Of a stretch of DNA of 64,000 nt, positions 1 to 64,000 are shown piece after piece. How positions within the stretch are numbered: position 1 is the first letter of the stretch; each line of letters opens with the position of its first letter. The position numbers were made by a program, and so were the translations under genes. The DNA is taken from assembly GCF_026967575.1 (NCBI RefSeq), contig NZ_CP114054.1:1798001-1862000 (forward strand), read 5' to 3'. Under the pieces are notes generated by a model. That model did not search any database, had not been told where the DNA came from, and saw only the letters and a program-made list of their open reading frames with translations. Source of the DNA: Aurantiacibacter sp. MUD11 (lineage in GTDB: Bacteria > Pseudomonadota > Alphaproteobacteria > Sphingomonadales > Sphingomonadaceae).

Positions 1-1
1 G

Positions 2-1156
2 CAGTGGGTGAATCGCCCCAACCTCGACTTCCGCGGGTTCTCCGGCCTGATCGCCAGCGGCACGGTGAAGCCGGGCGATACCATCCGCGTCGTACCCTCG
101 GGCAAGACCAGCACGGTGGAGCGCATCGTCACCATGGGCGGCGACCTCGACGAGGCCGTCTCCGGCCAGTCGGTGACGATCACGCTGGCGGACGAGATCG
201 ACGTCTCGCGCGGCAGCGTGCTGGCAGCGGCCGACGACCCGCCCGAAAGCGCCGACCAGTTCGAAGCCAACATCGTGTGGATGAGCGAGGATGCCCTGAT
301 CCCCGGTCGCGGCTACTGGCTGAAGCTGGCGACACAGACCGTCTCCGCGACGATCGCGCAGCCCAAGTACGAGATCGACGTCAACAGCCTCGAGCACCTG
401 GCGGCGAAGACGCTGGGTCTCAACGCCATCGGCGTGGCCGAGGTCACCACCGACAAGCCGATCACCTTCGAGAGCTATGGCGACAGTCGCCAGCTGGGCG
501 GCTTCGTGCTGATCGACAAGCTAACCAACGCGACGGTCGGCGCCGGCATGATCAACTTCAGCCTGCGCCGCGCGCAGAACGTGCACTGGCAGTCGGTCGA
601 CATCACCCGCGAACAGCACGCCGGCATCAAGAACCAGAAGCCCGCCGTGCTGTGGTTCACCGGCCTTTCGGGCAGCGGCAAGTCGACCATCGCCAACATG
701 GTCGAAAAGAAGCTGTTCCGGATGAACCGGCACACCTTCCTGCTCGATGGCGACAATGTCCGCCACGGCCTCAACAAGGACCTCGGCTTTACCGAGCAGG
801 ACCGCATCGAGAACATCCGCCGCGTGGGCGAAGTGGCCAAGCTGATGGCCGACGCCGGCCTGATCGTGATCACCGCCTTCATCAGCCCGTTCCGCGCCGA
901 ACGGCAGATGGTGCGCGACATGCTGCCCGAGGGCGAGTTCATCGAGGTGCATGTGGATACGCCGCTGGAAGTCGCCGAAGCGCGCGACGTGAAGGGGCTC
1001 TATGCCAAGGCGCGCTCTGGCCAGCTGAAGAACTTCACCGGCATCGACAGCCCCTACGAGGAGCCTGAATCGCCCGAGATCCGCATCGACACCACGGCGA
1101 TGACGCCCGAGGAGGCGGCGGACCTGATTGTCGACAAGTTGCTGGGCGATGCCTGA
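2..1156 (+). CDS. cysNC: Bifunctional sulfate adenylyltransferase subunit 1 / adenylylsulfate kinase, 5' truncated by window edge
   Basis: The reading frame is open from base 2 (Q-W-V-N-R-P...), so the gene begins before the window and its GTPase G domain is missing here. What remains is the EF-Tu-like beta-barrel part of CysN (about the first 200 visible residues), then a complete APS kinase domain (CysC). The CysC P-loop GLSGSGKS is encoded at about 662-685, followed by the [10 protein letters not shown] and FISPFRAER motifs typical of APS kinases. CysN with CysD makes adenosine 5'-phosphosulfate from sulfate and ATP, and CysC phosphorylates it to PAPS, in the cytoplasm. cysQ overlaps its 3' end, consistent with a cysD-cysNC-cysQ operon. 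Identity is very secure; only the start is unseen. Confidence 0.97.
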
Positions 1157-1901
1157 CATGGATGACGCCGCCCTCGCCGCGCACCTCGCCGAATGTGCCG
1201 GGCGCATCCTGCTGGAAGTGCGCGCCAGCGGCATGTTCGAAGGCAAGGCGCTGGGCAAGGCGGGCGACGAGACCGCCAACCAGTTCCTCGTCCATGCCCT
1301 GCGCCAGCAGCGCCCCGACGACGGCCTGCTGTCGGAGGAAAGCAAGGACACCGAGGAGCGCCTGTCCAAGTCGCGGGTGTGGATCGTCGACCCGGTCGAT
1401 GGCACGCGCGAGTATGGCGAGGCGCGTTCGGACTGGGCGGTGCACGTCGGCCTGGCCGTGGATGGCGAACCGGTGACCGGCGCCGTCGCCTTGCCGGGGC
1501 TCGACGGTGGGATGGTGCTGCGCACCGACCAGCCGGGGCCGCTGCCCGCCGCTGCCGACAAGCCGCGCCTCGTCGTCAGCCGCACGCGCCCGGCGGCCGA
1601 AGCCGTGGCCGTTGCCGAAGCCATCGGCGGGGAGCTGGTGGGAATGGGCAGCGCCGGGGCCAAGGCCATGGCCGTGGTGCGCGGGGAAGCGGAAATCTAC
1701 CTGCACTCGGGCGGGCAGTACGAATGGGACAGCTGCGCACCTGCGGCCGTGGCCAAGGCGCACGGGCTGCACATCAGCCGCATCGACGGTTCGGCGCTGG
1801 TCTACAACCAGCGCGATACCTACCTGCCGGACCTGCTGATCTGCCGTCCCGAATGGGCAGAGCGCGTGCTGGCCGAGGTGAGGGCGCTGGCCGCGACCTG
1901 A
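1149..1901 (+). CDS. cysQ: 3'(2'),5'-bisphosphate nucleotidase (PAP phosphatase), inositol monophosphatase family
   Basis: About 250 aa. The IMPase-family metal motif is visible as [12 protein letters not shown] (DPxDGT), with an upstream acidic pair in LLSEES and a C-terminal [11 protein letters not shown], matching the WDxxA motif of the family. CysQ hydrolyses 3'-phosphoadenosine 5'-phosphate, the by-product of PAPS use, and can drain PAPS itself. The start at 1149 overlaps the cysNC stop by 8 bases. A second in-frame ATG at 1158 is equally possible. The overlap with cysNC supports translational coupling and a role in sulfate assimilation rather than inositol metabolism. Confidence 0.93.
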
Positions 1902-1944
1902 AATCTAAACAGTTTGCTAACGTTTGGGGCCTAGCCTGGTGGCC

Positions 1945-2070
1945 ATGAAACGTGCGCGCGCCTTTGTTATCCGCCGGGTAGCCCGAGATTCGCAGGAGAT
2001 CCTGCGTATCGCGATCACCAGCGCCTGCGCCGTTGCACTGATTGCCGCCGGGCAGTCCTTCCCGCTCTAG
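1945..2070 (+). CDS. Small hypothetical protein, 41 aa, one hydrophobic segment
   Basis: An ATG ORF lies 43 bases after cysQ. It encodes a very basic N-terminus (MKRARAFVIRRVAR) followed by a hydrophobic stretch (about residues 21-36, IRIAITSACAVALIAAG-like) and stops at TAG. The arrangement resembles a short single-span membrane peptide. Its stop codon shares the palindrome CTAG with the stop of the convergent TauE gene. I see no strong Shine-Dalgarno and cannot name a family, so this is a plausible but unproven gene. Confidence 0.4.
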   Translation: MKRARAFVIRRVARDSQEILRIAITSACAVALIAAGQSFPL

Positions 2071-2804
2071 ACGACCAGCTTCCACAAGGCTCCGACAGCG
2101 GCACCGCCCAGCACCAGGGCGGTGGCGACCTGCCATTGTCGCGGCGTCACGCGACCGAAGGCGCGGTGGCCGAACCAGTCGCCCAGCAGCACCGCCGGAA
2201 ACAGCGCCAGCGCCAGCTCGACTTCGGGCAGGCCGCCCACGTCCAGCCAGACGAAGACCGCTGCCGTGAGCGGCGTCACCACCAGGAAGATCGCCATCAT
2301 CGACGCGCGCGCCACTTTCGGCTCCAGCCGACCGCGCAGGTAGAAGGGGGCCATGCCCGGACCCGGCATGCCGGCGAAGCCGCCGAAGAAGCCGGTGAAG
2401 AACCCCGACAGCGCCATGGCCGGATGGCGCGGCATGACCAGCTTGCCCAGCGGCACCACCACCAGCACGAAGGCTCCCAGCGAAACTAGCGCGATCAGCA
2501 TGCGCGCCCAGCCGGTCGGCAAGGCGGTCAGCGCCCACAGGCCCAGCGGCATGCAGGCGATGGCCAGCACGGCTATGGGGATGGCCGAACGATCGGCATC
2601 GCGGCGCACGCGGCCAAGGTCCGTCAGCCCGATCAGGAACAGCGAGATGAGGCCGATCAGCACGGCCGCACTGGGGGAAATCGCCAGCTGCAGCACCGGC
2701 ACCAGCACCACCGACAGCCCGAAACCCGCCAGCCCGCGCACGAAGCCGGCGGCCACGGCGGCCAGTGCAGCGACGATCACGGCTTGCGGCTCGAACCCGA
2801 ACAC
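2067..2804 (-). CDS. TauE/SafE-family membrane permease (putative sulfite/organosulfonate exporter), second copy
   Basis: About 245 aa, almost wholly hydrophobic with around eight predicted membrane segments. It has the duplicated TauE/SafE landmarks: GLAGFG near the N-terminus and FFGGFAGMPGPGMAPFYL in the second half. It is a diverged paralogue of the upstream gene (both keep G-F-A-x-MPGP and an RxxAxASMMA-type motif). I chose the GTG at 2804 because it follows the upstream stop (2809-2811) closely and gives an N-terminus that aligns with the paralogue. An ATG-equivalent start at 2846 would add 14 residues inside the neighbour. The substrate is unknown; location beside cysNC-cysQ makes a sulfur oxyanion plausible. 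Confidence 0.85.
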   Translation of the reverse strand: MFGFEPQAVIVAALAAVAAGFVRGLAGFGLSVVLVPVLQLAISPSAAVLIGLISLFLIGLTDLGRVRRDADRSAIPIAVLAIACMPLGLWALTALPTGWARMLIALVSLGAFVLVVVPLGKLVMPRHPAMALSGFFTGFFGGFAGMPGPGMAPFYLRGRLEPKVARASMMAIFLVVTPLTAAVFVWLDVGGLPEVELALALFPAVLLGDWFGHRAFGRVTPRQWQVATALVLGGAAVGALWKLVV

Positions 2805-2808
2805 GGCG

Positions 2809-3552
2809 TCAGACCAGCTTAACCAGCGCGGCCACGGCGGCGGCACCCAGCACCACGCCGACGAAAGTGCGCCATAGCTTGTCGCTGACCTTGCCGAAGG
2901 CGAGCGAGCCGACCCAGTTGCCGAACAGCACCACCGGGAACAGCGCCAGGCCGAGCACGACCACGCGCGTCTCCAGCACGCCGATCGCGGCGCCCGAACT
3001 GACGCCGGCGAAGGCGGCGACGCCGAACACCGCCACCATCGAGGCCTTGGCCGTCACCCGCGGAATGTCGCGGCCGACGTAATAGGGCACCACCGGCGGC
3101 CCCGGCATGGCGGCAAAGCCGGTGAGGATACCTGCCGACAGGCCGGTCAGGCCCGTGGTCAGCGCGCCGGGCTGGTCGGCCGCGCGGCGCGGCAGCAGGA
3201 CGGCGAAGAAGGCGGACAGTGCCACCAGCGCAATCAGCAGCCGCGCCAGCGCGGGCGGCGTGGCATCGAGCAGCATCAGCCCCGGTGCCGTCGCCAGCAG
3301 CACCAGCACGCTGATGGTGATCGCGCTCTTCTCGGCATTCTTCACGATCAGCCGGATCTCGCTGAAGGCGAGCAGCCCGGCCATGATGTTGATCGCCAGC
3401 ACGGCCTGCACCGGCGTTAGCGCCAGGGCCAGGATCGGCACCAGGATGATGCCGAAGCCGAACCCCGTCAGCCCACGGATGAAGGCCGCGCCAAGTGTCG
3501 CCGCCACGGCGATGGCGATCTGGACCGCAGTAAAACCGGCGAGCAGTTCCAA
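2809..3552 (-). CDS. TauE/SafE-family membrane permease, first copy
   Basis: 247 aa polytopic membrane protein. N-terminal GLTGFGFG and mid-protein GFAAMPGPPVVPYY are the two halves of the TauE/SafE internal repeat. The start codon is TTG at 3552, only three bases after the thrS stop (3556-3558), so it is probably translated from the thrS transcript. The downstream tandem copy may form a heteromer or have a different substrate. Family members export sulfite, sulfoacetate or related anions; the actual substrate here cannot be told from sequence. Confidence 0.87.
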   Translation of the reverse strand: MELLAGFTAVQIAIAVAATLGAAFIRGLTGFGFGIILVPILALALTPVQAVLAINIMAGLLAFSEIRLIVKNAEKSAITISVLVLLATAPGLMLLDATPPALARLLIALVALSAFFAVLLPRRAADQPGALTTGLTGLSAGILTGFAAMPGPPVVPYYVGRDIPRVTAKASMVAVFGVAAFAGVSSGAAIGVLETRVVVLGLALFPVVLFGNWVGSLAFGKVSDKLWRTFVGVVLGAAAVAALVKLV

Positions 3553-3555
3553 GGC

Positions 3556-5571
3556 TTATCCGCGCAGGTCCGGCGGGGTCGCTTCGGCGCGCAGCTTGGC
3601 GATGGCCTCGTCCAGCGAAAGGAACTGCTGCTCCTTCTCGCCCAGCGTGCGCATCGCGACCGTGCCTTCCTCGGCCTCGCGATTGCCGACCACCAGCAGG
3701 TGCGGAACCTTCGCCAGCGAGTGTTCGCGCACCTTGTAGTTGATCTTCTCGTTGCGCAGGTCCGCCTCGACCCGGATGCCCGCGGCTTCCAGCTTGGCAA
3801 CGGCCTGCCTGGCATAGTCGTCGGCGTCGGAAACGATGGTCGCGACCACCGCCTGCACCGGGGCGAGCCACACCGGCAGGCGACCGGCGAAGTGCTCGAT
3901 CAGGATGCCGATGAAACGCTCGTAGGAGCCGAAGATCGCACGGTGCAGCATGACCGGGCGGTGCTTCTCGCCATCCTCGCCGACATAGGTCGCATCGAGA
4001 CGTTCGGGCAGCACGCGGTCGCCCTGGATCGTGCCCACCTGCCAAGTCCGGCCGATGGCATCGGTGAGGTGCCATTCCAGCTTGGGCGCGTAGAAGGCGC
4101 CCTCGCCCGGCAGTTCTTCCCAGCCGTAGTCGTCGTTGGCCATGCCGGCTTCGGCCACGGCGTCGCGCAGTTCCTGCTCGGCCTTGTCCCAGTCGGCATC
4201 GGAGCCGAACCGCTGCTCGGGACGCAGCGCCAGCTTGATCGCATAGGTGAAGCCGAAGTGCTTGTAGACGCGGTCGGCCAGCTCGATGAAGGCGCGCACT
4301 TCGCTGACCACCTGGTCCTCGGTGCAGAAGATGTGCGCGTCGTCCTGCGTGAACTGGCGCACGCGCATCAGGCCGTGCAGCGCGCCATGCGGCTCGTTGC
4401 GATGGCAGCAGCCCATTTCGCCCAGCCGGATCGGCAGGTCGCGATAGGAAGTGATGCCCTGCTTGAAGACCAGCACGTGCGCCGGGCAATTCATCGGCTT
4501 CAGCGCCATCCAGTCGGCATCGCCGGAGACGATCTCGCCTTCATCCTCGGTGTTGGGCACCTCGTCGGGGATGACGAACATGTTCTCGCGATACTTGCCC
4601 CAGTGGCCGGACTGTTCCCACTGGCGGGCGTCCATCACCTGCGGCGTCTTGATTTCCTGGTAGCCCGCGCCGTCCATCTGGCGGCGCATGTAGGCCTCCA
4701 GCTCGCGCCAGATCTTATAGCCGTTGGGATGCCAGAAGACGCTGCCGTGCGCCTCTTCCTGCAGGTGGAACAGGTCCATCTCGCGGCCCAGCTTGCGGTG
4801 GTCGCGCTTGGCAGCCTCTTCCAGCCGGGTGAGGTGGGCGTTGAGCTGCTTCTTGTTGAGCCAGCCGGTGCCGTAGATGCGGGTGAGTTGCGCATTGCGC
4901 TGGTCGCCGCGCCAATAGGCCCCGGCGACACGCATCAGCTTGAACGCCTGTGGATCGAGCTTGCCGGTGCTGGCCAGGTGCGGGCCGCGGCACATGTCGA
5001 GCCAGGCGCCGTCGGAATTGGGCTCGCCCGACCAGTAGACGGTCAGTTCCTCGTCCTCGGGCAGTTCCTTGGCCCATTCGGCCTTGAAGGTCTCGCCTTC
5101 CTTTTCCCACTTCGCGATCAGCTGTTTGCGGCTCCAGACCTCGCGTACCAACGGCTTGTCGGCCTTGATGATCTCGCGCATCCGCTCTTCGATCTGCGGC
5201 AGGTCGTCCATCGAAAAGGGCGGGCGGCTGTCGGGCGCCTTGACGTCGTAATAGAAGCCGTCGTCCGTCGCCGGGCCGAAGGTGATCTGCGTGCCGGGCC
5301 AGAGCGACTGCACCGCCTCGGCCAGCACGTGGGCATAGTCGTGGCGGACCAGTTCCAGCGCGTCGTCCTCGTCGCGGCTGGTGATCAGCGCCAGCTCCGC
5401 ATCGCCATCGAAGGGGCGGTTGAGGTCGCGCACTTCGCCGTCCACCTTCGCGGCCAGCGCCGCCTTGGCGAGGCCGGGGCCGATCGCGGCGGCGACATCC
5501 GCCGGGGTGGAGCCGGGCTCCATCTCGCGCACCGAACCGTCGGGCAGGCTGATCTTCAGTAGTTCCGTCAT
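3556..5571 (-). CDS. thrS: Threonine--tRNA ligase
   Basis: 671 aa, slightly longer than the usual 640. The order is an N-terminal TGS domain (about 1-65), an editing domain, a class II catalytic core and an anticodon-binding domain. The three zinc ligands of the catalytic site are visible in MNCPAHV (Cys), DDAHIF (His) and [12 protein letters not shown] (His). The ATG at 5571 ([10 protein letters not shown]) is chosen because TGS domains begin about here; a longer in-frame extension to 5613 runs into the leader region. It charges tRNA-Thr in the cytoplasm. The upstream threonine-codon leader (5702-5773) indicates attenuation by charged tRNA-Thr, and the gene is likely co-transcribed with the two downstream TauE genes. 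Confidence 0.97.
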
Positions 5572-5629
5572 TGCACCATCATTCCATCGCGTGTGCGCGC
5601 CATGGCACAGCACGGCGCGCGCTTGAAGA

Positions 5630-5690
5630 GCGGCGTTGCATGTGTCGCCAATTTCAGGTGGAACGCCGCGCCACCCGAAACCGGGTGGCG
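5630..5690 (-). promoter_or_regulatory. Putative thrS attenuator: competing RNA hairpins
   Basis: On the minus strand after the leader stop there is a perfect 9-bp hairpin with a 4-nt loop (5669-5690, arms CGCCACCCG and CGGGTGGCG), then a second 8-bp hairpin (arms 5630-5637 and 5662-5669). The first arm (5683-5690) can instead pair over 8 bp with 5711-5718, inside the last codons of the leader ORF. That leader segment in turn can pair over 11 bp (two G-U) with the threonine codons (5707-5717 with 5741-5751). This is the 1:2, 2:3, 3:4 scheme of ribosome-mediated attenuators. No clear U-tract follows the 3:4 stem, so the termination step is uncertain. Confidence 0.6.
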
Positions 5691-5701
5691 ATGCTCGTGT
5701 G

Positions 5702-5773
5702 TCAGCCCACGACCACCCGCCCCCGGTCGCCCGAGGTGGTAGTAGTCGTGGTGGTGGTCACACGGTTGGCCAT
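5702..5773 (-). CDS. Threonine leader peptide for thrS (23 aa, eight consecutive Thr)
   Basis: A 24-codon ORF starts with ATG at 5773 and ends TGA at 5702. It reads M-A-N-R-V, then eight threonines in a row (codons ACC, ACC, ACC, ACG, ACT, ACT, ACC, ACC), then [11 protein letters not shown] run of regulatory codons in a short ORF upstream of the cognate synthetase gene is the hallmark of ribosome-stalling attenuation: low charged tRNA-Thr stalls the ribosome on the run and alters downstream RNA folding. GGGG lies about 8 bases before the ATG. It is too short for standard gene callers. Confidence 0.8.
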
Positions 5774-5781
5774 GGCCAAGC

Positions 5782-5810
5782 CCCATAGGGCGCGGGCACG
5801 CGCTTGTCAC
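5782..5810 (-). promoter_or_regulatory. Candidate promoter of the thr leader / thrS transcript
   Basis: Read on the minus strand there is GTGACA (5805-5810), a 17-nt spacer and TATGGG (5782-5787). The expected start of transcription would fall at about 5775, within a couple of bases of the leader ATG at 5773. The leader mRNA could therefore be almost leaderless, as is known for some alphaproteobacterial attenuator uORFs. This is a visual motif match only. A short hairpin (GAGGCG-GAAA-CGCCTC, 5815-5830) lies just upstream in the divergent region. Confidence 0.35.
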
Positions 5811-5864
5811 CCCTGAGGCGGAAACGCCTCTTGGCGTGGGCGCGCGCCATTGCCATGTTGGCGC

Positions 5865-6593
5865 ATGATGACCCAGACCTTCGCCTTCGGCGGCCAGCAG
5901 ATCGCCTATCGTCATACACCCGGCTCCGGCCCGGCCGTAGTCTTCCTGCCCGGCTACATGTCCGACATGGCCGGCAGCAAGGCGACCGCCATCTTCGACT
6001 GGTGCGCGCAGAACGGGCGCGAGTGCCTGCTACTCGACTATTCGGGCTGCGGCGAAAGCTCGGGCGACTTCGCCGACGGCACGCTGTCGCAATGGCGCGA
6101 CGAGGTGCTGGCGCTGGTCGAGGCCAAGGTGATGGCCGACAAGCTGCTGCTCGTAGGCTCCTCGATGGGCGGTTGGCTGATGCTGCTGGTGGGCATGGCG
6201 CTGGGTGACCGGCTGCAGGCGCTGATCGGCATCGCCGCCGCGCCGGACTTTTCCAACTGGGGCTATGACGAGGAGCAGAAGGCCCAGTTGCGCGCCGGAA
6301 CGACCATCTACGAGGACAGCGACTACGGCTACGATCCCATGCCGACCCACGCGAAGTTCTGGCACGACGCGGAAAACAACAAGCTTCTGGGCAGCACGAT
6401 CGCGCTCACTTGCCCCGTGCGGCTGCTGCACGGGGAGGAGGATGCCGACGTCCCTCCGGACACCTCGTTCAAGCTGGCCGAGGCGCTGGCGAGCGAAGAT
6501 GTCGAGGTGATGCTGATCGACGGCGGCGACCACCGCCTCTCGCGGGAGCACGATATCGAAGCCCTGCTCGACACTATCGCGGAACTTTCATGA
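5865..6593 (+). CDS. Alpha/beta hydrolase
   Basis: 242 aa alpha/beta-hydrolase fold protein. The nucleophile elbow GSSMGGW (GxSxG) and the strand-turn motif LDYSGCGESSG are visible, and the catalytic histidine is likely in DGGDHRLSR near the C-terminus. There is no signal peptide, so it is cytoplasmic. Two adjacent ATGs (5865, 5868) are possible starts; a TTG at 5850 is less likely. It overlaps the luciferase-like gene by ATGA. The family covers esterases, thioesterases and peptidase-like enzymes, so the substrate is unknown. Confidence 0.85.
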   Translation: MMTQTFAFGGQQIAYRHTPGSGPAVVFLPGYMSDMAGSKATAIFDWCAQNGRECLLLDYSGCGESSGDFADGTLSQWRDEVLALVEAKVMADKLLLVGSSMGGWLMLLVGMALGDRLQALIGIAAAPDFSNWGYDEEQKAQLRAGTTIYEDSDYGYDPMPTHAKFWHDAENNKLLGSTIALTCPVRLLHGEEDADVPPDTSFKLAEALASEDVEVMLIDGGDHRLSREHDIEALLDTIAELS

Positions 6594-7573
6594 CCGATTT
6601 TGCCGTTCTCGACCTCGTGCCGGTGCGCGAGGGCAGCGACGTTTCCGCCGCCATCCGGCAAGCGGGCGACCTAGCGCAGGTGGCCGAACAGGCTGGCTAC
6701 AAGCGCTTCTGGGTGGCCGAGCACCATGCCAGCGACGGCATCGCGGCTGGTGCGACCTCGGTCGTCATCTCGCATATCGGCCATGTCACCAGCACCATCC
6801 GCGTGGGGGCTGGCGGGATCATGCTGCCCAACCACAACCCCTTCGTGATCGCCGAGCAGTTCGGCGCGCTCGACGCGCTGTTTCCCGGCCGCGTGGACCT
6901 CGGGCTGGGCCGCGCGCCCGGCTCCGCCCCGATCATCGGGCAGGCGCTGCGCAAGGACCTCGCCCGCGCGTCGGAGTATTTCCCGCAGGACGTGGTCGAG
7001 CTCCGCGCGCTGTTCACCGGCGACCTGGAACTGCCGATCAAGGCCACGCCCGGATTCGGCGCCAAGGTGGAGATGTGGATGCTCGGCTCCAGCCTGTTCG
7101 GCGCGCAGCTGGCGGCGCAACTTGGCCTGCCCTACGCCTTCGCCAGCCACTTCGCCCCGCGCCACCTCGACGAGGCGCTGCGCACCTATCGCGAGAATTT
7201 CCGCCCCTCAACGCAGCTGGAACAGCCGCGCGTGATGGCCGCGATGAGCGTGCTGGCCGCCGAGACCGATGCCGAGGCGGAGACGCTCGCGAGCAGCCAG
7301 GACCAGGCCTTCGTCCGCCTGCGCAGCGGCGATCCGGGCAAGCTGCCCCCGCCCCTGCCCGGCTATCGCGACAGCCTGCCCGCCACCGCGCAGGCCATGC
7401 TCGAAAGCCTCGATGTCGCCCGTGCCGTCGGCTCTCCCGCCACCGTGCGCGAGGCAATCGGCCGCTTCATCGAGCGCACGCAGGCTGACGAGATCATCGT
7501 CTCCGGAGCGACATTCGATCCGGCCGCGCGGGAAGAGTCGCTGCGGCTGACGATGGAAGCTCTCGGAAACTAG
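6590..7573 (+). CDS. LLM-class (luciferase-like) flavin-dependent monooxygenase
   Basis: 327 aa, the normal length for the bacterial luciferase-like group. The N-terminal LDLVPVREG, the WVAEHH motif near residue 40, VGAGGIMLPNHNP and RVDLGLGRAPG are characteristic of the MsnO8/alkanal-monooxygenase-like subgroup. These enzymes use reduced flavin (FMNH2) supplied by a reductase. Start and the upstream hydrolase stop overlap as ATGA, so the two are probably co-translated. The substrate is not deducible. Confidence 0.9.
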   Translation: MTDFAVLDLVPVREGSDVSAAIRQAGDLAQVAEQAGYKRFWVAEHHASDGIAAGATSVVISHIGHVTSTIRVGAGGIMLPNHNPFVIAEQFGALDALFPGRVDLGLGRAPGSAPIIGQALRKDLARASEYFPQDVVELRALFTGDLELPIKATPGFGAKVEMWMLGSSLFGAQLAAQLGLPYAFASHFAPRHLDEALRTYRENFRPSTQLEQPRVMAAMSVLAAETDAEAETLASSQDQAFVRLRSGDPGKLPPPLPGYRDSLPATAQAMLESLDVARAVGSPATVREAIGRFIERTQADEIIVSGATFDPAAREESLRLTMEALGN

Positions 7574-7713
7574 TTTCAGTAGTAACATTTTTCTGGCGAC
7601 TTGCTGTCTGAGCCGATAGAGGCGCGCGGGAACTTCCGGTAAGGCGTAACCGCTGGAGTCGGGAGTTGTGGGATCGCAGGAGGATCCCGCTCTCTAGGAG
7701 GAGACAGGCAGGC

Positions 7714-10700
7714 ATGGCCAAGCAGGGCGCCAAGAAGAGCGCATCGTCCAAAGCATTCGCAGACCTCACCAAGCCGGAACAGGGCTTCGCCGAAGTCCTG
7801 CGGGACCGGATCAGCGATTCGCTGCTGCCCGGTGAAACCCCGCTGTCGGGTGAGCGGCTGGACCAGGCCACCGGCTTCCTGATCGAGGCCGCCCGCCACC
7901 GCGAGGACGGCAAGCCTTCGATTCTCGTCCGCTCCGACGCCGATGGCCGCCGTTTCATGCGCATCGCCATCATCAACAAGGACATGCCCTTCCTGGTCGA
8001 TTCCATCGCCGCCGCCATGGCCGCGCGGGGACTCGCCATCGACGTGCTGGTGCACCCCGTGCTGCCGGTCCGCCGCAAGGACGGGGCGCTGGCCGACGTG
8101 CCCAAGGGCGAAGGCACGGGCGAGAAGAAGGAAAGCTGGGTCTATATCGAGACTGCGCGGATCGACGCCAAGGAGCGCCGCGCGCTCGAGGCGGACCTGC
8201 TGGCCGCCGTGCTCGACGTGCGCGCCGCGGTGGCCGACTGGCCGCTGATGCGCAGCGCCATGGAAGCAGATGCCGATCGCCTGCCCGATGCCGAAGGTGC
8301 CGCGCTGCTGCGCTGGCTGGCCGGCGGCATGCTGACCCAGCTCGGCCATGTCACCCGCACGCGTGACGGCAAGCAGACCGATGCCTTCGGCATTTGCCGC
8401 CGCTCCACGCCCGACCTGCTGGCCGAGGACGCCTTTGCCAAGGCCTTCGCCTGGTTCGACGGCGAGAACGGTGCGCCCGGCCGCGCGCCGCTGATCATCA
8501 AGGCCAACCGCCTGTCCAAGGTGCACCGCCACGTGCCGCTGGACCTGTTCATCGTGCCGCTGGTGGAAAAGGGCCGCGTCGAAGCGCTCTCGCTCCATGC
8601 CGGCGTCTGGACCAGCGCCGCGCTGGTCGCCGCGCCGGAATCGGTGCCGGTGCTGCGCCAGCAGCTGAAGACCATCATGGACCGGCTCGATTTCGCTCCC
8701 GGCGGACACGACTACAAGACGCTGGTCCATGCCTTCACCGCCCTGCCGCATGACCTGATCATCAGCTTCGGCGATGATGACATCACCCGCGTCGCCACGG
8801 CGATGATGGGCCTTGCCGACCGTCCGCGCCCGCGCGCCACGCTGGTGACCGCGCCGCTGGGCCGCCACGTCTTCGCCTTCATCTGGCTGCCGCGCGACAT
8901 GCTCTCCACCGCCGTGCGTCTGCAGGTGCAGGAGATGCTGGAGAGCCATACCGGCGCGCGCACGCTCGACTGGAGCCTGATGGTCGAGGGCGGCAACCTC
9001 GCCCTGTTGCGCTATGTCATGGACTTCCGCGGCAAGGGCGGCACGCCGGATAACGAAGCGGTCGACGCCTCGCTCACCACTATGCTGCGCGGCTGGAACG
9101 ATGCCGTGGAAGACGCCCTCGCCCGCAGCGAGGAGCCGAGCCGGGCCGCCGCGCTCGCCACCCGCTATGCCGGCAGCTTCCCCGCCTTCTACCGCACCAC
9201 CTACGGGCCGGAGGAAGCCGCTACCGACATCGGTCGCTTGCGCAATATGGCCGCCCGCGCCGAGTCCGAAGGGCTTAACCGCGACGTGCGCCTCTACCGC
9301 GTCGAGGCTGACGAGGCCGACCAGCTGCGCCTGAAGGTGTACCAGCACCACGGCGCGCTGCCGCTGTCCGATGCCGTGCCCGCGCTGGAGCACTTCGGCT
9401 TCCGCGTGATGTCCGAAATCCCCACCCGGCTTGAGGGCGAGGATGCCGGCACCATCCACGATTTCACCCTGCGCCTGCCCGCCGAGGTCTCGCAGCAGGA
9501 ACTGCTCGACCGTGCCGGCGACATCGAGGACGCGGTTTCCTGCGTGCTCAACGAGCTGGCCGAGGACGACGTCTTCAACCGGCTGGTGATCAAGTCCGGC
9601 CTGATCGCCAAGGAAGCCGACTGGCTGCGCGCCTTCTACCGCTACCTGCGGCAGTCCAACATCGCCTTCACCATCTACACGGTGGTGGATGCCCTGGCCG
9701 GCGCGCCGAAGGTGACGCGCGGCCTGATCGACCTGTTCGCCACGCTGCACGATCCCGCCTTCAAGGGTGACCGCACCAAGGCCGTGCAGGAGGTCAACGA
9801 AGCCATCAAGGCGGGGCTGGGCGAAGTCAGCGCGATCAACGACGACCGCATCCTGCGGCTCTACTGGTCGACCATGCGCGCCGTGCTGCGCACCAATGCC
9901 TTCGCCCCGGCGGCGGCCGATGCGCTGGCGTTCAAGCTCGATTCCAGCCTCGTGCCCGGCCTGCCCAAGCCCGTGCCGTGGCGCGAGATCTTCGTCTATT
10001 CGCGCCGGGTGGAAGGCATCCACCTGCGCGCCGGCCCCGTCGCCCGCGGCGGCCTGCGCTGGTCCGACCGGCGCGACGACTTCCGCACCGAAATCCTCGG
10101 CCTGATGAAGGCGCAGAAGGTGAAGAACGCCGTGATCGTGCCGACCGGCGCGAAAGGCGGCTTCTATCCCAAGCGCCTGCCCAACCCGGCGATCGACCGC
10201 GACGCCTGGTTCACCGAGGGCAAGGAAAGCTACAAGCTGTTCATCCGCACGCTGCTGTCGATCACCGACAACTACCGGGGCGACAAGGTCGTCCATCCGG
10301 ACAGCGTGGTGATCCACGACGGCGAGGACCCCTATTTCGTGGTCGCCGCCGACAAGGGCACGGCCACCTTCTCCGACACCGCCAACGCCATCGCCATCGA
10401 GCGTGATTTCTGGCTCGGCGACGCCTTCGCCAGCGGCGGCTCCAACGGCTATGACCACAAGGCCATGGGCATCACCGCCAAGGGCGCGTGGATTTCGGTG
10501 CAGCGGCACTTCCTCGAAATGGGCGTCGACGTGCAGCAGGAGCCCGTGCGCGTCGCGGGCTGCGGCGACATGTCGGGCGACGTGTTCGGCAACGGCATGC
10601 TGCTGTCGAAGGCGATCAAGCTGGTCGCCGCCTTCGACCACCGTCACATCTTCATCGATCCCGATCCCGATCCGGCCACCAGCTGGAAGGAACGCAAGCG

Positions 10701-12456
10701 GCTGTTCGACCTGCCCCGCTCCAGCTGGGCCGACTACGACACCAAGGTGATCAGCAAGGGCGGCGGCGTGTTCCCGCGCACCACCAAGCGTATCGAGCTG
10801 TCGAAGGCCGCCATGGCCGCGCTGGGCATGACCGAGGCGGACCTGAAGGACGGCGGCATCGATCCCGACAGCCTGATCTCGCTGGTGCTCAAGAGCCCGG
10901 TGGACCTGATCTGGTTCGGCGGCATCGGCACCTATGTGAAGAGCTCCGACGAGAGCCATGCCGAGGTGGGTGACCCGGCGAACGACAGCCTGCGCGTGAA
11001 TGCGGAAGACCTGCGCGCCAAGGTGATCGGCGAAGGCGCGAACCTGGGCATCACCCAGGCCGGCCGCATCGAGTTCGCCCTGAAGGGCGGGCGCATCAAC
11101 ACCGACTTCATCGACAATTCCGCCGGCGTCGACTGCTCGGACAACGAGGTGAACATCAAGATCGCCCTCGCTGCCGCGCGCACTTCCGGCCGCCTGTCCG
11201 AAGATCGTCGCAATGCCCTGCTGAAGGACATGACCGACGAGGTCGCCGAACTGGTGCTGGAGGACAACCGCCTGCAGGCGCTGGCGCTGTCGATTGCCGA
11301 ACAGGGCGGCAGCCGTGCGCTGGGTGCCCAGGCCCGGCTGATCGAGACGCTGGAGGAACTGGGCGGGCTCGACCGGCAGAACGAGGGCCTTGGCGATGCC
11401 GAGGACCTCAAGCGCCGCTCTGCCGATGGCAAGGGGCTGACCCGTCCCGAACTGGCCGTGCTGCTGTCGCATTCCAAGCTGGTGCTGCAGGATGCGGTGG
11501 AAGACAGCGCACTGGCGGGCGACGACGATGCCGATCCGCTGGTGCTGGGCGACTTCCCGCCGCAGATGCAGGAAAGCTTCCGCAAGCACGTGCTGGATCA
11601 CCGCCTGCGCAACGAGATCGTCGGCACGGTGGTGGCCAACACCATCGTCAACCGCATGGGCATGTTGCACCCGTTCGAACTGGCCGAGGAAGAAGGCGCC
11701 GGACTGGATGCCATCGGCGGCGGCTTCGTCGCAGCCAGTTCCCTGCTGGGCATGGCCGACATCTGGGACGCGCTGGACACGGCGGACATGCCGGAAACCG
11801 CGCGCCTGATGCTGTTCGACGAGGCGGCACTGGCCCTGCGTGGTCACATCGCCGACCTGCTGCGCGCGGGCGGGCACCATCATTCGCCATCCGACCTGCG
11901 CGAGGAAATCGCCCCGATGGTCGCCGAGCTGGTCGACAATGTCGACACCTTGCTGGGCGACGAGGCGCGCGCCCATGTCGAGGGCATCGCCGCCAACATG
12001 GTCGAGCAGGGTGCACCGGCCAAGCTGGCCGAAAGCGTCGCCCGGCTGTTCGCCATCGATGGCGTCATCGGCCTTGCCCGGCTGTCCAGCGAGACCGGGA
12101 TCAAGCCGGTGGAGCTAGCCAATGCCTTCATCGAACTCGGCGCCATGCTCGGCATCGACTGGGCGCAGTCGCGCGCCGCAGTCATGTCGCCGGCCGATCC
12201 GTGGGAACGGCTGCTGGTGGCCGGCCTCGCGCGCGATTTCCAGGCGATGCGCTTCGAATTCCTGCGCGGCCGCGCGCGCTCGAAGGACAAGGCGGCGAAG
12301 GACCCGTCGAGCCTGATCGCAGAGTGGGCGGAAGCCAACACGGCAGCGATCACGCAGTTCCGGCGCATGGTCTCGCGCGCCCAGGCGGCCACTCCGGTGG
12401 CCCCGGCCATGCTGGCGCAGATTGCCAGCCAGGCGCGCAACCTGTTGCAGGCCTAG
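7714..12456 (+). CDS. Large NAD-specific glutamate dehydrogenase (GDH-180 class)
   Basis: About 1580 aa, the expected length for the large bacterial NAD-GDH class. The N-terminal half contains ACT-like regulatory regions. The catalytic part is around residues 780-1150, with GGLRWSDRRDDFRTEI, then KNAVIVPTGAKGGF and the dinucleotide/active-site region VAGCGDMSGDVFGNGML. It converts glutamate to 2-oxoglutarate and ammonium with NAD, mainly for amino-acid catabolism. The ATG at 7714 is chosen because AGGAGGAGA lies about 10 bases before it. A short GGGATC/GATCCC hairpin (7670-7688) sits upstream. The huge open frame on the opposite strand is a codon-bias shadow. Confidence 0.96.
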   Translation: MAKQGAKKSASSKAFADLTKPEQGFAEVLRDRISDSLLPGETPLSGERLDQATGFLIEAARHREDGKPSILVRSDADGRRFMRIAIINKDMPFLVDSIAAAMAARGLAIDVLVHPVLPVRRKDGALADVPKGEGTGEKKESWVYIETARIDAKERRALEADLLAAVLDVRAAVADWPLMRSAMEADADRLPDAEGAALLRWLAGGMLTQLGHVTRTRDGKQTDAFGICRRSTPDLLAEDAFAKAFAWFDGENGAPGRAPLIIKANRLSKVHRHVPLDLFIVPLVEKGRVEALSLHAGVWTSAALVAAPESVPVLRQQLKTIMDRLDFAPGGHDYKTLVHAFTALPHDLIISFGDDDITRVATAMMGLADRPRPRATLVTAPLGRHVFAFIWLPRDMLSTAVRLQVQEMLESHTGARTLDWSLMVEGGNLALLRYVMDFRGKGGTPDNEAVDASLTTMLRGWNDAVEDALARSEEPSRAAALATRYAGSFPAFYRTTYGPEEAATDIGRLRNMAARAESEGLNRDVRLYRVEADEADQLRLKVYQHHGALPLSDAVPALEHFGFRVMSEIPTRLEGEDAGTIHDFTLRLPAEVSQQELLDRAGDIEDAVSCVLNELAEDDVFNRLVIKSGLIAKEADWLRAFYRYLRQSNIAFTIYTVVDALAGAPKVTRGLIDLFATLHDPAFKGDRTKAVQEVNEAIKAGLGEVSAINDDRILRLYWSTMRAVLRTNAFAPAAADALAFKLDSSLVPGLPKPVPWREIFVYSRRVEGIHLRAGPVARGGLRWSDRRDDFRTEILGLMKAQKVKNAVIVPTGAKGGFYPKRLPNPAIDRDAWFTEGKESYKLFIRTLLSITDNYRGDKVVHPDSVVIHDGEDPYFVVAADKGTATFSDTANAIAIERDFWLGDAFASGGSNGYDHKAMGITAKGAWISVQRHFLEMGVDVQQEPVRVAGCGDMSGDVFGNGMLLSKAIKLVAAFDHRHIFIDPDPDPATSWKERKRLFDLPRSSWADYDTKVISKGGGVFPRTTKRIELSKAAMAALGMTEADLKDGGIDPDSLISLVLKSPVDLIWFGGIGTYVKSSDESHAEVGDPANDSLRVNAEDLRAKVIGEGANLGITQAGRIEFALKGGRINTDFIDNSAGVDCSDNEVNIKIALAAARTSGRLSEDRRNALLKDMTDEVAELVLEDNRLQALALSIAEQGGSRALGAQARLIETLEELGGLDRQNEGLGDAEDLKRRSADGKGLTRPELAVLLSHSKLVLQDAVEDSALAGDDDADPLVLGDFPPQMQESFRKHVLDHRLRNEIVGTVVANTIVNRMGMLHPFELAEEEGAGLDAIGGGFVAASSLLGMADIWDALDTADMPETARLMLFDEAALALRGHIADLLRAGGHHHSPSDLREEIAPMVAELVDNVDTLLGDEARAHVEGIAANMVEQGAPAKLAESVARLFAIDGVIGLARLSSETGIKPVELANAFIELGAMLGIDWAQSRAAVMSPADPWERLLVAGLARDFQAMRFEFLRGRARSKDKAAKDPSSLIAEWAEANTAAITQFRRMVSRAQAATPVAPAMLAQIASQARNLLQA

Positions 12457-12517
12457 CGGCACGGTTCGGCTTTCCGCAACTTGACGCGGGGGGCGGTTCT
12501 GTCGCACCGACGACGCC

Positions 12518-13741
12518 ATGACAGCGTTTGACGTCGTAATCGTGGGGACCGGCCACGGCGGGGCACAAGCGGCCATCGCCTTGCGCCAATGCGGGTTCGA
12601 AGGCTCGATCCAGATGATCGGGAGGGATTCGCAGCCGCCCTACGAGCGTCCGCCGCTGTCGAAGGAATACCTTGCCGGCGACAAGCCGTTCGAGCGGATC
12701 ATGATCCGGCCGGAACAGTTCTGGGCCGACAAGCAGGTCGGCCTCAGCCTCGGGCAATCGGTCACCAGGGTCGATGCCGAAGCGCGCGAGGTGCACCTCG
12801 CCTCGGGTGAGCGCGTGGGATACGGACGGCTGATCTGGGCGGCGGGCGGCGACGCGCGGCGGCTCGACTGTCCCGGCTCGCACCTCGACGGAGTCCATGC
12901 CGTACGCGACAAGCGCGACGTCGATGCGCTGATGGCGGACCTGGAAGGCGGCGCGAAGCGCTTCGTCGTGGTCGGCGGTGGCTATATCGGCCTGGAAGCA
13001 GCGGCCGTGCTGCGCAAGCTGGGCTGCGAAGTCACCGTGATCGAGGCGATGGACCGGCTGCTCCCGCGCGTCGCGGGCGAGGACCTTTCCACCTTCTTTG
13101 CCGACGAACACCGCCGCCAGGGTGTGGACATCCGCCTCTCCGCCAAGGTCGAACGACTGGAAGGTCAGGATCGCGTGACCGGCGTGGTGCTGGATAATGG
13201 CGAGACGATTGCCTGCGACGCCGTCGTCGCCGGGATCGGTATCGTCCCCTCGGTCGGCCCGCTGATCGCGGCCGGGGCCGCCGGGGCGAACGGTGTCGAC
13301 GTGTCCTACACCTGTCACACCAGCCTGGAGAAGGTCTACGCCATCGGCGACTGCGCCGCACACGCCAATCCCTATGCCGACGGAGCGGTGATCCGCCTCG
13401 AGAGCGTGCAGAACGCGCACGACATGGCCACCACCGTCGCCAGGGCGATCTGCGGCGATCCGCAGCCCTACGACGCGTTGCCGTGGTTCTGGTCCAACCA
13501 GTACGACATCAAGCTGCAGACCGCCGGCCTCAGCATGGGGCATGACGCCACCGTGCTGCGCGGCGACCCGGCGGAGCGCAGTTTCTCGGTGATCTACCTG
13601 AAGGATGGCCGGGTGATCGCGGTCGACGCCGTGAACAAGACCAAGGACTACGTGCAGGGTCGCAAGCTGGTGGAAGCCCGGGCCGAGATCGAACCGGAAC
13701 TGCTGGCCGACACCGAGACTCCGCTCAAGGAGATGCTGTAA
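12518..13741 (+). CDS. FAD-dependent NAD(P)H:ferredoxin/rubredoxin reductase-like protein
   Basis: 407 aa. The FAD-binding [10 protein letters not shown] (GxGxxG) is at residues about 10-19, the NAD-binding [13 protein letters not shown] at about 148-160, and the second FAD motif VYAIGDCA at about 275-282. A C-terminal reductase domain contains the W-SNQYD-LQ pattern typical of ferredoxin reductases of P450 and dioxygenase systems. It would pass electrons from NAD(P)H to a small iron-sulfur protein; none is encoded nearby. Its 3' end overlaps the convergent queG gene by 17 bases. Confidence 0.9.
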
Positions 13742-14774
13742 GCCTGGTCAGCGCCCAGTCGGCGGCTTCGGCCACGACCGGGTCCGGGTCTGCGGTCAGC
13801 GCCTCGACCTGTTCGCGCAGCGCGAGGTTACCACTATTCCCGGCAGCGATCAGGCAATTGCGCACGAACCGGTTGCGGCCAACCCGCTTGATCGGCGAGC
13901 CCGAGAACTTCGCCCGGAAGGCCGCATCATCCAGCGCCAGCAGCTCGGCCAGCGGCGGATCGACCAGCTCCTCGCGCGGGGCGAGCCTGGCGTGCCGCGC
14001 GGCGGTGTCGGCGAACTTGTTCCACGGGCAAACGGCCAGGCAATCGTCGCAGCCATAGATGCGACTGCCAATCGCCTCGCGAAATTCCTCCGGGATCGGG
14101 CCGTGGTGTTCGATCGTCAGGTAGGAAATGCAGCGGCGGGCATCCAGCCGGTAGGGCGCGGGAAAGGCATCGGTCGGGCAGGCATCCTGGCAGGCCCTGC
14201 ACGAACCGCAGCGATCCTCGTGGGGCGCGTCAGGCGACAGCTGGAGCGTGGTGTAGATCGCCCCCAGGAACAGCCAGTTGCCATGCTCGCGGCTGACGAG
14301 GTTGGTGTGCTTGCCTTGCCAGCCGATCCCCGCCGCCTGGCCCAGCGGCTTTTCCATCACCGGGGCGGTATCGACGAAGACCTTCAGCTCGGTTCCGGGG
14401 CGCTGCTCCACCAGCCAGCGCGCCAGCGCCTTCAGCGCCTTCTTCACCACGTCGTGATAGTCGCGCCCCTGCGCATAGACCGAGATCGTCGCCTCGCGCT
14501 CTGCCAGCGGATCGATGTCGGGGGCGTAGCTCATGCCCAGTGCGATCACGCTCTTCGCTGCCGGCCACATGCTTTGCGGGCCTTGCCGCACCTCGGCGCG
14601 GTCGTCCATCCAGCCCATCGAGCCGTGGAAGCCTTCATCCAGCCAATCATGCAGGCGTTCGGCGCGCAGCGGGTCATCCTCCGCCGCCGTGATTCCCACC
14701 GCGGCAAAGCCCAGTTCGCGCGCCTTGGCCTTCAGCGCATCCTCAAGCGAAAAGGTGTCTTGCGTGTTAACCAT
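13725..14774 (-). CDS. queG: Epoxyqueuosine reductase
   Basis: 349 aa. Two [4Fe-4S] clusters are indicated by [16 protein letters not shown] and [13 protein letters not shown], in the spacing of QueG. The N-terminal cobalamin-binding region and the [15 protein letters not shown] motif also fit. It reduces epoxyqueuosine to queuosine in tRNAs with GUN anticodons, the last step of Q biosynthesis, in the cytoplasm. The C-terminus has a HEAT-like segment (residues about 310-345). It runs convergent to the ferredoxin-reductase gene and divergent from the ABC transporter genes. Confidence 0.95.
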
Positions 14775-14819
14775 AAACCGGGATGCTTGCGTTCATTCCT
14801 CGGGGTTAGCGGATAGCGC

Positions 14820-15800
14820 ATGTACATGGCGACAGGTGAATTCAAACCGGGTGTGGACGCATCGCGCGACCTGGCAATCGAGGCCCGCGGGCTGGTCAAG
14901 CGTTTCGACGGCACGCTGGCTGTCGACGGGGTGGACATATCGGTGCCCGAAGGCGCGATCTACGGCATCCTCGGCCCCAACGGCGCGGGCAAGACCACGA
15001 CCCTGCGCATGCTGCTGGGCATCATCGATCCCGACGAAGGCTATCGCCGCGTGCTGGGGGCGGAAGACCCGCAGGATGTCGCCCGCCGCATCGGCTACCT
15101 GCCCGAGGAGCGCGGCCTCTACCCGGCGATGAAGGCCTACGAGGCAATTGCCTTCATGGGCGCATTGCGCGGCGTGCCGCTGGAACAGGGGCGCCAGCGC
15201 GGCAAGGAATTGCTGGAAGAACACGGCCTCTCGCACGCCATCGACCGGCAGATCCGCCAGTTGTCCAAGGGCATGGCGCAGACCGTGCAGCTGCTCGGCA
15301 CGCTGGTGCACGATCCGAAGCTGGTGGTGTTCGACGAGCCCTTCAGCGGGCTCGACGCGATTAACCAGGGCAAGCTGGAACAGCTGATCCGCGGACTGGC
15401 CGACAAGGGCACCACGGTGATCTTCTCTACCCACGTCATCGCCCATGCGGAGCGACTGTGCGAAGGCATCGCCATCATCGCCGGCGGCAAGGTACCCTTC
15501 GCCGGACGCGTCGACGAAGCGCGCGACCGCATCCCCGCACAGGTGCGGCTGGAAACGCGCAACCCTGACGGGCCGTGGCGCGCCGCCCTGCCGGAGAAGA
15601 CCCGGCGCGTGGGCGACTTCTGGAATTTCGCCCTGCCCGAAACCGGCGTCGAGCCGCTGCTGAAGGCGCTGATCGAAGGCGAGGCGGGAATTCTGTCGCT
15701 CTCCATCGAGCGGGCGGGCCTGCACGATGCCTTCGTCGCCATCGCCGGCGAGGCGGCCGCGCGCGACATGGTGACACAGGAATCGGGAGACGCAGCATGA
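14820..15800 (+). CDS. ABC transporter ATP-binding protein (NatA-like)
   Basis: 326 aa. Walker A GPNGAGKTT is at residues about 55-63, the signature is the degenerate QLSKGMAQ, Walker B LVVFDEPFSGLD is clear, and the H-loop is STHV. The last 80 residues form an extra C-terminal domain as in NatA/YhaQ-type ATPases. A second ATG at 14826 is also possible. It overlaps the permease gene by ATGA. Together they form a two-gene exporter; NatAB relatives are linked to sodium or drug efflux, but the substrate here is not known. Confidence 0.92.
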   Translation: MYMATGEFKPGVDASRDLAIEARGLVKRFDGTLAVDGVDISVPEGAIYGILGPNGAGKTTTLRMLLGIIDPDEGYRRVLGAEDPQDVARRIGYLPEERGLYPAMKAYEAIAFMGALRGVPLEQGRQRGKELLEEHGLSHAIDRQIRQLSKGMAQTVQLLGTLVHDPKLVVFDEPFSGLDAINQGKLEQLIRGLADKGTTVIFSTHVIAHAERLCEGIAIIAGGKVPFAGRVDEARDRIPAQVRLETRNPDGPWRAALPEKTRRVGDFWNFALPETGVEPLLKALIEGEAGILSLSIERAGLHDAFVAIAGEAAARDMVTQESGDAA

Positions 15801-17062
15801 GCGTGTCAGACAGCGCCAATCTCAAGGGCGGACGCCTCTCCATCTGGCGCGCGGCATTCGTGATCGCCCGGCGCGATTTCACGGCCATCCTGTTCAGCCG
15901 CGCCTTCATCTTCTTCCTGCTTGGGCCGCTGTTCCCGGTCGCCGTCATGGCGCTGGCGGGCGGTGTCGGCGCGCAGGTCCAGTCCGAGGCATCGGCCGCC
16001 GATGTCGGCGTTGCGATGGAGGCCGAGCATGTCGACGCCATGCTCGCCGCGCGCGACCGCGTAGCCGGGCTGGTCGGGCCAGCCGTGCCCGACATGGTAG
16101 CGCTGGAACGGCTCGAACCGGGCGAGGAATTCGATGCTGCCGCCGTGCTCGAGAGCCAGCAAGGCAGCCTGGCCGCCATCGTCACCGGCACGCCGGGAAA
16201 TCCGCAGCTCACCGGCACGCAGTCGCGCCTTTCGCGCTGGCGGGGCATTGTCGCACTGGTGGCGGGCGAAGCCGCCAGTCCCGGCGCGCAAAGCTATCCG
16301 CCGGTCTCCACCGTGGCCGTGCAGACCAGCGGCGCGTCGCAGAATTCCGGCCGCTTGCGCACGGCGCAGGGCGGGCAATTGCTGCTGTTCCTGCTGATCA
16401 TGCTGCTGGCCAGCATGGTGCTGTCCAACCTGGTGGAGGAGAAGGGCAACAAGATCATCGAGATTCTCGCCGCCGCCATCCCGATGGACGCGGTGTTCCT
16501 GGGCAAGCTGTTCGCCATGCTCGGCATCTCCGTCGTCGGCATCGCGGTGTGGGGCAGCACCGGTTTCGCGGTGCTGAGCGCGGGCGGCGTATCGCTGTCC
16601 GACTATGCCAATCCGGGCGTCGGCTGGCCGATGTTCTTCCTGCTGTTCGCCGCCTATTTCGGCATGGGCTACCTGCTGCTCGGCTCGATCTTCCTCGCCG
16701 TCGGCTCGCTGGCAACGACGGTGCGCGAGGTGCAGACGCTGTCGATGCCCGCCACCATGTTCCAGATCCTGGTGTTCTTCTTCGCCAGCCTGGCTGTAAC
16801 CGATCGGGGGGGATGGCTCGAATACACGTCCATGGCATTCCCCCTCAGCTCTCCCTTCGCCATGGTGGCGCGCGCAACGATGGACGAGGCCCTGTGGCCG
16901 CATCTCGTCGCCCTGGCGTGGCAGGCCCTGTGCGTGGCGGTGTTCATCCGTGCGGGCGCATCGCTGTTCCGCAAGCGGGTGATGAAGTCGGGACCGCAAG
17001 GCGTGAAGAAGCACCGTATTTGGTTCAGCTTGCGTCGACGCGCTTCCGAAGCTCAGGTGTGA
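15797..17062 (+). CDS. ABC transporter permease (NatB/YhaP-like)
   Basis: 421 aa. One N-terminal membrane segment (FSRAFIFFLLGPLFPVAVMAL) is followed by a large extracytoplasmic domain of about 150 residues and then five or so membrane segments from about residue 200. The motif SNLVEEKGNKIIEIL just after the first segment of the C-terminal bundle is characteristic of ABC2-type permeases of the NatB/YhaP family. It is translationally coupled to the ATPase gene. The protein forms the membrane half of the exporter; substrate unknown. Confidence 0.9.
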   Translation: MSVSDSANLKGGRLSIWRAAFVIARRDFTAILFSRAFIFFLLGPLFPVAVMALAGGVGAQVQSEASAADVGVAMEAEHVDAMLAARDRVAGLVGPAVPDMVALERLEPGEEFDAAAVLESQQGSLAAIVTGTPGNPQLTGTQSRLSRWRGIVALVAGEAASPGAQSYPPVSTVAVQTSGASQNSGRLRTAQGGQLLLFLLIMLLASMVLSNLVEEKGNKIIEILAAAIPMDAVFLGKLFAMLGISVVGIAVWGSTGFAVLSAGGVSLSDYANPGVGWPMFFLLFAAYFGMGYLLLGSIFLAVGSLATTVREVQTLSMPATMFQILVFFFASLAVTDRGGWLEYTSMAFPLSSPFAMVARATMDEALWPHLVALAWQALCVAVFIRAGASLFRKRVMKSGPQGVKKHRIWFSLRRRASEAQV

Positions 17063-17105
17063 ATGTTCAGGAACAGTTCCACCTCTGCTACATAGAAGAC
17101 GTGTC

Positions 17106-17600
17106 ATGACGAAAACCGCGACAGATCGCCGAACCGCCCTTGCCTGGCTTGGTGCCGGGGCATCCCTGCCCGTGCTGGCGGCCTGCGGCAGCGAGGCGCG
17201 CGCGCAAAGCTACCCGGTGTCCTATTCCGAGGCCGAGTGGCGCCGCCGCCTGACCGCGCAGCAGTTCCGCATCCTGCGCCAGGCAGGCACCGAACGGGCC
17301 TATACCTCACCGCTGAACGACGAGAGCCGCCGCGGCACCTATCACTGCGTGGGTTGCGGCAACCGCCTGTTCTCCAGTGCGCACAAGTACGACAGCGGCA
17401 CCGGCTGGCCCAGCTTCTGGCGCCCGATCGACGATGGCGCGGTCGGCTATTCGACCGATTACCTGCTGGGCTATCCGCGCACCGAAGAGCATTGCGCCGA
17501 TTGCGGCGGGCACCTCGGTCACCGGTTTAACGATGGTCCGCAGCCGACCGGGCACCGCCACTGCATCAACGGCGTGGCGCTGGATTTCCGCCCGGCCTAG
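17106..17600 (+). CDS. msrB: Peptide-methionine (R)-S-oxide reductase MsrB, Tat-type lipoprotein
   Basis: 164 aa. The N-terminus has a twin-arginine pattern (DRRTALAWLG, R8-R9) followed by a lipobox LAAC (C27), so export by Tat and lipidation are predicted. The MsrB domain follows, with zinc ligands CVGC and CADC, the SGTGWPSFW and GHLGH motifs and the catalytic cysteine in RHCINGVAL. It repairs methionine-R-sulfoxide in the cell envelope. Its stop shares CTAG with the convergent membrane-protein gene. Confidence 0.93.
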   Translation: MTKTATDRRTALAWLGAGASLPVLAACGSEARAQSYPVSYSEAEWRRRLTAQQFRILRQAGTERAYTSPLNDESRRGTYHCVGCGNRLFSSAHKYDSGTGWPSFWRPIDDGAVGYSTDYLLGYPRTEEHCADCGGHLGHRFNDGPQPTGHRHCINGVALDFRPA

Positions 17601-19354
17601 TCGACCACGCGGTAGACCCACAGCGAACCGCTGCCGGCTTCCTCGTCGCGCTCCAACCAGTCGGGCAAGTCGCCCGCGATCAGCATATTGGCGAAATTGT
17701 CCGGCGCCGCCGTGCGATAGAGCGCGACGTCGGCCTCCGCCCCGCACAGCGCCACATAGTCGGCGTCGTAACGCTGCACGATGGCGCGCGCCTCTTCAAC
17801 CGACCCGGTCAGCGCGGCGAGCACGTCGCGCATCGGCCCCTGGTTGCGGTGATAGCTGGCCGCGACGATGGTGTTGCCGGTGCGCCCGAGGATTTCCGGC
17901 CCGGCATCGAGCGGCGCGAGCACCAGCCCCGGCTCCAGCGCCGCCAGCCGGGCGTATTCGCATGTCCCGCGCTCGATCATGGCCAGCGTCCCCGGCTGCA
18001 TGGTCGCCATCGGGAAATGCCGGTCAAGCGGCTTGGCCAGCGCGCTGGCGAACATCGGGGTGGCGAGGCCGAGCACGCCCAGCGTCGCCGCGATGCGCGG
18101 GAGCGCCGACCCGATGGCCCGCGCCCTGGGCAGGAAGTCCGCCAGCAGGATCGCGGCGAAGGGGATCGCCAGCAATTGCGCGACGAGTCCTGCGCGCATC
18201 ACCAGCAGCGAATATCCGCCAGCCGCCAAGGCGAAGAGGAACAGCAGTGTGCAAGGCAGCGCGCGGCCCTGGTGGAACAGCCCGCAGCAATGCGCGCGCC
18301 ACCAGCCGAACACGATGATGCCCACGGTCCAGAGCAGCATCAGCGCCACCGACACCGGCTGCTTCCAGATCGGCAGGCCTTCGGTGATGTAACCGTGCCA
18401 GTAGGTCTGCAGCAGCGGATCGAGCTCCGCCATCGGGTTGGTCGCGCAAGGGCCAAGCAGGTTGGCGGCCAGCTCCAGCGCGGCGACACCCATCACGATC
18501 AGCACGCCGATGCGGCCTTCCACCTGTTGCTGCCACGGCAGCCAGGGAACGATAATGGCCATCAGCGCGGCGGCGCCGAACACGAGGATATGCGCGGGCA
18601 GCAGCACGTCGCAGTATTCCATGCCCAGCGGTCCGCGCGTCGCATGGTTGAGCGCGGCAGCGCCCACCGCCAGCGCGGTGAGGAACCACGGCAGCAGCAT
18701 CCGCTCGCCGAACCAGTAGCGCAGGCCGTAGAGACCGGCGAGCACGGCCACCAGCGGCAGCCCTTCCAGCGAGATCACCACCCATGCCGCCGCGCACAGG
18801 CCGCAGGCCGTGGCAGCCCAGCGCGTATCCTTCAGCAGCAACGCGGCACAGACCAGCGCCAGCACCGCCTGCGGCGCATGGTGGTCGATCCGCATCGGCG
18901 CGAAATTGCCGGGCAGCAGCGGGAACAGCGGCAGGATGACCAGGCCGAAGAGGAAGGCGAGGTCGGAGAATTCCAGGCGCAGCATGATGGAACGCAGCGC
19001 GAAGAGCGCAGGCAGCAGCCACAACAGCGGCACCAGCGCCAGAGCGACGGTGTCGCCGAAGACCAGCATCAATGCGGCCAGCGGAATGTCCACCAGCCGC
19101 GACCAGTGCATGGAGAAGCCCTCGGACGGGTTCATGCGGTACTGGGTGACGTCCCAGAAATGCTGCCCTTCCAGCCAGGCGCGCACTTCCAGCAGGCGGG
19201 TCCAGTCGTCCGGCCCTTCAGGATCCCAGCCAAGCAGCGGCTGGAGCGCCAGTCTTACAATGGCATAGGCCAGCCATACGGCCAGCACCGCCCACGGCGT
19301 GCGCACGAATGCGCGCCAATCGAATTTGGCTGGATTTGGCCCCCGATTACCCAT
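17597..19354 (-). CDS. Polytopic membrane protein, GT-C glycosyltransferase-like
   Basis: 585 aa with about ten to twelve hydrophobic segments in the first 430 residues, then a soluble C-terminal domain. The first periplasmic loop contains acidic residues and GFSMHWSRLVDIP, resembling the first loop of GT-C enzymes (oligosaccharyltransferase or PMT-like) that use polyprenyl-phosphate sugars. No assignment of donor or acceptor is possible. Downstream of it on the same strand's upstream side lie GtrA and a UGM-like flavoprotein, which fits a surface-glycan locus. I am confident it is a real membrane protein and less sure of the glycosyltransferase role. Confidence 0.7.
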   Translation of the reverse strand: MGNRGPNPAKFDWRAFVRTPWAVLAVWLAYAIVRLALQPLLGWDPEGPDDWTRLLEVRAWLEGQHFWDVTQYRMNPSEGFSMHWSRLVDIPLAALMLVFGDTVALALVPLLWLLPALFALRSIMLRLEFSDLAFLFGLVILPLFPLLPGNFAPMRIDHHAPQAVLALVCAALLLKDTRWAATACGLCAAAWVVISLEGLPLVAVLAGLYGLRYWFGERMLLPWFLTALAVGAAALNHATRGPLGMEYCDVLLPAHILVFGAAALMAIIVPWLPWQQQVEGRIGVLIVMGVAALELAANLLGPCATNPMAELDPLLQTYWHGYITEGLPIWKQPVSVALMLLWTVGIIVFGWWRAHCCGLFHQGRALPCTLLFLFALAAGGYSLLVMRAGLVAQLLAIPFAAILLADFLPRARAIGSALPRIAATLGVLGLATPMFASALAKPLDRHFPMATMQPGTLAMIERGTCEYARLAALEPGLVLAPLDAGPEILGRTGNTIVAASYHRNQGPMRDVLAALTGSVEEARAIVQRYDADYVALCGAEADVALYRTAAPDNFANMLIAGDLPDWLERDEEAGSGSLWVYRVVD

Positions 19355-19366
19355 CGGGTTCAGTCT

Positions 19367-19780
19367 CTAACGGAAAACCACCCGGCTGCGTAAGAGCCAA
19401 GTAGCCATAAAGCTGACGGCAATGGCGACCAGCTTGGCAAGGCGCGGGTCGAAACCGCTGGCGTCACCCGCCCAGACGATCCCGGTGGTCAGCGCCAGCC
19501 CGGCCAGCGCGGAGCCGACGAACAGCGCCTTTTGCCGCGTGCGGGCCATGCCGCGTTCGGCGACATTGTCGGTGAAGACCGCGCGGCTGCTCATCAGCCA
19601 GTGCGCGATGATCCCCATGCAGTAGCCGATCGCCGAAGCGCCTGCCGGCCACATGCCCATGGTCAGCAGACCGAGGAAGACACCCACGTCCACTGCCAGC
19701 GCGCCAACACTGGCGAACAGGTACTTCAGCAGGCGGAACCCGCCCAGCCGGTGGAACAGGGCGGCCAGCGCTACGCTCAT
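19367..19780 (-). CDS. GtrA-family membrane protein
   Basis: 137 aa with four hydrophobic helices, the GtrA pattern: LLKYLFASVGALAVDVGVF at the start and a C-terminal FMATWLLRSRVVF. GtrA-type proteins are implicated in moving polyprenyl-phosphate-linked sugars across the inner membrane. The ATG at 19780 overlaps the stop of the upstream flavoprotein gene as ATGA, so the two are coupled. A longer upstream frame is only a shadow of that gene. Confidence 0.87.
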   Translation of the reverse strand: MSVALAALFHRLGGFRLLKYLFASVGALAVDVGVFLGLLTMGMWPAGASAIGYCMGIIAHWLMSSRAVFTDNVAERGMARTRQKALFVGSALAGLALTTGIVWAGDASGFDPRLAKLVAIAVSFMATWLLRSRVVFR

Positions 19781-21387
19781 GCCGCTTCGCGGTCCTTTTC
19801 GGCAGCCACGCGGCTGGGCACGTCGCGCACCGAGTTCAGCGCAGCGGCCTGATCCTCGGTCACCGGCTTGCGGCTTTCGGGCAATGCCTTCTCGGCGCCC
19901 TCGTCGCCTGCCTCGTGGTATTCGGCGTCCTCGTTGACGCACCAGGTGTCGTAAAGGCGCTCGCCGGCGATGATGTTTTCCACCGTCAGCATGGCAGTCA
20001 TCATCGCGTGATCCTGGTTGTTGTAGCGGTGCATGCCGTTGCGGCCGACCAGGTGCAGGCTAGGATACTTGCCTTCGAGTTCGACACGCATGGCCTCGAC
20101 ATTGGCGGCATAGTCCTCGTCATAGACGGGATAGGCCTTCTCCTGCCGCACCACGGCGCCACCGATCACCTTGGCCGGATCGACCAGGCCGAGGATGTCC
20201 ATTTCCTGCTTCGCCAGTTCGACCAGGTCGGCATCGTCCATCGACCACAGCCCGTCGCCTTCGAAGCAGAAGTATTCGAGGCCAACACAGGCCACGTCCT
20301 CGTCCGGCACCATTTCCGGCGACCAGCTGCGGAAGTTCTGCACGCGGCCGACCTTCACCTTGCTGTCGTGGATGTAGATCCAGTTGTCGGGGAAGAGGTC
20401 TTCCGACTTGATCATCAGCGCGACGGTCAGGAAGTCGCGGTACTTGAGGTTGCTCGCCTCGATGGTGGTCTGCGGCAGCGGGTGCAGGCGCGTCGCCAGC
20501 TGGCGCATCGGCGCGCTGCTGATGGCATCCTTGGCGCGGATCACCACTTCGCTGCCGTCTTCGGCATTGGCGGTCATCCGCCAGCCGCCCTGCCCGTCGG
20601 CGGCAAGCTGCTTCAGCGCATGGCCCATGATCACCTGCCCCTTGCCGGTGGCAAGGATCTTGTCGCGCGCGGTTTCCCACATCATGCCCGGGCCGAGCCG
20701 CGGATAGCGGAAGGTCTCGAGCAGCGTCTTCGCCTGCTTGCCCGAACCGTCGTTCAGCTTGTTGAGGCCCAGCGAGCGCTTCAGCCCGTCGATCACCGCG
20801 CCCCAAAGCGACAGGCCCTTGATGCGTTGCGCGGCCCAGTCGGCGCTCATTTCGTTGCAGGGCATGCCCCACACCTTCTCGGTGTAGGTCTTGAAGAAGA
20901 TCGAATAGAGCTTCTTGCCGAACTGGTTGCTGGTCCAGTCCTCGAAGCTCTTGACCTCGCGGGTGGGGAACACCTTGGCCTTGAGATAGCTCGCCATGCA
21001 CAGCGTCGAACGCCACACGCCGAGGTTGCGCAGCGCCTCGAAGGCGCGCAGCGGGTAGGAGTAGAACTTGCCCTCGTAATAGATGCGGCTCATCCGCGGG
21101 CGCTGGATGAAGTCGTCGGGCAGGATCTCGTTCCACAGATCGACGACCTGCTGGCTCTTCGAGAAGAAGCGATGGCCGCCGATGTCGAAACGATAGCCTT
21201 CGTGCTCTACCGTGCGGCTGATGCCGCCGACATAGGTGGCGTCCTTCTCGATGATGGCGACGGACTTGCCCGCCTTGGTCAGCAGGTAACCTGCCGTCAG
21301 CCCTGCCGGGCCGGCCCCGATAATGGCCACGTCGACGGCGATTTCACCCCCACCGTGCTTGGCGTTGCCATCTGAATTCTCAAGCAT
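19777..21387 (-). CDS. FAD-dependent oxidoreductase, UDP-galactopyranose-mutase-like
   Basis: 536 aa. The FAD-binding AIIGAGPAGLTAGYLL is at residues about 21-36, followed by EKDATYVGGISRT and a GHRFFSK segment, the layout of UGM-like and protoporphyrinogen-oxidase-like amine-oxidase-fold proteins. The C-terminal GRNGMHRYNNQDHAM motif matches the UGM-like group. These enzymes rearrange or oxidise sugar nucleotides or lipids. Coupling to gtrA suggests a role in a cell-surface sugar. Classical UGMs are about 370-400 aa, so this is a longer relative and its reaction is uncertain. Confidence 0.8.
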   Translation of the reverse strand: MLENSDGNAKHGGGEIAVDVAIIGAGPAGLTAGYLLTKAGKSVAIIEKDATYVGGISRTVEHEGYRFDIGGHRFFSKSQQVVDLWNEILPDDFIQRPRMSRIYYEGKFYSYPLRAFEALRNLGVWRSTLCMASYLKAKVFPTREVKSFEDWTSNQFGKKLYSIFFKTYTEKVWGMPCNEMSADWAAQRIKGLSLWGAVIDGLKRSLGLNKLNDGSGKQAKTLLETFRYPRLGPGMMWETARDKILATGKGQVIMGHALKQLAADGQGGWRMTANAEDGSEVVIRAKDAISSAPMRQLATRLHPLPQTTIEASNLKYRDFLTVALMIKSEDLFPDNWIYIHDSKVKVGRVQNFRSWSPEMVPDEDVACVGLEYFCFEGDGLWSMDDADLVELAKQEMDILGLVDPAKVIGGAVVRQEKAYPVYDEDYAANVEAMRVELEGKYPSLHLVGRNGMHRYNNQDHAMMTAMLTVENIIAGERLYDTWCVNEDAEYHEAGDEGAEKALPESRKPVTEDQAAALNSVRDVPSRVAAEKDREAA

Positions 21388-21473
21388 TGATGCCCCCGGA
21401 TCTCGTGTCTTGTCCGGGAGTGAAGGAAAATGGTTATGAGGCGGTTAACGCGCTGCCCCGCGTGGCTGGATTC

Positions 21474-22100
21474 TCAGTTGTTTCGCCCCAGCATGCGCAC
21501 GATCCGCGCCAGTTCGCCGAACTGGTAGGTATCCTCGAACGCCAGGCCCACCATGCTGTCCTTGCGCCAGCGCACCTTGGCGCTGGTTTCCGCCAGACCG
21601 CGCGCCTTCAGCTTCACCCGCTCGTCGATCGCATAGCGCGTACGGCATTCGATGCTGGCGCCTTGCTGCGAGATGTTGCGGATGACGACATTGTCCGCGC
21701 CGCGCAACGAGGTGACGACGGCACGGGCATCGACGTTGAGGCGAATGGACCGCTTGGCGAAGCGGCTGGGGCTTTCGATGATGCGGGAAATGTCGGCCGG
21801 GGCGGTGAAGCGCATGCCCACGCGCTCTTCTTCCTGCCAGACGATCTCGGCCAGGTAGCGATCGCCGTTCTGCAATTCGACGACAATGTCCGCGCCCTGC
21901 GGCAGCGGGTGGAAAACCCGCAAGCTGATGCCCGTCTCCGAGGCGTCGCGGATGACGCACAGGAACTCGCCTTCTGCGGTGATCACCTTGGCCGCGCGGA
22001 TCAGCAGGGTGAGGCGCGGCGAAGAGCGTTGCTCTTCGACGCCGGCGACATCGCTGCCGGGCATGGCCGGATATTCGTCCTGGCGAATGGCGTCGCGCAT
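21474..22100 (-). CDS. Tandem PilZ-domain protein (c-di-GMP receptor candidate)
   Basis: 208 aa with two PilZ domains. The first has RSSPR (RxxxR) near residue 25 and DASETG (DxSxxG) near residue 52. The second has RFAKR (RxxxR) near residue 115 and NISQQG (NxSxxG) near residue 142. Both carry the full c-di-GMP-binding signatures. The ATG at 22100 follows a GGGGAG Shine-Dalgarno; the longer frame to 22154 lacks one. There are no other domains, so it probably acts as a cytoplasmic adaptor. The target is unknown, though the neighbouring genes concern surface glycans. Confidence 0.88.
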   Translation of the reverse strand: MRDAIRQDEYPAMPGSDVAGVEEQRSSPRLTLLIRAAKVITAEGEFLCVIRDASETGISLRVFHPLPQGADIVVELQNGDRYLAEIVWQEEERVGMRFTAPADISRIIESPSRFAKRSIRLNVDARAVVTSLRGADNVVIRNISQQGASIECRTRYAIDERVKLKARGLAETSAKVRWRKDSMVGLAFEDTYQFGELARIVRMLGRNN

Positions 22101-22247
22101 ATGCTCCCCACTGCAGTTTGTGGACCGGAACTCCCGGTGAGTGGTCCCTCTCAAATTGCAGGGTCTGGATAGGCGAAGGCTGGTTAGGGATTGGCTAACC
22201 GCAACTAGGCAGGAACACCAAGTTACGGTGAACGCAGGTTAACCATG

Positions 22248-22329
22248 TGCGGGCGGTGGGACTCGAACCCACACGAGCAAAGCTCAGGGGATTTTAAGTC
22301 CCCGGCGTCTACCATTCCGCCACGCCCGC
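22248..22329 (-). tRNA. tRNA-Leu(TAA)
   Basis: On the minus strand the acceptor arms GCGGGCG (22323-22329) and CGCCCGC (22249-22255) pair, with discriminator A at 22248. The anticodon stem GGGGA/TCCCC encloses loop CTTAAAA, giving anticodon TAA. A long variable arm (class II) and the T-loop GGTTCGAGTCC are present. CCA is not encoded. Confidence 0.95.
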
Positions 22330-22419
22330 CACGCCTGCTGCCTAGCGCCACTGGCAAGGGCTTGCCAATGGCATCTGTCGCCCAATTCACTCTTGCCTTT
22401 GCCCGACAGCCTGCGCACT

Positions 22420-22433
22420 CTAACGTTCGTTAG
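22420..22433. promoter_or_regulatory. Palindromic operator CTAACG-TT-CGTTAG upstream of the GMC operon
   Basis: Perfect 6-bp half-sites with a 2-bp centre, ending 15 bases before the GMC oxidoreductase ATG and directly before its GGAGAGG ribosome-binding site. The same palindrome with a different centre (GT) lies at 33766-33779 upstream of the opposing operon. Half-site size and spacing resemble TetR-family operators. A position overlapping the promoter or 5' end suggests repression. No tetR gene lies in the window. Confidence 0.65.
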
Positions 22434-22448
22434 GGAGAGGCGCTGCGC

Positions 22449-24098
22449 ATGAGCGCGAATGAATTCGATTACATCGTTATCGGTGCCGGTTCCGCTGGCG
22501 CCGCCGTGGCTGCACGGCTGGGAGAGGATACCGGCGCGACCACCTGCGTGCTGGAAGCGGGCGGGCACGACAACCACCCCTTCTTCCACATTCCCAGCTT
22601 CGTTGCCGCCGCCATCGGCCGCAAGCCCAGCAACTGGGGCTTCGCCACGGTGCCACAGGCAGGCATGGCCGGACGCGAGATCGGCGTGCCCCGCGGACGC
22701 GTGCTGGGCGGCAGCGGGGCGATCAACGGCATGGTCTATTTTCGTGGCCATCCAACGGATTACGACGACTGGTCGGACATGGGCTGCAAAGGCTGGTCCT
22801 ACCGTGAAGTGCTGCCCTATTTCACCCGGACCGAGCGCAACGAGGACCATCCGGCGAGCGTGTTCCACGGCAAGGACGGGCCGATCAACGTCAAGCTGGT
22901 CGAGAATCCCAATGCGCTGAACTACGCGTTCATGGATGCGCTCGGCGAACTGCAATTCCCCGCCTGCCCCGATTTCAACGGGCCTGACCCGGAAGGCTAT
23001 GGCCGCCGCCAGGGCCTGATCGGCGACGGGCTGCGGCAGAGCACCTGGCAGCAGATGCTCAAGCCCGCACTGGCGCGCGGCAACATCCACCTGCAAACCG
23101 ATGCCCGCGTCGCGCGCATAGTGGTGGAGCAAGGCCGCGCCACCGGCGTCGAACTGGTCGACGGCCGGGTGATCTCGGCCCGTCGCGAAGTGGTGCTGAG
23201 CGCAGGCACGGTGCAGACCCCGCAGATCATGATGCTGAGCGGCATCGGCCCGGCCGACCACCTGCGCGAACACGGCATCGAGGTTGTGCACGAACTGCCG
23301 GGCGTGGGCGGCAACTACCATGACCATGTCGCCAGCCCGATACACATGGAGACGGACGACCCCACCAGCTACGGCATCAGCTGGAAGGTGCTGCCGCGCG
23401 ATATCTACCACGGCATCGAATACCTGCTCACCCGCAAGGGGCCGCTGGCGGGCAATGTCTTCGAGAGCGTCGCCTTCCTGCGCACCGACCCGTCGCTGGA
23501 CAAGCCGGACGTGCAGTTCGTGTTCCAGCCGGCCAAGCGGTTGACCAATCCCAAGGTGCCCTTCCCGCTGGGCCATGGCTATGCGATCAGCCCGGTGGGC
23601 CTCTATCCCAAGAGCCGTGGCACCGTGCGCCTGGCCTCGGCCGATCCTGCCGCCGCGCCGCTGATCGATCCCAACCTGCTGAAAGAGCCGGAGGACATCC
23701 AGCCGCTGATCCGCGCGCTGAAGATTGCCCGCGCCGCCTTCGCCGCCAGGCCCTTCGCCAGGTACAATGGTACCGAAGTCGCCCCCGGCCCCGATTGCCA
23801 GAGCGACGCGGAGTGGGACACCTATATCCGCGAGACCGGCTATACCGTGCACCACCCGGTCGGCACCTGCCGCATGGGCGATCCGGCGGACGATGCCACC
23901 GTGGTCGATCCGGAATTGCGGGTGAAGGGTATCGCCAGCCTGCGCATTGCCGATGCCTCGGTCATGCCCAGCGTCATCGGCGGCAACACCAATGCACCGT
24001 GCGTGATGATCGGCGAACGCTGCGCCGATTTCATCCTCGGCAAGCCGCAGATGGAGCCTGCGCAGCTGCCGCCGGAAAGCGTCGCACGCTACAAATAG
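22449..24098 (+). CDS. GMC-family FAD oxidoreductase (choline-dehydrogenase-like)
   Basis: 549 aa. The N-terminal FAD motif YIVIGAGSAGAAVAARL, the GMC signature 1 region RGRVLGGSGAINGMVY, signature 2 (GTVQTPQIMMLSGIGP) and the C-terminal active site HHPVGTCRMG plus GGNTNAP are all clear. The active pair is His and Asn. Family members oxidise alcohols to aldehydes or ketones. It is first in a four-gene operon and lies just behind the CTAACG palindrome. The substrate is probably the cluster's catabolic compound. Confidence 0.93.
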   Translation: MSANEFDYIVIGAGSAGAAVAARLGEDTGATTCVLEAGGHDNHPFFHIPSFVAAAIGRKPSNWGFATVPQAGMAGREIGVPRGRVLGGSGAINGMVYFRGHPTDYDDWSDMGCKGWSYREVLPYFTRTERNEDHPASVFHGKDGPINVKLVENPNALNYAFMDALGELQFPACPDFNGPDPEGYGRRQGLIGDGLRQSTWQQMLKPALARGNIHLQTDARVARIVVEQGRATGVELVDGRVISARREVVLSAGTVQTPQIMMLSGIGPADHLREHGIEVVHELPGVGGNYHDHVASPIHMETDDPTSYGISWKVLPRDIYHGIEYLLTRKGPLAGNVFESVAFLRTDPSLDKPDVQFVFQPAKRLTNPKVPFPLGHGYAISPVGLYPKSRGTVRLASADPAAAPLIDPNLLKEPEDIQPLIRALKIARAAFAARPFARYNGTEVAPGPDCQSDAEWDTYIRETGYTVHHPVGTCRMGDPADDATVVDPELRVKGIASLRIADASVMPSVIGGNTNAPCVMIGERCADFILGKPQMEPAQLPPESVARYK

Positions 24099-24111
24099 GG
24101 GAGAGGGGCCG

Positions 24112-25014
24112 ATGGCCGTCGAACATATCAAGACCTGGCAGGTCGGGGACGTGAAGGTCAGCCGGATTGTCGAGATCTGGGATTTCCAGGACAACATCCA
24201 GATGGCCATGCCGGACGCCACGGCAGAGGAAGTGAAGGCGCTGGACTGGCTGCACCCGCACTACGCCACGCCGGAAGGCCAGATGCGGATGAACTTCCAG
24301 GGCATCCTGCTGCAGACACCGGACCGCAACATCGTGGTCGACACCTGCATCGGCGCCGGGCGCGAGCGCGAATACGACGTCTTCACCGACCTGCCCGAAG
24401 GCTTCCTCGAAGACATCGCCTCGCTCGGCGTGTCCCGCGAGGACGTGGACACCGTCTTCTGCACCCACCTGCATTTCGACCATGTCGGCTGGAACACCTA
24501 CAAGGACCCGGAAACCGGCAAATACCTGCCGACCTTCCCCAATGCCCGCTACCTGTTCGGCAAGACCGAATACGAGGCATGGCAGAACGACCTGCGCAAG
24601 GATGGCCACCATGACGACAAGCACATGGTCGAAAGCGTCGATCCGATCGTGTCGGCGGGGCTGGTCGATTTCATCGACACCGATCACCAGATCGCGCCGG
24701 GCATCTATGCCGAGCCGAGCCACGGCCACACGCCCGGCCACATCCACGTGGTGATCGAGAGCAAGGGCGAGCGCGCCGTCGTCACCGGCGACCTGATGCA
24801 CCACCCGATGCAATGCGCCATGCCGCACCGCCACGCCACCTTCGACATGGACCGCGAAAAGGGCAGCGCCACGCGAATGGCCTTCGTCGACAAGTACAAG
24901 GACAGTGGCACGCTGGTGATCGGCATGCACTTCTTCGAGCCGACCGCCGGCCATTTCGTCACCGGCAGCGATGGCGAGACCTGGTTCCGGGGCCTCGGCG
25001 TCCCCGATCGCTGA
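24112..25014 (+). CDS. MBL-fold metallo-hydrolase
   Basis: 300 aa. The zinc motif THLHFDHVGW (HxHxDH) is at about residues 119-128; further ligands are in GHTPGHIHV, TGDLMHH and a C-terminal GMHF. The overall pattern is that of AHL-lactonase / quorum-quenching-like and related esterase-type MBL proteins. It is 13 bases after the GMC gene behind a GGGGAGAGGGG ribosome-binding site, and its stop overlaps the next ATG (TGATG). It likely opens a lactone or ester in the pathway. Confidence 0.9.
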   Translation: MAVEHIKTWQVGDVKVSRIVEIWDFQDNIQMAMPDATAEEVKALDWLHPHYATPEGQMRMNFQGILLQTPDRNIVVDTCIGAGREREYDVFTDLPEGFLEDIASLGVSREDVDTVFCTHLHFDHVGWNTYKDPETGKYLPTFPNARYLFGKTEYEAWQNDLRKDGHHDDKHMVESVDPIVSAGLVDFIDTDHQIAPGIYAEPSHGHTPGHIHVVIESKGERAVVTGDLMHHPMQCAMPHRHATFDMDREKGSATRMAFVDKYKDSGTLVIGMHFFEPTAGHFVTGSDGETWFRGLGVPDR

Positions 25015-25823
25015 TGGCTGCCGTCACCCGCATCGATGCCATCCGCTATGCGCGGCACGAGCGGTCTGCGGCCGAGAACTTCACGGCTCCGGTCGATGAT
25101 CACGACCTGCCGATGCCGCTCGACTATTACGTCTGGGCGATCCACCGCGAGGGCGAACCGCCGGTCATCGTCGATACCGGCTTCGGTGCGACGGCCGCCG
25201 CCGCGCGCGGGCGGGAGATCACCCGCCCGATCCGCAAGAGCCTGCGCGACGCAGGTATCGACCGGCTGGGCGTGACCGACGTGATCCTTACCCACCTGCA
25301 TTACGACCACGCGGGCGGGATCGAGGACTTTCCCAACGCGCGCTTCCATATCCAGGACGCCGAAATGGCCTTCGCCACCAGCCGCCACATCTGCGACGCG
25401 CACACCCGCGCTCCGTTCGACGGCGAGCCGGTGGCCGAACTGGTGAAGCGGCTCTACCACGATCACGTGGTCTTCCATGACGGCGACGACGAGTTCGCCC
25501 CCGGCATCTCGCTGCGGCTGGCGCATGGGCATACGGCGGGGCTGCAGGTGGTCGTCTGCGAGACGGCCCGCGGGCCGGTGGTGCTCGCCAGCGACGCCGC
25601 GCATCTCTACGCCAACATCACCCGCAAGCTGCCCTTCCCGATCTTCGTCGACGAGGCGGATTACGCGAGGGCTCAGGCCCGCGCGCTGGAGCTGGTGGGT
25701 GGCTCGCTCGATCACCTGATCCCGGGGCATGACCCGCTGGTGCTGGCCTGTTTCCCGACCGAAAACGATATCGCGCGCGTCGACCTCGCGCCGCACACCC
25801 CGATACTGGAGGCACTTGCATGA
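25014..25823 (+). CDS. MBL-fold metallo-hydrolase (N-acyl-homoserine-lactonase-like)
   Basis: 269 aa. THLHYDHAGG (HxHxDH), AHGHTAG and SDAAHLY mark the dinuclear zinc site, and the C-terminal histidine is in IPGHDP. It is only distantly similar to the preceding MBL gene, so this is not a recent duplication. ATG at 25014 shares its A with the upstream TGA. Two MBL enzymes in one operon suggest two hydrolytic steps or two isomers. Confidence 0.9.
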   Translation: MAAVTRIDAIRYARHERSAAENFTAPVDDHDLPMPLDYYVWAIHREGEPPVIVDTGFGATAAAARGREITRPIRKSLRDAGIDRLGVTDVILTHLHYDHAGGIEDFPNARFHIQDAEMAFATSRHICDAHTRAPFDGEPVAELVKRLYHDHVVFHDGDDEFAPGISLRLAHGHTAGLQVVVCETARGPVVLASDAAHLYANITRKLPFPIFVDEADYARAQARALELVGGSLDHLIPGHDPLVLACFPTENDIARVDLAPHTPILEALA

Positions 25824-26713
25824 ACGTCGGTTTCCTTGGCCTCGGCCGCATGGGCGCACCGATGGCGGCGAACCTGCTCAAGGCCGGGCACGACCTGTTC
25901 GTGCACGACGTGTCCGAGGATGCCGTCGCCGCCCTGGTGCACCAGGGGGCCGAGGCTGCCGGCCACGCCGCCACGCTGGGCCGCCAGTGCGAAGTCGTCT
26001 TCACCAGCCTGCCCACCCCGCAGATCGTGCGCGAGGCGACGCTGGGGCCGGACGGCATCTTTACGCGCGGCCAGCCCAGGGTGTTCTGCGACCTGTCGAC
26101 CAGCGGCCCGCAACTGGCGCAGGAAATCTCCGCCGCACTGACCCCGAAGGGCGTCGCCTGCTTCGATGCCCCGGTGTCGGGCGGCATCAAGGGCGCCCAG
26201 GACGCGACGATCTCGATCATGGTCGGCGGGCCGGAAGCCGAATACCACAGCACGCTGGAGCCGCTGCTGAAGGCTATCGGCAAGCCCACGCATATGGGCG
26301 AGGCGCCCGGCGCGGGGCAGACGATGAAGCTGGTCAACAACCTGCTGGGCGCAGTCGCCATCGGGGTGACCGCGGAGGGCATGGCCTTCGGCATCAAGCG
26401 CGGGCTGGACCCGGCCAAGATGATCGAGGTGCTCAACCAGTCGACCGGCATCAACTCCGCCACCCGCGACAAGTGGCCACGCTCCGTCCTGCCGCGTACC
26501 TTCGACTTCGGCTTCGCCGCCGCGCTCAGCCTGAAGGACACGAAGCTGCTGCTCGACGAGGCCGAAGCTGCGGGCGTGCCGCTGCCGCTGGGCGAAATCG
26601 TCGCCGACTACCTCGCCCGCACCCTCGAACGCGAAGGCGCGGACGCGGATTTCACCGCGATTGCCAAGGTGGTGGAGGAAGCCGCCGGGCTGGACCCGGA
26701 GCGGGAGGGCTAG
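25820..26713 (+). CDS. NAD(P)-dependent beta-hydroxyacid dehydrogenase (HIBADH family)
   Basis: 297 aa. The Rossmann motif GLGRMGAPMA starts at residue 7, followed by the substrate-binding DAPVSGG and the catalytic-lysine region GAGQTMKLVNN, all in family order. These enzymes oxidise 3-hydroxyisobutyrate-like or tartronate-semialdehyde-like acids. It overlaps the upstream MBL gene by ATGA and ends the plus-strand operon, sharing CTAG with the stop of the convergent SDR gene. Confidence 0.92.
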   Translation: MNVGFLGLGRMGAPMAANLLKAGHDLFVHDVSEDAVAALVHQGAEAAGHAATLGRQCEVVFTSLPTPQIVREATLGPDGIFTRGQPRVFCDLSTSGPQLAQEISAALTPKGVACFDAPVSGGIKGAQDATISIMVGGPEAEYHSTLEPLLKAIGKPTHMGEAPGAGQTMKLVNNLLGAVAIGVTAEGMAFGIKRGLDPAKMIEVLNQSTGINSATRDKWPRSVLPRTFDFGFAAALSLKDTKLLLDEAEAAGVPLPLGEIVADYLARTLEREGADADFTAIAKVVEEAAGLDPEREG

Positions 26714-27495
26714 ATATCGTTGCGGATGGTCGCCAGCGCGCCGCCGTCGATCTCCCACTTCGCGCCGTTGACGTAGCTCGCCTCCTCGCTGAGCAGAAAG
26801 CTGACCACGTCGCCCACCTCGCGCGGCTGACCGACGCGGTTGAGCGTGGCGACCTGGCCCAGCTTGTCCATGCCCGCCTGCACGTCGCCGTCGAACATCT
26901 GTTCCAGCATGCCGACCAGCAGCGGGGTCTCGATCACGCCGGGCATCACGCAGTTCACCCGCACGCCCACCTGCGCGACTTCGCTGGCCGCCGTGCGCGT
27001 CAGGCCCACGGCGCCGTGCTTGGCGGCGTTGTAGGCGCAGGCACCCGCCAGCCCGCGCTCGGAGCCGATGCTGGCCGTGTTCACCACCGCGCCCTTGCCC
27101 GCGGCAACCATGTGCGGGATGACGAAGCGCAGGCCGAGGAACATGGAGCGCAGGTTCACCCGGATGATCTTGTCGAACATGGCGATGTCGTATTCGTGCG
27201 TCGGGGCAAGGTCGCCCTCGATCCCGGCATTGTTGAAGAAGCCGTCGATCTTGCCGAAGGCGGTCATCGCTTCCTCGGCATAGCCCTCCACCGCCTTCTC
27301 GTCGGCGCAATCCGCTACGTGGGCGATGGCGGTGAAGCCCTTGCCGCGCAGTTCGGCCGCGCGCGCCATCACCTTGGTCGCATCGATATCGACCATCAGC
27401 AGCTCGGCCCCCTCGCGGGCGAGGATTTCGCAAGTGGCGAAGCCGATGGAACCGGCCGCGCCGGTGACGATGATGGAGGAACCCTTGTGACGCAT
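26710..27495 (-). CDS. Short-chain dehydrogenase/reductase (SDR)
   Basis: 261 aa classical SDR. Cofactor motif TGAAGSIGFA is near residue 11 with an acidic residue after beta-2 (VDID), implying NAD preference. NNAG is near 89, a serine in NTASIGSE and the YNAAK catalytic pair follow, and the C-terminus is the usual INGxxxxxDGG. It is the last gene of the minus-strand catabolic operon. Confidence 0.92.
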   Translation of the reverse strand: MRHKGSSIIVTGAAGSIGFATCEILAREGAELLMVDIDATKVMARAAELRGKGFTAIAHVADCADEKAVEGYAEEAMTAFGKIDGFFNNAGIEGDLAPTHEYDIAMFDKIIRVNLRSMFLGLRFVIPHMVAAGKGAVVNTASIGSERGLAGACAYNAAKHGAVGLTRTAASEVAQVGVRVNCVMPGVIETPLLVGMLEQMFDGDVQAGMDKLGQVATLNRVGQPREVGDVVSFLLSEEASYVNGAKWEIDGGALATIRNDI

Positions 27496-27499
27496 CAGT

Positions 27500-27715
27500 T
27501 CAGTCCTTCTTGGATTTGCGGAACGGCAGGGTGAGCAGGAACAGCGCCAGCTTGGGCGTCAGCAGCTTGAGGAAGTTCTTCGCTTCCTCCGGCGTCAGCG
27601 TCGCCGTCATCGGCATGGTGCCATAGACCTTGCCCTTCAGGACCAGGTCGTTCCCCTTCCGCTCGATCTTGCTGACCTGCATCAGCTCGCTCTTGTCGGC
27701 TGCCTTGATCTTCAT
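27500..27715 (-). CDS. Small hypothetical protein, 71 aa
   Basis: The ATG at 27715 overlaps the stop of the upstream FAD oxidoreductase as ATGA, and the SDR gene follows 5 bases later, so it sits inside the operon. The N-terminus is charged (MKIKAADKSELMQVSKIERKG) and the C-terminal third is hydrophobic (LLTPKLALFLLTLPF) with a basic tail. The central EEAKNFLKLL may be amphipathic. I cannot assign a family. Coupled spacing on both sides argues that it is a real gene, perhaps membrane-associated. Confidence 0.7.
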   Translation of the reverse strand: MKIKAADKSELMQVSKIERKGNDLVLKGKVYGTMPMTATLTPEEAKNFLKLLTPKLALFLLTLPFRKSKKD

Positions 27716-29289
27716 GACACGCGGATCTCGTCGAATTCGATGCCGAGGTCTTCGGCCATCACCATGGCGGTGGCACGGCCGGCGCCGAACACGCCGCCGC
27801 CGGGATGCTGGAACGGACCGACCAGGTAAAGCCGGTCGACGCCCGGCACGCGGTACTGGCCGAGGTCCGGCGTCGGGCGATGGCTGCCGGACTGGTAGGT
27901 GGTGGTGGCAATGCCGTGCAGGTCGCCGCGGAAGAAGCTGGGGCTGGTGCGCTCCATGTCCACCGGGCTGTCGCAGTGATAGTCGAGCACTACCTCGGGC
28001 ACGTTCTCGATGTAGTTGGACATCCGCGCGATCATGCCTTGCGCGAATTCGTCCTTCGCCTCGTCCCAGCTGCGGCCATCCTCGCGCTCGTAAGGGACGT
28101 AGTCCCAGGCGTGGAAGATGCTCTTGCCCTCGGGGCAACGGCTGGGATCGTGCTGCGGCAACTGGCCGACGCCGACCAGCGGGGTGGGCGACATCTTGCC
28201 ATAGCGCAGTTCGTCGAAGGCGCGGCGCATGTCCTCGTAGCTGGCGGGCATCAGCTCGTACATGACGGCGGAAAGGTCTGCGCCGTCGTGGCGCTTGGCC
28301 TTGAACTTCAACGGCGCGTCGAGCGCGGCATGCACGGTGAAGCAGGCGGCATCGGTGATGTGCGTGCGCTGCGCCTTGCGCGCGACTTCGGCGGGCAGGT
28401 CCGCCACCATCTCCGGCAGGATATGCGGGTGCAGCGCGCCGATCACGCCTTCGCCGGCGGAGACGCTTTCGCCGTTGTCGAGCACCACGCCGGTGGCGCG
28501 GCCGCCGTCGGTGGTCACCTCGCGCACATGGGCCGAGGCACGCACGCTGCCGCCATGGTCCTCGATGCAGGCGATCAGCGCATTGGTGAGGCTGCCGGAG
28601 CCGCCCACCGGCACGCCGAAGCCGTACTTCTCGAGGAAGCCGAGGAAGACATAGGCGCCGATGCCGGTCGCCTTCTCGTCCGGGCTGACGAGGTTCTCGC
28701 CCGCCACGCGGCCGAAGTGGGCCTGCACCTTCTCGTGCTCGAACAGCTCCTCCATCAGGTCGAAAGTGGAGACGCCCATGGTGCGCATGATCTCCTGCCC
28801 TTCGGGGCTCTGGTCCATCATCGCGGTCTGCGCGCCCAGCGGCATCGGCGGCGAATACAGCCCGGCCTGGATCATCGGCAGCCACTCGGCGGCCTGGCGG
28901 CTCATTTCGAGGAAGGTCTGCGCGTCCTTCTCGCTGAACTTGGCAATCGCCTCGGCGCTCTTCGCCGGATCGCGGTGCAGCGGCAGGGTGGTGCCATCCT
29001 CCCACACGCTCATCATCGGCACGTCGGGGAAGACATATTGCAGGCCGTATTTCGCCTTCAGCCCGAGGTCGTCGTTCGCCAGCAGCGGATTGCCCTGGAT
29101 GAAGATGTGACTCATCGAATGCTGGTCGTGCATGAAGCCCGGGCGCGTCAGCTCGCGGCTGACCACGCCGCCGCCGTGCCAGGCGTTGCGCTCCAGCACG
29201 AGCACGCTCTTCCCGGCGACCGCCAGATAAGCCGCGGCGACCAGCCCGTTATGGCCCGATCCGATGACGATGATATCTGCGTCTGCCAT
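27712..29289 (-). CDS. Phytoene-desaturase-like NAD(P)/FAD-dependent oxidoreductase
   Basis: 525 aa. N-terminal IVIGSGHNGLVAAAYLA is the GxGxxG FAD site of the CrtI / NAD(P)/FAD amine-oxidase superfamily; a second conserved block YLVGPFQHPGGGVFGAGR lies near the C-terminus, as in carotenoid-desaturase-like and related flavoproteins. There is no carotenoid gene context. In this operon it more likely dehydrogenates the catabolic substrate. It is coupled to the small 71-aa gene. Confidence 0.85.
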   Translation of the reverse strand: MADADIIVIGSGHNGLVAAAYLAVAGKSVLVLERNAWHGGGVVSRELTRPGFMHDQHSMSHIFIQGNPLLANDDLGLKAKYGLQYVFPDVPMMSVWEDGTTLPLHRDPAKSAEAIAKFSEKDAQTFLEMSRQAAEWLPMIQAGLYSPPMPLGAQTAMMDQSPEGQEIMRTMGVSTFDLMEELFEHEKVQAHFGRVAGENLVSPDEKATGIGAYVFLGFLEKYGFGVPVGGSGSLTNALIACIEDHGGSVRASAHVREVTTDGGRATGVVLDNGESVSAGEGVIGALHPHILPEMVADLPAEVARKAQRTHITDAACFTVHAALDAPLKFKAKRHDGADLSAVMYELMPASYEDMRRAFDELRYGKMSPTPLVGVGQLPQHDPSRCPEGKSIFHAWDYVPYEREDGRSWDEAKDEFAQGMIARMSNYIENVPEVVLDYHCDSPVDMERTSPSFFRGDLHGIATTTYQSGSHRPTPDLGQYRVPGVDRLYLVGPFQHPGGGVFGAGRATAMVMAEDLGIEFDEIRVS

Positions 29290-29298
29290 GAAATCTCC

Positions 29299-30444
29299 CT
29301 AGAGGCAGGCCGAAAGCGCGATGTCGGATAGCTTGCCGCAACGCTCGATGTTGGCGGCCTGCGTCATCACGCCGGCGCTGAGGAAACTGAACGAGACGTC
29401 CGCTTCGGGATCGACCCAGAACATGGTGCTGCCCGCGCCGTAGTTGCCGAATGTCTCGGGCGACGAAAGCTGGCCGAAGAGGTGGTGGAACACCCCGGTC
29501 CCGCGCACCTGGAAGCCCAGCCCCTGGTTGGCCGGCGGCACTTCCCAGCCGGCGCGCAGAGCGACGCCGCGGTACAGTTCGTTGGGCCTGTCGCCCGTGT
29601 GCACCTTGCGCGCCAGACGCACCATGCGGGGCGAGAGGATGCGTGCGCCGTCCAGCTCGCCCTCGCGGCGCAGCATTTCCGCAAACCGCCACAGGTCGCC
29701 GGTGGTCGAGGCGCAGCCGACATGCGGAGCCTCGACTTCGGGGTCCTCGAACAGGGCGTGATCGCCCTCGATGTTCCGTGAAAGATGCTTGATCGGCACC
29801 GTGCCGCGCATGTCCGGACGCACGTGGCGCTCGTTCAGGTCCGGGCGCAGGCCCATGCTGGTCGAATCCATCTTCAGCGGCTGGAACAGGTCCTCCGCCA
29901 GCAGCGTCTGGAAGTTGCGGCCCTTGGGGTCGGTGCGCACCAGGGCCGTGCCCATCAGCACGTGGTTCACCAGCGGCGAATAGTCGCAGCGCTCGCCCGG
30001 CGGTGTCGCGCCGTGGACGTTGGCAATGCTCTCTTCGTACAGCTCGGACAGGCGATCGAGATACATGCCCGGCTTGGGACTCCACACCCCCGGCATGCCG
30101 GCCTGGTGGGTGATGAGGTGGTAGAAGGTCGCCTCCTCGCGCGGCTGGCCCGTGAATTCGGGCAGCACGTCCTTCACCTTGGTGGTGAGCTGGAAGCGCC
30201 CCTGCTCGATCGCCCGCATCACCAGCACGTTGGTGAAGGCCTTGGTGACGCTGAACAGCGAGAACACGTCGTCGCGCTTCAGCGGTCGCTGCTGGTCGGC
30301 ATAGGCGTGGCCGATGGCCTCGTCGAACACCACCACGCCGCCGCGTCCGATGCGCAGCACCGCGCCGAAGTAGTCGCCGCGCGCAATGTCGGCCTCGATG
30401 GTCGCCTTCAGATGGTCGAGCCGTTCCTGCCAGATTGCTGTCAT
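29299..30444 (-). CDS. Serine hydrolase, beta-lactamase/esterase (EstB-like) family, copy 2
   Basis: 381 aa. The class C-type active site is visible as SVTK (SxxK, residues 65-68) and a tyrosine motif YSPLVNH. No signal peptide is seen, so this is a cytoplasmic esterase-like member rather than a resistance enzyme. It follows the SDR gene by only two bases. A paralogue heads the same operon (32503-33732), but the two are well diverged. A likely role is ester or lactone hydrolysis. Confidence 0.88.
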   Translation of the reverse strand: MTAIWQERLDHLKATIEADIARGDYFGAVLRIGRGGVVVFDEAIGHAYADQQRPLKRDDVFSLFSVTKAFTNVLVMRAIEQGRFQLTTKVKDVLPEFTGQPREEATFYHLITHQAGMPGVWSPKPGMYLDRLSELYEESIANVHGATPPGERCDYSPLVNHVLMGTALVRTDPKGRNFQTLLAEDLFQPLKMDSTSMGLRPDLNERHVRPDMRGTVPIKHLSRNIEGDHALFEDPEVEAPHVGCASTTGDLWRFAEMLRREGELDGARILSPRMVRLARKVHTGDRPNELYRGVALRAGWEVPPANQGLGFQVRGTGVFHHLFGQLSSPETFGNYGAGSTMFWVDPEADVSFSFLSAGVMTQAANIERCGKLSDIALSACL

Positions 30445-30446
30445 GC

Positions 30447-31196
30447 TTACCCCGCTGCGATGATCCCGCCGTCGACGGCGAGCATCGCTCCATTGATGAA
30501 TGATGCCTCGTCGCTGAGCAGGAAGGCCGCCGCGCTGGCGACATCCTCCACCGTGCCGTTGCGGCGCAGGGGGATGTTCTTGGCGCGTTGCTCGTATTGC
30601 TCGGGCGTGACGAAACCCTCGGTCGCCGGCGTCGGCACGCTGCCCGGCGCCATGGCGTTGACGCGGATGCCGCGCGGGCCAAGCTCGCCCGCCAGCACCT
30701 TGGTGAGGCCCGCGATGCCCGCCTTGATGGTGGTGTAGGCCCCGGTGTTGGGCCGCCCGCGATAGGCGACCGGAGAGGAGTAGTTGAGGATGTTGCCCGG
30801 CTTCTCCTCGTCCCGTTGGGCAAGGAAGGCCTGCACGCCCCAGAACACGCTTTTCAGGCCCGCCGAAAGCATGCGGTCGAGCGTCTCCTCGGTCACCGCC
30901 TCGATCGGCTCGTAGACCAGCACGGAGGCATTGTTGATCACCGCCCGCAGCGGCCCGGCATCGGCGGCAAAATCCTCCGCCACCTGCATGAATTCCGCGC
31001 GGCTGCCGCAATCGGCGCCGTAGCTGAAGGCCTTGCCGCCCGCAGCGATGATGCCCTCGGCCACCTCCAGCGCGTTGCCGCCGTCGATATCGGCAATGCC
31101 GACGATCGCGCCCTCGCTGGCGAGGCGCTGGGCGATGCCCTCACCCAGTCCGCGACCGGCACCGGAGATCAGGATGGGCTGGCCGTCGAAACGCAT
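30447..31196 (-). CDS. Short-chain dehydrogenase/reductase (SDR), second in operon
   Basis: 249 aa. SGAGRGLGEG near residue 11 is the cofactor motif, ADID after beta-2 suggests NAD(H), and NNAS is near residue 88. The catalytic region contains SSP and YTTIK rather than the exact YxxxK consensus with S-x12-Y; Y and K are in place. The C-terminus INGAMLAVDGG is typical. It is distinct from the terminal SDR, so the pathway probably includes at least two alcohol/ketone steps. Confidence 0.91.
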   Translation of the reverse strand: MRFDGQPILISGAGRGLGEGIAQRLASEGAIVGIADIDGGNALEVAEGIIAAGGKAFSYGADCGSRAEFMQVAEDFAADAGPLRAVINNASVLVYEPIEAVTEETLDRMLSAGLKSVFWGVQAFLAQRDEEKPGNILNYSSPVAYRGRPNTGAYTTIKAGIAGLTKVLAGELGPRGIRVNAMAPGSVPTPATEGFVTPEQYEQRAKNIPLRRNGTVEDVASAAAFLLSDEASFINGAMLAVDGGIIAAG

Positions 31197-31199
31197 GGC

Positions 31200-31610
31200 C
31201 TAGTCCATCCCGAACAGCTTGGCGGTGTAATGGCTATCCATGTATTCGCGCATGGCGTCGATCTTGCCGTTCGAGATCTCGAACACCCAGCAATAGTCGT
31301 TGTCGTAGACCTTGCCGTCACCCGTGGTGCCGGTGGAATTGCTCTCCACACAGACGAAGTTGCCCGCCGAGAACATGTTGTGGACATGCACCTTGGGATC
31401 GCCCGGCTTGAACATGCCGCGCACGGGGGCAAGGAACTTGTCGATGATATCCATGCCGATGTGCTTCCCGGCACCGGCGATGTCCTTCACCTTCGGCTCC
31501 CACACGCTCTGATCGTGATAGAAGCCGCGCAGCTTCTCCAGGTCACCGGAAGACAGCACCTCGAAGAAATCGAGCACCAGCTGTTCCTTGTCGTTTGCCG
31601 CTTTCACCAT
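31200..31610 (-). CDS. SnoaL-like / NTF2-fold protein A
   Basis: 136 aa with the cone-shaped NTF2-fold pattern: N-terminal helix KEQLVLDFFEVLSSGD, a W-containing turn and a C-terminal strand-rich half ending YTAKLFG. The family includes polyketide cyclases, dehydratases and ketosteroid-isomerase-like enzymes as well as non-enzymatic members. Start 31610 shares one base with the upstream stop (TGATG). It is one of two adjacent NTF2-like genes. Confidence 0.85.
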   Translation of the reverse strand: MVKAANDKEQLVLDFFEVLSSGDLEKLRGFYHDQSVWEPKVKDIAGAGKHIGMDIIDKFLAPVRGMFKPGDPKVHVHNMFSAGNFVCVESNSTGTTGDGKVYDNDYCWVFEISNGKIDAMREYMDSHYTAKLFGMD

Positions 31611-32098
31611 CACGCAAGTCCTCTCGCTTCGTCGCTTGGCGGGGGAATGTCGGGCATGGCCCCGCCCATGTGCAGCGCCACCATTCCGGCGCGCTTGGAA
31701 AATCGCCACACTCCGCCGGGCACCGACTGGTCGAGCACGTATTCGTCCTCGAACCCGCCGACATAAAGCGCGCCCGCTTCCTGCGGCGGCTCGGTGCTCT
31801 TGTGGCTGGAAAGCATGGTCAGGTAGTTGGTGCCCCTGGCCCGGGTCTCGGTAATCGCCTCCACCAGCACGTTGGTAACGATGTGGCGCACCAGGATCGG
31901 CGGGCGGTTACGAAAGATGCCTTCCACCGCCGCGCGGCCGTAGAACGGATAGTCGGGCTGGAACGGGCGCGAGAATTCGCAGTCGGGCGTGAACAGCTGG
32001 CCCATGGCATCGGCGTCGCCCTCGTCCGCGTACTTGGCGAACAGCAGCGGCAGCTTGCCGCAGGCGAGTTCGATGGCGAGGCGCTGGCCGGCGTCCAT
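31610..32098 (-). CDS. SnoaL-like / NTF2-fold protein B
   Basis: 162 aa. The IELACGKLPLLFAKYADEGD start and the FTPDCEF segment are typical of SnoaL_4-type proteins, in which Asp and His residues act as acid/base. Its TGA overlaps the ATG of the next gene by one base, and its own ATG at 32098 overlaps the PcaC-like stop. Enzymatic role unknown; perhaps isomerisation or dehydration in the pathway. Confidence 0.84.
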   Translation of the reverse strand: MDAGQRLAIELACGKLPLLFAKYADEGDADAMGQLFTPDCEFSRPFQPDYPFYGRAAVEGIFRNRPPILVRHIVTNVLVEAITETRARGTNYLTMLSSHKSTEPPQEAGALYVGGFEDEYVLDQSVPGGVWRFSKRAGMVALHMGGAMPDIPPPSDEARGLA

Positions 32099-32490
32099 TA
32101 TTCGGCGTCCTCGGCGTCGATCTCGGCCAGTGCCTCGTTGACGATGCGGAAGCTGTCGACCGCCGCCGGGATGCCGCCATAGATGCCCACCTGCAGCAGC
32201 ACCTCGCGGATCTCCTCGCGCGACAGGCCGTTGTTCAGCGCGCCGCGCGTGTGCACCTTCAGCTCGTGCTTGCGCCCCAGCACGGCGATCATCGCAAGGT
32301 TGATCAGGCTGCGGTCGCGCCGCGACAGCTCTTCCTCGCGCCCCCAGGTCCAGCCCCAGCAATAGGTGGCGACCAGTTCCTGCAAGGGATCGTTGAACGG
32401 GTTGGGGTTGGCGGTCGCCTTGTCGACATAGGCATCGCCCAGCACTTCGCGCCGGATTTTCATGCCCTTGTCGAAGAGTTCCTTGTCCAT
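32098..32490 (-). CDS. Carboxymuconolactone decarboxylase (PcaC-like) family protein
   Basis: 130 aa, the PcaC length. The signature run YCWGWTWGREE, LSRRDRSLINLAMIAVL, HELKVHTRGALNNG and EVLLQVGIYGGIPAA follows PcaC closely. It has no CxxC, so it is not an AhpD-type peroxidase. PcaC decarboxylates gamma-carboxymuconolactone in the protocatechuate pathway, but no other pca genes are here. A decarboxylation of a lactone-type intermediate is an inference. Confidence 0.88.
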   Translation of the reverse strand: MDKELFDKGMKIRREVLGDAYVDKATANPNPFNDPLQELVATYCWGWTWGREEELSRRDRSLINLAMIAVLGRKHELKVHTRGALNNGLSREEIREVLLQVGIYGGIPAAVDSFRIVNEALAEIDAEDAE

Positions 32491-32502
32491 CTCAATTGTC
32501 CT

Positions 32503-33732
32503 TCACAGGCAGGAGTAAACCGCGTCGATCAGGCGCCGCGCGCGCGGCCCGTTGTCGCCGACGGCGTGCATCTGGTTGCAGCAGTAAGAGAAGCCGAGGC
32601 GCGCATCGGGATCGCCGAAGCCGATCGATCCGCCGAGGCCGTGGTGGCCGAAGCTGCGCATATTCGGCCCCATGTAGACGGCCTCGGGCGTGTTCAGCAG
32701 CACGCCGTTGGCCTGGTGATAGGGGCGATCCTGCAGCAGCTCGATCTGGTTGTGCTGCTCCGTGATCATGGCTTCGAGCTGGGCGTCGGAAAGCAGGTCC
32801 ACGCCGTCCACTTCGCCCGTGGCCGCCCCGTAGATGCGGGCGACGCCGCGGGCATTGCCGTGGCCGGAGCCACTGGCGATCTCCACCTCGCGCCAGCGCG
32901 GCGAGTTCATGGTGGTATGCCAGGGTTCGTCGGCGTTCTGCAGGAACGCAAAGCTGCGCAGCGTCGCGCCGTCCTGCCAGCCTTCGGGCGTGGTCGGCTT
33001 GTCCGGCACCGCCTGGTCCTTCGCAGCGAACAGCCGCGCCTTGGTGTTGGGCAGCACTTCGGCGACGTGGCTCTGCTCCTCCGCGCTCATGCCGCCGATG
33101 TAGTATTCCGCGCCCAGCAGCCCGGTGACGTTCTCGCGCAGGAACGGGCCCACGCTCTTGCCGGTCACCCGCCGCATGATCTCGCCCAGCAGGAAGCCCT
33201 GGTTGTGGACGTGGTAGGCCGCGACCGTGCCCGGCTCCCACAGCGGCTCCTGCACCTCCAGCGCCCGGATGTAGCCGTCGTAATCGAGCAGTCCGCCGGG
33301 ATACATGACATCGGTCGTCAGCACCGGGATCGCCGCTGTGTGATCGAGGATCATGCGGACGGTGATGCTTTCCTTCCCGCCCTGCGCGAATTCTGGCCAG
33401 TACTGCGCCACCGGCGCGTCGAAATCGACCAGCCCCCGGTCCGCCACCATGTTGAAGGCAATGCCGGTCACGCCCTTGGCGACGCTCATCATGCAGACGG
33501 TGGAATGGGCATCCCACGGCTGCGACCTGTCGGCGCGCGCCCAGCCGCCCCACAGGTCGACCACGGTTGCGCCGTCGACGACGGCGGAGCAGCCCGCGCC
33601 CAGTTCTTCCTCGACCCGGAAATTCTCGGCGAAAGCCTCGGCCACCGGCAGGAAGCGTTCCTCCACCCGGCCATGCAGCGCATAGGAACCCCCGCGCGCC
33701 TCTACCTCTTTCGTCCAATCGACGATTGCCAC
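32503..33732 (-). CDS. Serine hydrolase, beta-lactamase/esterase (EstB-like) family, copy 1
   Basis: 409 aa. SVAK (SxxK, residues 83-86) and YHVHNQG provide the nucleophile/base and tyrosine motifs; a C-terminal HHGLGGS resembles the third KTG-like box of EstB-type esterases. The start is GTG at 33732, preceded by AGGGGAGAG. It is the first gene of the minus-strand operon, 34 bases from the CTAACG-GT-CGTTAG palindrome. No signal peptide. Ester or lactone hydrolysis is the likely chemistry. Confidence 0.9.
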   Translation of the reverse strand: MAIVDWTKEVEARGGSYALHGRVEERFLPVAEAFAENFRVEEELGAGCSAVVDGATVVDLWGGWARADRSQPWDAHSTVCMMSVAKGVTGIAFNMVADRGLVDFDAPVAQYWPEFAQGGKESITVRMILDHTAAIPVLTTDVMYPGGLLDYDGYIRALEVQEPLWEPGTVAAYHVHNQGFLLGEIMRRVTGKSVGPFLRENVTGLLGAEYYIGGMSAEEQSHVAEVLPNTKARLFAAKDQAVPDKPTTPEGWQDGATLRSFAFLQNADEPWHTTMNSPRWREVEIASGSGHGNARGVARIYGAATGEVDGVDLLSDAQLEAMITEQHNQIELLQDRPYHQANGVLLNTPEAVYMGPNMRSFGHHGLGGSIGFGDPDARLGFSYCCNQMHAVGDNGPRARRLIDAVYSCL

Positions 33733-33765
33733 CAGTACTCTCCCCTCGTTGAGCCGTTGACGACT

Positions 33766-33779
33766 CTAACGGTCGTTAG
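33766..33779. promoter_or_regulatory. Palindromic operator CTAACG-GT-CGTTAG upstream of the minus-strand catabolic operon
   Basis: Identical 6-bp half-sites to 22420-22433 with a different 2-bp centre. It lies 34 bases upstream of the GTG of the beta-lactamase-family gene and between that gene and the convergent end of the CmcJ-like gene. Two such sites at the two operon heads, 11.3 kb apart, strongly suggest one shared repressor. Confidence 0.65.
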
Positions 33780-33809
33780 CGTAGGCGAGGCTGCCGCCTT
33801 GCTTCAAGC

Positions 33810-34619
33810 TCAATCGAAGAAGGCGATGGTGCGCAGCTCGATGCTCTGGCGCGGCGCAGCGTCGGGCGGCGTATCCGGCGCCTCGAACGCGGTGTGCGCG
33901 GTGAACTGCACGGCATCCTCATCGGTATCGAACAGCTTGAAGACGAACATCTCCCACGGCTGCATGTGCGGCACCCACATCCAGCGATGGCCCGGCGCAT
34001 AGGCAAGGTTGAAGCCCCACAGCGAGAAATTCACCCCGCCCAGTCCGCCGACGATCTCGCTGGGAAACAGGTCCTCGCGTTTCACCGTGCTGGCATCGCA
34101 CAGCGCAAAGGGCGCGCTTTCGACCATGGTGATGGGGCGCCACAGGTTGAACAGCATGCGCCGCTTGGTGAGCAGCTCTTCCGCCTCGTCCTCGGGCAGC
34201 AGCAGCCGCGTGTAATCGGCCGTGGTCTTCTCGCCATAGTCGACATGCGCGCCGTTGGCGGGCTGGTTGTGCCCGTGCGTGCCGGTGGCATTGGTGCGGC
34301 GGATCGCGCCGAAGCTGATGACCTTGCTGGCGCCCGTCAGCCGCTGGACCGTGTCCTCGCAATAGCGGCAGTACTTCGCCAGCTCTTGGGGATCGTCATA
34401 GTCGCTGACCGGCGATGCCTCATCCAGCAGCACGAACCCGTTGCGATCGAAGGACAGCTGGTCCTTCTCCGGCCGCATGTCGTGCACGGTGACCGTGTGG
34501 TCCTCGCCCGGCCAATAGCTCTTGTCGCGCTCGCCTGCGTAGAAGGTCGCCTTCTCGCCGCGCACGACATAGCGAATGGTCGCCTCGACATCGCAGGTGA
34601 TCGTATCGGTATCGCTCAT
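33810..34619 (-). CDS. CmcJ/NvfI-family oxidoreductase-like protein
   Basis: 269 aa. The layout matches the CmcJ/NvfI (AsaB) group: N-terminal VHDMR, central AHVDYGE, then the NLWRPI motif and C-terminal HRWMWVPHMQPWEMFVFK. Known relatives are non-haem Fe(II)/2-oxoglutarate or isomerase-like enzymes in fungal and bacterial natural-product pathways. His and Asp of AHVDYGE may bind metal. It is transcribed away from the MFS transporter; a GCTTTG-AC-CAAAGC palindrome lies between them. Exact reaction unknown. Confidence 0.75.
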   Translation of the reverse strand: MSDTDTITCDVEATIRYVVRGEKATFYAGERDKSYWPGEDHTVTVHDMRPEKDQLSFDRNGFVLLDEASPVSDYDDPQELAKYCRYCEDTVQRLTGASKVISFGAIRRTNATGTHGHNQPANGAHVDYGEKTTADYTRLLLPEDEAEELLTKRRMLFNLWRPITMVESAPFALCDASTVKREDLFPSEIVGGLGGVNFSLWGFNLAYAPGHRWMWVPHMQPWEMFVFKLFDTDEDAVQFTAHTAFEAPDTPPDAAPRQSIELRTIAFFD

Positions 34620-34648
34620 CGGTATTCTGCCCTCTCCCCGGCACCAAT

Positions 34649-34662
34649 GCTTTGACCAAAGC
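34649..34662. promoter_or_regulatory. Palindrome GCTTTG-AC-CAAAGC in the divergent promoter region
   Basis: Perfect 6-bp half-sites with a 2-bp centre, between the CmcJ-like gene (start 34619) and the AAHS transporter (start 34723). Its geometry is the same as that of the CTAACG palindromes but the sequence differs, so a second regulator is likely. Assignment rests on symmetry and position only. Confidence 0.45.
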
Positions 34663-34722
34663 CTGCGCCCATTTTAGCGTGCGGGTCAAGCCGCCATGCA
34701 GCGGCGCTGGAGGGAGAGGGGA

Positions 34723-36099
34723 ATGGCAACTGGCGCGCAGGAGCTGCCGGCGGACGATCCGCGGCAGGTGTTGGGCAACCGGCGGATGACGCTGCCGCAA
34801 TATGGCGTGGTGGCGATCTGCGTGCTCGTCAACATGATCGACGGCTACGACATTCTCGCCATCTCGCTGGCCGGCGCATCGCTGCGCGAGGCCTGGGGCC
34901 TGTCGGATGCGGCGCTCGGCACATTGCTGGCGATGCACCTGGTCGGCATGGCGGTGGGCGCGCTGTCGGTCTCGCCCGTGGCGGACCAATGGGGCAGGCG
35001 CCCCGCCATCCTCACCTGCCTGATACTGATGAGCGTCGGCATGGCGGCGGCGGCACTGGCCGATGGCTATGCGACGATGGTGGCGGCGCGCTTGCTGACC
35101 GGCGTCGGCATCGGCGGGATGACCAGCACGGTTGGCATGATCGCGCTGGAATATGCCAGCTTCCGGCGGCGCGAATTCTCCGCCAGCGTGGTCGCCTCGG
35201 CCTATCCGGTGGGGACGATGATCGGCGCGGCGGTCGCCGCCAGCGCGCTGCAGGGCTTCGACTGGCGAGCGATCTTCTGGGTCGGCGCGGCGCTGTCCGC
35301 CGTGGTCTTCCCGATTGCCCTCATCGGCCTGCCGGATTCGGTCGACTTCCTGCTCAACCGCCAGCCCAAGGGCGCGCTCGAGAAGACCAACCGCGTACTG
35401 CGACGCATGGCGATTCCGGAAATCGCCAAGCTGCCACCCAAGCCCGAAGGTTCGAAGAGCGCCGTGCTGCTGGAAATCAAGCAGCCGATGCACGTGCGCG
35501 AGCTGCTCAAGCTGTTCCTCGCCCATGCGCTCAACATGTTCGCCTGGTACTTCATCCTGCAATGGGGTCCGGTGCTGGTGAGCGAGGCCAGCGCCTCCCC
35601 CACGGCATCGGCCACCTACCAGAACTGGTTCTCCATCGGCGGGGTGATCGGCGGCATGACGTCGGGTTTCCTGTGCGGGGTGATCGGGGTGAAGCGGATG
35701 ATGTGGTTCACCATGCTGGCGATGGCGGCGCTGATCGCGCTGTTCGGCCAGTTTGCCACCGATGTCTCGATGCTGTGGCTGCTCGCCCCCTTCATCGGCG
35801 CGGCGCTGTTCGGCTCGGCAACGGCCAACTGGCTGACGATTGCCTATGCATTTCCGCCGCAATTGCGCGCCACGGGCCTCGGATTCGCCACCACGGCCGG
35901 ACGCGTGGGCGCGGTCGGCGGCCCCTTCGTGGGCGGCCTGCTGCTCAACACGCGGGAGACCGGCGTGCTGGAGCTTGGCGGGGCCTCGATCCCGCTAACT
36001 CTCTCAATTGCCGGGGTTTGTCTGGTAATGGCGGTTCCGGCGGTGCTTTCTGCCTCGACCTTTACCTTCGCGCGGCGGATGGAACCGTTGCGTAAGTAA
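34723..36099 (+). CDS. MFS transporter, aromatic acid:H+ symporter (AAHS)-like
   Basis: 458 aa, twelve hydrophobic segments. The first segment motif VNMIDGYDILAISLAG and the loop 2-3 motif ADQWGRRPAI are typical of the AAHS (PcaK/BenK) group of inner-membrane symporters. The ATG at 34723 follows AGGGAGAGGGG; an upstream ATG at 34696 lacks this. It probably imports the substrate, or an aromatic-acid-like derivative of it, across the inner membrane after uptake through the downstream receptor. Confidence 0.9.
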   Translation: MATGAQELPADDPRQVLGNRRMTLPQYGVVAICVLVNMIDGYDILAISLAGASLREAWGLSDAALGTLLAMHLVGMAVGALSVSPVADQWGRRPAILTCLILMSVGMAAAALADGYATMVAARLLTGVGIGGMTSTVGMIALEYASFRRREFSASVVASAYPVGTMIGAAVAASALQGFDWRAIFWVGAALSAVVFPIALIGLPDSVDFLLNRQPKGALEKTNRVLRRMAIPEIAKLPPKPEGSKSAVLLEIKQPMHVRELLKLFLAHALNMFAWYFILQWGPVLVSEASASPTASATYQNWFSIGGVIGGMTSGFLCGVIGVKRMMWFTMLAMAALIALFGQFATDVSMLWLLAPFIGAALFGSATANWLTIAYAFPPQLRATGLGFATTAGRVGAVGGPFVGGLLLNTRETGVLELGGASIPLTLSIAGVCLVMAVPAVLSASTFTFARRMEPLRK

Positions 36100-36363
36100 C
36101 TAATTCGCTAAGCCAATCCACCTGTTGCTAGATTGCGACAAAAGGCCCTGCATGCTTCGATTCATGCGTAAAGCGCCTTGAATGTAACGAGCGTGATTGT
36201 ACAACGACGGGTGGAGAGGAGTATTGGTGGCGTAGGTGCCAGAGAGACACCGCGCGCAATTCTCGCTTCCTTGCCAGTTGCCCACGCCGCTTCAAAGCGG
36301 TGGGGCATTACAGCACCGAGCAGGCCGATCGTGGGAGACGGCCTGCCTAAGGGAGGATGCCTG

Positions 36364-38943
36364 ATGAAGTTCAAGAAGCTAAGCGTTGCTTCAACCTTGG
36401 CCATTGCCACGTGCCTCAGCACGCCGGCGCTGGCCCAGGACGAAGGCGCAGACGAAGGTAATGACGGTCGCACCAACGTGATCGTCGTTACCGCAGAATT
36501 CCGCGAAGCGGATCTGCAGGAAACGCCAATCGCTATTACCGCGGTGAACGCAGAAATGCTCGCCGCCCGTGGCCAGACCGACATTGCGCAAGTCGCCGCA
36601 CAAGCGCCCAACGTGACGCTGCGTCCGCAGCCGCAGAACGGTGGTTCCGGCCTGATCGCCTTTATCCGTGGCGTCGGCCAGGTCGACTTCAACTACGCGC
36701 TTGACCCGGCAGTCGGTGTCTATGTGGACGACGTCTACATCCCGACGCTGTCGAGCTCGCTGCTCGAGCTGGTCGACCTCGACCGCGTGGAAATTCTGCG
36801 CGGCCCGCAAGGCACGCTGGCCGGCAAGAACTCGCTGGGTGGTGCCATCAAGTTGTTCTCCGCTCGTCCGCGTGGCGACGGTTCGGGCTCGCTGCGTGCC
36901 GAATACGGCTCGTTCAACACCATCTCGCTGCGCGGTATGGCGGACTTTGCCATCACCGATAACCTCGCAGCGCGTGTTTCCGGCATGGGCCGCGCTAGCG
37001 ATGGCTATGTCGACATCGTCGATTATGGCCTGACGCATCCCGGTTCGAACGTGCCGGGCAACAATGCCCGCGGTCGCGGCAACTTCGGTTACGAGACTAT
37101 GGGTGGTCAGAACATTGCCGCCGGGCGTATCGCTCTCGAGTGGGAGCCGAACGATCGCCTGAACGTGTATGTGTCTGGTGACTTCACTCGCGAGGATTCG
37201 GACGCGGTTCCGGTCGTCGCCCTAGCTGCCGGCCTGCCGATCAGCTCGACGAACCCGACGTTCGATCCGTTCTCCACCAACCCGGCCACCAATGCCAACG
37301 GCGGCGCCTGGCTGCCCGGTGAAGACGGTAACCCCGTCCCGCTGACTTGCGCCTTCGTGCCAGCCGGCCCGTTCAGCTGCGACACGGCCAACCTGAGCGC
37401 GCTCGGTTTCGATCCGCGTTTTGTCAGCTATTCGAACTTCCTCGACGGCATGGAGCCGACGCAGCAGGCTCCTTACAAGCCCTATGCAGCTCTGCCGATC
37501 ACCGAGTTCGAAGGCTGGGGCGTAATGTCGAACATTACCTACGACATTACCGACAACCTGCAGTTCGTGGCCATCGGCTCCTACCGTACCTACACTTCGC
37601 GGTGGGGCCAGGACCAGGACGCCACGCCGATCCCGGTCGCGCAGCTCGACAACCAGCTCGACCACGAAGCATGGAGCGCCGAGGTGCGTCTGAACTTCGA
37701 GGTCGCCGAAGGTCTGCTGCAGGGCACAGTGGGTGGTTTCTATCTCGACCAGGACGGCGAATACACCGCACGCGTTGACCTCAACTATGCGGGTATCGAC
37801 TTCATTCACGGTCCGGACACCACGCCCAGCACCACGCAGGCACTGTTCGGCACGTTGACTTTGACGCCGAACGACGTGTTCAGCATCACCGGCGGCATCC
37901 GCTACACCGAAGACGAAAAGATCTACACCTACTTCCGCTCCAACCCGGACGGAACGGTGCCCTTCGTCGACGCTGACAACCTGTTCGTGCCCGGCGTGCC
38001 GGTTTGCGAATTCTTCCTGGGTGCTCCGACGGCTGGCCCGACCGGCCTCGGCAATACGCCAAACTGCCTGCTCACCGGCCTGTTCAACATCTCGGACGGC
38101 TTTGAAGGCGATCGGTGGGACTGGCGTATCGTCGGCAACGTGCAGGCGACGGACGACATCCTGCTCTACGCTTCGGTTTCAACCGGGTTCAAGGGCGGCG
38201 GTGTGAACCCACGTCCGTTCTTCGGCCCTTCGGCCGGCGAGTGCGACGCACCGGGTTACGTTGCTCCGGCGCCGTGTAACCAGCTGCGTTCGTTCAATCC
38301 GGAAACGATCACGACCTACGAGGTCGGTTTCAAGATCGATGCCCTGGATCGTCGCCTGCGCGTGAACGGTGCGGCCTTCTACAACGATTACCAGGACATC
38401 ATCCTGACGCTTCCGGCTTGCCCCAGCGTCCCCTGCCTCCAGCCCCGTAACGTGGGTGAGGCCGAGGTGAAGGGCTTCGAACTGGAAGTGACGGCCTATC
38501 CGACAGAAGGCCTCTCGTTCGACGGCTCGCTGAGCTACATCGATTTCGAATACGATGCAGCTTCGGTGGCGCCTGCCGGCCTGACCGGCAACGAGATCAC
38601 GCCGTACACCCCGGAATGGACCTGGAGCATCGGCGCGCAGTATGATTACTTCACGTCTGGCGGCTCGATGATCAGCGCCCGTTTCGACGGTAGCTACCAG
38701 TCGACCATCTACACCGACACGTTCAACACGGTCTGGTCGGAAATCGACGGGTACTTCATCGGCGGCGCCCGCCTGGCTTACACCGATCCGGACGACGAAT
38801 GGACGGTGGCCCTGCGGGTCGATAACCTTTTCGACGAGTACTACTTCCTGTCGAAGAGCGACATCACCCGCTCGCTGGGCATGGTCACCGGCGTGCCGGG
38901 CCGGCCGCGCACCTGGAGCGTGTCGGTCGAACGCCGCTTCTGA
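36364..38943 (+). CDS. TonB-dependent outer-membrane receptor
   Basis: 859 aa. The signal peptide MKFKKLSVASTLAIATCLSTPALA is followed by a TonB-box-like NVIVVTA, a plug domain (about residues 45-160: VGVYVDDVYIP and RVEILRGPQGTLAGKNSLGGAI) and a 22-strand barrel ending in the aromatic RTWSVSVERRF. It lacks an N-terminal STN domain, so it should not itself signal. AGGGAGG precedes the ATG at 36364. A 264-base untranslated stretch upstream (36100-36363) has no clear ORF. Proximity suggests it imports the cluster's substrate across the outer membrane. Confidence 0.93.
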   Translation: MKFKKLSVASTLAIATCLSTPALAQDEGADEGNDGRTNVIVVTAEFREADLQETPIAITAVNAEMLAARGQTDIAQVAAQAPNVTLRPQPQNGGSGLIAFIRGVGQVDFNYALDPAVGVYVDDVYIPTLSSSLLELVDLDRVEILRGPQGTLAGKNSLGGAIKLFSARPRGDGSGSLRAEYGSFNTISLRGMADFAITDNLAARVSGMGRASDGYVDIVDYGLTHPGSNVPGNNARGRGNFGYETMGGQNIAAGRIALEWEPNDRLNVYVSGDFTREDSDAVPVVALAAGLPISSTNPTFDPFSTNPATNANGGAWLPGEDGNPVPLTCAFVPAGPFSCDTANLSALGFDPRFVSYSNFLDGMEPTQQAPYKPYAALPITEFEGWGVMSNITYDITDNLQFVAIGSYRTYTSRWGQDQDATPIPVAQLDNQLDHEAWSAEVRLNFEVAEGLLQGTVGGFYLDQDGEYTARVDLNYAGIDFIHGPDTTPSTTQALFGTLTLTPNDVFSITGGIRYTEDEKIYTYFRSNPDGTVPFVDADNLFVPGVPVCEFFLGAPTAGPTGLGNTPNCLLTGLFNISDGFEGDRWDWRIVGNVQATDDILLYASVSTGFKGGGVNPRPFFGPSAGECDAPGYVAPAPCNQLRSFNPETITTYEVGFKIDALDRRLRVNGAAFYNDYQDIILTLPACPSVPCLQPRNVGEAEVKGFELEVTAYPTEGLSFDGSLSYIDFEYDAASVAPAGLTGNEITPYTPEWTWSIGAQYDYFTSGGSMISARFDGSYQSTIYTDTFNTVWSEIDGYFIGGARLAYTDPDDEWTVALRVDNLFDEYYFLSKSDITRSLGMVTGVPGRPRTWSVSVERRF

Positions 38944-38951
38944 TCTGAAGG

Positions 38952-38975
38952 GGGCCTCCGCTTCGGCGGGGGCCC
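38952..38975 (+). terminator. GC-rich hairpin after the TonB-dependent receptor
   Basis: A 10-bp stem (one G-T pair) with a TTCG tetraloop, arms 38952-38961 and 38966-38975, starts nine bases after the receptor stop. It lacks a T-run and probably acts with the second hairpin. Confidence 0.5.
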
Positions 38976-38996
38976 TCCTCCAGGCCAAGGCCAAAG

Positions 38997-39034
38997 AAAA
39001 AGGGGTGCGGACCACACGGTCCGCACCCCTTTTT
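38997..39034. terminator. Bidirectional intrinsic terminator
   Basis: A perfect 12-bp GC-rich stem (39002-39013 with 39018-39029, loop ACAC) is flanked by five A and five T residues, giving 17 bp in all. It works in both directions, ending the receptor transcript (plus) and the ihfB transcript (minus). Confidence 0.9.
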
Positions 39035-39055
39035 CATGCGCCTTGTTAGCAGCGA

Positions 39056-39340
39056 TCAGCCGTTGGGATTGAGCCGCTCGCGCATTTCCTTGCCCGGCTT
39101 GAAGTAGGGCACGCGTTTGGCCGGCACGTCCACCGCTTCACCGGTGCGCGGATTGCGACCGACGCGGGCATCGCGCTGGCGTGTCGAGAATGTCCCGAAG
39201 CCACGCAGTTCAACTCGGCCACCCTCGGCCAGCCGCTGAGTGATTTCGTCAAAGAAAATATCGACGACTTGTTCGATTTCCTCTGGCCGCAGATCAGGAT
39301 TGTCTGCGGCTAGGGCCTGGAGCAGTTCGGACCTTATCAT
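39056..39340 (-). CDS. ihfB: Integration host factor subunit beta
   Basis: 94 aa, the standard IHF-beta length. [11 protein letters not shown] opens the protein, ELRGFGTFS is the core, and [31 protein letters not shown] carries the DNA-intercalating proline loop and the signature of the HU/IHF family. IHF bends DNA in replication, transcription and site-specific recombination, which may include the element at 57-63.6 kb. The ATG at 39340 is chosen; an upstream ATG at 39361 adds seven residues with no family support. Confidence 0.95.
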
Positions 39341-39488
39341 TCTTTCCCCCGAAGGTAACAACTGCCAATGCAGTTGCAGCCAGTGTTTGGCGCCGACCCG
39401 ATACGCCGCTCACAGGCAAACCTGCCAGAAGGAAACGCCCGGCGCAATCACCCCAGGCAAATTTTGTGTCAATTTGTATCAGGATCGG

Positions 39489-39827
39489 TCAGGCGTGATC
39501 GAGCAGCTCCGCCGGATCCAGTCCCAGCCGGTCCATCCGCTCCCGAATGGCGGGCCATTCCTCGCGCAGGAAGGCCTCGCGCTCGGCCTGGCGAAGCTTG
39601 TCCGCCGCCCCTTCGCGCACGAACATGCCGACTCCGCGCTGCACGCGGATCAGGCCATCGGCCTGGAACTGCTGGTAGGCCTTGGCCACGGTCAACGGGT
39701 TGGCGCCCTGCTCGGCAGCGAAAGCGCGGACCGACGGGAGCATTTCCCCTTCGGGGTAGCGCCCATCGATGATGGCCGCCGCGATCAATTCGCGCAGCCG
39801 GAGATAGACGGGACGGGTATCAGCCAT
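39489..39827 (-). CDS. GntR-family (YtrA-type) transcriptional regulator
   Basis: 112 aa. The N-terminal winged helix-turn-helix (residues about 5-75) has the GntR pattern LRELIAAAIIDGRYPEGEMLPSVR and TVAKAYQQFQADG. The short C-terminal tail is typical of the YtrA subfamily rather than FadR or HutC. YtrA regulators often control neighbouring ABC genes; here the closest target is the divergent POT transporter. A TGACCC/GGGTCA inverted repeat (39831-39863) lies just upstream of its start. Confidence 0.9.
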   Translation of the reverse strand: MADTRPVYLRLRELIAAAIIDGRYPEGEMLPSVRAFAAEQGANPLTVAKAYQQFQADGLIRVQRGVGMFVREGAADKLRQAEREAFLREEWPAIRERMDRLGLDPAELLDHA

Positions 39828-39996
39828 AGGTGACCCACTGCCATAATACAGCGGGTCGGGTCAAGCAATTGCGCCAAAAAAGGCGGTTTCAGGCGCAACT
39901 TCATGGCTTCACATGGGCGAAACAATCGCTAGGGTGCCCGCTTCGTCTCGAAAGAACATGCGCGCGAAACGCGCCGGTGTTGGGGAGCCATCCAAA

Positions 39997-41646
39997 GTGA
40001 CACTAGAAGAAATCATTGTCGCGACAGCGGCGACATTCCTCGTCCTGCTGCTGATTGCCGGCGGCGCCATCGTCGGTTCGAAAGAACCGGAATTCGCCGG
40101 ACATCCCAAGGGCTTGTTCGTGCTGTTCTTTGCCGAGATGTGGGAGCGCTTCTCCTACTACGGCATGCGCGCCCTGCTGATTTTCTACCTGACCCAGCAC
40201 TGGCTGTTCAACGACGAGAAGGCGAGCGTGATCTACGGCGCCTATACCGCGCTGGTCTACATCGCCCCGGTGCTCGGCGGCTACCTGGCCGACCGTTACC
40301 TCGGTCAGCGCAAGGCGGTGCTGTTCGGCGCCGTGCTGCTGACTTTCGGTCACTTCTTCATGGCGTTCGAGGGCGCGGGCGGACAGTCCGACCCGATGAT
40401 CGACGTGTTCTGGCTGGCGCTGGCCTTCATCATCGTCGGCTCGGGCTTCCTCAAGGCGAACATCTCGGTGATCGTCGGCCAGCTCTATCCGCGTACGGAT
40501 ATTCGCCGCGACGGTGCCTACACCATCTTCTACATGGGCATTAACGTGGGCGCGGCCGTCGGCACGATCATCGCCGGTTACCTCGGCCAGACCTATGGCT
40601 GGGCATACGGCTTCGGCGCTGCCGGCATCGGCATGCTGCTGGGCCTGATCGTCTTCGTCGTGTTCAAGCCGCTGCTGCTGGGCAAGGGCGAAAGCACCGT
40701 GCCCGAAAAGCTCGACGCCCCGTACATGGGCATCAAGTTCGAGTGGTTCCTCTACATCGTCGGCTTCGTCGCCGTCGCCGTCACCTGGTGGCTGGTGCAG
40801 AACCAGGCGGTCGTCGGCACGATCCTCGGCGTGTTCGGCCTGATCCTGGTGCTCTATGTCATCTGGCAGGCGATCAAGCTGGGCGGACACGACCGCGACC
40901 GGATCTTCGCCGCGATGTTCCTCATCGTCGGCTCGGTCCTGTTCTGGGCGCTGTTCGAACAGGCCGGCTCCTCGCTCAACCTGTTCACCGATCGCTATGT
41001 CGATCGCCAGGGCGTCGACGCCTCGATCTTCCAGTCGATCAACCCGATCTACATCATCGCCCTCGCCCCGCTCTTCGCCACGCTGTGGACCTGGCTGGGC
41101 AAGAAGGGGCTGGAGCCTTCCACCCCGGCCAAGTTCGGCCTGGCGATGATCCAGCTGGGCGCCGGCTTCCTGGTGCTGGTACTGGGCGCAAACTCGGTCG
41201 GCATGGAGAACATGACCCCGGTCATCTTCATCTTCCTGATCTACCTGCTGCACACCACCGGCGAGCTGTGCCTCTCGCCCGTAGGCCTGTCGGCGATGAA
41301 CCGCCTGGCCCCGGCGCACATGGCCTCGCTTATCATGGGCACCTGGTTCTTCGCCTCGGCCACCGGCAACTTCGTCGCCGGCCTGATCGCCGCGGCGACC
41401 GGTTCGGAAGCGGCTTCGGGTGAAGGCGCTGCCAAGGAAACCGTGCTCGCGGTCTACAGCCAGATCGGCTGGATCGCAGTCGGCGTGGGTGTGGCGGTGA
41501 TCGTGATCAGCCCGCTGATCAAGAAGCTGATGCACCTCGACACGCTGCGTGACGACAACGTGGGCGACGACCTCGAAGGCATGGCCGAAGCCGGCATGGA
41601 AGCCCAAGAGGGCGGCATCCACCCCACCACCAAGCCGAAGGGTTAA
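39997..41646 (+). CDS. POT/PTR-family proton-dependent peptide transporter
   Basis: About 549 aa, twelve or more membrane segments. The proton-coupling motif EMWERFSYYGMRALL is the ExxERF signature of the POT family; FYMGINVGA is a second PTR signature. I place the start at GTG 39997 because GGGGAG lies nine bases upstream; ATGs at 39958 and 39913 are longer alternatives without clear ribosome-binding sites. It imports di- or tripeptides across the inner membrane. Two exported amidohydrolases follow it. Confidence 0.9.
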   Translation: MTLEEIIVATAATFLVLLLIAGGAIVGSKEPEFAGHPKGLFVLFFAEMWERFSYYGMRALLIFYLTQHWLFNDEKASVIYGAYTALVYIAPVLGGYLADRYLGQRKAVLFGAVLLTFGHFFMAFEGAGGQSDPMIDVFWLALAFIIVGSGFLKANISVIVGQLYPRTDIRRDGAYTIFYMGINVGAAVGTIIAGYLGQTYGWAYGFGAAGIGMLLGLIVFVVFKPLLLGKGESTVPEKLDAPYMGIKFEWFLYIVGFVAVAVTWWLVQNQAVVGTILGVFGLILVLYVIWQAIKLGGHDRDRIFAAMFLIVGSVLFWALFEQAGSSLNLFTDRYVDRQGVDASIFQSINPIYIIALAPLFATLWTWLGKKGLEPSTPAKFGLAMIQLGAGFLVLVLGANSVGMENMTPVIFIFLIYLLHTTGELCLSPVGLSAMNRLAPAHMASLIMGTWFFASATGNFVAGLIAAATGSEAASGEGAAKETVLAVYSQIGWIAVGVGVAVIVISPLIKKLMHLDTLRDDNVGDDLEGMAEAGMEAQEGGIHPTTKPKG

Positions 41647-41651
41647 GCGAT

Positions 41652-43046
41652 ATGGGCCGTTTTTTCAGCAAGGGCGGCCCAGCCGCCCTCCTCGCGGGCA
41701 GTGCGCTACTGGCACTGTCGGCTTGCACCACGGGTGACAGGGGCTCAGCCCTCGCCAGCACGCCGGCCGCGGCGAGCGCGGAGGAAGCCTATCCTTCGAC
41801 CTACCAGCGCTTTCCGGGCGTCCCGACGGCCATCGTCGGCGCGACCATCTACGATGGCGCTGGCGGGCAGATCGACAACGGCGTGGTGCTGTTCGCCGAT
41901 GGCGAGGTTGTCGCCATCGGCGATGCCAGCCTGGCGATCCCGGCGGGCTACACCCGCGTGGACGGCACCGGCCGCTACGTGACGCCGGGCATCATCGATA
42001 TCCACTCGCACCTGGGCGACTATCCGACGCCCTCGGTCGACGCGCATAGCGACGGCAACGAGGCAACCGATCCGACCACGCCTGAAGTCTGGGCCGAACA
42101 CTCGGTCTGGCCGCAGGACCCGGGCTTCAGCCGCGCGCTGGCCAATGGCGGTGTCACCACGCTGCAGATCCTGCCCGGCTCGGCCAACCTCATGGGCGGC
42201 CGCTCGGTCACCCTGCGCAACGTGCCCAGCCGCACGGTGCAGGGGATGAAGTTCCCCGGCGCGCCCTACAGCCTGAAGATGGCCTGCGGCGAGAACCCCA
42301 AGCGGGTCTACGGCAATCGCACGCGCATGCCCTCCACCCGCATGGGCAACTTCGCGGTCAACCGGCAGACCTGGATTGAAGCGCAGCAATACATGGCCGA
42401 GGAGAACCCCGACCGCGACCTGGCGATGGAAACGCTCGCCGGCGTGCTGCGCGGCGAGATCCTGGTGCAGAACCACTGCTACCGCGCCGACGAGATGGCA
42501 CTGGTGCTCGATATGGCGGAAGAGTTCGGCTACCGCGTCTCCGCCTTCCACCACGCGGTGGAGAGCTACAAGATCGCCGACATGCTGCGCGACCACGAAG
42601 TGTGCAGCGCGGTCTGGGCCGACTGGTACGGCTTCAAGATGGAAGCCTACGACGCCATCCCCGAAAACGCCGCGATGATCCACCAGCAGGGCGCCTGCGC
42701 GGTGATCCACTCGGACGACGAGAACGGCATCCAGCGCCTCAACCAGGAAGCCGCCAAGGCGCAGGCCGACGGCCGCCGCATGGGGATCGACATTCCCGAT
42801 GCCGACGTGATCAGCTGGATCACCCTCAACGCCGCCCGCGCCATGGGCATTGCCGACATGACCGGCAGCCTCGAGCCCGGCAAGATGGCCGACGTGGTGC
42901 TGTGGAACGGCGATCCGCTGTCGATCTACTCGCGGCCCGAGATGGTCTGGATCGACGGTGCGGTGATGTACGACATGAACGACCCGGCGATGCGCCCGGT
43001 GAGTGACTTCGAGCTCGGCCAGCCCGGTGAAGGAGATGTGAAATGA
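41652..43046 (+). CDS. Amidohydrolase-family lipoprotein (active-site motifs intact)
   Basis: 464 aa. Signal sequence with lipobox LSAC (C25) indicates envelope localisation. The metal-binding HxH is in IIDIHSHLGD, further ligands in QNHCYR and AFHHAVE, and the catalytic acid in HSDDENG, as in imidazolonepropionase-like amidohydrolases. It starts five bases after the POT gene. Family members include dipeptidase-, prolidase- and dihydroorotase-like enzymes. It may process peptides or amides in the periplasm before transport. Confidence 0.9.
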   Translation: MGRFFSKGGPAALLAGSALLALSACTTGDRGSALASTPAAASAEEAYPSTYQRFPGVPTAIVGATIYDGAGGQIDNGVVLFADGEVVAIGDASLAIPAGYTRVDGTGRYVTPGIIDIHSHLGDYPTPSVDAHSDGNEATDPTTPEVWAEHSVWPQDPGFSRALANGGVTTLQILPGSANLMGGRSVTLRNVPSRTVQGMKFPGAPYSLKMACGENPKRVYGNRTRMPSTRMGNFAVNRQTWIEAQQYMAEENPDRDLAMETLAGVLRGEILVQNHCYRADEMALVLDMAEEFGYRVSAFHHAVESYKIADMLRDHEVCSAVWADWYGFKMEAYDAIPENAAMIHQQGACAVIHSDDENGIQRLNQEAAKAQADGRRMGIDIPDADVISWITLNAARAMGIADMTGSLEPGKMADVVLWNGDPLSIYSRPEMVWIDGAVMYDMNDPAMRPVSDFELGQPGEGDVK

Positions 43047-44419
43047 GCGCGCTTCGCCTTCTTACCGCCGCCTCCGCCATCGCGCTGGGCAGCATGGCCC
43101 TTCCCGCCACGGCGCAGGACGTCGCCATTACCGGAGCCACCGTGGCGCTGGGCGATGGCAGCGACCCGATCGAGAACGCCACCGTCGTGGTCCGCGGGGG
43201 CCGCGTGGTCGCCGCCGGTGCCGGGGTCAGCGTTCCCGCAGGCATGACCGCCCTCGACGGCAGCGGCATGTGGGTGACGCCCGGCCTGTTCGCTTCGATC
43301 ACCGACCTCGGCCTCGTCGACGTCGGTGCCGTGTCGGAGAGCAACGATATCGATGCCGACGATTCGCCTTTCGGCGCGGCGCTGGATGTCGCCCCGGCGA
43401 TCAACCCGGCCGCGCAGGACTTCGGCTACAGTCGCGCTGGCGGCGTGACCCGAGCCAGCGTCGCTCCGGGCGCGGGGGCCTCGATCTTCGGCGGACAGGG
43501 CGCCGTGGTCGATCTCGGCGCGGACTTCGATGCCGTGACCGTTCCGCGCGCCTTCCAGGTCGTGGAAATGGGCGAGCGCGGCGCACGCCTTGCCGGTGGC
43601 AGCCGCACTTCGGTGTACGCGCTGTTCCGCAATGCGCTGCGCGAGGCAGGCACTTTCGGCGAGGCCGCCCAGCTGCGTACCAGCGGTTCGAGCCAGGGCA
43701 GCACGGGCGGCGAGATCGGGATCGATTCCCGCACGTTCGGAACCGACCGGTCCGGCGACGTGCTGCTGACCCGCTTCGACGCTGCCGCGCTGGTGCCCGT
43801 CGTGCACGGCGAACAGAAGCTCTACGTCATCGTCCACCGCGCTTCGGACATCCTTTCTGTACTGGCTCTGCGCGAGGAATTCCCCGCGCTCGATATGGTA
43901 CTGGTGGGCGTGACCGAGGGCTGGATGGTGGCAGACCAGATCGCCGCTTCGGGTGTGCCGGTGTTGACCGTCGCGCTGAACGACCTGCCCGCCAGCTTCG
44001 AGCGGATTGCCGCCACGCAGAGCAATGTCGGCCGCATGGTCGATGCCGGCGTGACCGTGGGCATCGCCGGTTACGAAAGCAGCGGCGACCACCCGCGCAA
44101 CCTGCCGCAGCAGGCGGGCAACATGGTCGCTCTCAACCGTATTCCGGGCGCCAGCGGCCTCACCTGGGGCGAGGCTTTGGCCGCCATTACTTCGGTTCCG
44201 GCAGCTATTGCCGGGCTTGAGGGACAGGCAGGCGTGCTCGCCGAAGGTGCCTTTGGCGACCTGGTGGTGTGGGACGGCGATCCGCTGGAGCTGAGCTCGG
44301 CCCCGCTGCGCGTCTTTATCGAAGGCGTGGAGCAGCCGCTCGACAACCACCAGACCCGCCTGCGCGACCGCTATCGTTCGCTCGACGAAAGCGAGCGGCC
44401 GCTGGGTTACGTCAGGTAA
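43043..44419 (+). CDS. Amidohydrolase-family periplasmic protein lacking the HxH metal motif
   Basis: 458 aa with a Sec signal peptide ending ATAQD and the N-terminal beta-sandwich of amidohydrolases (ITGATVALGDGSD, TVVVRGGRVVAAG). Where HxH is expected after VTPGLF the sequence is ASITDLG, and the later HSD position reads SSGDHP. The enzyme is therefore probably catalytically degenerate or uses a different site. It overlaps the intact paralogue by ATGA, suggesting a heteromeric complex in which it has a structural role. Confidence 0.85.
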   Translation: MSALRLLTAASAIALGSMALPATAQDVAITGATVALGDGSDPIENATVVVRGGRVVAAGAGVSVPAGMTALDGSGMWVTPGLFASITDLGLVDVGAVSESNDIDADDSPFGAALDVAPAINPAAQDFGYSRAGGVTRASVAPGAGASIFGGQGAVVDLGADFDAVTVPRAFQVVEMGERGARLAGGSRTSVYALFRNALREAGTFGEAAQLRTSGSSQGSTGGEIGIDSRTFGTDRSGDVLLTRFDAAALVPVVHGEQKLYVIVHRASDILSVLALREEFPALDMVLVGVTEGWMVADQIAASGVPVLTVALNDLPASFERIAATQSNVGRMVDAGVTVGIAGYESSGDHPRNLPQQAGNMVALNRIPGASGLTWGEALAAITSVPAAIAGLEGQAGVLAEGAFGDLVVWDGDPLELSSAPLRVFIEGVEQPLDNHQTRLRDRYRSLDESERPLGYVR

Positions 44420-44424
44420 GTAGA

Positions 44425-44446
44425 GGGGCCGGTTTCGCAACCGGCC
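44425..44446. terminator. Convergent terminator hairpin between amidohydrolase and dxs
   Basis: Perfect 9-bp stem GGGCCGGTT/AACCGGCCC with a TCGC loop, six bases after the plus-strand stop and ten before the dxs stop. T-tracts are short on both sides. Confidence 0.65.
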
Positions 44447-44456
44447 CTTCAGCCTC

Positions 44457-46406
44457 TCAGGCCCGCGCTTCTTCCACGCGCTCGCTCTCATTGGCGCTGT
44501 TGTGGCGCAGGGCGCTCAGCACCGTGTCCACGATATGCGGGGCGTTGAGTCGAGCCTCGTCGTACTGCTTCACCGGATCGTCGTGATCGATGAAGGTGTC
44601 GGGCAGGCGCATGGTGCGGATCTTCAGGCCACCGTCGGTCAGGCCTTCGTCGCTGGCCATGGTCAGTACGTGGGCGCCGAGGCCGCCGATGGCGGCTTCC
44701 TCCACCGTTACCAGCACGTCGTGCGTGGCGGCCAGCTTGCGGATCAGCTCCTCGTCCAGCGGCTTGGCGAAGCGCATGTCGGCAATGGTGGTGGCAAGGC
44801 CCTTGGCTTCCAGCTGGTCGGCGGCCTTCTTGGCCTCTTCCAGCCGCGCGCCGAGCGAGAGGATGGCGACCTTGCCGCCCTTCTCCACGTCGCCACGAAC
44901 GATCCGGCCCTTGCCGATTTCCAGCTTCTGCAGGACGGTCGGCATCTCCACGCCGACACCGCTGCCGCGCGGATAGCGGAAGGCGATCGGGCCTTCGTCA
45001 TGCTCGGCGGCGGTATAGGTCATGTGCGCCAGTTCCGCCTCGTCGGCGGCAGCCATGACCACGAAGTTCGGCAGGCTGGCGAGATAGGTGATGTCGAAGC
45101 TGCCGGCATGGGTGGCGCCATCGGCGCCCACCAGACCGGCACGGTCGATGGCGAAACGGACGGGCAGGTTCTGGATCGCCACGTCGTGCACCACCTGGTC
45201 ATAGGCGCGCTGCAGGAAGGTCGAATAGATTGCCGCGAACGGGCGCATGCCCTGCGCCGCGAGACCGGCAGCGAAAGTCACGCCGTGCTGTTCGGCGATG
45301 CCGACGTCGAAGGCGCGTTCCGGGTGCGCCTGGGCGAACTTGTCGACGCCCGTACCGCTCGGCATGGCGGCGGTGATGGCGCAGATGCGCTTGTCGGTAT
45401 CGGCCAGCTTGGCCAGCGTTTCGCCGAACACGTTCTGGTAGGCGGGCGGCCCGGCCTTGGACTTCGCCTTCTCGCCGGTCACGACGTCGAACTTGGGGAC
45501 GCCGTGGTACTTGTCGGCGCTGCTTTCCGCCGGCTCGTAGCCCTTGCCCTTGGTGGTGACGACGTGGACCAGGATCGGGCCCTGCTCGCTGTCGCGCACG
45601 TTCTCCAGCACCGGGATCAGGTGGTCCAGGTTATGGCCGTCGATCGGGCCGACGTAGTAGAAGCCCAGCTCCTCGAACATGGTGCCGCCCATGGCCATGC
45701 CGCGAGCATATTCCTCTGCCTTGTGCAGCCGGTCGTGCACGCGGCGGCTGATCTTGCCGGCCACCTTGGAGGCGAGCGAGCGCAAGCCGAGGTATTCGCT
45801 GCTGGAGACCATGCGCGCGAGGTAGGCGGACAGGCCGCCCACCGGCGGGGCAATCGACATGTCGTTGTCGTTGAGGATCACGATCAGGCGATTGCCCGCC
45901 TGTTCGGCATTGTTCATCGCCTCGTAGGCCATGCCCGCGCTCATCGCGCCGTCGCCGATGACGGCGATCGCCTTGCCCGGCTTGTCGTTCAGCTTGTTGG
46001 CGACGGCAAAGCCGAGGCCCGCCGAGATCGAGGTGGACGAGTGCGCCGCGCCGAACGGATCGTATTCGCTCTCGCTGCGCTTGGTGAAGCCCGACAGGCC
46101 CCCACCCTGGCGCAGCGTGCGGATGCGATCGCGCCGGCCAGTGATGATCTTGTGCGGATAGGCCTGGTGGCCCACGTCCCAGATCAGCCGGTCTTCGGGC
46201 GTGTTGAACACGTAGTGGATGGCGACAGTCAGTTCGACCACGCCAAGGCCGGAGCCGAGGTGGCCGCCGGTCGAGCCGACGGCGTCGATCATTTCGGCGC
46301 GCAGTTCGTCGGACAGCTGGCGCAGCTGGCCAGCCTCCAGCTTGCGCAGGTCGGCGGGAGTGTCGACGGTGTCGAGCAGCGGAGTATCCGGGCGGGGATT
46401 CGTCAT
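44457..46406 (-). CDS. dxs: 1-deoxy-D-xylulose-5-phosphate synthase
   Basis: 649 aa, full length. The thiamine-diphosphate motif [17 protein letters not shown]...NDND is at about residues 150-185. [11 protein letters not shown] near 75, [11 protein letters not shown] near 120 and the transketolase-like central and C-terminal domains are in order. It condenses pyruvate and glyceraldehyde-3-phosphate in the first step of the MEP isoprenoid pathway. A Fur-family gene lies just upstream on the same strand. Confidence 0.97.
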
Positions 46407-46481
46407 CGGATGGCCTTACATGGACTTTTCTGGCCTGTCGATTAACGGTTCATCGACAGAATTGCACGTTTCATCGTGGCG

Positions 46482-46946
46482 TCAGGAGGAGCAGTCCCGG
46501 CACAGTCCGCGCAGTTCTACCACCGGGCGCACATTTGAGTAGCCCGCCTTTCGGCCAGCCTCTATCAGGGCCCCGGTCAGGCTGTCGTCGTCGAAATGGT
46601 CCGCCTGGCCGCAGTCATCGCAGATCAGGAAGATACAGTCGTGATGGCAGCCGGGATGGGTGTTGGCGAGATAGGCGTTGGCGCTCTCGATCCGGTTGGC
46701 AAGGTTGGTGCGCACGAACAGGTCGAGGATGCGATAGACGGAGTTGGCGGCCACGCGCTTGCCGCGCTTCTGGCCCACCAGTTCGGCGATGTCATAGGCG
46801 CTGGCAGGACGTTCCTGCTCGGCCAGCGTGCGGAACACGTCCTCGCGCATGGCGGTCCACTGTTCGCCCGCTTCGGCCAGCACCTTGCCGGCCTCGTCGA
46901 CCAGCTTGTCGCCGGAATGTTCGTGATGGTGATGATGCGATGCCAT
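46482..46946 (-). CDS. Fur-family transcriptional regulator (Zur-like) with His-rich N-terminus
   Basis: 154 aa. The winged helix (residues about 30-95, with RVAANSVYRILDLF) and a C-terminal metal domain HPGCHHDCIFLICDDCG ... GLCRDC give the paired CxxC structural zinc site. The N-terminus begins MASHHHHHEH, a His cluster that could bind zinc. The sequence lacks the HHDH of iron-type Fur and is closer to zinc-sensing Zur. It would repress zinc-uptake genes. 75 bases separate it from dxs. Confidence 0.85.
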   Translation of the reverse strand: MASHHHHHEHSGDKLVDEAGKVLAEAGEQWTAMREDVFRTLAEQERPASAYDIAELVGQKRGKRVAANSVYRILDLFVRTNLANRIESANAYLANTHPGCHHDCIFLICDDCGQADHFDDDSLTGALIEAGRKAGYSNVRPVVELRGLCRDCSS

Positions 46947-46999
46947 GCGCCCTACATAGGAGCGCTTGCGGCGCGCGGCAATCTACGCTTGTCCCCGGA

Positions 47000-47674
47000 C
47001 TAGCCGGTGCGGAACCGCGCGCGCCAGAACTGCGGGAAGTTCTCGCGCAGCGCCTCTACCTTGGGCGCGTCCCAGCGGCGGATGTAGGCGCTGTCGGGAT
47101 TATGCAGCATGTAGTCCTGGTGGTAGTCTTCCGCCGGGTAGAACTCGCGGTAGTTCTCGATCGCGACGACGATCCGGCGGTCCCAGACACCCGAATTCTC
47201 CATCTGCTGCAGATAGGCCTGCGCGACTTCGCGCTGCTCCTGCGACATGGGAACGATGGCGCTGCGGTAATGCGGGCCGCGATCCGGCCCCTGGCGGTTC
47301 ATCAGCGTCGGGTCCGCCCCGACGGAGAACAGGATCTGCAGCAACTGGTCGTAGCGAATGACCGAGGGATCGTAGGTGACGCGCACGCTTTCCGCATGGC
47401 CGGTGGTGCCGGTGACAACGCGGCGATACTGGGCAGTGGCGGCGCTGCCGCCGTGGAAGCCGGACACCGCGCTGGTGACGCCGCGCGTATGGCTGAAGAT
47501 CGCCTCGATGCCCCAGAAACAGCCGCCCGCGAAGATCGCCGTCTGCAAGCCTGTCTCACTGGCCTGCCGCGTGGCGACGGGGGCGTCGAATACCTCTTCC
47601 GCGAGAGCGGCGTGAGGGACGGACAATGCCGCGAGGCTCAGGGCCCCGGCGGCAAGTAGCGATTTCAAATGCAT
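47000..47674 (-). CDS. msrA: Peptide-methionine (S)-S-oxide reductase MsrA, exported
   Basis: 224 aa. A Sec signal peptide (cleavage after PHAALA) precedes the MsrA domain, with the catalytic GGCFWGIEA near residue 51 and YHQDYML in the C-terminal half. It repairs methionine-S-sulfoxide in the periplasm. The ATG at 47674 follows AGGAG and overlaps the stop of a 34-aa membrane ORF as TGATG. With the exported MsrB at 17106 both stereoisomers can be repaired outside the cytoplasm. Confidence 0.94.
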   Translation of the reverse strand: MHLKSLLAAGALSLAALSVPHAALAEEVFDAPVATRQASETGLQTAIFAGGCFWGIEAIFSHTRGVTSAVSGFHGGSAATAQYRRVVTGTTGHAESVRVTYDPSVIRYDQLLQILFSVGADPTLMNRQGPDRGPHYRSAIVPMSQEQREVAQAYLQQMENSGVWDRRIVVAIENYREFYPAEDYHQDYMLHNPDSAYIRRWDAPKVEALRENFPQFWRARFRTG

Positions 47675-47778
47675 CAAGCTCCTCCGAGTGTCGGCAGGAT
47701 ATTCGCTGCAAGTATTACAGCGGTTACCGCGAAACCCGCAAGGAAGGAGCGATAGAATTCGGCGTTGAAGAGTTCCAT
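47674..47778 (-). CDS. Small membrane peptide (34 aa) coupled to msrA
   Basis: The ATG at 47778 opens MELFNAEFYRSF, then a hydrophobic span of about 20 residues (LAGFAVTAVILAANIL) and a short tail ending LGGA. Its TGA overlaps the msrA ATG as TGATG, the typical coupling arrangement. I see no strong Shine-Dalgarno. It is too short for routine gene calls. Function unknown; it could anchor or stabilise an msrA-related complex, or simply deliver ribosomes to msrA. Confidence 0.55.
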   Translation of the reverse strand: MELFNAEFYRSFLAGFAVTAVILAANILPTLGGA

Positions 47779-47903
47779 TGGGGGGAAATCCAGAAATTCG
47801 GTCGTGTTCGTGCGTTCGCCGTCGGGGATAGCCCCCTGTTACTTTCCAACGACTGAATTTCCACCGCGCTCGCCGTTCAGCAAGCACGGTTCGTCGCACA
47901 TGG

Positions 47904-49526
47904 TTAATGGCGGAAGTGCCGCATGCCGGTGAAGACCATGGCGATACCCGCCTCGTCGGCGGCGGCGATCACCTCGTCGTCGCGCATGGAGCCGCCCGGC
48001 TGGATCACCATCGTCGCCCCCGCCTCGACCGCGCTCAGCAGGCCGTCGGCGAAGGGGAAGAAGGCGTCCGAAGCCACCGCGCTGCCCACGGTGCGCGGCT
48101 CGTCCCAGCCGGCAGCCTCGGCCGCCTCGCGCGCCCGCACGGCGGCAATGCGCGAGGAATCGCGGCGGTTCATCTGCCCCGCGCCGATGCCCGCCGTCGC
48201 GCCGTCCCTGGCATAGACGATGGCGTTCGACTTGACGTGCTTGGCCACCTTCCAGGCGAACAAGGCGTCGGACACTTCCTGCGGCGTCGGCTGGCGCTTG
48301 GTGACGACCTTGAGATCGCCCTCCCCGATCACGCCGTTGTCGCGCGACTGCAGCAGCATGCCGCCGGCGATGGTCTTCATCTGGAAGCCGGGGCGATCCG
48401 CCCTGGGCAGCTCGTCCACCAGCAGCAAGCGCAGGTTCTTCTTCGCTGCGAAAGCAGCGCGCGCCGCATCGTCGGCACCCGGCGCGATCACGACTTCGGT
48501 GAAGATCTCGCAGATCGCCTGGGCAGTCGGGCCGTCGAGCGGACGATTGACCGCCACTATGCCGCCGAAGGCCGAGACGCTGTCGCAGGCCAGCGCCTGC
48601 TGCCATGCCTCGAGCAAGGTGGAAGCCTGCGCCACGCCGCACGGGTTGGCGTGCTTGACGATCACCACGGCGGGATCGCCGCCGGCGAATTCCGCCACCA
48701 GCTCCAGCGCCGCATCGGCATCGTTGTAGTTGTTGTAGGACAGTTCCTTGCCCTGCACCTGTTCGGCCTGCGGCACGCCCAGCGTGCCTGCCGCCTGCGG
48801 CAGGTAGACCGCCGCCGCCTGGTGCGGGTTCTCGCCGTAACGCAGCTCGTCCTTCTTGGCGAAGGCGAGCGGCATCTTGTCGACGAAGGGGGTGGCCTTG
48901 AGCGCCTCCGGCCCCAGCGGGTTGGAAAAGGCGTCGCCGAAGGCGAACCAGTTGGCGATGGCCGCGTCGTAGCTCGCCGTCTTGGCGAAAGCCTTGGCCG
49001 CCATGCGGGTGCGGAAGGCCAGCGTCGTCGCGCCATCGTGCTCGGCCAGTTCCTCCACCAGCTCGCCATAGTCTTCCGGATCGGTGACGATGGTGACGAA
49101 CTGGTGGTTCTTGCTGGCCGAACGCACCATGGCCGGGCCGCCGATGTCGATGTTCTCGACCACGTCTTCACGGCTGGCGCCGCGCGCGACGGTTTCCTCG
49201 AACGGGTAGAGGTTCACCACCAGCAGGTCGATCGCGCCGATATCGTGCGCGTCCATCGCCGCCACGTGGTCCGCATCGTCGCGCACCGCCAGCAAGCCGC
49301 CGTGCACCTTGGGGTGCAAGGTCTTCACGCGGCCATCCATCATTTCGGGGAAGCCGGTGATGTCGGACACGTCGAGCACGTCCAGCCCGGCTTCGCGCAG
49401 CGCCCGTGCGGTGCCGCCGGTGGAAACCAGCTCCACCCCGCCCTTGGCCAGCTTTCCGGCCAGTTCGACAACACCCGTCTTGTCGGACACCGAAAGCAGC
49501 GCCCGCTTGATGGCAACGTCAGTCAT
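47904..49526 (-). CDS. purH: Bifunctional AICAR formyltransferase / IMP cyclohydrolase
   Basis: 540 aa. The N-terminal MGS-like IMP cyclohydrolase domain (about 1-200) starts [16 protein letters not shown], and the C-terminal AICAR transformylase domain contains KHANPCGVA and [18 protein letters not shown]. It performs the last two steps of de novo purine synthesis. It lies nine bases after a heparinase-like gene and downstream of rpe, an order I recall from Sphingomonadales. Confidence 0.97.
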
Positions 49527-49535
49527 GCGTGAATT

Positions 49536-51395
49536 CTATCCCATTCGTTTGAGCAGCCAGGCGAAATTGCCGCCGCCGCGCGAGGCGAATCCCTGGATCA
49601 CCAGCTGCTGTACAGGATGCGGGCGACCGTTTCCATCGACCCACAGGCTCTCGTCGATTTCCAGCTCTTCCGCGCCGCTGGCGAACTGCCACAGGCTGCC
49701 ATCGGGCAGCAGCAGGCTGGCGCTCTTCTTGCCCTCGGCCAGCTTGGCCTCGACATGGCGGCCGAGGTGAAAGCGGATGGCGAACGGCACCTTGCCGCGC
49801 TTGCCCTTGCCGCGCGAGGGCACCAGCACGTCCTCCCCGCGCAGTTCCATGCCGTCGTCGCGCAGCAGCAGGATGCGGCGGTGAACCAGGCCGAAACGGG
49901 CCGCATAGCCATCGTGGCTGGCTTCCAGACGGGTGGCGGAGCCCTTGTCGAGCTTCACCTGCTTGGTGTCGATTTCCACCTCGCCCACGCCCGCGCCCAG
50001 CTTGCCGTCGATCAGTACGGCGGTGGAGTTGGCATCGCCCAGCACCATCGTGGAATGGGCAGCCGTGGCGCGCAGGCCCTGTTCGATGCGCACGGGCACT
50101 TGCCCACCGGCCAGCGCCGCGCCGCCGCAATTGACGATCAGCCGGTGTTCGCCATGGCTGAATTCCAGCGCCAGCGTGGAGGCGCAGCCGTGTCGGGCGT
50201 GGCGGCCGAAGGGCGGCGGGGCGCCATCGAGCAGCAGCGTGGACTTGCGGGCGGTGACGCGCTGGTAGCCCCAGGATCGCGGATCCTTCAGCGGCCGCGT
50301 GCGCACGCCGCTGGCCTCGACCAGCTCGGCCAGCCGCGAGGCCTTGGTCGCGCCGCCACCTTGCCAGCTGCCCAGCCCGCCATCGCCATGGGTCAGCGCC
50401 AGCAGCGGCGGGACCAGCATCTGCAGCATGGTCTCGAGCATCTGCGGCGGCTCCCGCTCGGTCGCCACGTAACAAGCGCGCAGGTCAATCAGGCAGGCAA
50501 TCGCCTGCATCTGCGCATCGGGGCTGCGCGACAGCACGCCGCCGTCTTCACCGATCGCCTCGCCCAGCGCGCGGACCAGGCCCGCCTCGCCCCACAGCCG
50601 CCGCGGCTTGCCTTGCGGCAGCAGCAGGCCCGAGGCGATGATGGCGCACCAGCCGGTAACCTCGCCCAGCCGGTCGTCGGCCTTGGTGACGTGCTTGTCG
50701 AGCCAGCGGGCGGTATCGGCGATCACGCCCAGCGCGCGGTGGCGCAAGGTGCGGTCCTGCCCGCCCAGCAGCAGCGATCCGTGCGTCAGCCAGGCCAGCA
50801 GGCGCAGGCCCGCATTCTCGACCTTCCAGCCGGGACCGCGCCCCATGGTGGGATTGGCATCGAGCCACGCGGACAGCAGCCGCTCCGCCACCGGGCGGCA
50901 CTGCGGCAGCGTGCCCGAAGTGGCGAGGTCGCGCAGCCAGGTGAAGCCGTGCACCACGCGCTCGAATGGCGGGTTGAGATTGGCGGTAGGGCCGAAGTCC
51001 ACCTGGGTGAACGGCGCCTTCACCCCGTGGATGTAGAAATGCCCGGCCCGCAGCGCCATGCCCGCTGCACGGTCGCCCGGCAGCGGCGAGGCGACGGCCG
51101 CCAGCAGGCGCGGGCGCAGCGGCTTGCGGAAGGGCGCTACGATCGTGCTGCTCGAAAAGCCGAGCCGATAGGCCAGCCGCATCATCCGCTCGCTGGCGGA
51201 GGCCGATGGCGGGGCAAAATCGCTGATCACCAGCGCGCGTTCGGGCGCGAGCTGTTCCGGCGGCGACGCCTCTTCGGGCGCCTGCTCCACCAGTTCCTCG
51301 CGCACGTGGGGGTCGAGCGGGATGGCCAGCTGCCCGGCCTCTTCCAGCGCCTCGCGCGTCACCCCGGCATCAAGCTCGCCTATCCGCGCGTTCAC
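49536..51395 (-). CDS. Heparinase II/III-family protein
   Basis: 619 aa. An all-helical toroid domain (about residues 60-380) contains [19 protein letters not shown] and the C-terminal beta-sandwich has [16 protein letters not shown] and [11 protein letters not shown], as in heparinase II/III polysaccharide lyases. No signal peptide is obvious, so the classical periplasmic lyase role is not certain. The GTG start at 51395 overlaps the rpe stop as GTGA. It is usually annotated only by domain in this lineage; its substrate is unknown. Confidence 0.85.
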
Positions 51396-52057
51396 CCCGA
51401 GCCTCCCCTGAGTGCGGCGATGTTCTCGGCATAGCGCTCCGGCCCGCCCTTGAAGGTGGCCGAACCCGCCACCAGCACGTCGGCCCCGGCGTCGATGCAC
51501 AGCTTCGCCGTTTCCGCGTTCACGCCGCCATCCACCTCGATCAGCACGTCATGGCCGCCCGCCTCGATCATGCCGCGCACGGCTTCGATCTTGCGCAATT
51601 GCGAGTGGATGAAGCTCTGCCCGCCGAAACCGGGATTGACGCTCATGATCAGCACCAGGTCGATCTCTTCGAGCAGGTAGTCGAGCCGGTCGACCTCGGT
51701 GCCGGGGTTGAGCGAGATGCCGGCCTTCTTGCCGCAGCCCTTGATCGCCTGCACCGTGCGATGGACGTGCGGCCCCGCTTCGGGGTGGACAGTGATGATG
51801 TCGGCGCCCGCTTCGGCGAACTGCTCGATCCACATGTCGACCGGCGACACCATCAGGTGCACGTCCAGCGGCTTTTCCGTGTGCGGACGCAGCGCCTTGA
51901 CGACGGCCGGGCCGATGGTGAGGTTGGGCACGTAATGCCCGTCCATCACGTCCACATGCACCCAGTCGCAGCCGGCCGCATCGATGGCCCGCACCTCTTC
52001 ACCCAACTTGGCGAAGTCGGCCGAAAGTATAGACGGAGAAATGAGCGGGCGGGTCAT
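51392..52057 (-). CDS. rpe: Ribulose-phosphate 3-epimerase
   Basis: 221 aa TIM barrel. [52 protein letters not shown] and EVDGGVN are the diagnostic motifs, including metal-binding His and catalytic Asp. It interconverts ribulose-5-phosphate and xylulose-5-phosphate. First gene of the rpe / heparinase-like / purH run. Confidence 0.96.
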
Positions 52058-52290
52058 GATTAATTCCCCGCGTTAGAACCGCGCGAATCGCGCTACAAGG
52101 AGAGCGAAAGACGTTTTCCACCAGCGCGCAGGGGTGGTTTCATGACGTCACACTTGCAGAATCCTTCAGCGATGGTTCAGTGCCAATCGCGCAAATGCAG
52201 GACAAGAACGAAGTAATGCCAGCGTTTTTAGCAGGTTACGCCGCGAAACGGCAAGCATGCGAAGGCGCTGCCCAAGGGAATTCACGTAGA

Positions 52291-52776
52291 ATGACGCAAC
52301 GTCTGTTCCGGATATTCGCAACCGCGCTCTTGGCGGTCGGCCTCGCCGTGCCTGCCGGCGCGCAATACCGCAACGAGATGCGTCACTCGATCGCACCGTG
52401 CCAGGGCAGCGGCCCGGCGGTATGGATCCAGGTGACCAACATCTCCAACTCCGAAGGCATGCTGCGCATCCAGCTCTATCCCGGCACCCGCGCCGACTGG
52501 CTGGAGCGGGGGCGCTGGCTCAACCGCATCGAGGTGCCGGCGCGCGAAGGCACGATGCAGATCTGCATGCCCGCGCCGGCGCCAGGCGACTATGCAATTG
52601 CCATCCGGCACGATCGCAACGGCAATGGCCGCACCGACATCACCAGCGATGGCGGCGGCATGTCGAACAACCCCAGCATCAACATCTTCAACCTCGGCAA
52701 GCCGGGCGTGGACAAGACGCGCTTCACGCTGGGCCGCGAGGTGCTGCCGATGCGGATCCGGATGCGCTACCTCTAG
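52291..52776 (+). CDS. DUF2141-family secreted protein
   Basis: 161 aa. A signal peptide (MTQRLFRIFATALLAVGLAVPAGAQ) precedes a beta-rich domain with GMLRIQLYP, CMPAPAPGDYAIAIRHDRNGNGRTD and a C-terminal TRFTLG, the DUF2141 pattern. The start 52291 gives a proper signal peptide; the longer frame from 52180 does not. Its TAG shares the CTAG palindrome with the convergent gene at 52773. Function is not known. Confidence 0.82.
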   Translation: MTQRLFRIFATALLAVGLAVPAGAQYRNEMRHSIAPCQGSGPAVWIQVTNISNSEGMLRIQLYPGTRADWLERGRWLNRIEVPAREGTMQICMPAPAPGDYAIAIRHDRNGNGRTDITSDGGGMSNNPSINIFNLGKPGVDKTRFTLGREVLPMRIRMRYL

Positions 52777-53660
52777 GGCTGGCGCTTCGCCCGCCAGACC
52801 TTCCACAGGACGGCGGGCGCGGACAGTATCGGGTGCTTCTCGCGCCACGGCGTGACCTCCACCTTCACCCCGGTATGCCGCTCCACCTTCCAGGCGGCAT
52901 AGCGCCCCGCTCCGTCGAAGGTGCGCGTGGCCCGCACCAGCCGCGCGATGTTGAGAGCCTTGCCGAGCCGGCGGCGCTTGCGCCACCAGCGCAAGATGTC
53001 GCGGCGTTGCGCCTCGTCCAGCTGCGGCGTGAGGCGTTGTGCCTGTTGCGCAAACGGAACGTTCGCCGCCTCGAGGGCAGCCGGCAGAAGGCCCGCAAAA
53101 TGCTCGGCATTGAGGGTGAGGATGGAGTCCTCGCGCCCCGGCTTCTCCACCCGCAGTTCGGCGCGATAGGTCGCGCGGAACAGCGCCCGCCAATAGTCCG
53201 CTTCCTCGCCCTGCGGCGGGCCGACGGCGACGGCCAGCCGGGCGGCCGTGATCGCAGCCGCCTCGATGGCCTGTTGCACGGCGGTGCGCTGCTCCTCGTC
53301 GCGCGACCAGACCAGTGCGCTCGGCTGCACGAAGCGTGCCCAGATGGTGGTGTCGATGGTCTCGCCGCTGGCGGCCTCGGCGAATTTCGCCAGCGTCATC
53401 GTCGCGATCTTGGCACGCAACGTTTCGCCTTCGTGGTCCCACTCGCGATAGGACACGCGCGGCCACAGCCCGCGCTCCGGCTCGCCGGCGGTCAGCACGT
53501 AGAAATCGATCACGCCCTCGCGCAATCCGGTGCGCAGGTTGGAACCGTAGAACAGCACCGCCAGCGCCTCGCTTTCACCGGCAAGGCGCGCGGCAAAACC
53601 GGTGACGGCAGGATCGACAGTGCGGGAAAGCGCCGCGCCGACGCGCGACTGCAGGCTCAC
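52773..53660 (-). CDS. Nucleotidyltransferase-like protein, possible Tam41-type phosphatidate cytidylyltransferase
   Basis: 295 aa. A YGSNLRTG...VIDFYVL stretch (G39-S40, acidic D52) resembles the nucleotidyltransferase GS-x(n)-D motif and the YGSG...DF motif of Tam41 (MMP37), the soluble CDP-diacylglycerol synthase. A later WARFVQPSALVWS segment also fits. The gene overlaps the diacylglycerol-kinase-like gene by GTGA. DAG kinase makes phosphatidic acid, which a Tam41 enzyme would convert to CDP-DAG, so the pairing is coherent. Similarity is by eye and moderate; a different substrate is possible. Confidence 0.55.
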   Translation of the reverse strand: MSLQSRVGAALSRTVDPAVTGFAARLAGESEALAVLFYGSNLRTGLREGVIDFYVLTAGEPERGLWPRVSYREWDHEGETLRAKIATMTLAKFAEAASGETIDTTIWARFVQPSALVWSRDEEQRTAVQQAIEAAAITAARLAVAVGPPQGEEADYWRALFRATYRAELRVEKPGREDSILTLNAEHFAGLLPAALEAANVPFAQQAQRLTPQLDEAQRRDILRWWRKRRRLGKALNIARLVRATRTFDGAGRYAAWKVERHTGVKVEVTPWREKHPILSAPAVLWKVWRAKRQP

Positions 53661-54685
53661 GGAACGACGAAGCGCAGCTTCGGACCGGCGGTCAGGCGAT
53701 AGTTACCGGCCGGGAAAGCCTCGCCATCAAGGATAAATGCCTCGGCGATATCGAGCTCGATCGCGCTGTCCCCGAACAGGTGGATGCCGCGGTCCAGCGT
53801 CCGCTGGCTGGGCTTGCCGCGCATGATCGCGCCAAGCCGCAACAGCAGGCTGCGGCGGGGATTGTCGAACACCGCCAGACGCAGCACGTCCTTCACCTTG
53901 TGGAACGGGTCCAGCCCGGCCGGAAAGCTCTGCAGCGTGGAGGCGAACAGCAGGTAACGCTCGTCGGCAGGCAGGCCGCCGCAGTGTTTCAGTTCCTCGC
54001 CGTTGCTGCGACGAAGGCGCATGTGGGTGCCGCGACGCCAGGCATTGCCGGCGCGACCGAACAGCGCCTGCAGCACGCTCCAGCCGGCGGTCACGCCGAC
54101 CACGGCGGCATTGAAAGCGCCCAGCTTGTGGCTGCGCTGTCCCAATGCGATGGCGCGGTTGAACACGCCGCCACCCAGGACGAAACCGCGCACTTGCGCC
54201 TTCTCGTCATCACGCTGGGCAATCACCAGCGGCTGGCGGCGGGTGAGGGTGCCGCGCTCGGCCGCGGCGATGGCATCATCGAGCGTCCACTCGGTAGGAA
54301 TGCCAAGGTCATGCGCCAGGGCATTGGTCTTGCCGTTGGGCACGACGATCAGCATCGGCCAGGCATCGCCGAAGATGCCGGCGCCGCAGGTCAGCACGTC
54401 GCGCACGGTGCCATCGCCACCGTCGATGGCGATGTAATCGACACGCTTGGCAGCGAAGTCGGCGAGGATGCCGGGCAGCTCGCTGCGGCGGCGCGGAGTC
54501 GCCAGCAGCACGTTGTCGCGCTGGGCATCAAAGGCGTTGCGCGCCTCGTTGCGATGGCTGCGGGAATTGCGGATCAGGCCGACCAGCGGCTTCGCACGCA
54601 CGGGGGAGAGCGCATAGTCGTTCGCCGCGACAGGAATCGCGTCGACTTGCGGCAGGCGCTCGAATAGATGAATAGAACCGCGCAT
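53657..54685 (-). CDS. Diacylglycerol/lipid kinase-family protein
   Basis: 342 aa. IDGGDGTVRDVL (GGDGT at 89-93) is the DAGK catalytic-domain nucleotide motif, with VVPNGKTNALA and an N-terminal RNSRSHRN for phosphate binding. It probably phosphorylates diacylglycerol or a related lipid at the inner membrane. It is translated first in a two-gene unit with the Tam41-like gene. Confidence 0.85.
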   Translation of the reverse strand: MRGSIHLFERLPQVDAIPVAANDYALSPVRAKPLVGLIRNSRSHRNEARNAFDAQRDNVLLATPRRRSELPGILADFAAKRVDYIAIDGGDGTVRDVLTCGAGIFGDAWPMLIVVPNGKTNALAHDLGIPTEWTLDDAIAAAERGTLTRRQPLVIAQRDDEKAQVRGFVLGGGVFNRAIALGQRSHKLGAFNAAVVGVTAGWSVLQALFGRAGNAWRRGTHMRLRRSNGEELKHCGGLPADERYLLFASTLQSFPAGLDPFHKVKDVLRLAVFDNPRRSLLLRLGAIMRGKPSQRTLDRGIHLFGDSAIELDIAEAFILDGEAFPAGNYRLTAGPKLRFVVP

Positions 54686-54881
54686 TACCTGCTCGCCTTA
54701 CACATGGGGCCTCGCCAAATGCTACGCTTTTTGTGCAAATGACCGATTTGTGTCGTCCATCTGCAACACGTGTCGGCGCAACTGTTGTGAATTCGCATCG
54801 GGCGGCACTTGAGTTACTGTGTCCCGCAGATGCGAAGTGGGTAGCCGCTCGAAACTTTCAACCCGATGAAGGAACCGCTTG

Positions 54882-56093
54882 ATGCTGACCGAGGAACTGC
54901 TGGCACTGGCTCGCAACCATGAAGGCGAAATCACCCGCCTGCGCCGCGCCATCCATGCCGAGCCGGAACTGGGCCTCGAAACGCCCAAGACCCTGGCCAA
55001 GGTGAAAGAGGCGCTGGCCGACTTGCCGCTGGAATGGCACGAGGGGCCATCCTGCACCGGGGCCGTGGCGGTACTGAGAGGCGCCCAGCCGGGCCGCAGC
55101 GTGCTGCTGCGCGGCGACATGGACGCCTTGCCGATGAGCGAGAATACCGGGCTCGACTTCGCCTCCACCATTCCCGGCCGCATGCATGCCTGCGGCCATG
55201 ATGCCCACACCGCCATGCTGGCCGGTGCCGCCCGCGTGCTCGCCGGCAAGCGCGATCAGCTCGCGGGCGAGGTGCGCTTCATGTTCCAGCCGGGCGAGGA
55301 AGGCTTCCACGGCGCGCGCTTCATGCTGGAGGACGGGCTGCTGGGCGGCACCGCCGACTATCCGCTGCCCGATGCCGCCTTTGCCCTGCATGTCTGGCCC
55401 AATGCCCCGCATGGCCGGGTGGAAGGGCGCGCCGGGCCGATGATGGCCTCTGCCGACATGATCGAGATCACCGTCACCGGGCGCGGCGGCCATGCCTCGC
55501 TGCCGCACGACACGGTTGACCCTGTACCGGTAGGCGCGGAAATCGTCATCGCCCTGCAGACCATGATCACCCGCCGGTTCGCCGCGACCGAGGCGACCGT
55601 GCTCACCATCGGCAAGATCGAGGCGGGCACCACCAACAACGTCATCCCCGACAGCTGCTACCTGCTCGGCACGATCCGCACCCTGACGCCCGAACGGCGC
55701 AAGGCGGTGCAGGACGCCGCGCGGCAGGTGGCGGAACATATCGCCAAGGCGCACCAGTGCACGGCCGAGGTGAAGATCACCCCCGGCTTCCCGCCCACGC
55801 TCAACGATGGTCGTGCCATCGACCTCGGCAAGGCCGTCGCGCTGGAGCTTGGCGGCGAGGAGCCCTGGGCCGAACGCCCCGCCCCCACCATGGGCGCGGA
55901 GGACTTCTCCTACGTGCTGGAAAAGGTGCCGGGCGCGATGTTCTTCCTCGGCGTGGCCGCCGAAGGCGTCGACTGGCAGGGCTGCTGCGGCCTGCACTCC
56001 AGCCACATGGTGCTGGACGAACAGGTCATGCCCAAGGGCAGCGCCTTCCTCGCCGGTTGTGCAGTGAAGTTCCTGGAGCACGGCTGGGCCTAG
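54882..56093 (+). CDS. M20-family metallopeptidase (amidohydrolase, hippurate/IAA-amino-acid hydrolase-like)
   Basis: 403 aa. GDMDALPM, MHACGHDAHTAML, PGEEGFHGARFM and the C-terminal MGAEDFSY motif give the dinuclear zinc site and dimerisation pattern of the M20D group. The ATG at 54882 follows GAAGGA; a TTG at 54879 is directly before it. No signal peptide. Members hydrolyse N-acyl amino acids; the substrate here is unknown. Confidence 0.92.
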   Translation: MLTEELLALARNHEGEITRLRRAIHAEPELGLETPKTLAKVKEALADLPLEWHEGPSCTGAVAVLRGAQPGRSVLLRGDMDALPMSENTGLDFASTIPGRMHACGHDAHTAMLAGAARVLAGKRDQLAGEVRFMFQPGEEGFHGARFMLEDGLLGGTADYPLPDAAFALHVWPNAPHGRVEGRAGPMMASADMIEITVTGRGGHASLPHDTVDPVPVGAEIVIALQTMITRRFAATEATVLTIGKIEAGTTNNVIPDSCYLLGTIRTLTPERRKAVQDAARQVAEHIAKAHQCTAEVKITPGFPPTLNDGRAIDLGKAVALELGGEEPWAERPAPTMGAEDFSYVLEKVPGAMFFLGVAAEGVDWQGCCGLHSSHMVLDEQVMPKGSAFLAGCAVKFLEHGWA

Positions 56094-56114
56094 CCAGCTG
56101 CGCGCCGCACAGGA

Positions 56115-56165
56115 CTTCGGCGTCACCGTCTGCCGCCCGCAGCGCGGTCAGAGGTGGCGCCGAAG
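56115..56165. terminator. Long-armed hairpin between convergent genes
   Basis: 13-bp arms (56115-56127 and 56153-56165, one G-T pair) around a 25-base loop, between the M20 gene and the TonB-like gene. No T-run follows, so it is only a candidate terminator. Confidence 0.4.
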
Positions 56166-56183
56166 AACTCTCGCCTGGGAGAA

Positions 56184-56684
56184 TCAGGAACGGGTCGCCG
56201 GAACCATCGTGATGGCGAGCACCTGCGGGTCGAGAGCGCCCGAGGCGACCAGTGCGGCATTCTCGTCGGCCACACGCTCCACCAGTCGCTCAGCTTCTCG
56301 CTCGCTGTTCGCGAACACGATGGTCAGGAGTACGTCCTGGCCGCCATCGTCCGCCGACCGCGAGGAGCCGAGGTTGTCGAGGCGTTGCACAGCCCGCAAG
56401 GCGGCGTGGTCCATGCGCACGCTTCCCGAATCCTCGAAGAGCCGCACTTGCTCGGCCCGGCCTTCGGCATTGGCGACGAATTGCACCTTCACCACACCTG
56501 CCTCGCGGATGCCGCCGGGGTAGGGAGTGCGATACAGCTGGCGGTCGAGTTCGCGTTCGATGTTCGAAACGAATGTCGCTCGCTCAGGCTGAACGAGGAT
56601 AGTCCCCTCTTCCACCGTATCCTGGGCGTAGAGCGGGGCGCCGAATACGGCGATCGCGATTGTAGCGGTAACAAGCTTTTTCAT
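56184..56684 (-). CDS. Secreted protein with TonB C-terminal-like domain
   Basis: 166 aa. Signal peptide MKKLVTATIAIAVFGAPLYAQ is followed by a domain with YPGGIREAGVVKVQFVANAEGRAEQVRLFEDSGSVRMDHAALRAVQ, the usual energy-transducer TonB C-terminal fold. It has no N-terminal transmembrane anchor or proline-rich spacer, so it is not a full TonB. It may be a periplasmic binding or modulating protein. Confidence 0.75.
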   Translation of the reverse strand: MKKLVTATIAIAVFGAPLYAQDTVEEGTILVQPERATFVSNIERELDRQLYRTPYPGGIREAGVVKVQFVANAEGRAEQVRLFEDSGSVRMDHAALRAVQRLDNLGSSRSADDGGQDVLLTIVFANSEREAERLVERVADENAALVASGALDPQVLAITMVPATRS

Positions 56685-57042
56685 CAGATCATCCTTTCTT
56701 CAAAGAGATGATCGGCCACAGTATAAAGCGCGCCCCGCGCGTCCCTAAATCAGGGCGTGTTTGACCTAAGGTCGATCACATCGGAGCGTCTGCGGACCAC
56801 TTCCGACGCAAGTCCTGTCCGCCCCAAATGCGGCGAATATTGGGCGATTGGCTATCTTTGAACTATTCCACCGGCGCTGCGATTGCCCGTTTTCCTTGTT
56901 TGAAACAAAATGCCGCGAGGCTTAATGTTCTTATTAAGTTTTAATTCTGACAGGCTTCTTGAAATATCCGCGAACGAATCGTGCCTGTTCTCATTCGCCT
57001 TGCATGCGAAACGAATGGCGATTGCCCAGGCTTGCGGAAAAA
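56685..57042. other. AT-richer gene-free interval left of the integrated element
   Basis: About 360 bases without a convincing ORF. It is richer in A/T than the flanking chromosome (for example TTATTAAGTTTTAATTC around 56931-56947). It is the original downstream flank of the tRNA-Arg gene before insertion. A run of A residues at 57036-57041, T-tract on the minus strand, would have ended the tRNA transcript. I see no RNA gene in it. Confidence 0.5.
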
Positions 57043-57088
57043 CTGGCGCACCCGACAGGATTCGAACCTGTGACCTCTGCCTTCGGAG
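57043..57088 (-). repeat. attL-type direct repeat: displaced 3' part of tRNA-Arg
   Basis: 46 bases identical to 63612-63657, covering the acceptor 3' strand with CCA, the T arm, variable loop and anticodon arm down to the anticodon of tRNA-Arg. After this point only scattered matches continue. There is no 5' half, so it cannot encode a tRNA. Confidence 0.92.
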
Positions 57089-57190
57089 TGCAGGGAAACA
57101 CCATAATCCTGAACAATCCCGGACACTCAAACCATTGGAAAGTCGAAGCCCTCAGTCTTGCGCCGTCCCATTCCATCCGGCATTGTATTC

Positions 57191-57209
57191 CATACGGATT
57201 ACATACGGA
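57191..57209. promoter_or_regulatory. Candidate integrase arm sites, left end: CATACGGA twice, 11 bp apart
   Basis: CATACGGA occurs at 57191-57198 and 57202-57209, one helical turn apart, between attL and the integrase start. A CATAC pair with the same 11-bp period lies near the right repeat (63560-63577). Symmetric arm-type sites next to both ends are typical for tyrosine integrases or their excisionase. Inference from repeat geometry. Confidence 0.4.
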
Positions 57210-57229
57210 ACGAAATTGGGCGGCTGGAA

Positions 57230-58390
57230 ATGGCGACAGACCTCAGCAAAGTAGGAGAGCGTGAGAGGCTGAAGCCAAGACGAGAGCCTTACTGGCAACG
57301 ACTTCACGCGGGTTGCTTTCTGGGCTTCAGGCCATCGAAGCGCGGCGGCCCCGGCACCTGGATTGCCCGCGCCTATGACGAGGACGCAGGGAAATATCGT
57401 GTCAAATCGCTTGGCGACTTCGGCGCCAAGCAAGGCAACGAGAGGTTCAAGCTCGCCAAAGATGCGGCGGAAGCGCTGGCGGAGCTTGTGGAAGCTGGCG
57501 GCGAGATTCGCGCAAATGTGGAAACCGTTGCCGATGCCTGTCGGGCCTATTCCGAGAGCCGATCCGAGGCCGAGGCGCGCTTCAAGCGCTATGTCTATGG
57601 CGATCCGCTCGGCAAGGTGAAGTTGGATAAACTGCGCCGTCGCCATGTGGCTGAATGGCGCAAGCGGCTGGAGGAAACGCCTTCGCTGGTGAGCCGTAAC
57701 AAAGAGGGTGAGAAGCGCACTCGCACCCGCGCGCCCTCAACCGTCAACCGCGATATGGCTATATTGCGGGCTGCACTGGCCAAGGTGCTTTCGCCCGGTG
57801 CGCCGAATAGCGAAGGAGCATGGCAGGAAGCGCTTAAGTCCGTTCCCAATGCCAACGGGCGGCGCACCCTCTATCTGGATCGCAGCCAGCGCAAAAAATT
57901 GCTGGAGGCAATCAACAGTAAAGCCGCGCCGTTTGTGCGGGCACTCTGCCTGCTGCCGCTTCGGCCCGGTGCAATGGCGGCGCTAACGGCTGGCGACTTC
58001 GACAAGCGCACTTCCGAACTCACCATCGGTAAGGACAAGACTGGCAAACCCCGCCGCATTCAATTGCCAGCCGAAGCGGCCAAGCTGTTTGCGGAGCAGG
58101 CCAAGGACAAGCTGCCCGGTGCGCCCCTCTTTATGCGCGCCAATGGCACAGCTTGGGACAAGCACAGTTGGAAGTTGCCTATCGCTGCGGCGGTGAAGGT
58201 GGCTGGCCTGCCGGACGGGGCGACTGCTTACACGCTGCGGCATAGCACCATCACGGACCTTGTGAGCGCTGGGCTGCCCTTGCTCACCATCGCCCAAATC
58301 TCGGGCACCAGCGCCGAAATGATTGAGCGACATTATGGGCACCTCGCCAGCGATGCAGCCGTTAAGGCACTTGGCGAGTTGGCGCTGTGA
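57230..58390 (+). CDS. Tyrosine-type site-specific integrase
   Basis: 386 aa. The C-terminal catalytic domain has LLPLRPGAMAAL (first Arg), YTLRHSTITDL (Arg and His; the usual first His is Tyr) and GTSAEMIERHYGHL with the nucleophilic Tyr. The N-terminal part holds a SAM-like core-binding domain (about residues 95-190). It would catalyse recombination at the tRNA-Arg repeat. The ATG at 57230 is chosen; a frame from 57158 runs back towards attL. Its stop overlaps the next gene as GTGA. Confidence 0.95.
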   Translation: MATDLSKVGERERLKPRREPYWQRLHAGCFLGFRPSKRGGPGTWIARAYDEDAGKYRVKSLGDFGAKQGNERFKLAKDAAEALAELVEAGGEIRANVETVADACRAYSESRSEAEARFKRYVYGDPLGKVKLDKLRRRHVAEWRKRLEETPSLVSRNKEGEKRTRTRAPSTVNRDMAILRAALAKVLSPGAPNSEGAWQEALKSVPNANGRRTLYLDRSQRKKLLEAINSKAAPFVRALCLLPLRPGAMAALTAGDFDKRTSELTIGKDKTGKPRRIQLPAEAAKLFAEQAKDKLPGAPLFMRANGTAWDKHSWKLPIAAAVKVAGLPDGATAYTLRHSTITDLVSAGLPLLTIAQISGTSAEMIERHYGHLASDAAVKALGELAL

Positions 58391-59067
58391 CCAAGGAAAA
58401 CAATCCCGGCTGGCCAGACCCAACTGATTGGGCCCTGCGGCTGCACGATGTGCTCGAGAAAATCGGCGCGGATTATCATTCGACGCCTTGGGAAGTCGCA
58501 AATGATCCCGAAGAATTTGCTGGCTTGAATCTCAAGCAAGCGCGTGCCGCCGAAGCTTTGCTGGCGATCCACACTGCGTTGCGCGAATTGCCGCCATTCG
58601 AAAAGTCGAAGGGCGCTGCAGTTCTTCACGATGTGGCAGGTGCCCTCAGGGATGTCGTAATGGGCGGCTCACCACGCTTGTTCAAATCTGCACGTCCTGG
58701 AGGGCCTGGAGGCGACGGCATCCACCGAAACTATGTGAAGGTCTTTGTCGTGCTCGCAGTGCGCTTCTTGAGAGAAGCACATGGGTTGTCCGAAGGTGCC
58801 GCAAGAACGGCGGTTGCCGAAAGATTTTCGCAAGCAGGAGCAACGGGTAGGAAAGGCAATCCTTTGAGCGCATCCACTGTGAAAGAGTGGTGCGACAAAG
58901 CGCACCCTCTTTCTTCGAATCACGAAGACGTTCGGATTCACGAAAGGGTCGAGGCCCGCTTACAGGAATTTCGAGATGATCCGCACTGGCCCGGAGACTT
59001 TGACGAGGCCCTAGCTTGGATCGAGCGGATCGCTTCAGACCCTCTGCTTTCCTCGAAATACGGTTAA
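58387..59067 (+). CDS. Hypothetical island protein, 226 aa
   Basis: GTG start overlapping the integrase stop (GTGA). The middle contains RNYVKVFVVLAVRFLREAHGLSEGAARTAVAERFSQAGATGR, which looks helical and could be part of a small HTH-like domain; STVKEWCD follows. No membrane segment or signal peptide. I do not recognise a family. Coupling to the integrase suggests a role in integration, regulation or element maintenance. Confidence 0.7.
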   Translation: MTKENNPGWPDPTDWALRLHDVLEKIGADYHSTPWEVANDPEEFAGLNLKQARAAEALLAIHTALRELPPFEKSKGAAVLHDVAGALRDVVMGGSPRLFKSARPGGPGGDGIHRNYVKVFVVLAVRFLREAHGLSEGAARTAVAERFSQAGATGRKGNPLSASTVKEWCDKAHPLSSNHEDVRIHERVEARLQEFRDDPHWPGDFDEALAWIERIASDPLLSSKYG

Positions 59068-59145
59068 CCCCCCTAATTCCGCGTCCTAATCCATGCAGAT
59101 TCCTTTGTGTCCGCAGCGTCGCGGCAGGCTACAAAGGAAATGCAA

Positions 59146-59337
59146 ATGGAAATGAACCCCATTGCAGTTACGATACCGCAAGCTGTTCAGGCTTCGGGTT
59201 TATCAAGAAGCGCTCTTTACGAGGCCATGAAGCGGGGCGATCTTACCGCGCGTAAGGCAGGGCGGCGCACGTTGATCGCGTTCGCTGATCTTGAAGCCTA
59301 CCTCGCCAGTCTTCCCACCTATCAGGCGGGAGCGTGA
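59146..59337 (+). CDS. AlpA/excisionase-like helix-turn-helix protein
   Basis: About 63 aa. TIPQAVQASGLSRSALYEAMKRGDLTARKAGRRTLIAFADLEAYLASL is the MerR/excisionase-type HTH-17 fold. Such proteins direct excision or activate the integrase. AAAGGA (59134-59139) sits seven bases before ATG 59146; in-frame ATGs at 59140 and 59152 are alternatives. An inverted repeat CCTTTGT/ACAAAGG (59102-59137) lies just upstream. Confidence 0.9.
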   Translation: MEMNPIAVTIPQAVQASGLSRSALYEAMKRGDLTARKAGRRTLIAFADLEAYLASLPTYQAGA

Positions 59338-59340
59338 ACT

Positions 59341-59529
59341 ATGTCCCCACATATGCAAAACCCCGGCGTGCAGGCCGGGGTCTCGCGCGATCCAATTGGT
59401 GTCAGTTCGCGTATTCCTCTTACCGCCCCGGACTGGCGCTGGCAACTTGTTGCCTCCCGCTATCGCCTGCCATCCTCGATGGCGCGGCAAGTGGATTGGC
59501 ACTGTTATGGGGAGGCGCACAATGGCTGA
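59341..59529 (+). CDS. Small hypothetical island protein, 62 aa
   Basis: ATG at 59341, three bases after the AlpA-like stop; ends at 59529, overlapping the next ORF by eight bases. Rich in Arg, Ser and Pro and contains WRWQLVASRYRLPSSMARQVDWHCYGE. No family recognised. Operon-like spacing supports it being real, but it is small. Confidence 0.5.
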   Translation: MSPHMQNPGVQAGVSRDPIGVSSRIPLTAPDWRWQLVASRYRLPSSMARQVDWHCYGEAHNG

Positions 59530-59725
59530 GCGCGCCTTTCCCAATCACCGGGCAGCGGCGCTTGCCTTGCTCAACGGAGACAATCACCTCACACGCAAGG
59601 CGGGGCAGTTTCTCGGCCAGCTAGCGGTTGATACAACGCCCCTGAGCGATGCTCAGGCCGATTGGTTGGCAAAGCTGCTGGAACGTGCCGAATTGCCCCC
59701 TGTGGCGGCTGGAGGTGCCCTGTGA
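59522..59725 (+). CDS. Small hypothetical island protein, 67 aa
   Basis: ATG at 59522 (MAERAFPNHRAAALALLNGD). A helical C-terminal half, LSDAQADWLAKLLERAELPPV, resembles short phage-type proteins. Overlaps both neighbours (8 and 4 bases). Family not recognised. Confidence 0.6.
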   Translation: MAERAFPNHRAAALALLNGDNHLTRKAGQFLGQLAVDTTPLSDAQADWLAKLLERAELPPVAAGGAL

Positions 59726-60012
59726 GCGCTTATCCAGATGCACCGGGCCATCGGAACGTGGAAACCTCCATCGCCGCTGCAAACGCGCTAATGCCGAAAC
59801 TGGGGCGCTTGCAGCGAATGGCACACGAGGCGATCCGCGCGGCGGGCTGGCTTGGCCTCACCGCAGATGAATTGGCCGAACGGCTGGAAATGGATCGCTA
59901 TTCGATCCAGCCGCGCACCAGCGAATTGAAGCGAAAGGGGCTTATCCGGGACAGCGGCCAGCGCAGGCCGAATGCAACCGGAAAGCAGGCTATCGTCTGG
60001 GTAGCCAAATGA
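59722..60012 (+). CDS. Winged-helix (MarR-like) phage-type protein
   Basis: 96 aa from GTG 59722, overlapping the previous stop as GTGA. The second half, AGWLGLTADELAERLEMDRYSIQPRTSELKRKGLIRDSG, is a clear winged-helix DNA-binding motif with a wing ending in KQAIVWV. Similar small proteins are common in prophages next to replication genes. It likely regulates the Rep-like gene just downstream (ATGA overlap). Confidence 0.75.
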   Translation: MSAYPDAPGHRNVETSIAAANALMPKLGRLQRMAHEAIRAAGWLGLTADELAERLEMDRYSIQPRTSELKRKGLIRDSGQRRPNATGKQAIVWVAK

Positions 60013-60845
60013 GGGATGCCGCCATGCACAAGCAGCCTGCCTGCCAGCGGCATGGCGGCACCTTTGAAACTTCGCCGCGCGTTGCAAAAGGTGAAGTTTC
60101 ATTGGTGCAGCCACCGTTTAATAACGGCGAAAAGCGGGCATTTCCCGATCATGGCACGGCACCTGCAATAGATTACTCTAATCTAGGTGTGCCAGCCGAC
60201 TTGCCTAAGCGAACCGGCAGAGGCGGAGCGCGCAACCGCGCAGACCGGGAAAGTCATGCCCTGCATCTAGGGCAGGTGGCCAATCTGAGAGACGCCTTTG
60301 ATCACTCGGCAGTTATCGGCCTGCCCTTCACCCGAATGATCACAATCCACTGGGAAGCAGCTGGAGTGCCTTTGGCGGGCATGGCGAAGGCCACCGGCGC
60401 GTTTATCGGGCTTATGTCAAAAACCCTCGCCAGGTATGGCTGCGCGACAGCCTATGTTTGGGTTCACGAGGGCGGCGAAAGGAAAGGCGGGCACTGTCAC
60501 ATGCTCGTCCATGTGCCAGCCGAACTTACCGAAGTTGTCTCCAAGTTGCAGCGCGGCTGGCTTCGCCGGATCACGGGCAGGGCCTACCGCAAAGGTGTCA
60601 TCCTGAGCAGGCCGATTGGTGGGCGACGGGGCATGGAGGTCGACAACCCCGAGCTGCATGCAGTCAACCTGGAGGTTGCCTTTGGCTACATCTGCAAGGC
60701 CGCATCTCAGACCGTGCTGGATCACTTCGACATTGATCGCCTGCACGAACCGGGCGGGCTGGTGATCGGCAAACGATGTGGCACCTCACAAAACACTGGT
60801 GCGAAGGCCAGAAATACTAGCGAACAAGAAACGGCCTCCGCCTGA
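60009..60845 (+). CDS. Rep-like protein with HUH-type motifs
   Basis: 278 aa. GGHCHMLVHVP (H-x-H with hydrophobic flanks) around residue 161 is like motif 2 of rolling-circle Rep and relaxases. VAFGYICKAAS near 232 supplies a YxxK motif as in motif 3. The order and spacing match replication initiators of small plasmids and inovirus-type phages. No transmembrane or helicase domain is seen. This suggests the element can replicate by rolling circle after excision. Similarity is by motif only. Confidence 0.6.
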   Translation: MRDAAMHKQPACQRHGGTFETSPRVAKGEVSLVQPPFNNGEKRAFPDHGTAPAIDYSNLGVPADLPKRTGRGGARNRADRESHALHLGQVANLRDAFDHSAVIGLPFTRMITIHWEAAGVPLAGMAKATGAFIGLMSKTLARYGCATAYVWVHEGGERKGGHCHMLVHVPAELTEVVSKLQRGWLRRITGRAYRKGVILSRPIGGRRGMEVDNPELHAVNLEVAFGYICKAASQTVLDHFDIDRLHEPGGLVIGKRCGTSQNTGAKARNTSEQETASA

Positions 60846-60950
60846 TAATACAGGCGAAAACAGGCGGTCTATTCGCGCATTCGACGCGCGCGAGCGCGCA
60901 AATTGAACTTTCTGCGACAAACCTGTTTCGCTTCATTGTCAGCTCCTGGT
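60846..60950. other. Repeat-bearing gap between rep-like gene and cargo block
   Basis: This 105-base gap has ACAGGCG twice in a short tandem (60854-60873) and an 8-bp inverted repeat AATTGAAC/GTTCAATT (60901-60908 and 60949-60956). A replication origin or terminator is possible; no ORF is seen. Confidence 0.35.
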
Positions 60951-61445
60951 TCAATTGGGCACCCGTGGCAATTGCCTAAGCCATCGGGCGGCAGCATCGT
61001 CCGCTGCAGCGCGATATGCCGCTTGCCTGACTATGCCTTCTCTCGACCACGCCATCGACATTGAGGTGAACAGCACAACCGCCTTTACTCGGTCATCTGG
61101 ATTGGCCTCTGGGTCATCGGCGAGGTCGGCAAGGTAGTCGAAGCCCCTGCGATGATAATCCATCGGGGCAGGCAGCATTGCGTCTTGCAAGGCTTCAAAG
61201 ACGGCTTCTTCAACAAACTTCTTACCGAAGAGAAAGGCCCAAGCGCCCTTTGCTAGCCACGACTTTGCGCCAATGGCGACCTCCAAGCCGAGAATGCCCA
61301 CAAAGACGAATAAGGTTTCGAAGAGCCAGTCATCCTCACTTCCAAACATGCTTACAAGAATGACTGCAATTAGAAGATCGAAGGCTAATCCGAACAGGAA
61401 CTGCCGCCCCATCATCGGCAAGTATCGGTCACTTAGTTTGCTCAT
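60951..61445 (-). CDS. Island membrane protein, two TM segments, 164 aa
   Basis: Two hydrophobic segments (QFLFGLAFDLLIAVILVSMF and LFETLFVFVGILGLEVAIGA) lie in the first 70 residues, followed by a soluble C-terminus rich in helix formers. ATG at 61445 with a charged N-terminus. No family recognised. It is convergent with the rep-like gene and divergent from 61612. Confidence 0.7.
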   Translation of the reverse strand: MSKLSDRYLPMMGRQFLFGLAFDLLIAVILVSMFGSEDDWLFETLFVFVGILGLEVAIGAKSWLAKGAWAFLFGKKFVEEAVFEALQDAMLPAPMDYHRRGFDYLADLADDPEANPDDRVKAVVLFTSMSMAWSREGIVRQAAYRAAADDAAARWLRQLPRVPN

Positions 61446-61611
61446 CCGCCTAGCTTCCTTTCCGCGGCTTTCTTTACCGTTCTGGCCACCCTGTTGAGAG
61501 CGGGTAAAAGCGGGCGTTCGCCGCTGCACCGGGATTCCATCATACTTGAACGTTCGTCACTTAAGCATAGGTGATTGCGCCAAAAACCAAAATTCTATCT
61601 AATGCACCTCG

Positions 61612-62142
61612 ATGGCGAAAACCGACACCCTGCGCACTATCTCCGCCGTTTTGGCAGCTGGTGGTATTGCCTCAATGATCGGGGCAACCCAGGCTACAGA
61701 TTCAAGCTACTTCGAAATGCTTCTTTATGGAGGTGGCATCGCATTTGCAGTTGGCGGGGTCGGCTTGATTGCCATGCTGATCTTTGGAGAAAAGCCTGAG
61801 CAGCAACCGGTTGCAATCGATCACAGCGTGACTTCGCATAATCAAAGCGGCGGAATTACCGCGCAAAACGTCAATGTCGGTAAGATTCAGCGCCGGATGA
61901 GTCCGCGCATCGCGAATGAGATGCTGCAGAGCCTCCCGAAAGATCGCGCGATTAGAGTTGAGGCTCTGTTGGGAGATGCAGAGGCCATTCGATACGCAAC
62001 TGAGATACGCGACTTCCTGAAGGCAAATGGCTACATTCTGGCCAGCGATCACATTGCCCAGGTCGTCCGTAGGGACAGCCCAGAGGGTATCCAGTTCTTT
62101 GCCGCTGATTGCAAATTGCTTGTAGGGGCAAATGATCTTTAG
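61612..62142 (+). CDS. Island membrane protein with two TM segments, 176 aa
   Basis: Two hydrophobic stretches (residues about 8-27 and 35-60) precede a soluble domain containing VTSHNQSGGITAQNVNVG, a repeat-like Asn/Gly-rich linker common in small uncharacterised bacterial membrane proteins. The C-terminal half (RVEALLGDAEAIRYATEIRDFLKANGY) may be a small regulatory domain. Function unknown. Together with its divergent neighbour it forms the first part of the cargo block. Confidence 0.75.
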   Translation: MAKTDTLRTISAVLAAGGIASMIGATQATDSSYFEMLLYGGGIAFAVGGVGLIAMLIFGEKPEQQPVAIDHSVTSHNQSGGITAQNVNVGKIQRRMSPRIANEMLQSLPKDRAIRVEALLGDAEAIRYATEIRDFLKANGYILASDHIAQVVRRDSPEGIQFFAADCKLLVGANDL

Positions 62143-62298
62143 AAATTGGCGGTTTCCCAATTCTCGGCCTCGGTGATGAGGCTTCTTCGCCAATCTTCCT
62201 AAACAGGAGGCGCGTCTTGAAAATTGATCGCGAAGCCAGCCCCGCCGCTTGCCGAACGGGGGGCGTGGTCTTTGGGCAGCAACTCAACCTAGGAGCTT

Positions 62299-62342
62299 AT
62301 TGCATCCCCGGCTGAACAGGCCATGTTTGCAAGGGATGCAAT
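62299..62342. promoter_or_regulatory. 10-bp inverted repeat upstream of the COG3904-like gene
   Basis: ATTGCATCCC (62299-62308) and GGGATGCAAT (62333-62342) are perfect inverted repeats with a 24-base loop, about 25 bases before the start at 62368. It could be a dimer operator or an RNA hairpin that controls translation. Confidence 0.45.
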
Positions 62343-62367
62343 CGCCAAGATTTTGGGGGGAAGCTTC

Positions 62368-63513
62368 ATGCACCGCGATTATCGCCGGAAGCCAATCGTA
62401 AATTGGTTCGCTAAGCTCCTCATGCTGATCGTGCTCGCTGGTTGTGACACCGAGCTCCCAAATCGGAGCAATGGTTCAGAGTTCGTATCAGAGGCGCTGC
62501 GAGCATCTCCGCTCCGGGCTTGCAAAATTACGGGCGTCGGCAGCAATGAACAACAGCGCGAAGTCGTCGAGCATTTCCCTTTTTGCACCTTGGAGAGCGG
62601 GACGGCGGAGTGGGTGTGTCGCGACGGTTCGCGGGAGGCGATCGACCGCATCACGCCAATGGGACTTCGGTTTCGTATCGGGTGCTCCGCCGACTTGGGA
62701 TATGGCAATCGGGGCACCATCCAATACAACGGCGAAATTGACCTTTCTTTCCTGCAACTGATCGAGACTATCGAATCTCTCAACGCCGATCAGGAGGCGA
62801 CGCATCAGATGATGTGTGAGGACGGTAGCACGAGTTGGTGCAATCCCGATCCGTTTGAGGGGGCGTTGATAATTGACTCACCCGGAGGCGATCCCAAAGC
62901 GGCCATTGATGCTGCGCGCCTGATGGCTCGTAGCAAGTGGACAGTGGTCGTAGAACCAGAGTCACAGTGCGCAAGCGCGTGCGTCCTGTTGATCGCCGGT
63001 GCTGCCGAGCGGCTACTTTATGGTGAGATTGGTATCCATCGGGTCTTCCCAGTTGGCTCCTCGGCAGACACTAGAGAAGAACTGGAGGGGCTGTTGACCG
63101 AGATCACGGCTGATGCACGAGCGCTAATGACCGAGAATGGGGTCAGCCCGCGATTGGTCGAAGATATGATGACCATTCCCTCGAGCCAAATTCGCATTCT
63201 AACCCGCACTGAACTTGAAGCTTATGGGTTGGGTCGTGAGAATAGCGCGCAACTTGATCTTGAGCGCGCGTCCCTCGAGCGCCAATGCGGTGAAGATTTT
63301 GCCCAGCGACTGATAGAAGCTGAAGCGCTTAGTGAGCAATGTGGCGGCTCCGAGGTTGGGGGCGATATGCTCGAATACCGGATGTGCCTCAACGCTGGGT
63401 ATGCTCAGCTAGGCTTTCCTGATGCGCGATGCCCTGAGGATGGTCCTCGATACGCGTGCCCCGATCCAACTGCTCGCTACGGGATCAGATACACTTATGA
63501 ACGCTGTGAGTAG
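62368..63513 (+). CDS. Lipoprotein with ClpP-fold (COG3904-like) protease domain
   Basis: 381 aa. A basic start and signal sequence end in lipobox LAGC (VLAGCD). The domain around 165-260 has LIIDSPGGDPKAAIDAARLM, the CASACVLLIAG block with the likely nucleophilic Ser, and EIGIHRVF, the pattern of periplasmic ClpP/crotonase-like proteins (COG3904). The C-terminal 110 residues are Cys-rich. GGGGGGAAG precedes the ATG at 62368; an upstream in-frame ATG at 62323 is less supported. Probably a membrane-anchored periplasmic peptidase; substrate unknown. Confidence 0.8.
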   Translation: MHRDYRRKPIVNWFAKLLMLIVLAGCDTELPNRSNGSEFVSEALRASPLRACKITGVGSNEQQREVVEHFPFCTLESGTAEWVCRDGSREAIDRITPMGLRFRIGCSADLGYGNRGTIQYNGEIDLSFLQLIETIESLNADQEATHQMMCEDGSTSWCNPDPFEGALIIDSPGGDPKAAIDAARLMARSKWTVVVEPESQCASACVLLIAGAAERLLYGEIGIHRVFPVGSSADTREELEGLLTEITADARALMTENGVSPRLVEDMMTIPSSQIRILTRTELEAYGLGRENSAQLDLERASLERQCGEDFAQRLIEAEALSEQCGGSEVGGDMLEYRMCLNAGYAQLGFPDARCPEDGPRYACPDPTARYGIRYTYERCE

Positions 63514-63559
63514 ATTTGCTCACATGCATCGTTTGACAGCCGTTTAGGAACACCAGTTC

Positions 63560-63577
63560 TCCATACCCATTCCATAC
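63560..63577. promoter_or_regulatory. Candidate integrase arm sites, right end: TCCATAC twice, 11 bp apart
   Basis: TCCATAC at 63560-63566 and 63571-63577 mirrors the CATAC pair inside the left end. It lies in the gene-free stretch between the lipoprotein gene and the right repeat. Confidence 0.4.
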
Positions 63578-63611
63578 AAATTGATGGGCCGAAGTCTAAC
63601 TCATTGAAAAG

Positions 63612-63689
<78 letters not shown>

Positions 63690-63759
63690 CGATCAGCGGC
63701 GCGCCCGTAGCAATGGCACGCGCCATAGCCAAGCGCAATCGTCGTGAATCTGCGGTGGA

Positions 63760-64000
63760 TTACATCGCCGAGGGCAGCTGCAGCATCTCCGTGCCGTCTT
63801 CCTTGAAGACGCGGACGTTGAAGCCGCCGCGGCGGCCGTCACGCAGCGGGTAGTAGCCGACGGTGATCGTCTCGCCCGGAGCTAGCGTGCGGCGCGACCA
63901 GCCGGCGCGGCTGAGGTGGTTCGGGCTCATGCCCTCGAATGCCCAGCGCTGGTTGTTCTCGTCGCGGGCGTAGATGAAGGTGTGCGGATTGGTCCAGACC
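63760..64000 (-). CDS. DUF6152-like protein, 5' part beyond the window
   Basis: The frame is open from the right edge to TAA at 63760. The visible 79 C-terminal residues read V-W-T-N-P-H-T-F-I-Y..., then FEGMSPNHLSRAGWSRR, LAPGETITVGYYPLRDGRRGG and a final LQLPSAM. The WTNPHTFIY and GYYPLRDG pieces match the DUF6152 proteins of Sphingomonadales as I remember them. Function unknown; the rest of the family is usually exported. Confidence 0.7.
   Translation of the reverse strand, partial: VWTNPHTFIYARDENNQRWAFEGMSPNHLSRAGWSRRTLAPGETITVGYYPLRDGRRGGFNVRVFKEDGTEMLQLPSAM

Follow-up and report, generated by a model that had tools for sequence, protein, structure and literature searches.

A threonine-codon leader with competing RNA helices upstream of thrS in Sphingomonadales: a probable ribosome-mediated attenuator

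The thrS locus and the distribution of its leader

The window analysed here is a stretch of 64,000 nucleotides from Aurantiacibacter sp. MUD11 (contig NZ_CP114054.1, positions 1,798,001 to 1,862,000), and all coordinates below refer to it. Its minus strand carries thrS, identified by TIGR00418 (635 bits, cut-off 384) and four Pfam domains. Upstream of thrS lies a leader ORF of 23 codons at 5773-5702 of the minus strand (ATG 5773-5771, TGA 5704-5702), which contains eight consecutive Thr codons at 5758-5735. The 23-aa ORF and its eight-Thr run had been pointed out in an earlier note on this DNA and were confirmed at these positions. The placement given there, upstream of thrS on the same strand with the stop before the gene, was also correct, but the spacing of 131 bases was not: recounting from the leader TGA to the thrS ATG, both on the minus strand, gave 130 nt. 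A program-made ORF list contains an alternative start for the leader ORF, TTG 5779, two codons before the ATG. The features of the locus are:

3556-5571, minus strand: thrS, threonine--tRNA ligase (TIGR00418, Pfam)
5702-5773, minus strand: thrS leader peptide ORF with TGA at 5704-5702 (ORF, conservation, codon-position variation)
5735-5758, minus strand: the eight Thr codons, which include segment 1 at about 5735-5751 (sequence, codon variation)
5782-5787, minus strand: -10 box TATGGG of the predicted leader promoter, its T at 5787, 14 nt upstream of the A that opens the leader ATG
5805-5810, minus strand: -35 box GTGACA of the predicted leader promoter, with a spacer of 17 to the -10 T

A gene for a TauE/SafE family protein follows thrS (2812-3552, minus strand). 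The neighbours on the plus strand encode an alpha/beta hydrolase (5868-6590), an MsnO8-type luciferase-like oxidoreductase (6590-7570) and a large NAD-glutamate dehydrogenase (7714-12453). The strand opposite to the leader reads as Val- and Gly-rich frames.

Seven consecutive ACN codons occur in the window only in the leader run, and did not occur in any of 100 shuffled sequences. The genome (2.79 Mb) has two sites with a run of six, and 27 forward and 20 reverse matches to the reversed pattern; the second site, judged by eye, lies in a different frame of an ordinary-looking ORF. Searched against its own genome, a model of the Sphingomonadales form of the leader gave one strong match, this leader (E 8e-31), the next match having E 0.54. 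We also looked for a leader at hom or thrC of the same genome. A loose Thr/Ile criterion returned three ORFs (one strand); long Thr runs were absent from all three, and two lay downstream of the match. We read this as no leader of the thrS kind.

The occurrence of the leader was determined in 190 thrS-upstream stretches, 80 from a set of loci and 110 from Sphingomonadales genomes (the best 110 of 294 matching); because some contigs occur in both sets, they comprise 183 distinct stretches. A leader was defined by at least five Thr in eight codons or at least four consecutive Thr, about 110-260 nt upstream of thrS, with an in-frame stop. This rule picked out 95 of the 190 stretches, two of which (L063 and L140) were discarded by eye. 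The earlier note had proposed searching the thrS upstream regions of Erythrobacteraceae and Sphingomonadaceae; the outcome was positive, with a leader in 93 of 190 stretches, without being universal. Among distinct stretches the leader precedes thrS in 87 of 183. Of the 110 Sphingomonadales genomes 71 have it, spread over 17 of 26 genus codes, as do 22 of the 80 loci of the other set; these shares lean to relatives of the window because both sets consist of best thrS matches. The residue is specific: counting homopolymer runs of at least four residues in ORFs of 8-70 aa no more than 350 nt upstream, 88 of the 190 stretches had a Thr run, and the next residue, Ala, was represented by 7.

In a FastTree phylogeny of 109 thrS proteins the leader label requires 12 changes, compared with about 36 when shuffled; L110 and L006, which the rule missed and which are outside the 93, carry the leader label in this tree. 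On a branch with Erythrobacteraceae and Novosphingobium, supported at 83 (not starred), 42 of 50 rows have the leader. No leader was seen in the Sphingobium loci of the 80-locus set, nor in most of its Sphingopyxis and Sphingomonas loci. Two stretches deserve mention. L006, from a metagenome assembly, retains the Thr leader peptide (MASVLTLTATTTRTIRGRGAVR) while segments 3-6 are apparently absent; this could be a remnant of natural origin or stem from a gap in the assembly. L140 is without a leader, yet has a AAACGCCGCTTCAAGCGCG stretch resembling segment 6 and the tail that follows it.

Codon constraint, promoter position and competing helices

For comparative analysis the 87 leaders were thinned to 81 below 88% identity. 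In the six codons ending at the last Thr, the pairwise differences at codon positions 1, 2 and 3 were 0.95, 0.76 and 2.96, whereas in the eight codons before the stop they were 3.07, 3.41 and 1.95. All four Thr codons and all three stop codons occur among the leaders. Drift at the third position in the Thr run, and at the first and second positions in the tail, indicates that the run is conserved at the level of Thr codons and that the tail is not conserved as protein.

A plain sigma-70 scan of positions 1-20000 of the window returned 0 promoters. As such a scan is too strict for boxes of this kind, the boxes were scored on the 81 leaders instead, with spacers of 15-19 allowed and a penalty away from 17. 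This search, run without a shuffled control and with a score that favoured 17, found a spacer of 17 nt between the -35 and -10 boxes in 75 of 81 leaders, every one of the 81 having 16-18 nt. The score took no account of how far away the ATG lies. In 78 of 81 leaders the T of the -10 TA is followed by the first in-frame ATG or GTG at a distance of 12-14 nt. Transcription usually starts about 12 nt after this T. In the window the leader transcript is predicted to start at about 5773-5775, and the spacing of 12-14 nt implies that the leader mRNA should be leaderless.

The leader RNA can be divided into segments, which form, in 3' direction, a chain of putative competing helices (1:2, 2:3, 3:4, 4:5b and 5a:6) with mutually exclusive neighbours. 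The segments, and two elements located between them and thrS, are:

5707-5726, minus strand: segment 2, in the leader ORF, pairing with 1 or 3 (2:3 z -10.5; 1:2 z -4.1)
5682-5699, minus strand: segment 3, just past the stop codon, predicted partner 2 (stalled) or 4 (not stalled) (coevolution, masked folding)
5668-5684, minus strand: segment 4, partner 3 or 5b; hairpin 3:4 spans 5669-5690 (coevolution, column counts)
5662-5669, minus strand: segment 5a, GCGGCGTT, 5' arm of a terminator-like hairpin, within the 4:5b loop (coevolution)
5648-5664, minus strand: segment 5b, pairing with 4, the proposed antiterminator (coevolution, masked folding)
5630-5637, minus strand: segment 6, AACGCCGC, 3' arm of the terminator-like hairpin (5a:6 z -8.4, refined zones)
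5625-5629, minus strand: TCTTC, a short pyrimidine tract after 5a:6, weak for an intrinsic terminator
5599-5609, minus strand: TGTGCCATGGC, conserved core, either of a further stem (7:8) or of a possible second promoter for thrS (coevolution)

A seed alignment of 42 of the 81 leaders (A1) was used for RNAalifold on slices. Because MAFFT misaligned segment 6, coevolution was tested by comparing duplexes of a leader's own segments with duplexes of segments swapped among species. With the first zones the z values (n=81) were -4.1 for 1:2, -10.5 for 2:3, -13.4 for 3:4, -12.6 for 4:5b and -4.9 for 5a:6. The value for 3:4 has a built-in advantage, its arms having been selected as the best hairpin; the first hairpin search often took 4:5b for 3:4 and was then narrowed. 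With zones narrowed after the first test, 5a:6 reached z -8.4 (n=77, four of the 81 leaders lacking the anchor being left out). Wrong pairs stayed near zero at n=81 (2:5b +0.1, 1:5b -0.9, 3:5b +0.4, 2:6 +0.4, 1:6 +0.9, 4:6 -1.2), the exception being the control pair 1:3 with z -3.8. The wrong pairs at n=77 gave -1.4 for 5a:7, +0.3 for 4:7, +0.6 for 2:7, -0.4 for 5b:7, -0.7 for 2:6 and +2.4 for 4:6.

The set was further thinned to 31 sequences below 62% identity (28 for 5a:6), with L002, L139 and L129 left out. Here 2:3 retained z -6.6, 4:5b -7.0 and 5a:6 -4.3, with 0 of 5000 permutations reaching each, while the wrong pairs 2:5b, 3:5b, 1:5b, 4:6, 2:6 and 5b:7 lay between -0.9 and +0.6. The value for 1:2, -2.0, was near that of the control pair 1:3 (-1.9). 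From these values, coevolution of 2:3, 4:5b and 5a:6 is well supported even among distant sequences, and that of 1:2 weakly. Column counts in A1 gave 13 double-changed cells in five pairs of 4:5b against 4.1 in shuffled alignments (0 of 500), and 13 against 5.2 for 3:4 (0 of 500), all of the latter in one of its eight pairs. A further candidate, 6:7, was rejected (z -1.8 at n=77, -0.2 when thinned).

Ribosome position and the proposed output hairpins

The effect of the ribosome was modelled by masked folding, in which the nucleotides under the ribosome were barred from pairing. We used 72 of the 81 leaders; L002, L092, L119, L139, L129, L058 and L060 were dropped by hand for misplaced anchors or hairpins. 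The stall position was the fifth Thr codon counted from the scored span, and the state modelled was that just before segment 6 is made. With the ribosome stalled, the mean number of base pairs was 14.6 in 2:3, 1.0 in 3:4 and 8.8 in 4:5b, and 4:5b had at least 5 bp in 64 of 72 leaders. With the ribosome on the stop codon the corresponding means were 0.7, 6.4 and 1.7 bp, and 4:5b had at least 5 bp in 9. The leader of the window behaved in the same manner, with 16.2, 0.0 and 9.5 bp in 2:3, 3:4 and 4:5b on stalling and 0.0, 6.9 and 2.6 bp with the ribosome on the stop; folded without a ribosome it had 0.0, 8.3 and 1.0 bp. Swapping the downstream halves among species weakened the stalled pattern to 9.8 bp in 2:3, 3.7 in 3:4 and 5.8 in 4:5b (n=71). 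In silico, ribosome position would thus select the helix: a block on the Thr codons yields 2:3 and 4:5b, a block on the stop codon 3:4.

Without a ribosome the 72 leaders were mixed (2:3 7.3 bp, 3:4 4.3 bp, 4:5b 2.9 bp), with at least 5 bp of 2:3 in 39 and of 3:4 in 33. A textbook attenuator would favour 3:4 in this state, and the mixture counts against the likeness. In full-length folds 5a:6 had 5.0 bp when the ribosome sat on the stop and 3.2 bp when it was stalled; stalling lowered it in 43 of 72 leaders, left it about equal in 15 and had the opposite effect in 14. The modelled equilibrium shift of 5a:6 has the right direction, and its extent is partial.

The tract that follows 5a:6 is CTTC or similar across the leaders. 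In 74 leaders (L002, L092 and L119 left out) the longest T-run at segment 6 was 2 in 61, 3 in 8, 4 in 4 and 6 in 1. Three Sphingomonas leaders (L058, L071 and L073) have T4 behind segment 6, and L093 has T6. A T-run of mostly 2 makes the hairpin a weak candidate for an intrinsic terminator, and here lies the chief doubt. Canonical terminator motifs numbered 5 in positions 1-20000 of the window against a shuffled mean of 10.4, which is no enrichment. Between segment 6 and thrS, stem 7:8, with its TGTGCCATGG-like core, also coevolves in the 74 leaders (z -5.6). The core occurs in loci without the leader as well (L140, L143, L091 and L108), and may belong to an RNA hairpin or to a second promoter of thrS.

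The model of the Sphingomonadales form matched 7 of 289 genomes of the class at E<=0.01, three of them from the family of the window, its own genome included. The other four (L198-L201; E 6.7e-4 to 0.009; 4 of 289 is about the chance number) were rejected, as they have no Thr-codon run of 5. From 69 thrS-upstream stretches of the class we removed L207 and L208 (own family) and L241, L216 and L221 (misplaced). Three of the remaining 64 (L240, L244 and L248) had at least five Thr in eight codons; Arg reached the same density in 9 of the 69.

In one alphaproteobacterial family, f72, an ORF with at least four Thr in eight codons was found at 8 of 10 thrS loci; of the other two, one offers no more than 148 nt of upstream sequence. 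These leaders (L307-L309 and L311-L315) share with the window leader a Thr-rich ORF at thrS and, by eye, a promoter-like pair of boxes just before the ATG. They differ in being textbook short attenuators, with GGAGGGTTTTTT, a T6 terminator, after the leader in 7 of 8. In minimum-energy folding this terminator appeared in 7 of 7 when the ribosome was placed on the stop. When the ribosome was placed on the Thr codons instead, the terminator gave way to an antiterminator in 4 of 7 (L308, L312, L314 and L315) but not in L309, L311 and L313. The f72 genomes are absent from the seven matches to the Sphingomonadales-form model among the 289 genomes. The two kinds of leader suggest control of thrS by codon runs in at least two architectures in Alphaproteobacteria, next to operator control in E. 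coli. In another family, f58, three of 29 thrS loci had at least four Thr in eight codons; the sole leader-like case, L292 (from the genome of L248), is isolated.

Proposed mechanism, alternatives and related systems

The comparisons establish a conserved Thr-codon leader ORF at a predicted transcription start, together with a chain of putative competing helices. We regard this arrangement as probably a ribosome-mediated attenuator of thrS, set by the charging of Thr-tRNA, and infer its working as follows. When charged Thr-tRNA is scarce, the ribosome would stall on the Thr codons and cover segment 1. Segment 2 would then pair with 3, and segment 4, thus freed, with 5b. With 5a locked in the 4:5b loop, the 5a:6 hairpin would be blocked and RNA polymerase would read into thrS. 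With ample Thr-tRNA, the ribosome would instead advance to the stop codon between segments 2 and 3; 3:4 would pair, leaving 5b free, 5a:6 would form and transcription would end before thrS.

The separate parts of this scheme differ in firmness. In our judgement a conserved Thr-codon switch at thrS is nearly certain, and ribosome stalling is very likely its sensor; termination is its likely output, though here we are appreciably less confident. The least certain step is the last one, termination at 5a:6, whether intrinsic or aided by Rho. Regulation of thrS by a leader peptide with regulatory codons, the interpretation put forward in the earlier note, is supported by the conservation of the leader and by the coevolving competing helices; it is also extended, as the predicted leaderless start and the longer chain of helices were absent from that note.

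Ribosome-mediated transcription attenuators control amino-acid operons, as in the trp, thr, his and phe leaders, and their usual relay has three helices. The thrS leader shares with them a run of cognate codons, competing helices and a stop codon placed for the choice of helix. It differs in that it would control a synthetase gene, in the short pyrimidine tract and in the relay, which has five helices. It can be classed as classical attenuation in a variant form, with two segments added, and from this addition it follows that 3:4 is not itself the terminator. Five helices, three of them coevolving, would extend the usual attenuator anatomy. That the Sphingomonadales leaders form an extended class, in which 3:4 acts as relay, the decision is made between 4:5b and 5a:6, the poly-Thr mRNA is leaderless and a second thrS promoter is possibly coupled to 7:8, seems to us a plausible reading, held with moderate confidence.

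The same Thr sensor and relay could serve another output, for instance decay of the RNA, translational control of thrS or termination by Rho within the untranslated stretch. The short pyrimidine tract in place of a U-run speaks for this, as do the coevolving stem 7:8 between 5a:6 and thrS and the lack of enrichment of canonical terminator motifs in the first 20000 positions of the window. The T6 terminator that ends the sister arrangement in 7 of 8 f72 loci, and the T4-T6 runs in L058, L071, L073 and L093, argue in the other direction, and we consider a different output unlikely. It is highly improbable that the leader peptide additionally acts in trans, in the manner of S. meliloti peTrpL: leaderless leader peptides with trans roles do exist in Alphaproteobacteria (PMC7298713, in part), but the eight codons before the stop drift mainly at positions 1 and 2, the opposite of a constrained protein.

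The E. coli thrS operator is a protein-binding tRNA mimic that acts on translation, without a leader peptide. In both organisms thrS would be regulated through its mRNA leader, but the E. coli control is translational, through a tRNA mimic bound by ThrRS, whereas the window leader has a Thr-codon ORF. If the synthetase bound such an operator here, the Thr codons would be incidental, a very improbable reading even though thrS is a known case of autogenous control (E. coli ThrRS self-regulation is mentioned in PMC2965389, in part). The Thr codons are retained despite third-position drift, and the competing helices are arranged around the leader stop codon; in addition, ARAGORN, a program that is not made for operators, found no tRNA gene in positions 5400-6000 of the window. 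Finally, the Thr run is a near-repeat of ACC and could be taken for a chance repeat or a GC-rich artefact without function. The specificity of the runs for Thr, the coevolution, the promoter spacing, the codon-position drift and the outcome of the 100 shuffles make this extremely improbable.

Searched against Rfam, positions 3000-10000 of the window gave two matches (E 0.3 and 0.49), both below the gathering score and neither to Thr_leader, which we take to be RF00506. The former, to gyrA RNA over 5646-5712 of the minus strand (20.2 bits against 45, E 0.3), was taken as chance. Five relatives (L308, L307, L090, L073 and L248) gave one match, with E 0.4 and below the gathering score. The leader represents a conserved, testable switch for an essential synthetase gene in environmental bacteria, without an Rfam match at the thresholds searched.

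The earlier note knew of no described thrS leader of this type in Sphingomonadales. Among the matches listed, none had a thrS leader peptide in Alphaproteobacteria in its title or the opening of its abstract; Lopatovskaya 2010 and Vitreschak 2004 may bear on the question. The word 'thrS' is absent from the main texts of PMC2965389, PMC4833913, PMC1262725, PMC8632094 and PMC1273637. The statement of the note has its limit in that a thrS leader peptide has been reported in Streptomyces lividans: thrL, a leaderless 18-aa leader with two threonines ahead of thrS, for which termination is unclear (PMC8079986, in part). Like the window leader, thrL is a leader peptide upstream of thrS; it is reported as leaderless, which for the window leader is a prediction, and has one hairpin that lacks a U-rich stretch. 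It differs in its length of 18 aa, its two threonines and its actinobacterial host, and the likeness is one of description (PMC8079986, in part).

Another related system is trpL of Sinorhizobium meliloti, where ribosome-mediated attenuation is described for a leaderless transcript, its first nucleotides being the start codon of the leader ORF, an ATG (PMC7298713, in part). The thrS leader resembles trpL/peTrpL as an alphaproteobacterial attenuator with a transcript beginning, here by prediction, at the leader ATG, and differs from it in that the S. meliloti leader has Trp codons, encodes 14 aa and controls a biosynthetic gene, trpE(G) (PMC7298713, in part). The spacing between promoter and ATG amounts to a sharp prediction of the 5' end of the thrS leader transcript. 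In two Novosphingobium loci without the leader (L011 and L014), the TA of a -10-like box is seen by eye 12 nt upstream of the ATG of thrS, a spacing that would fit a thrS mRNA which is itself leaderless there.
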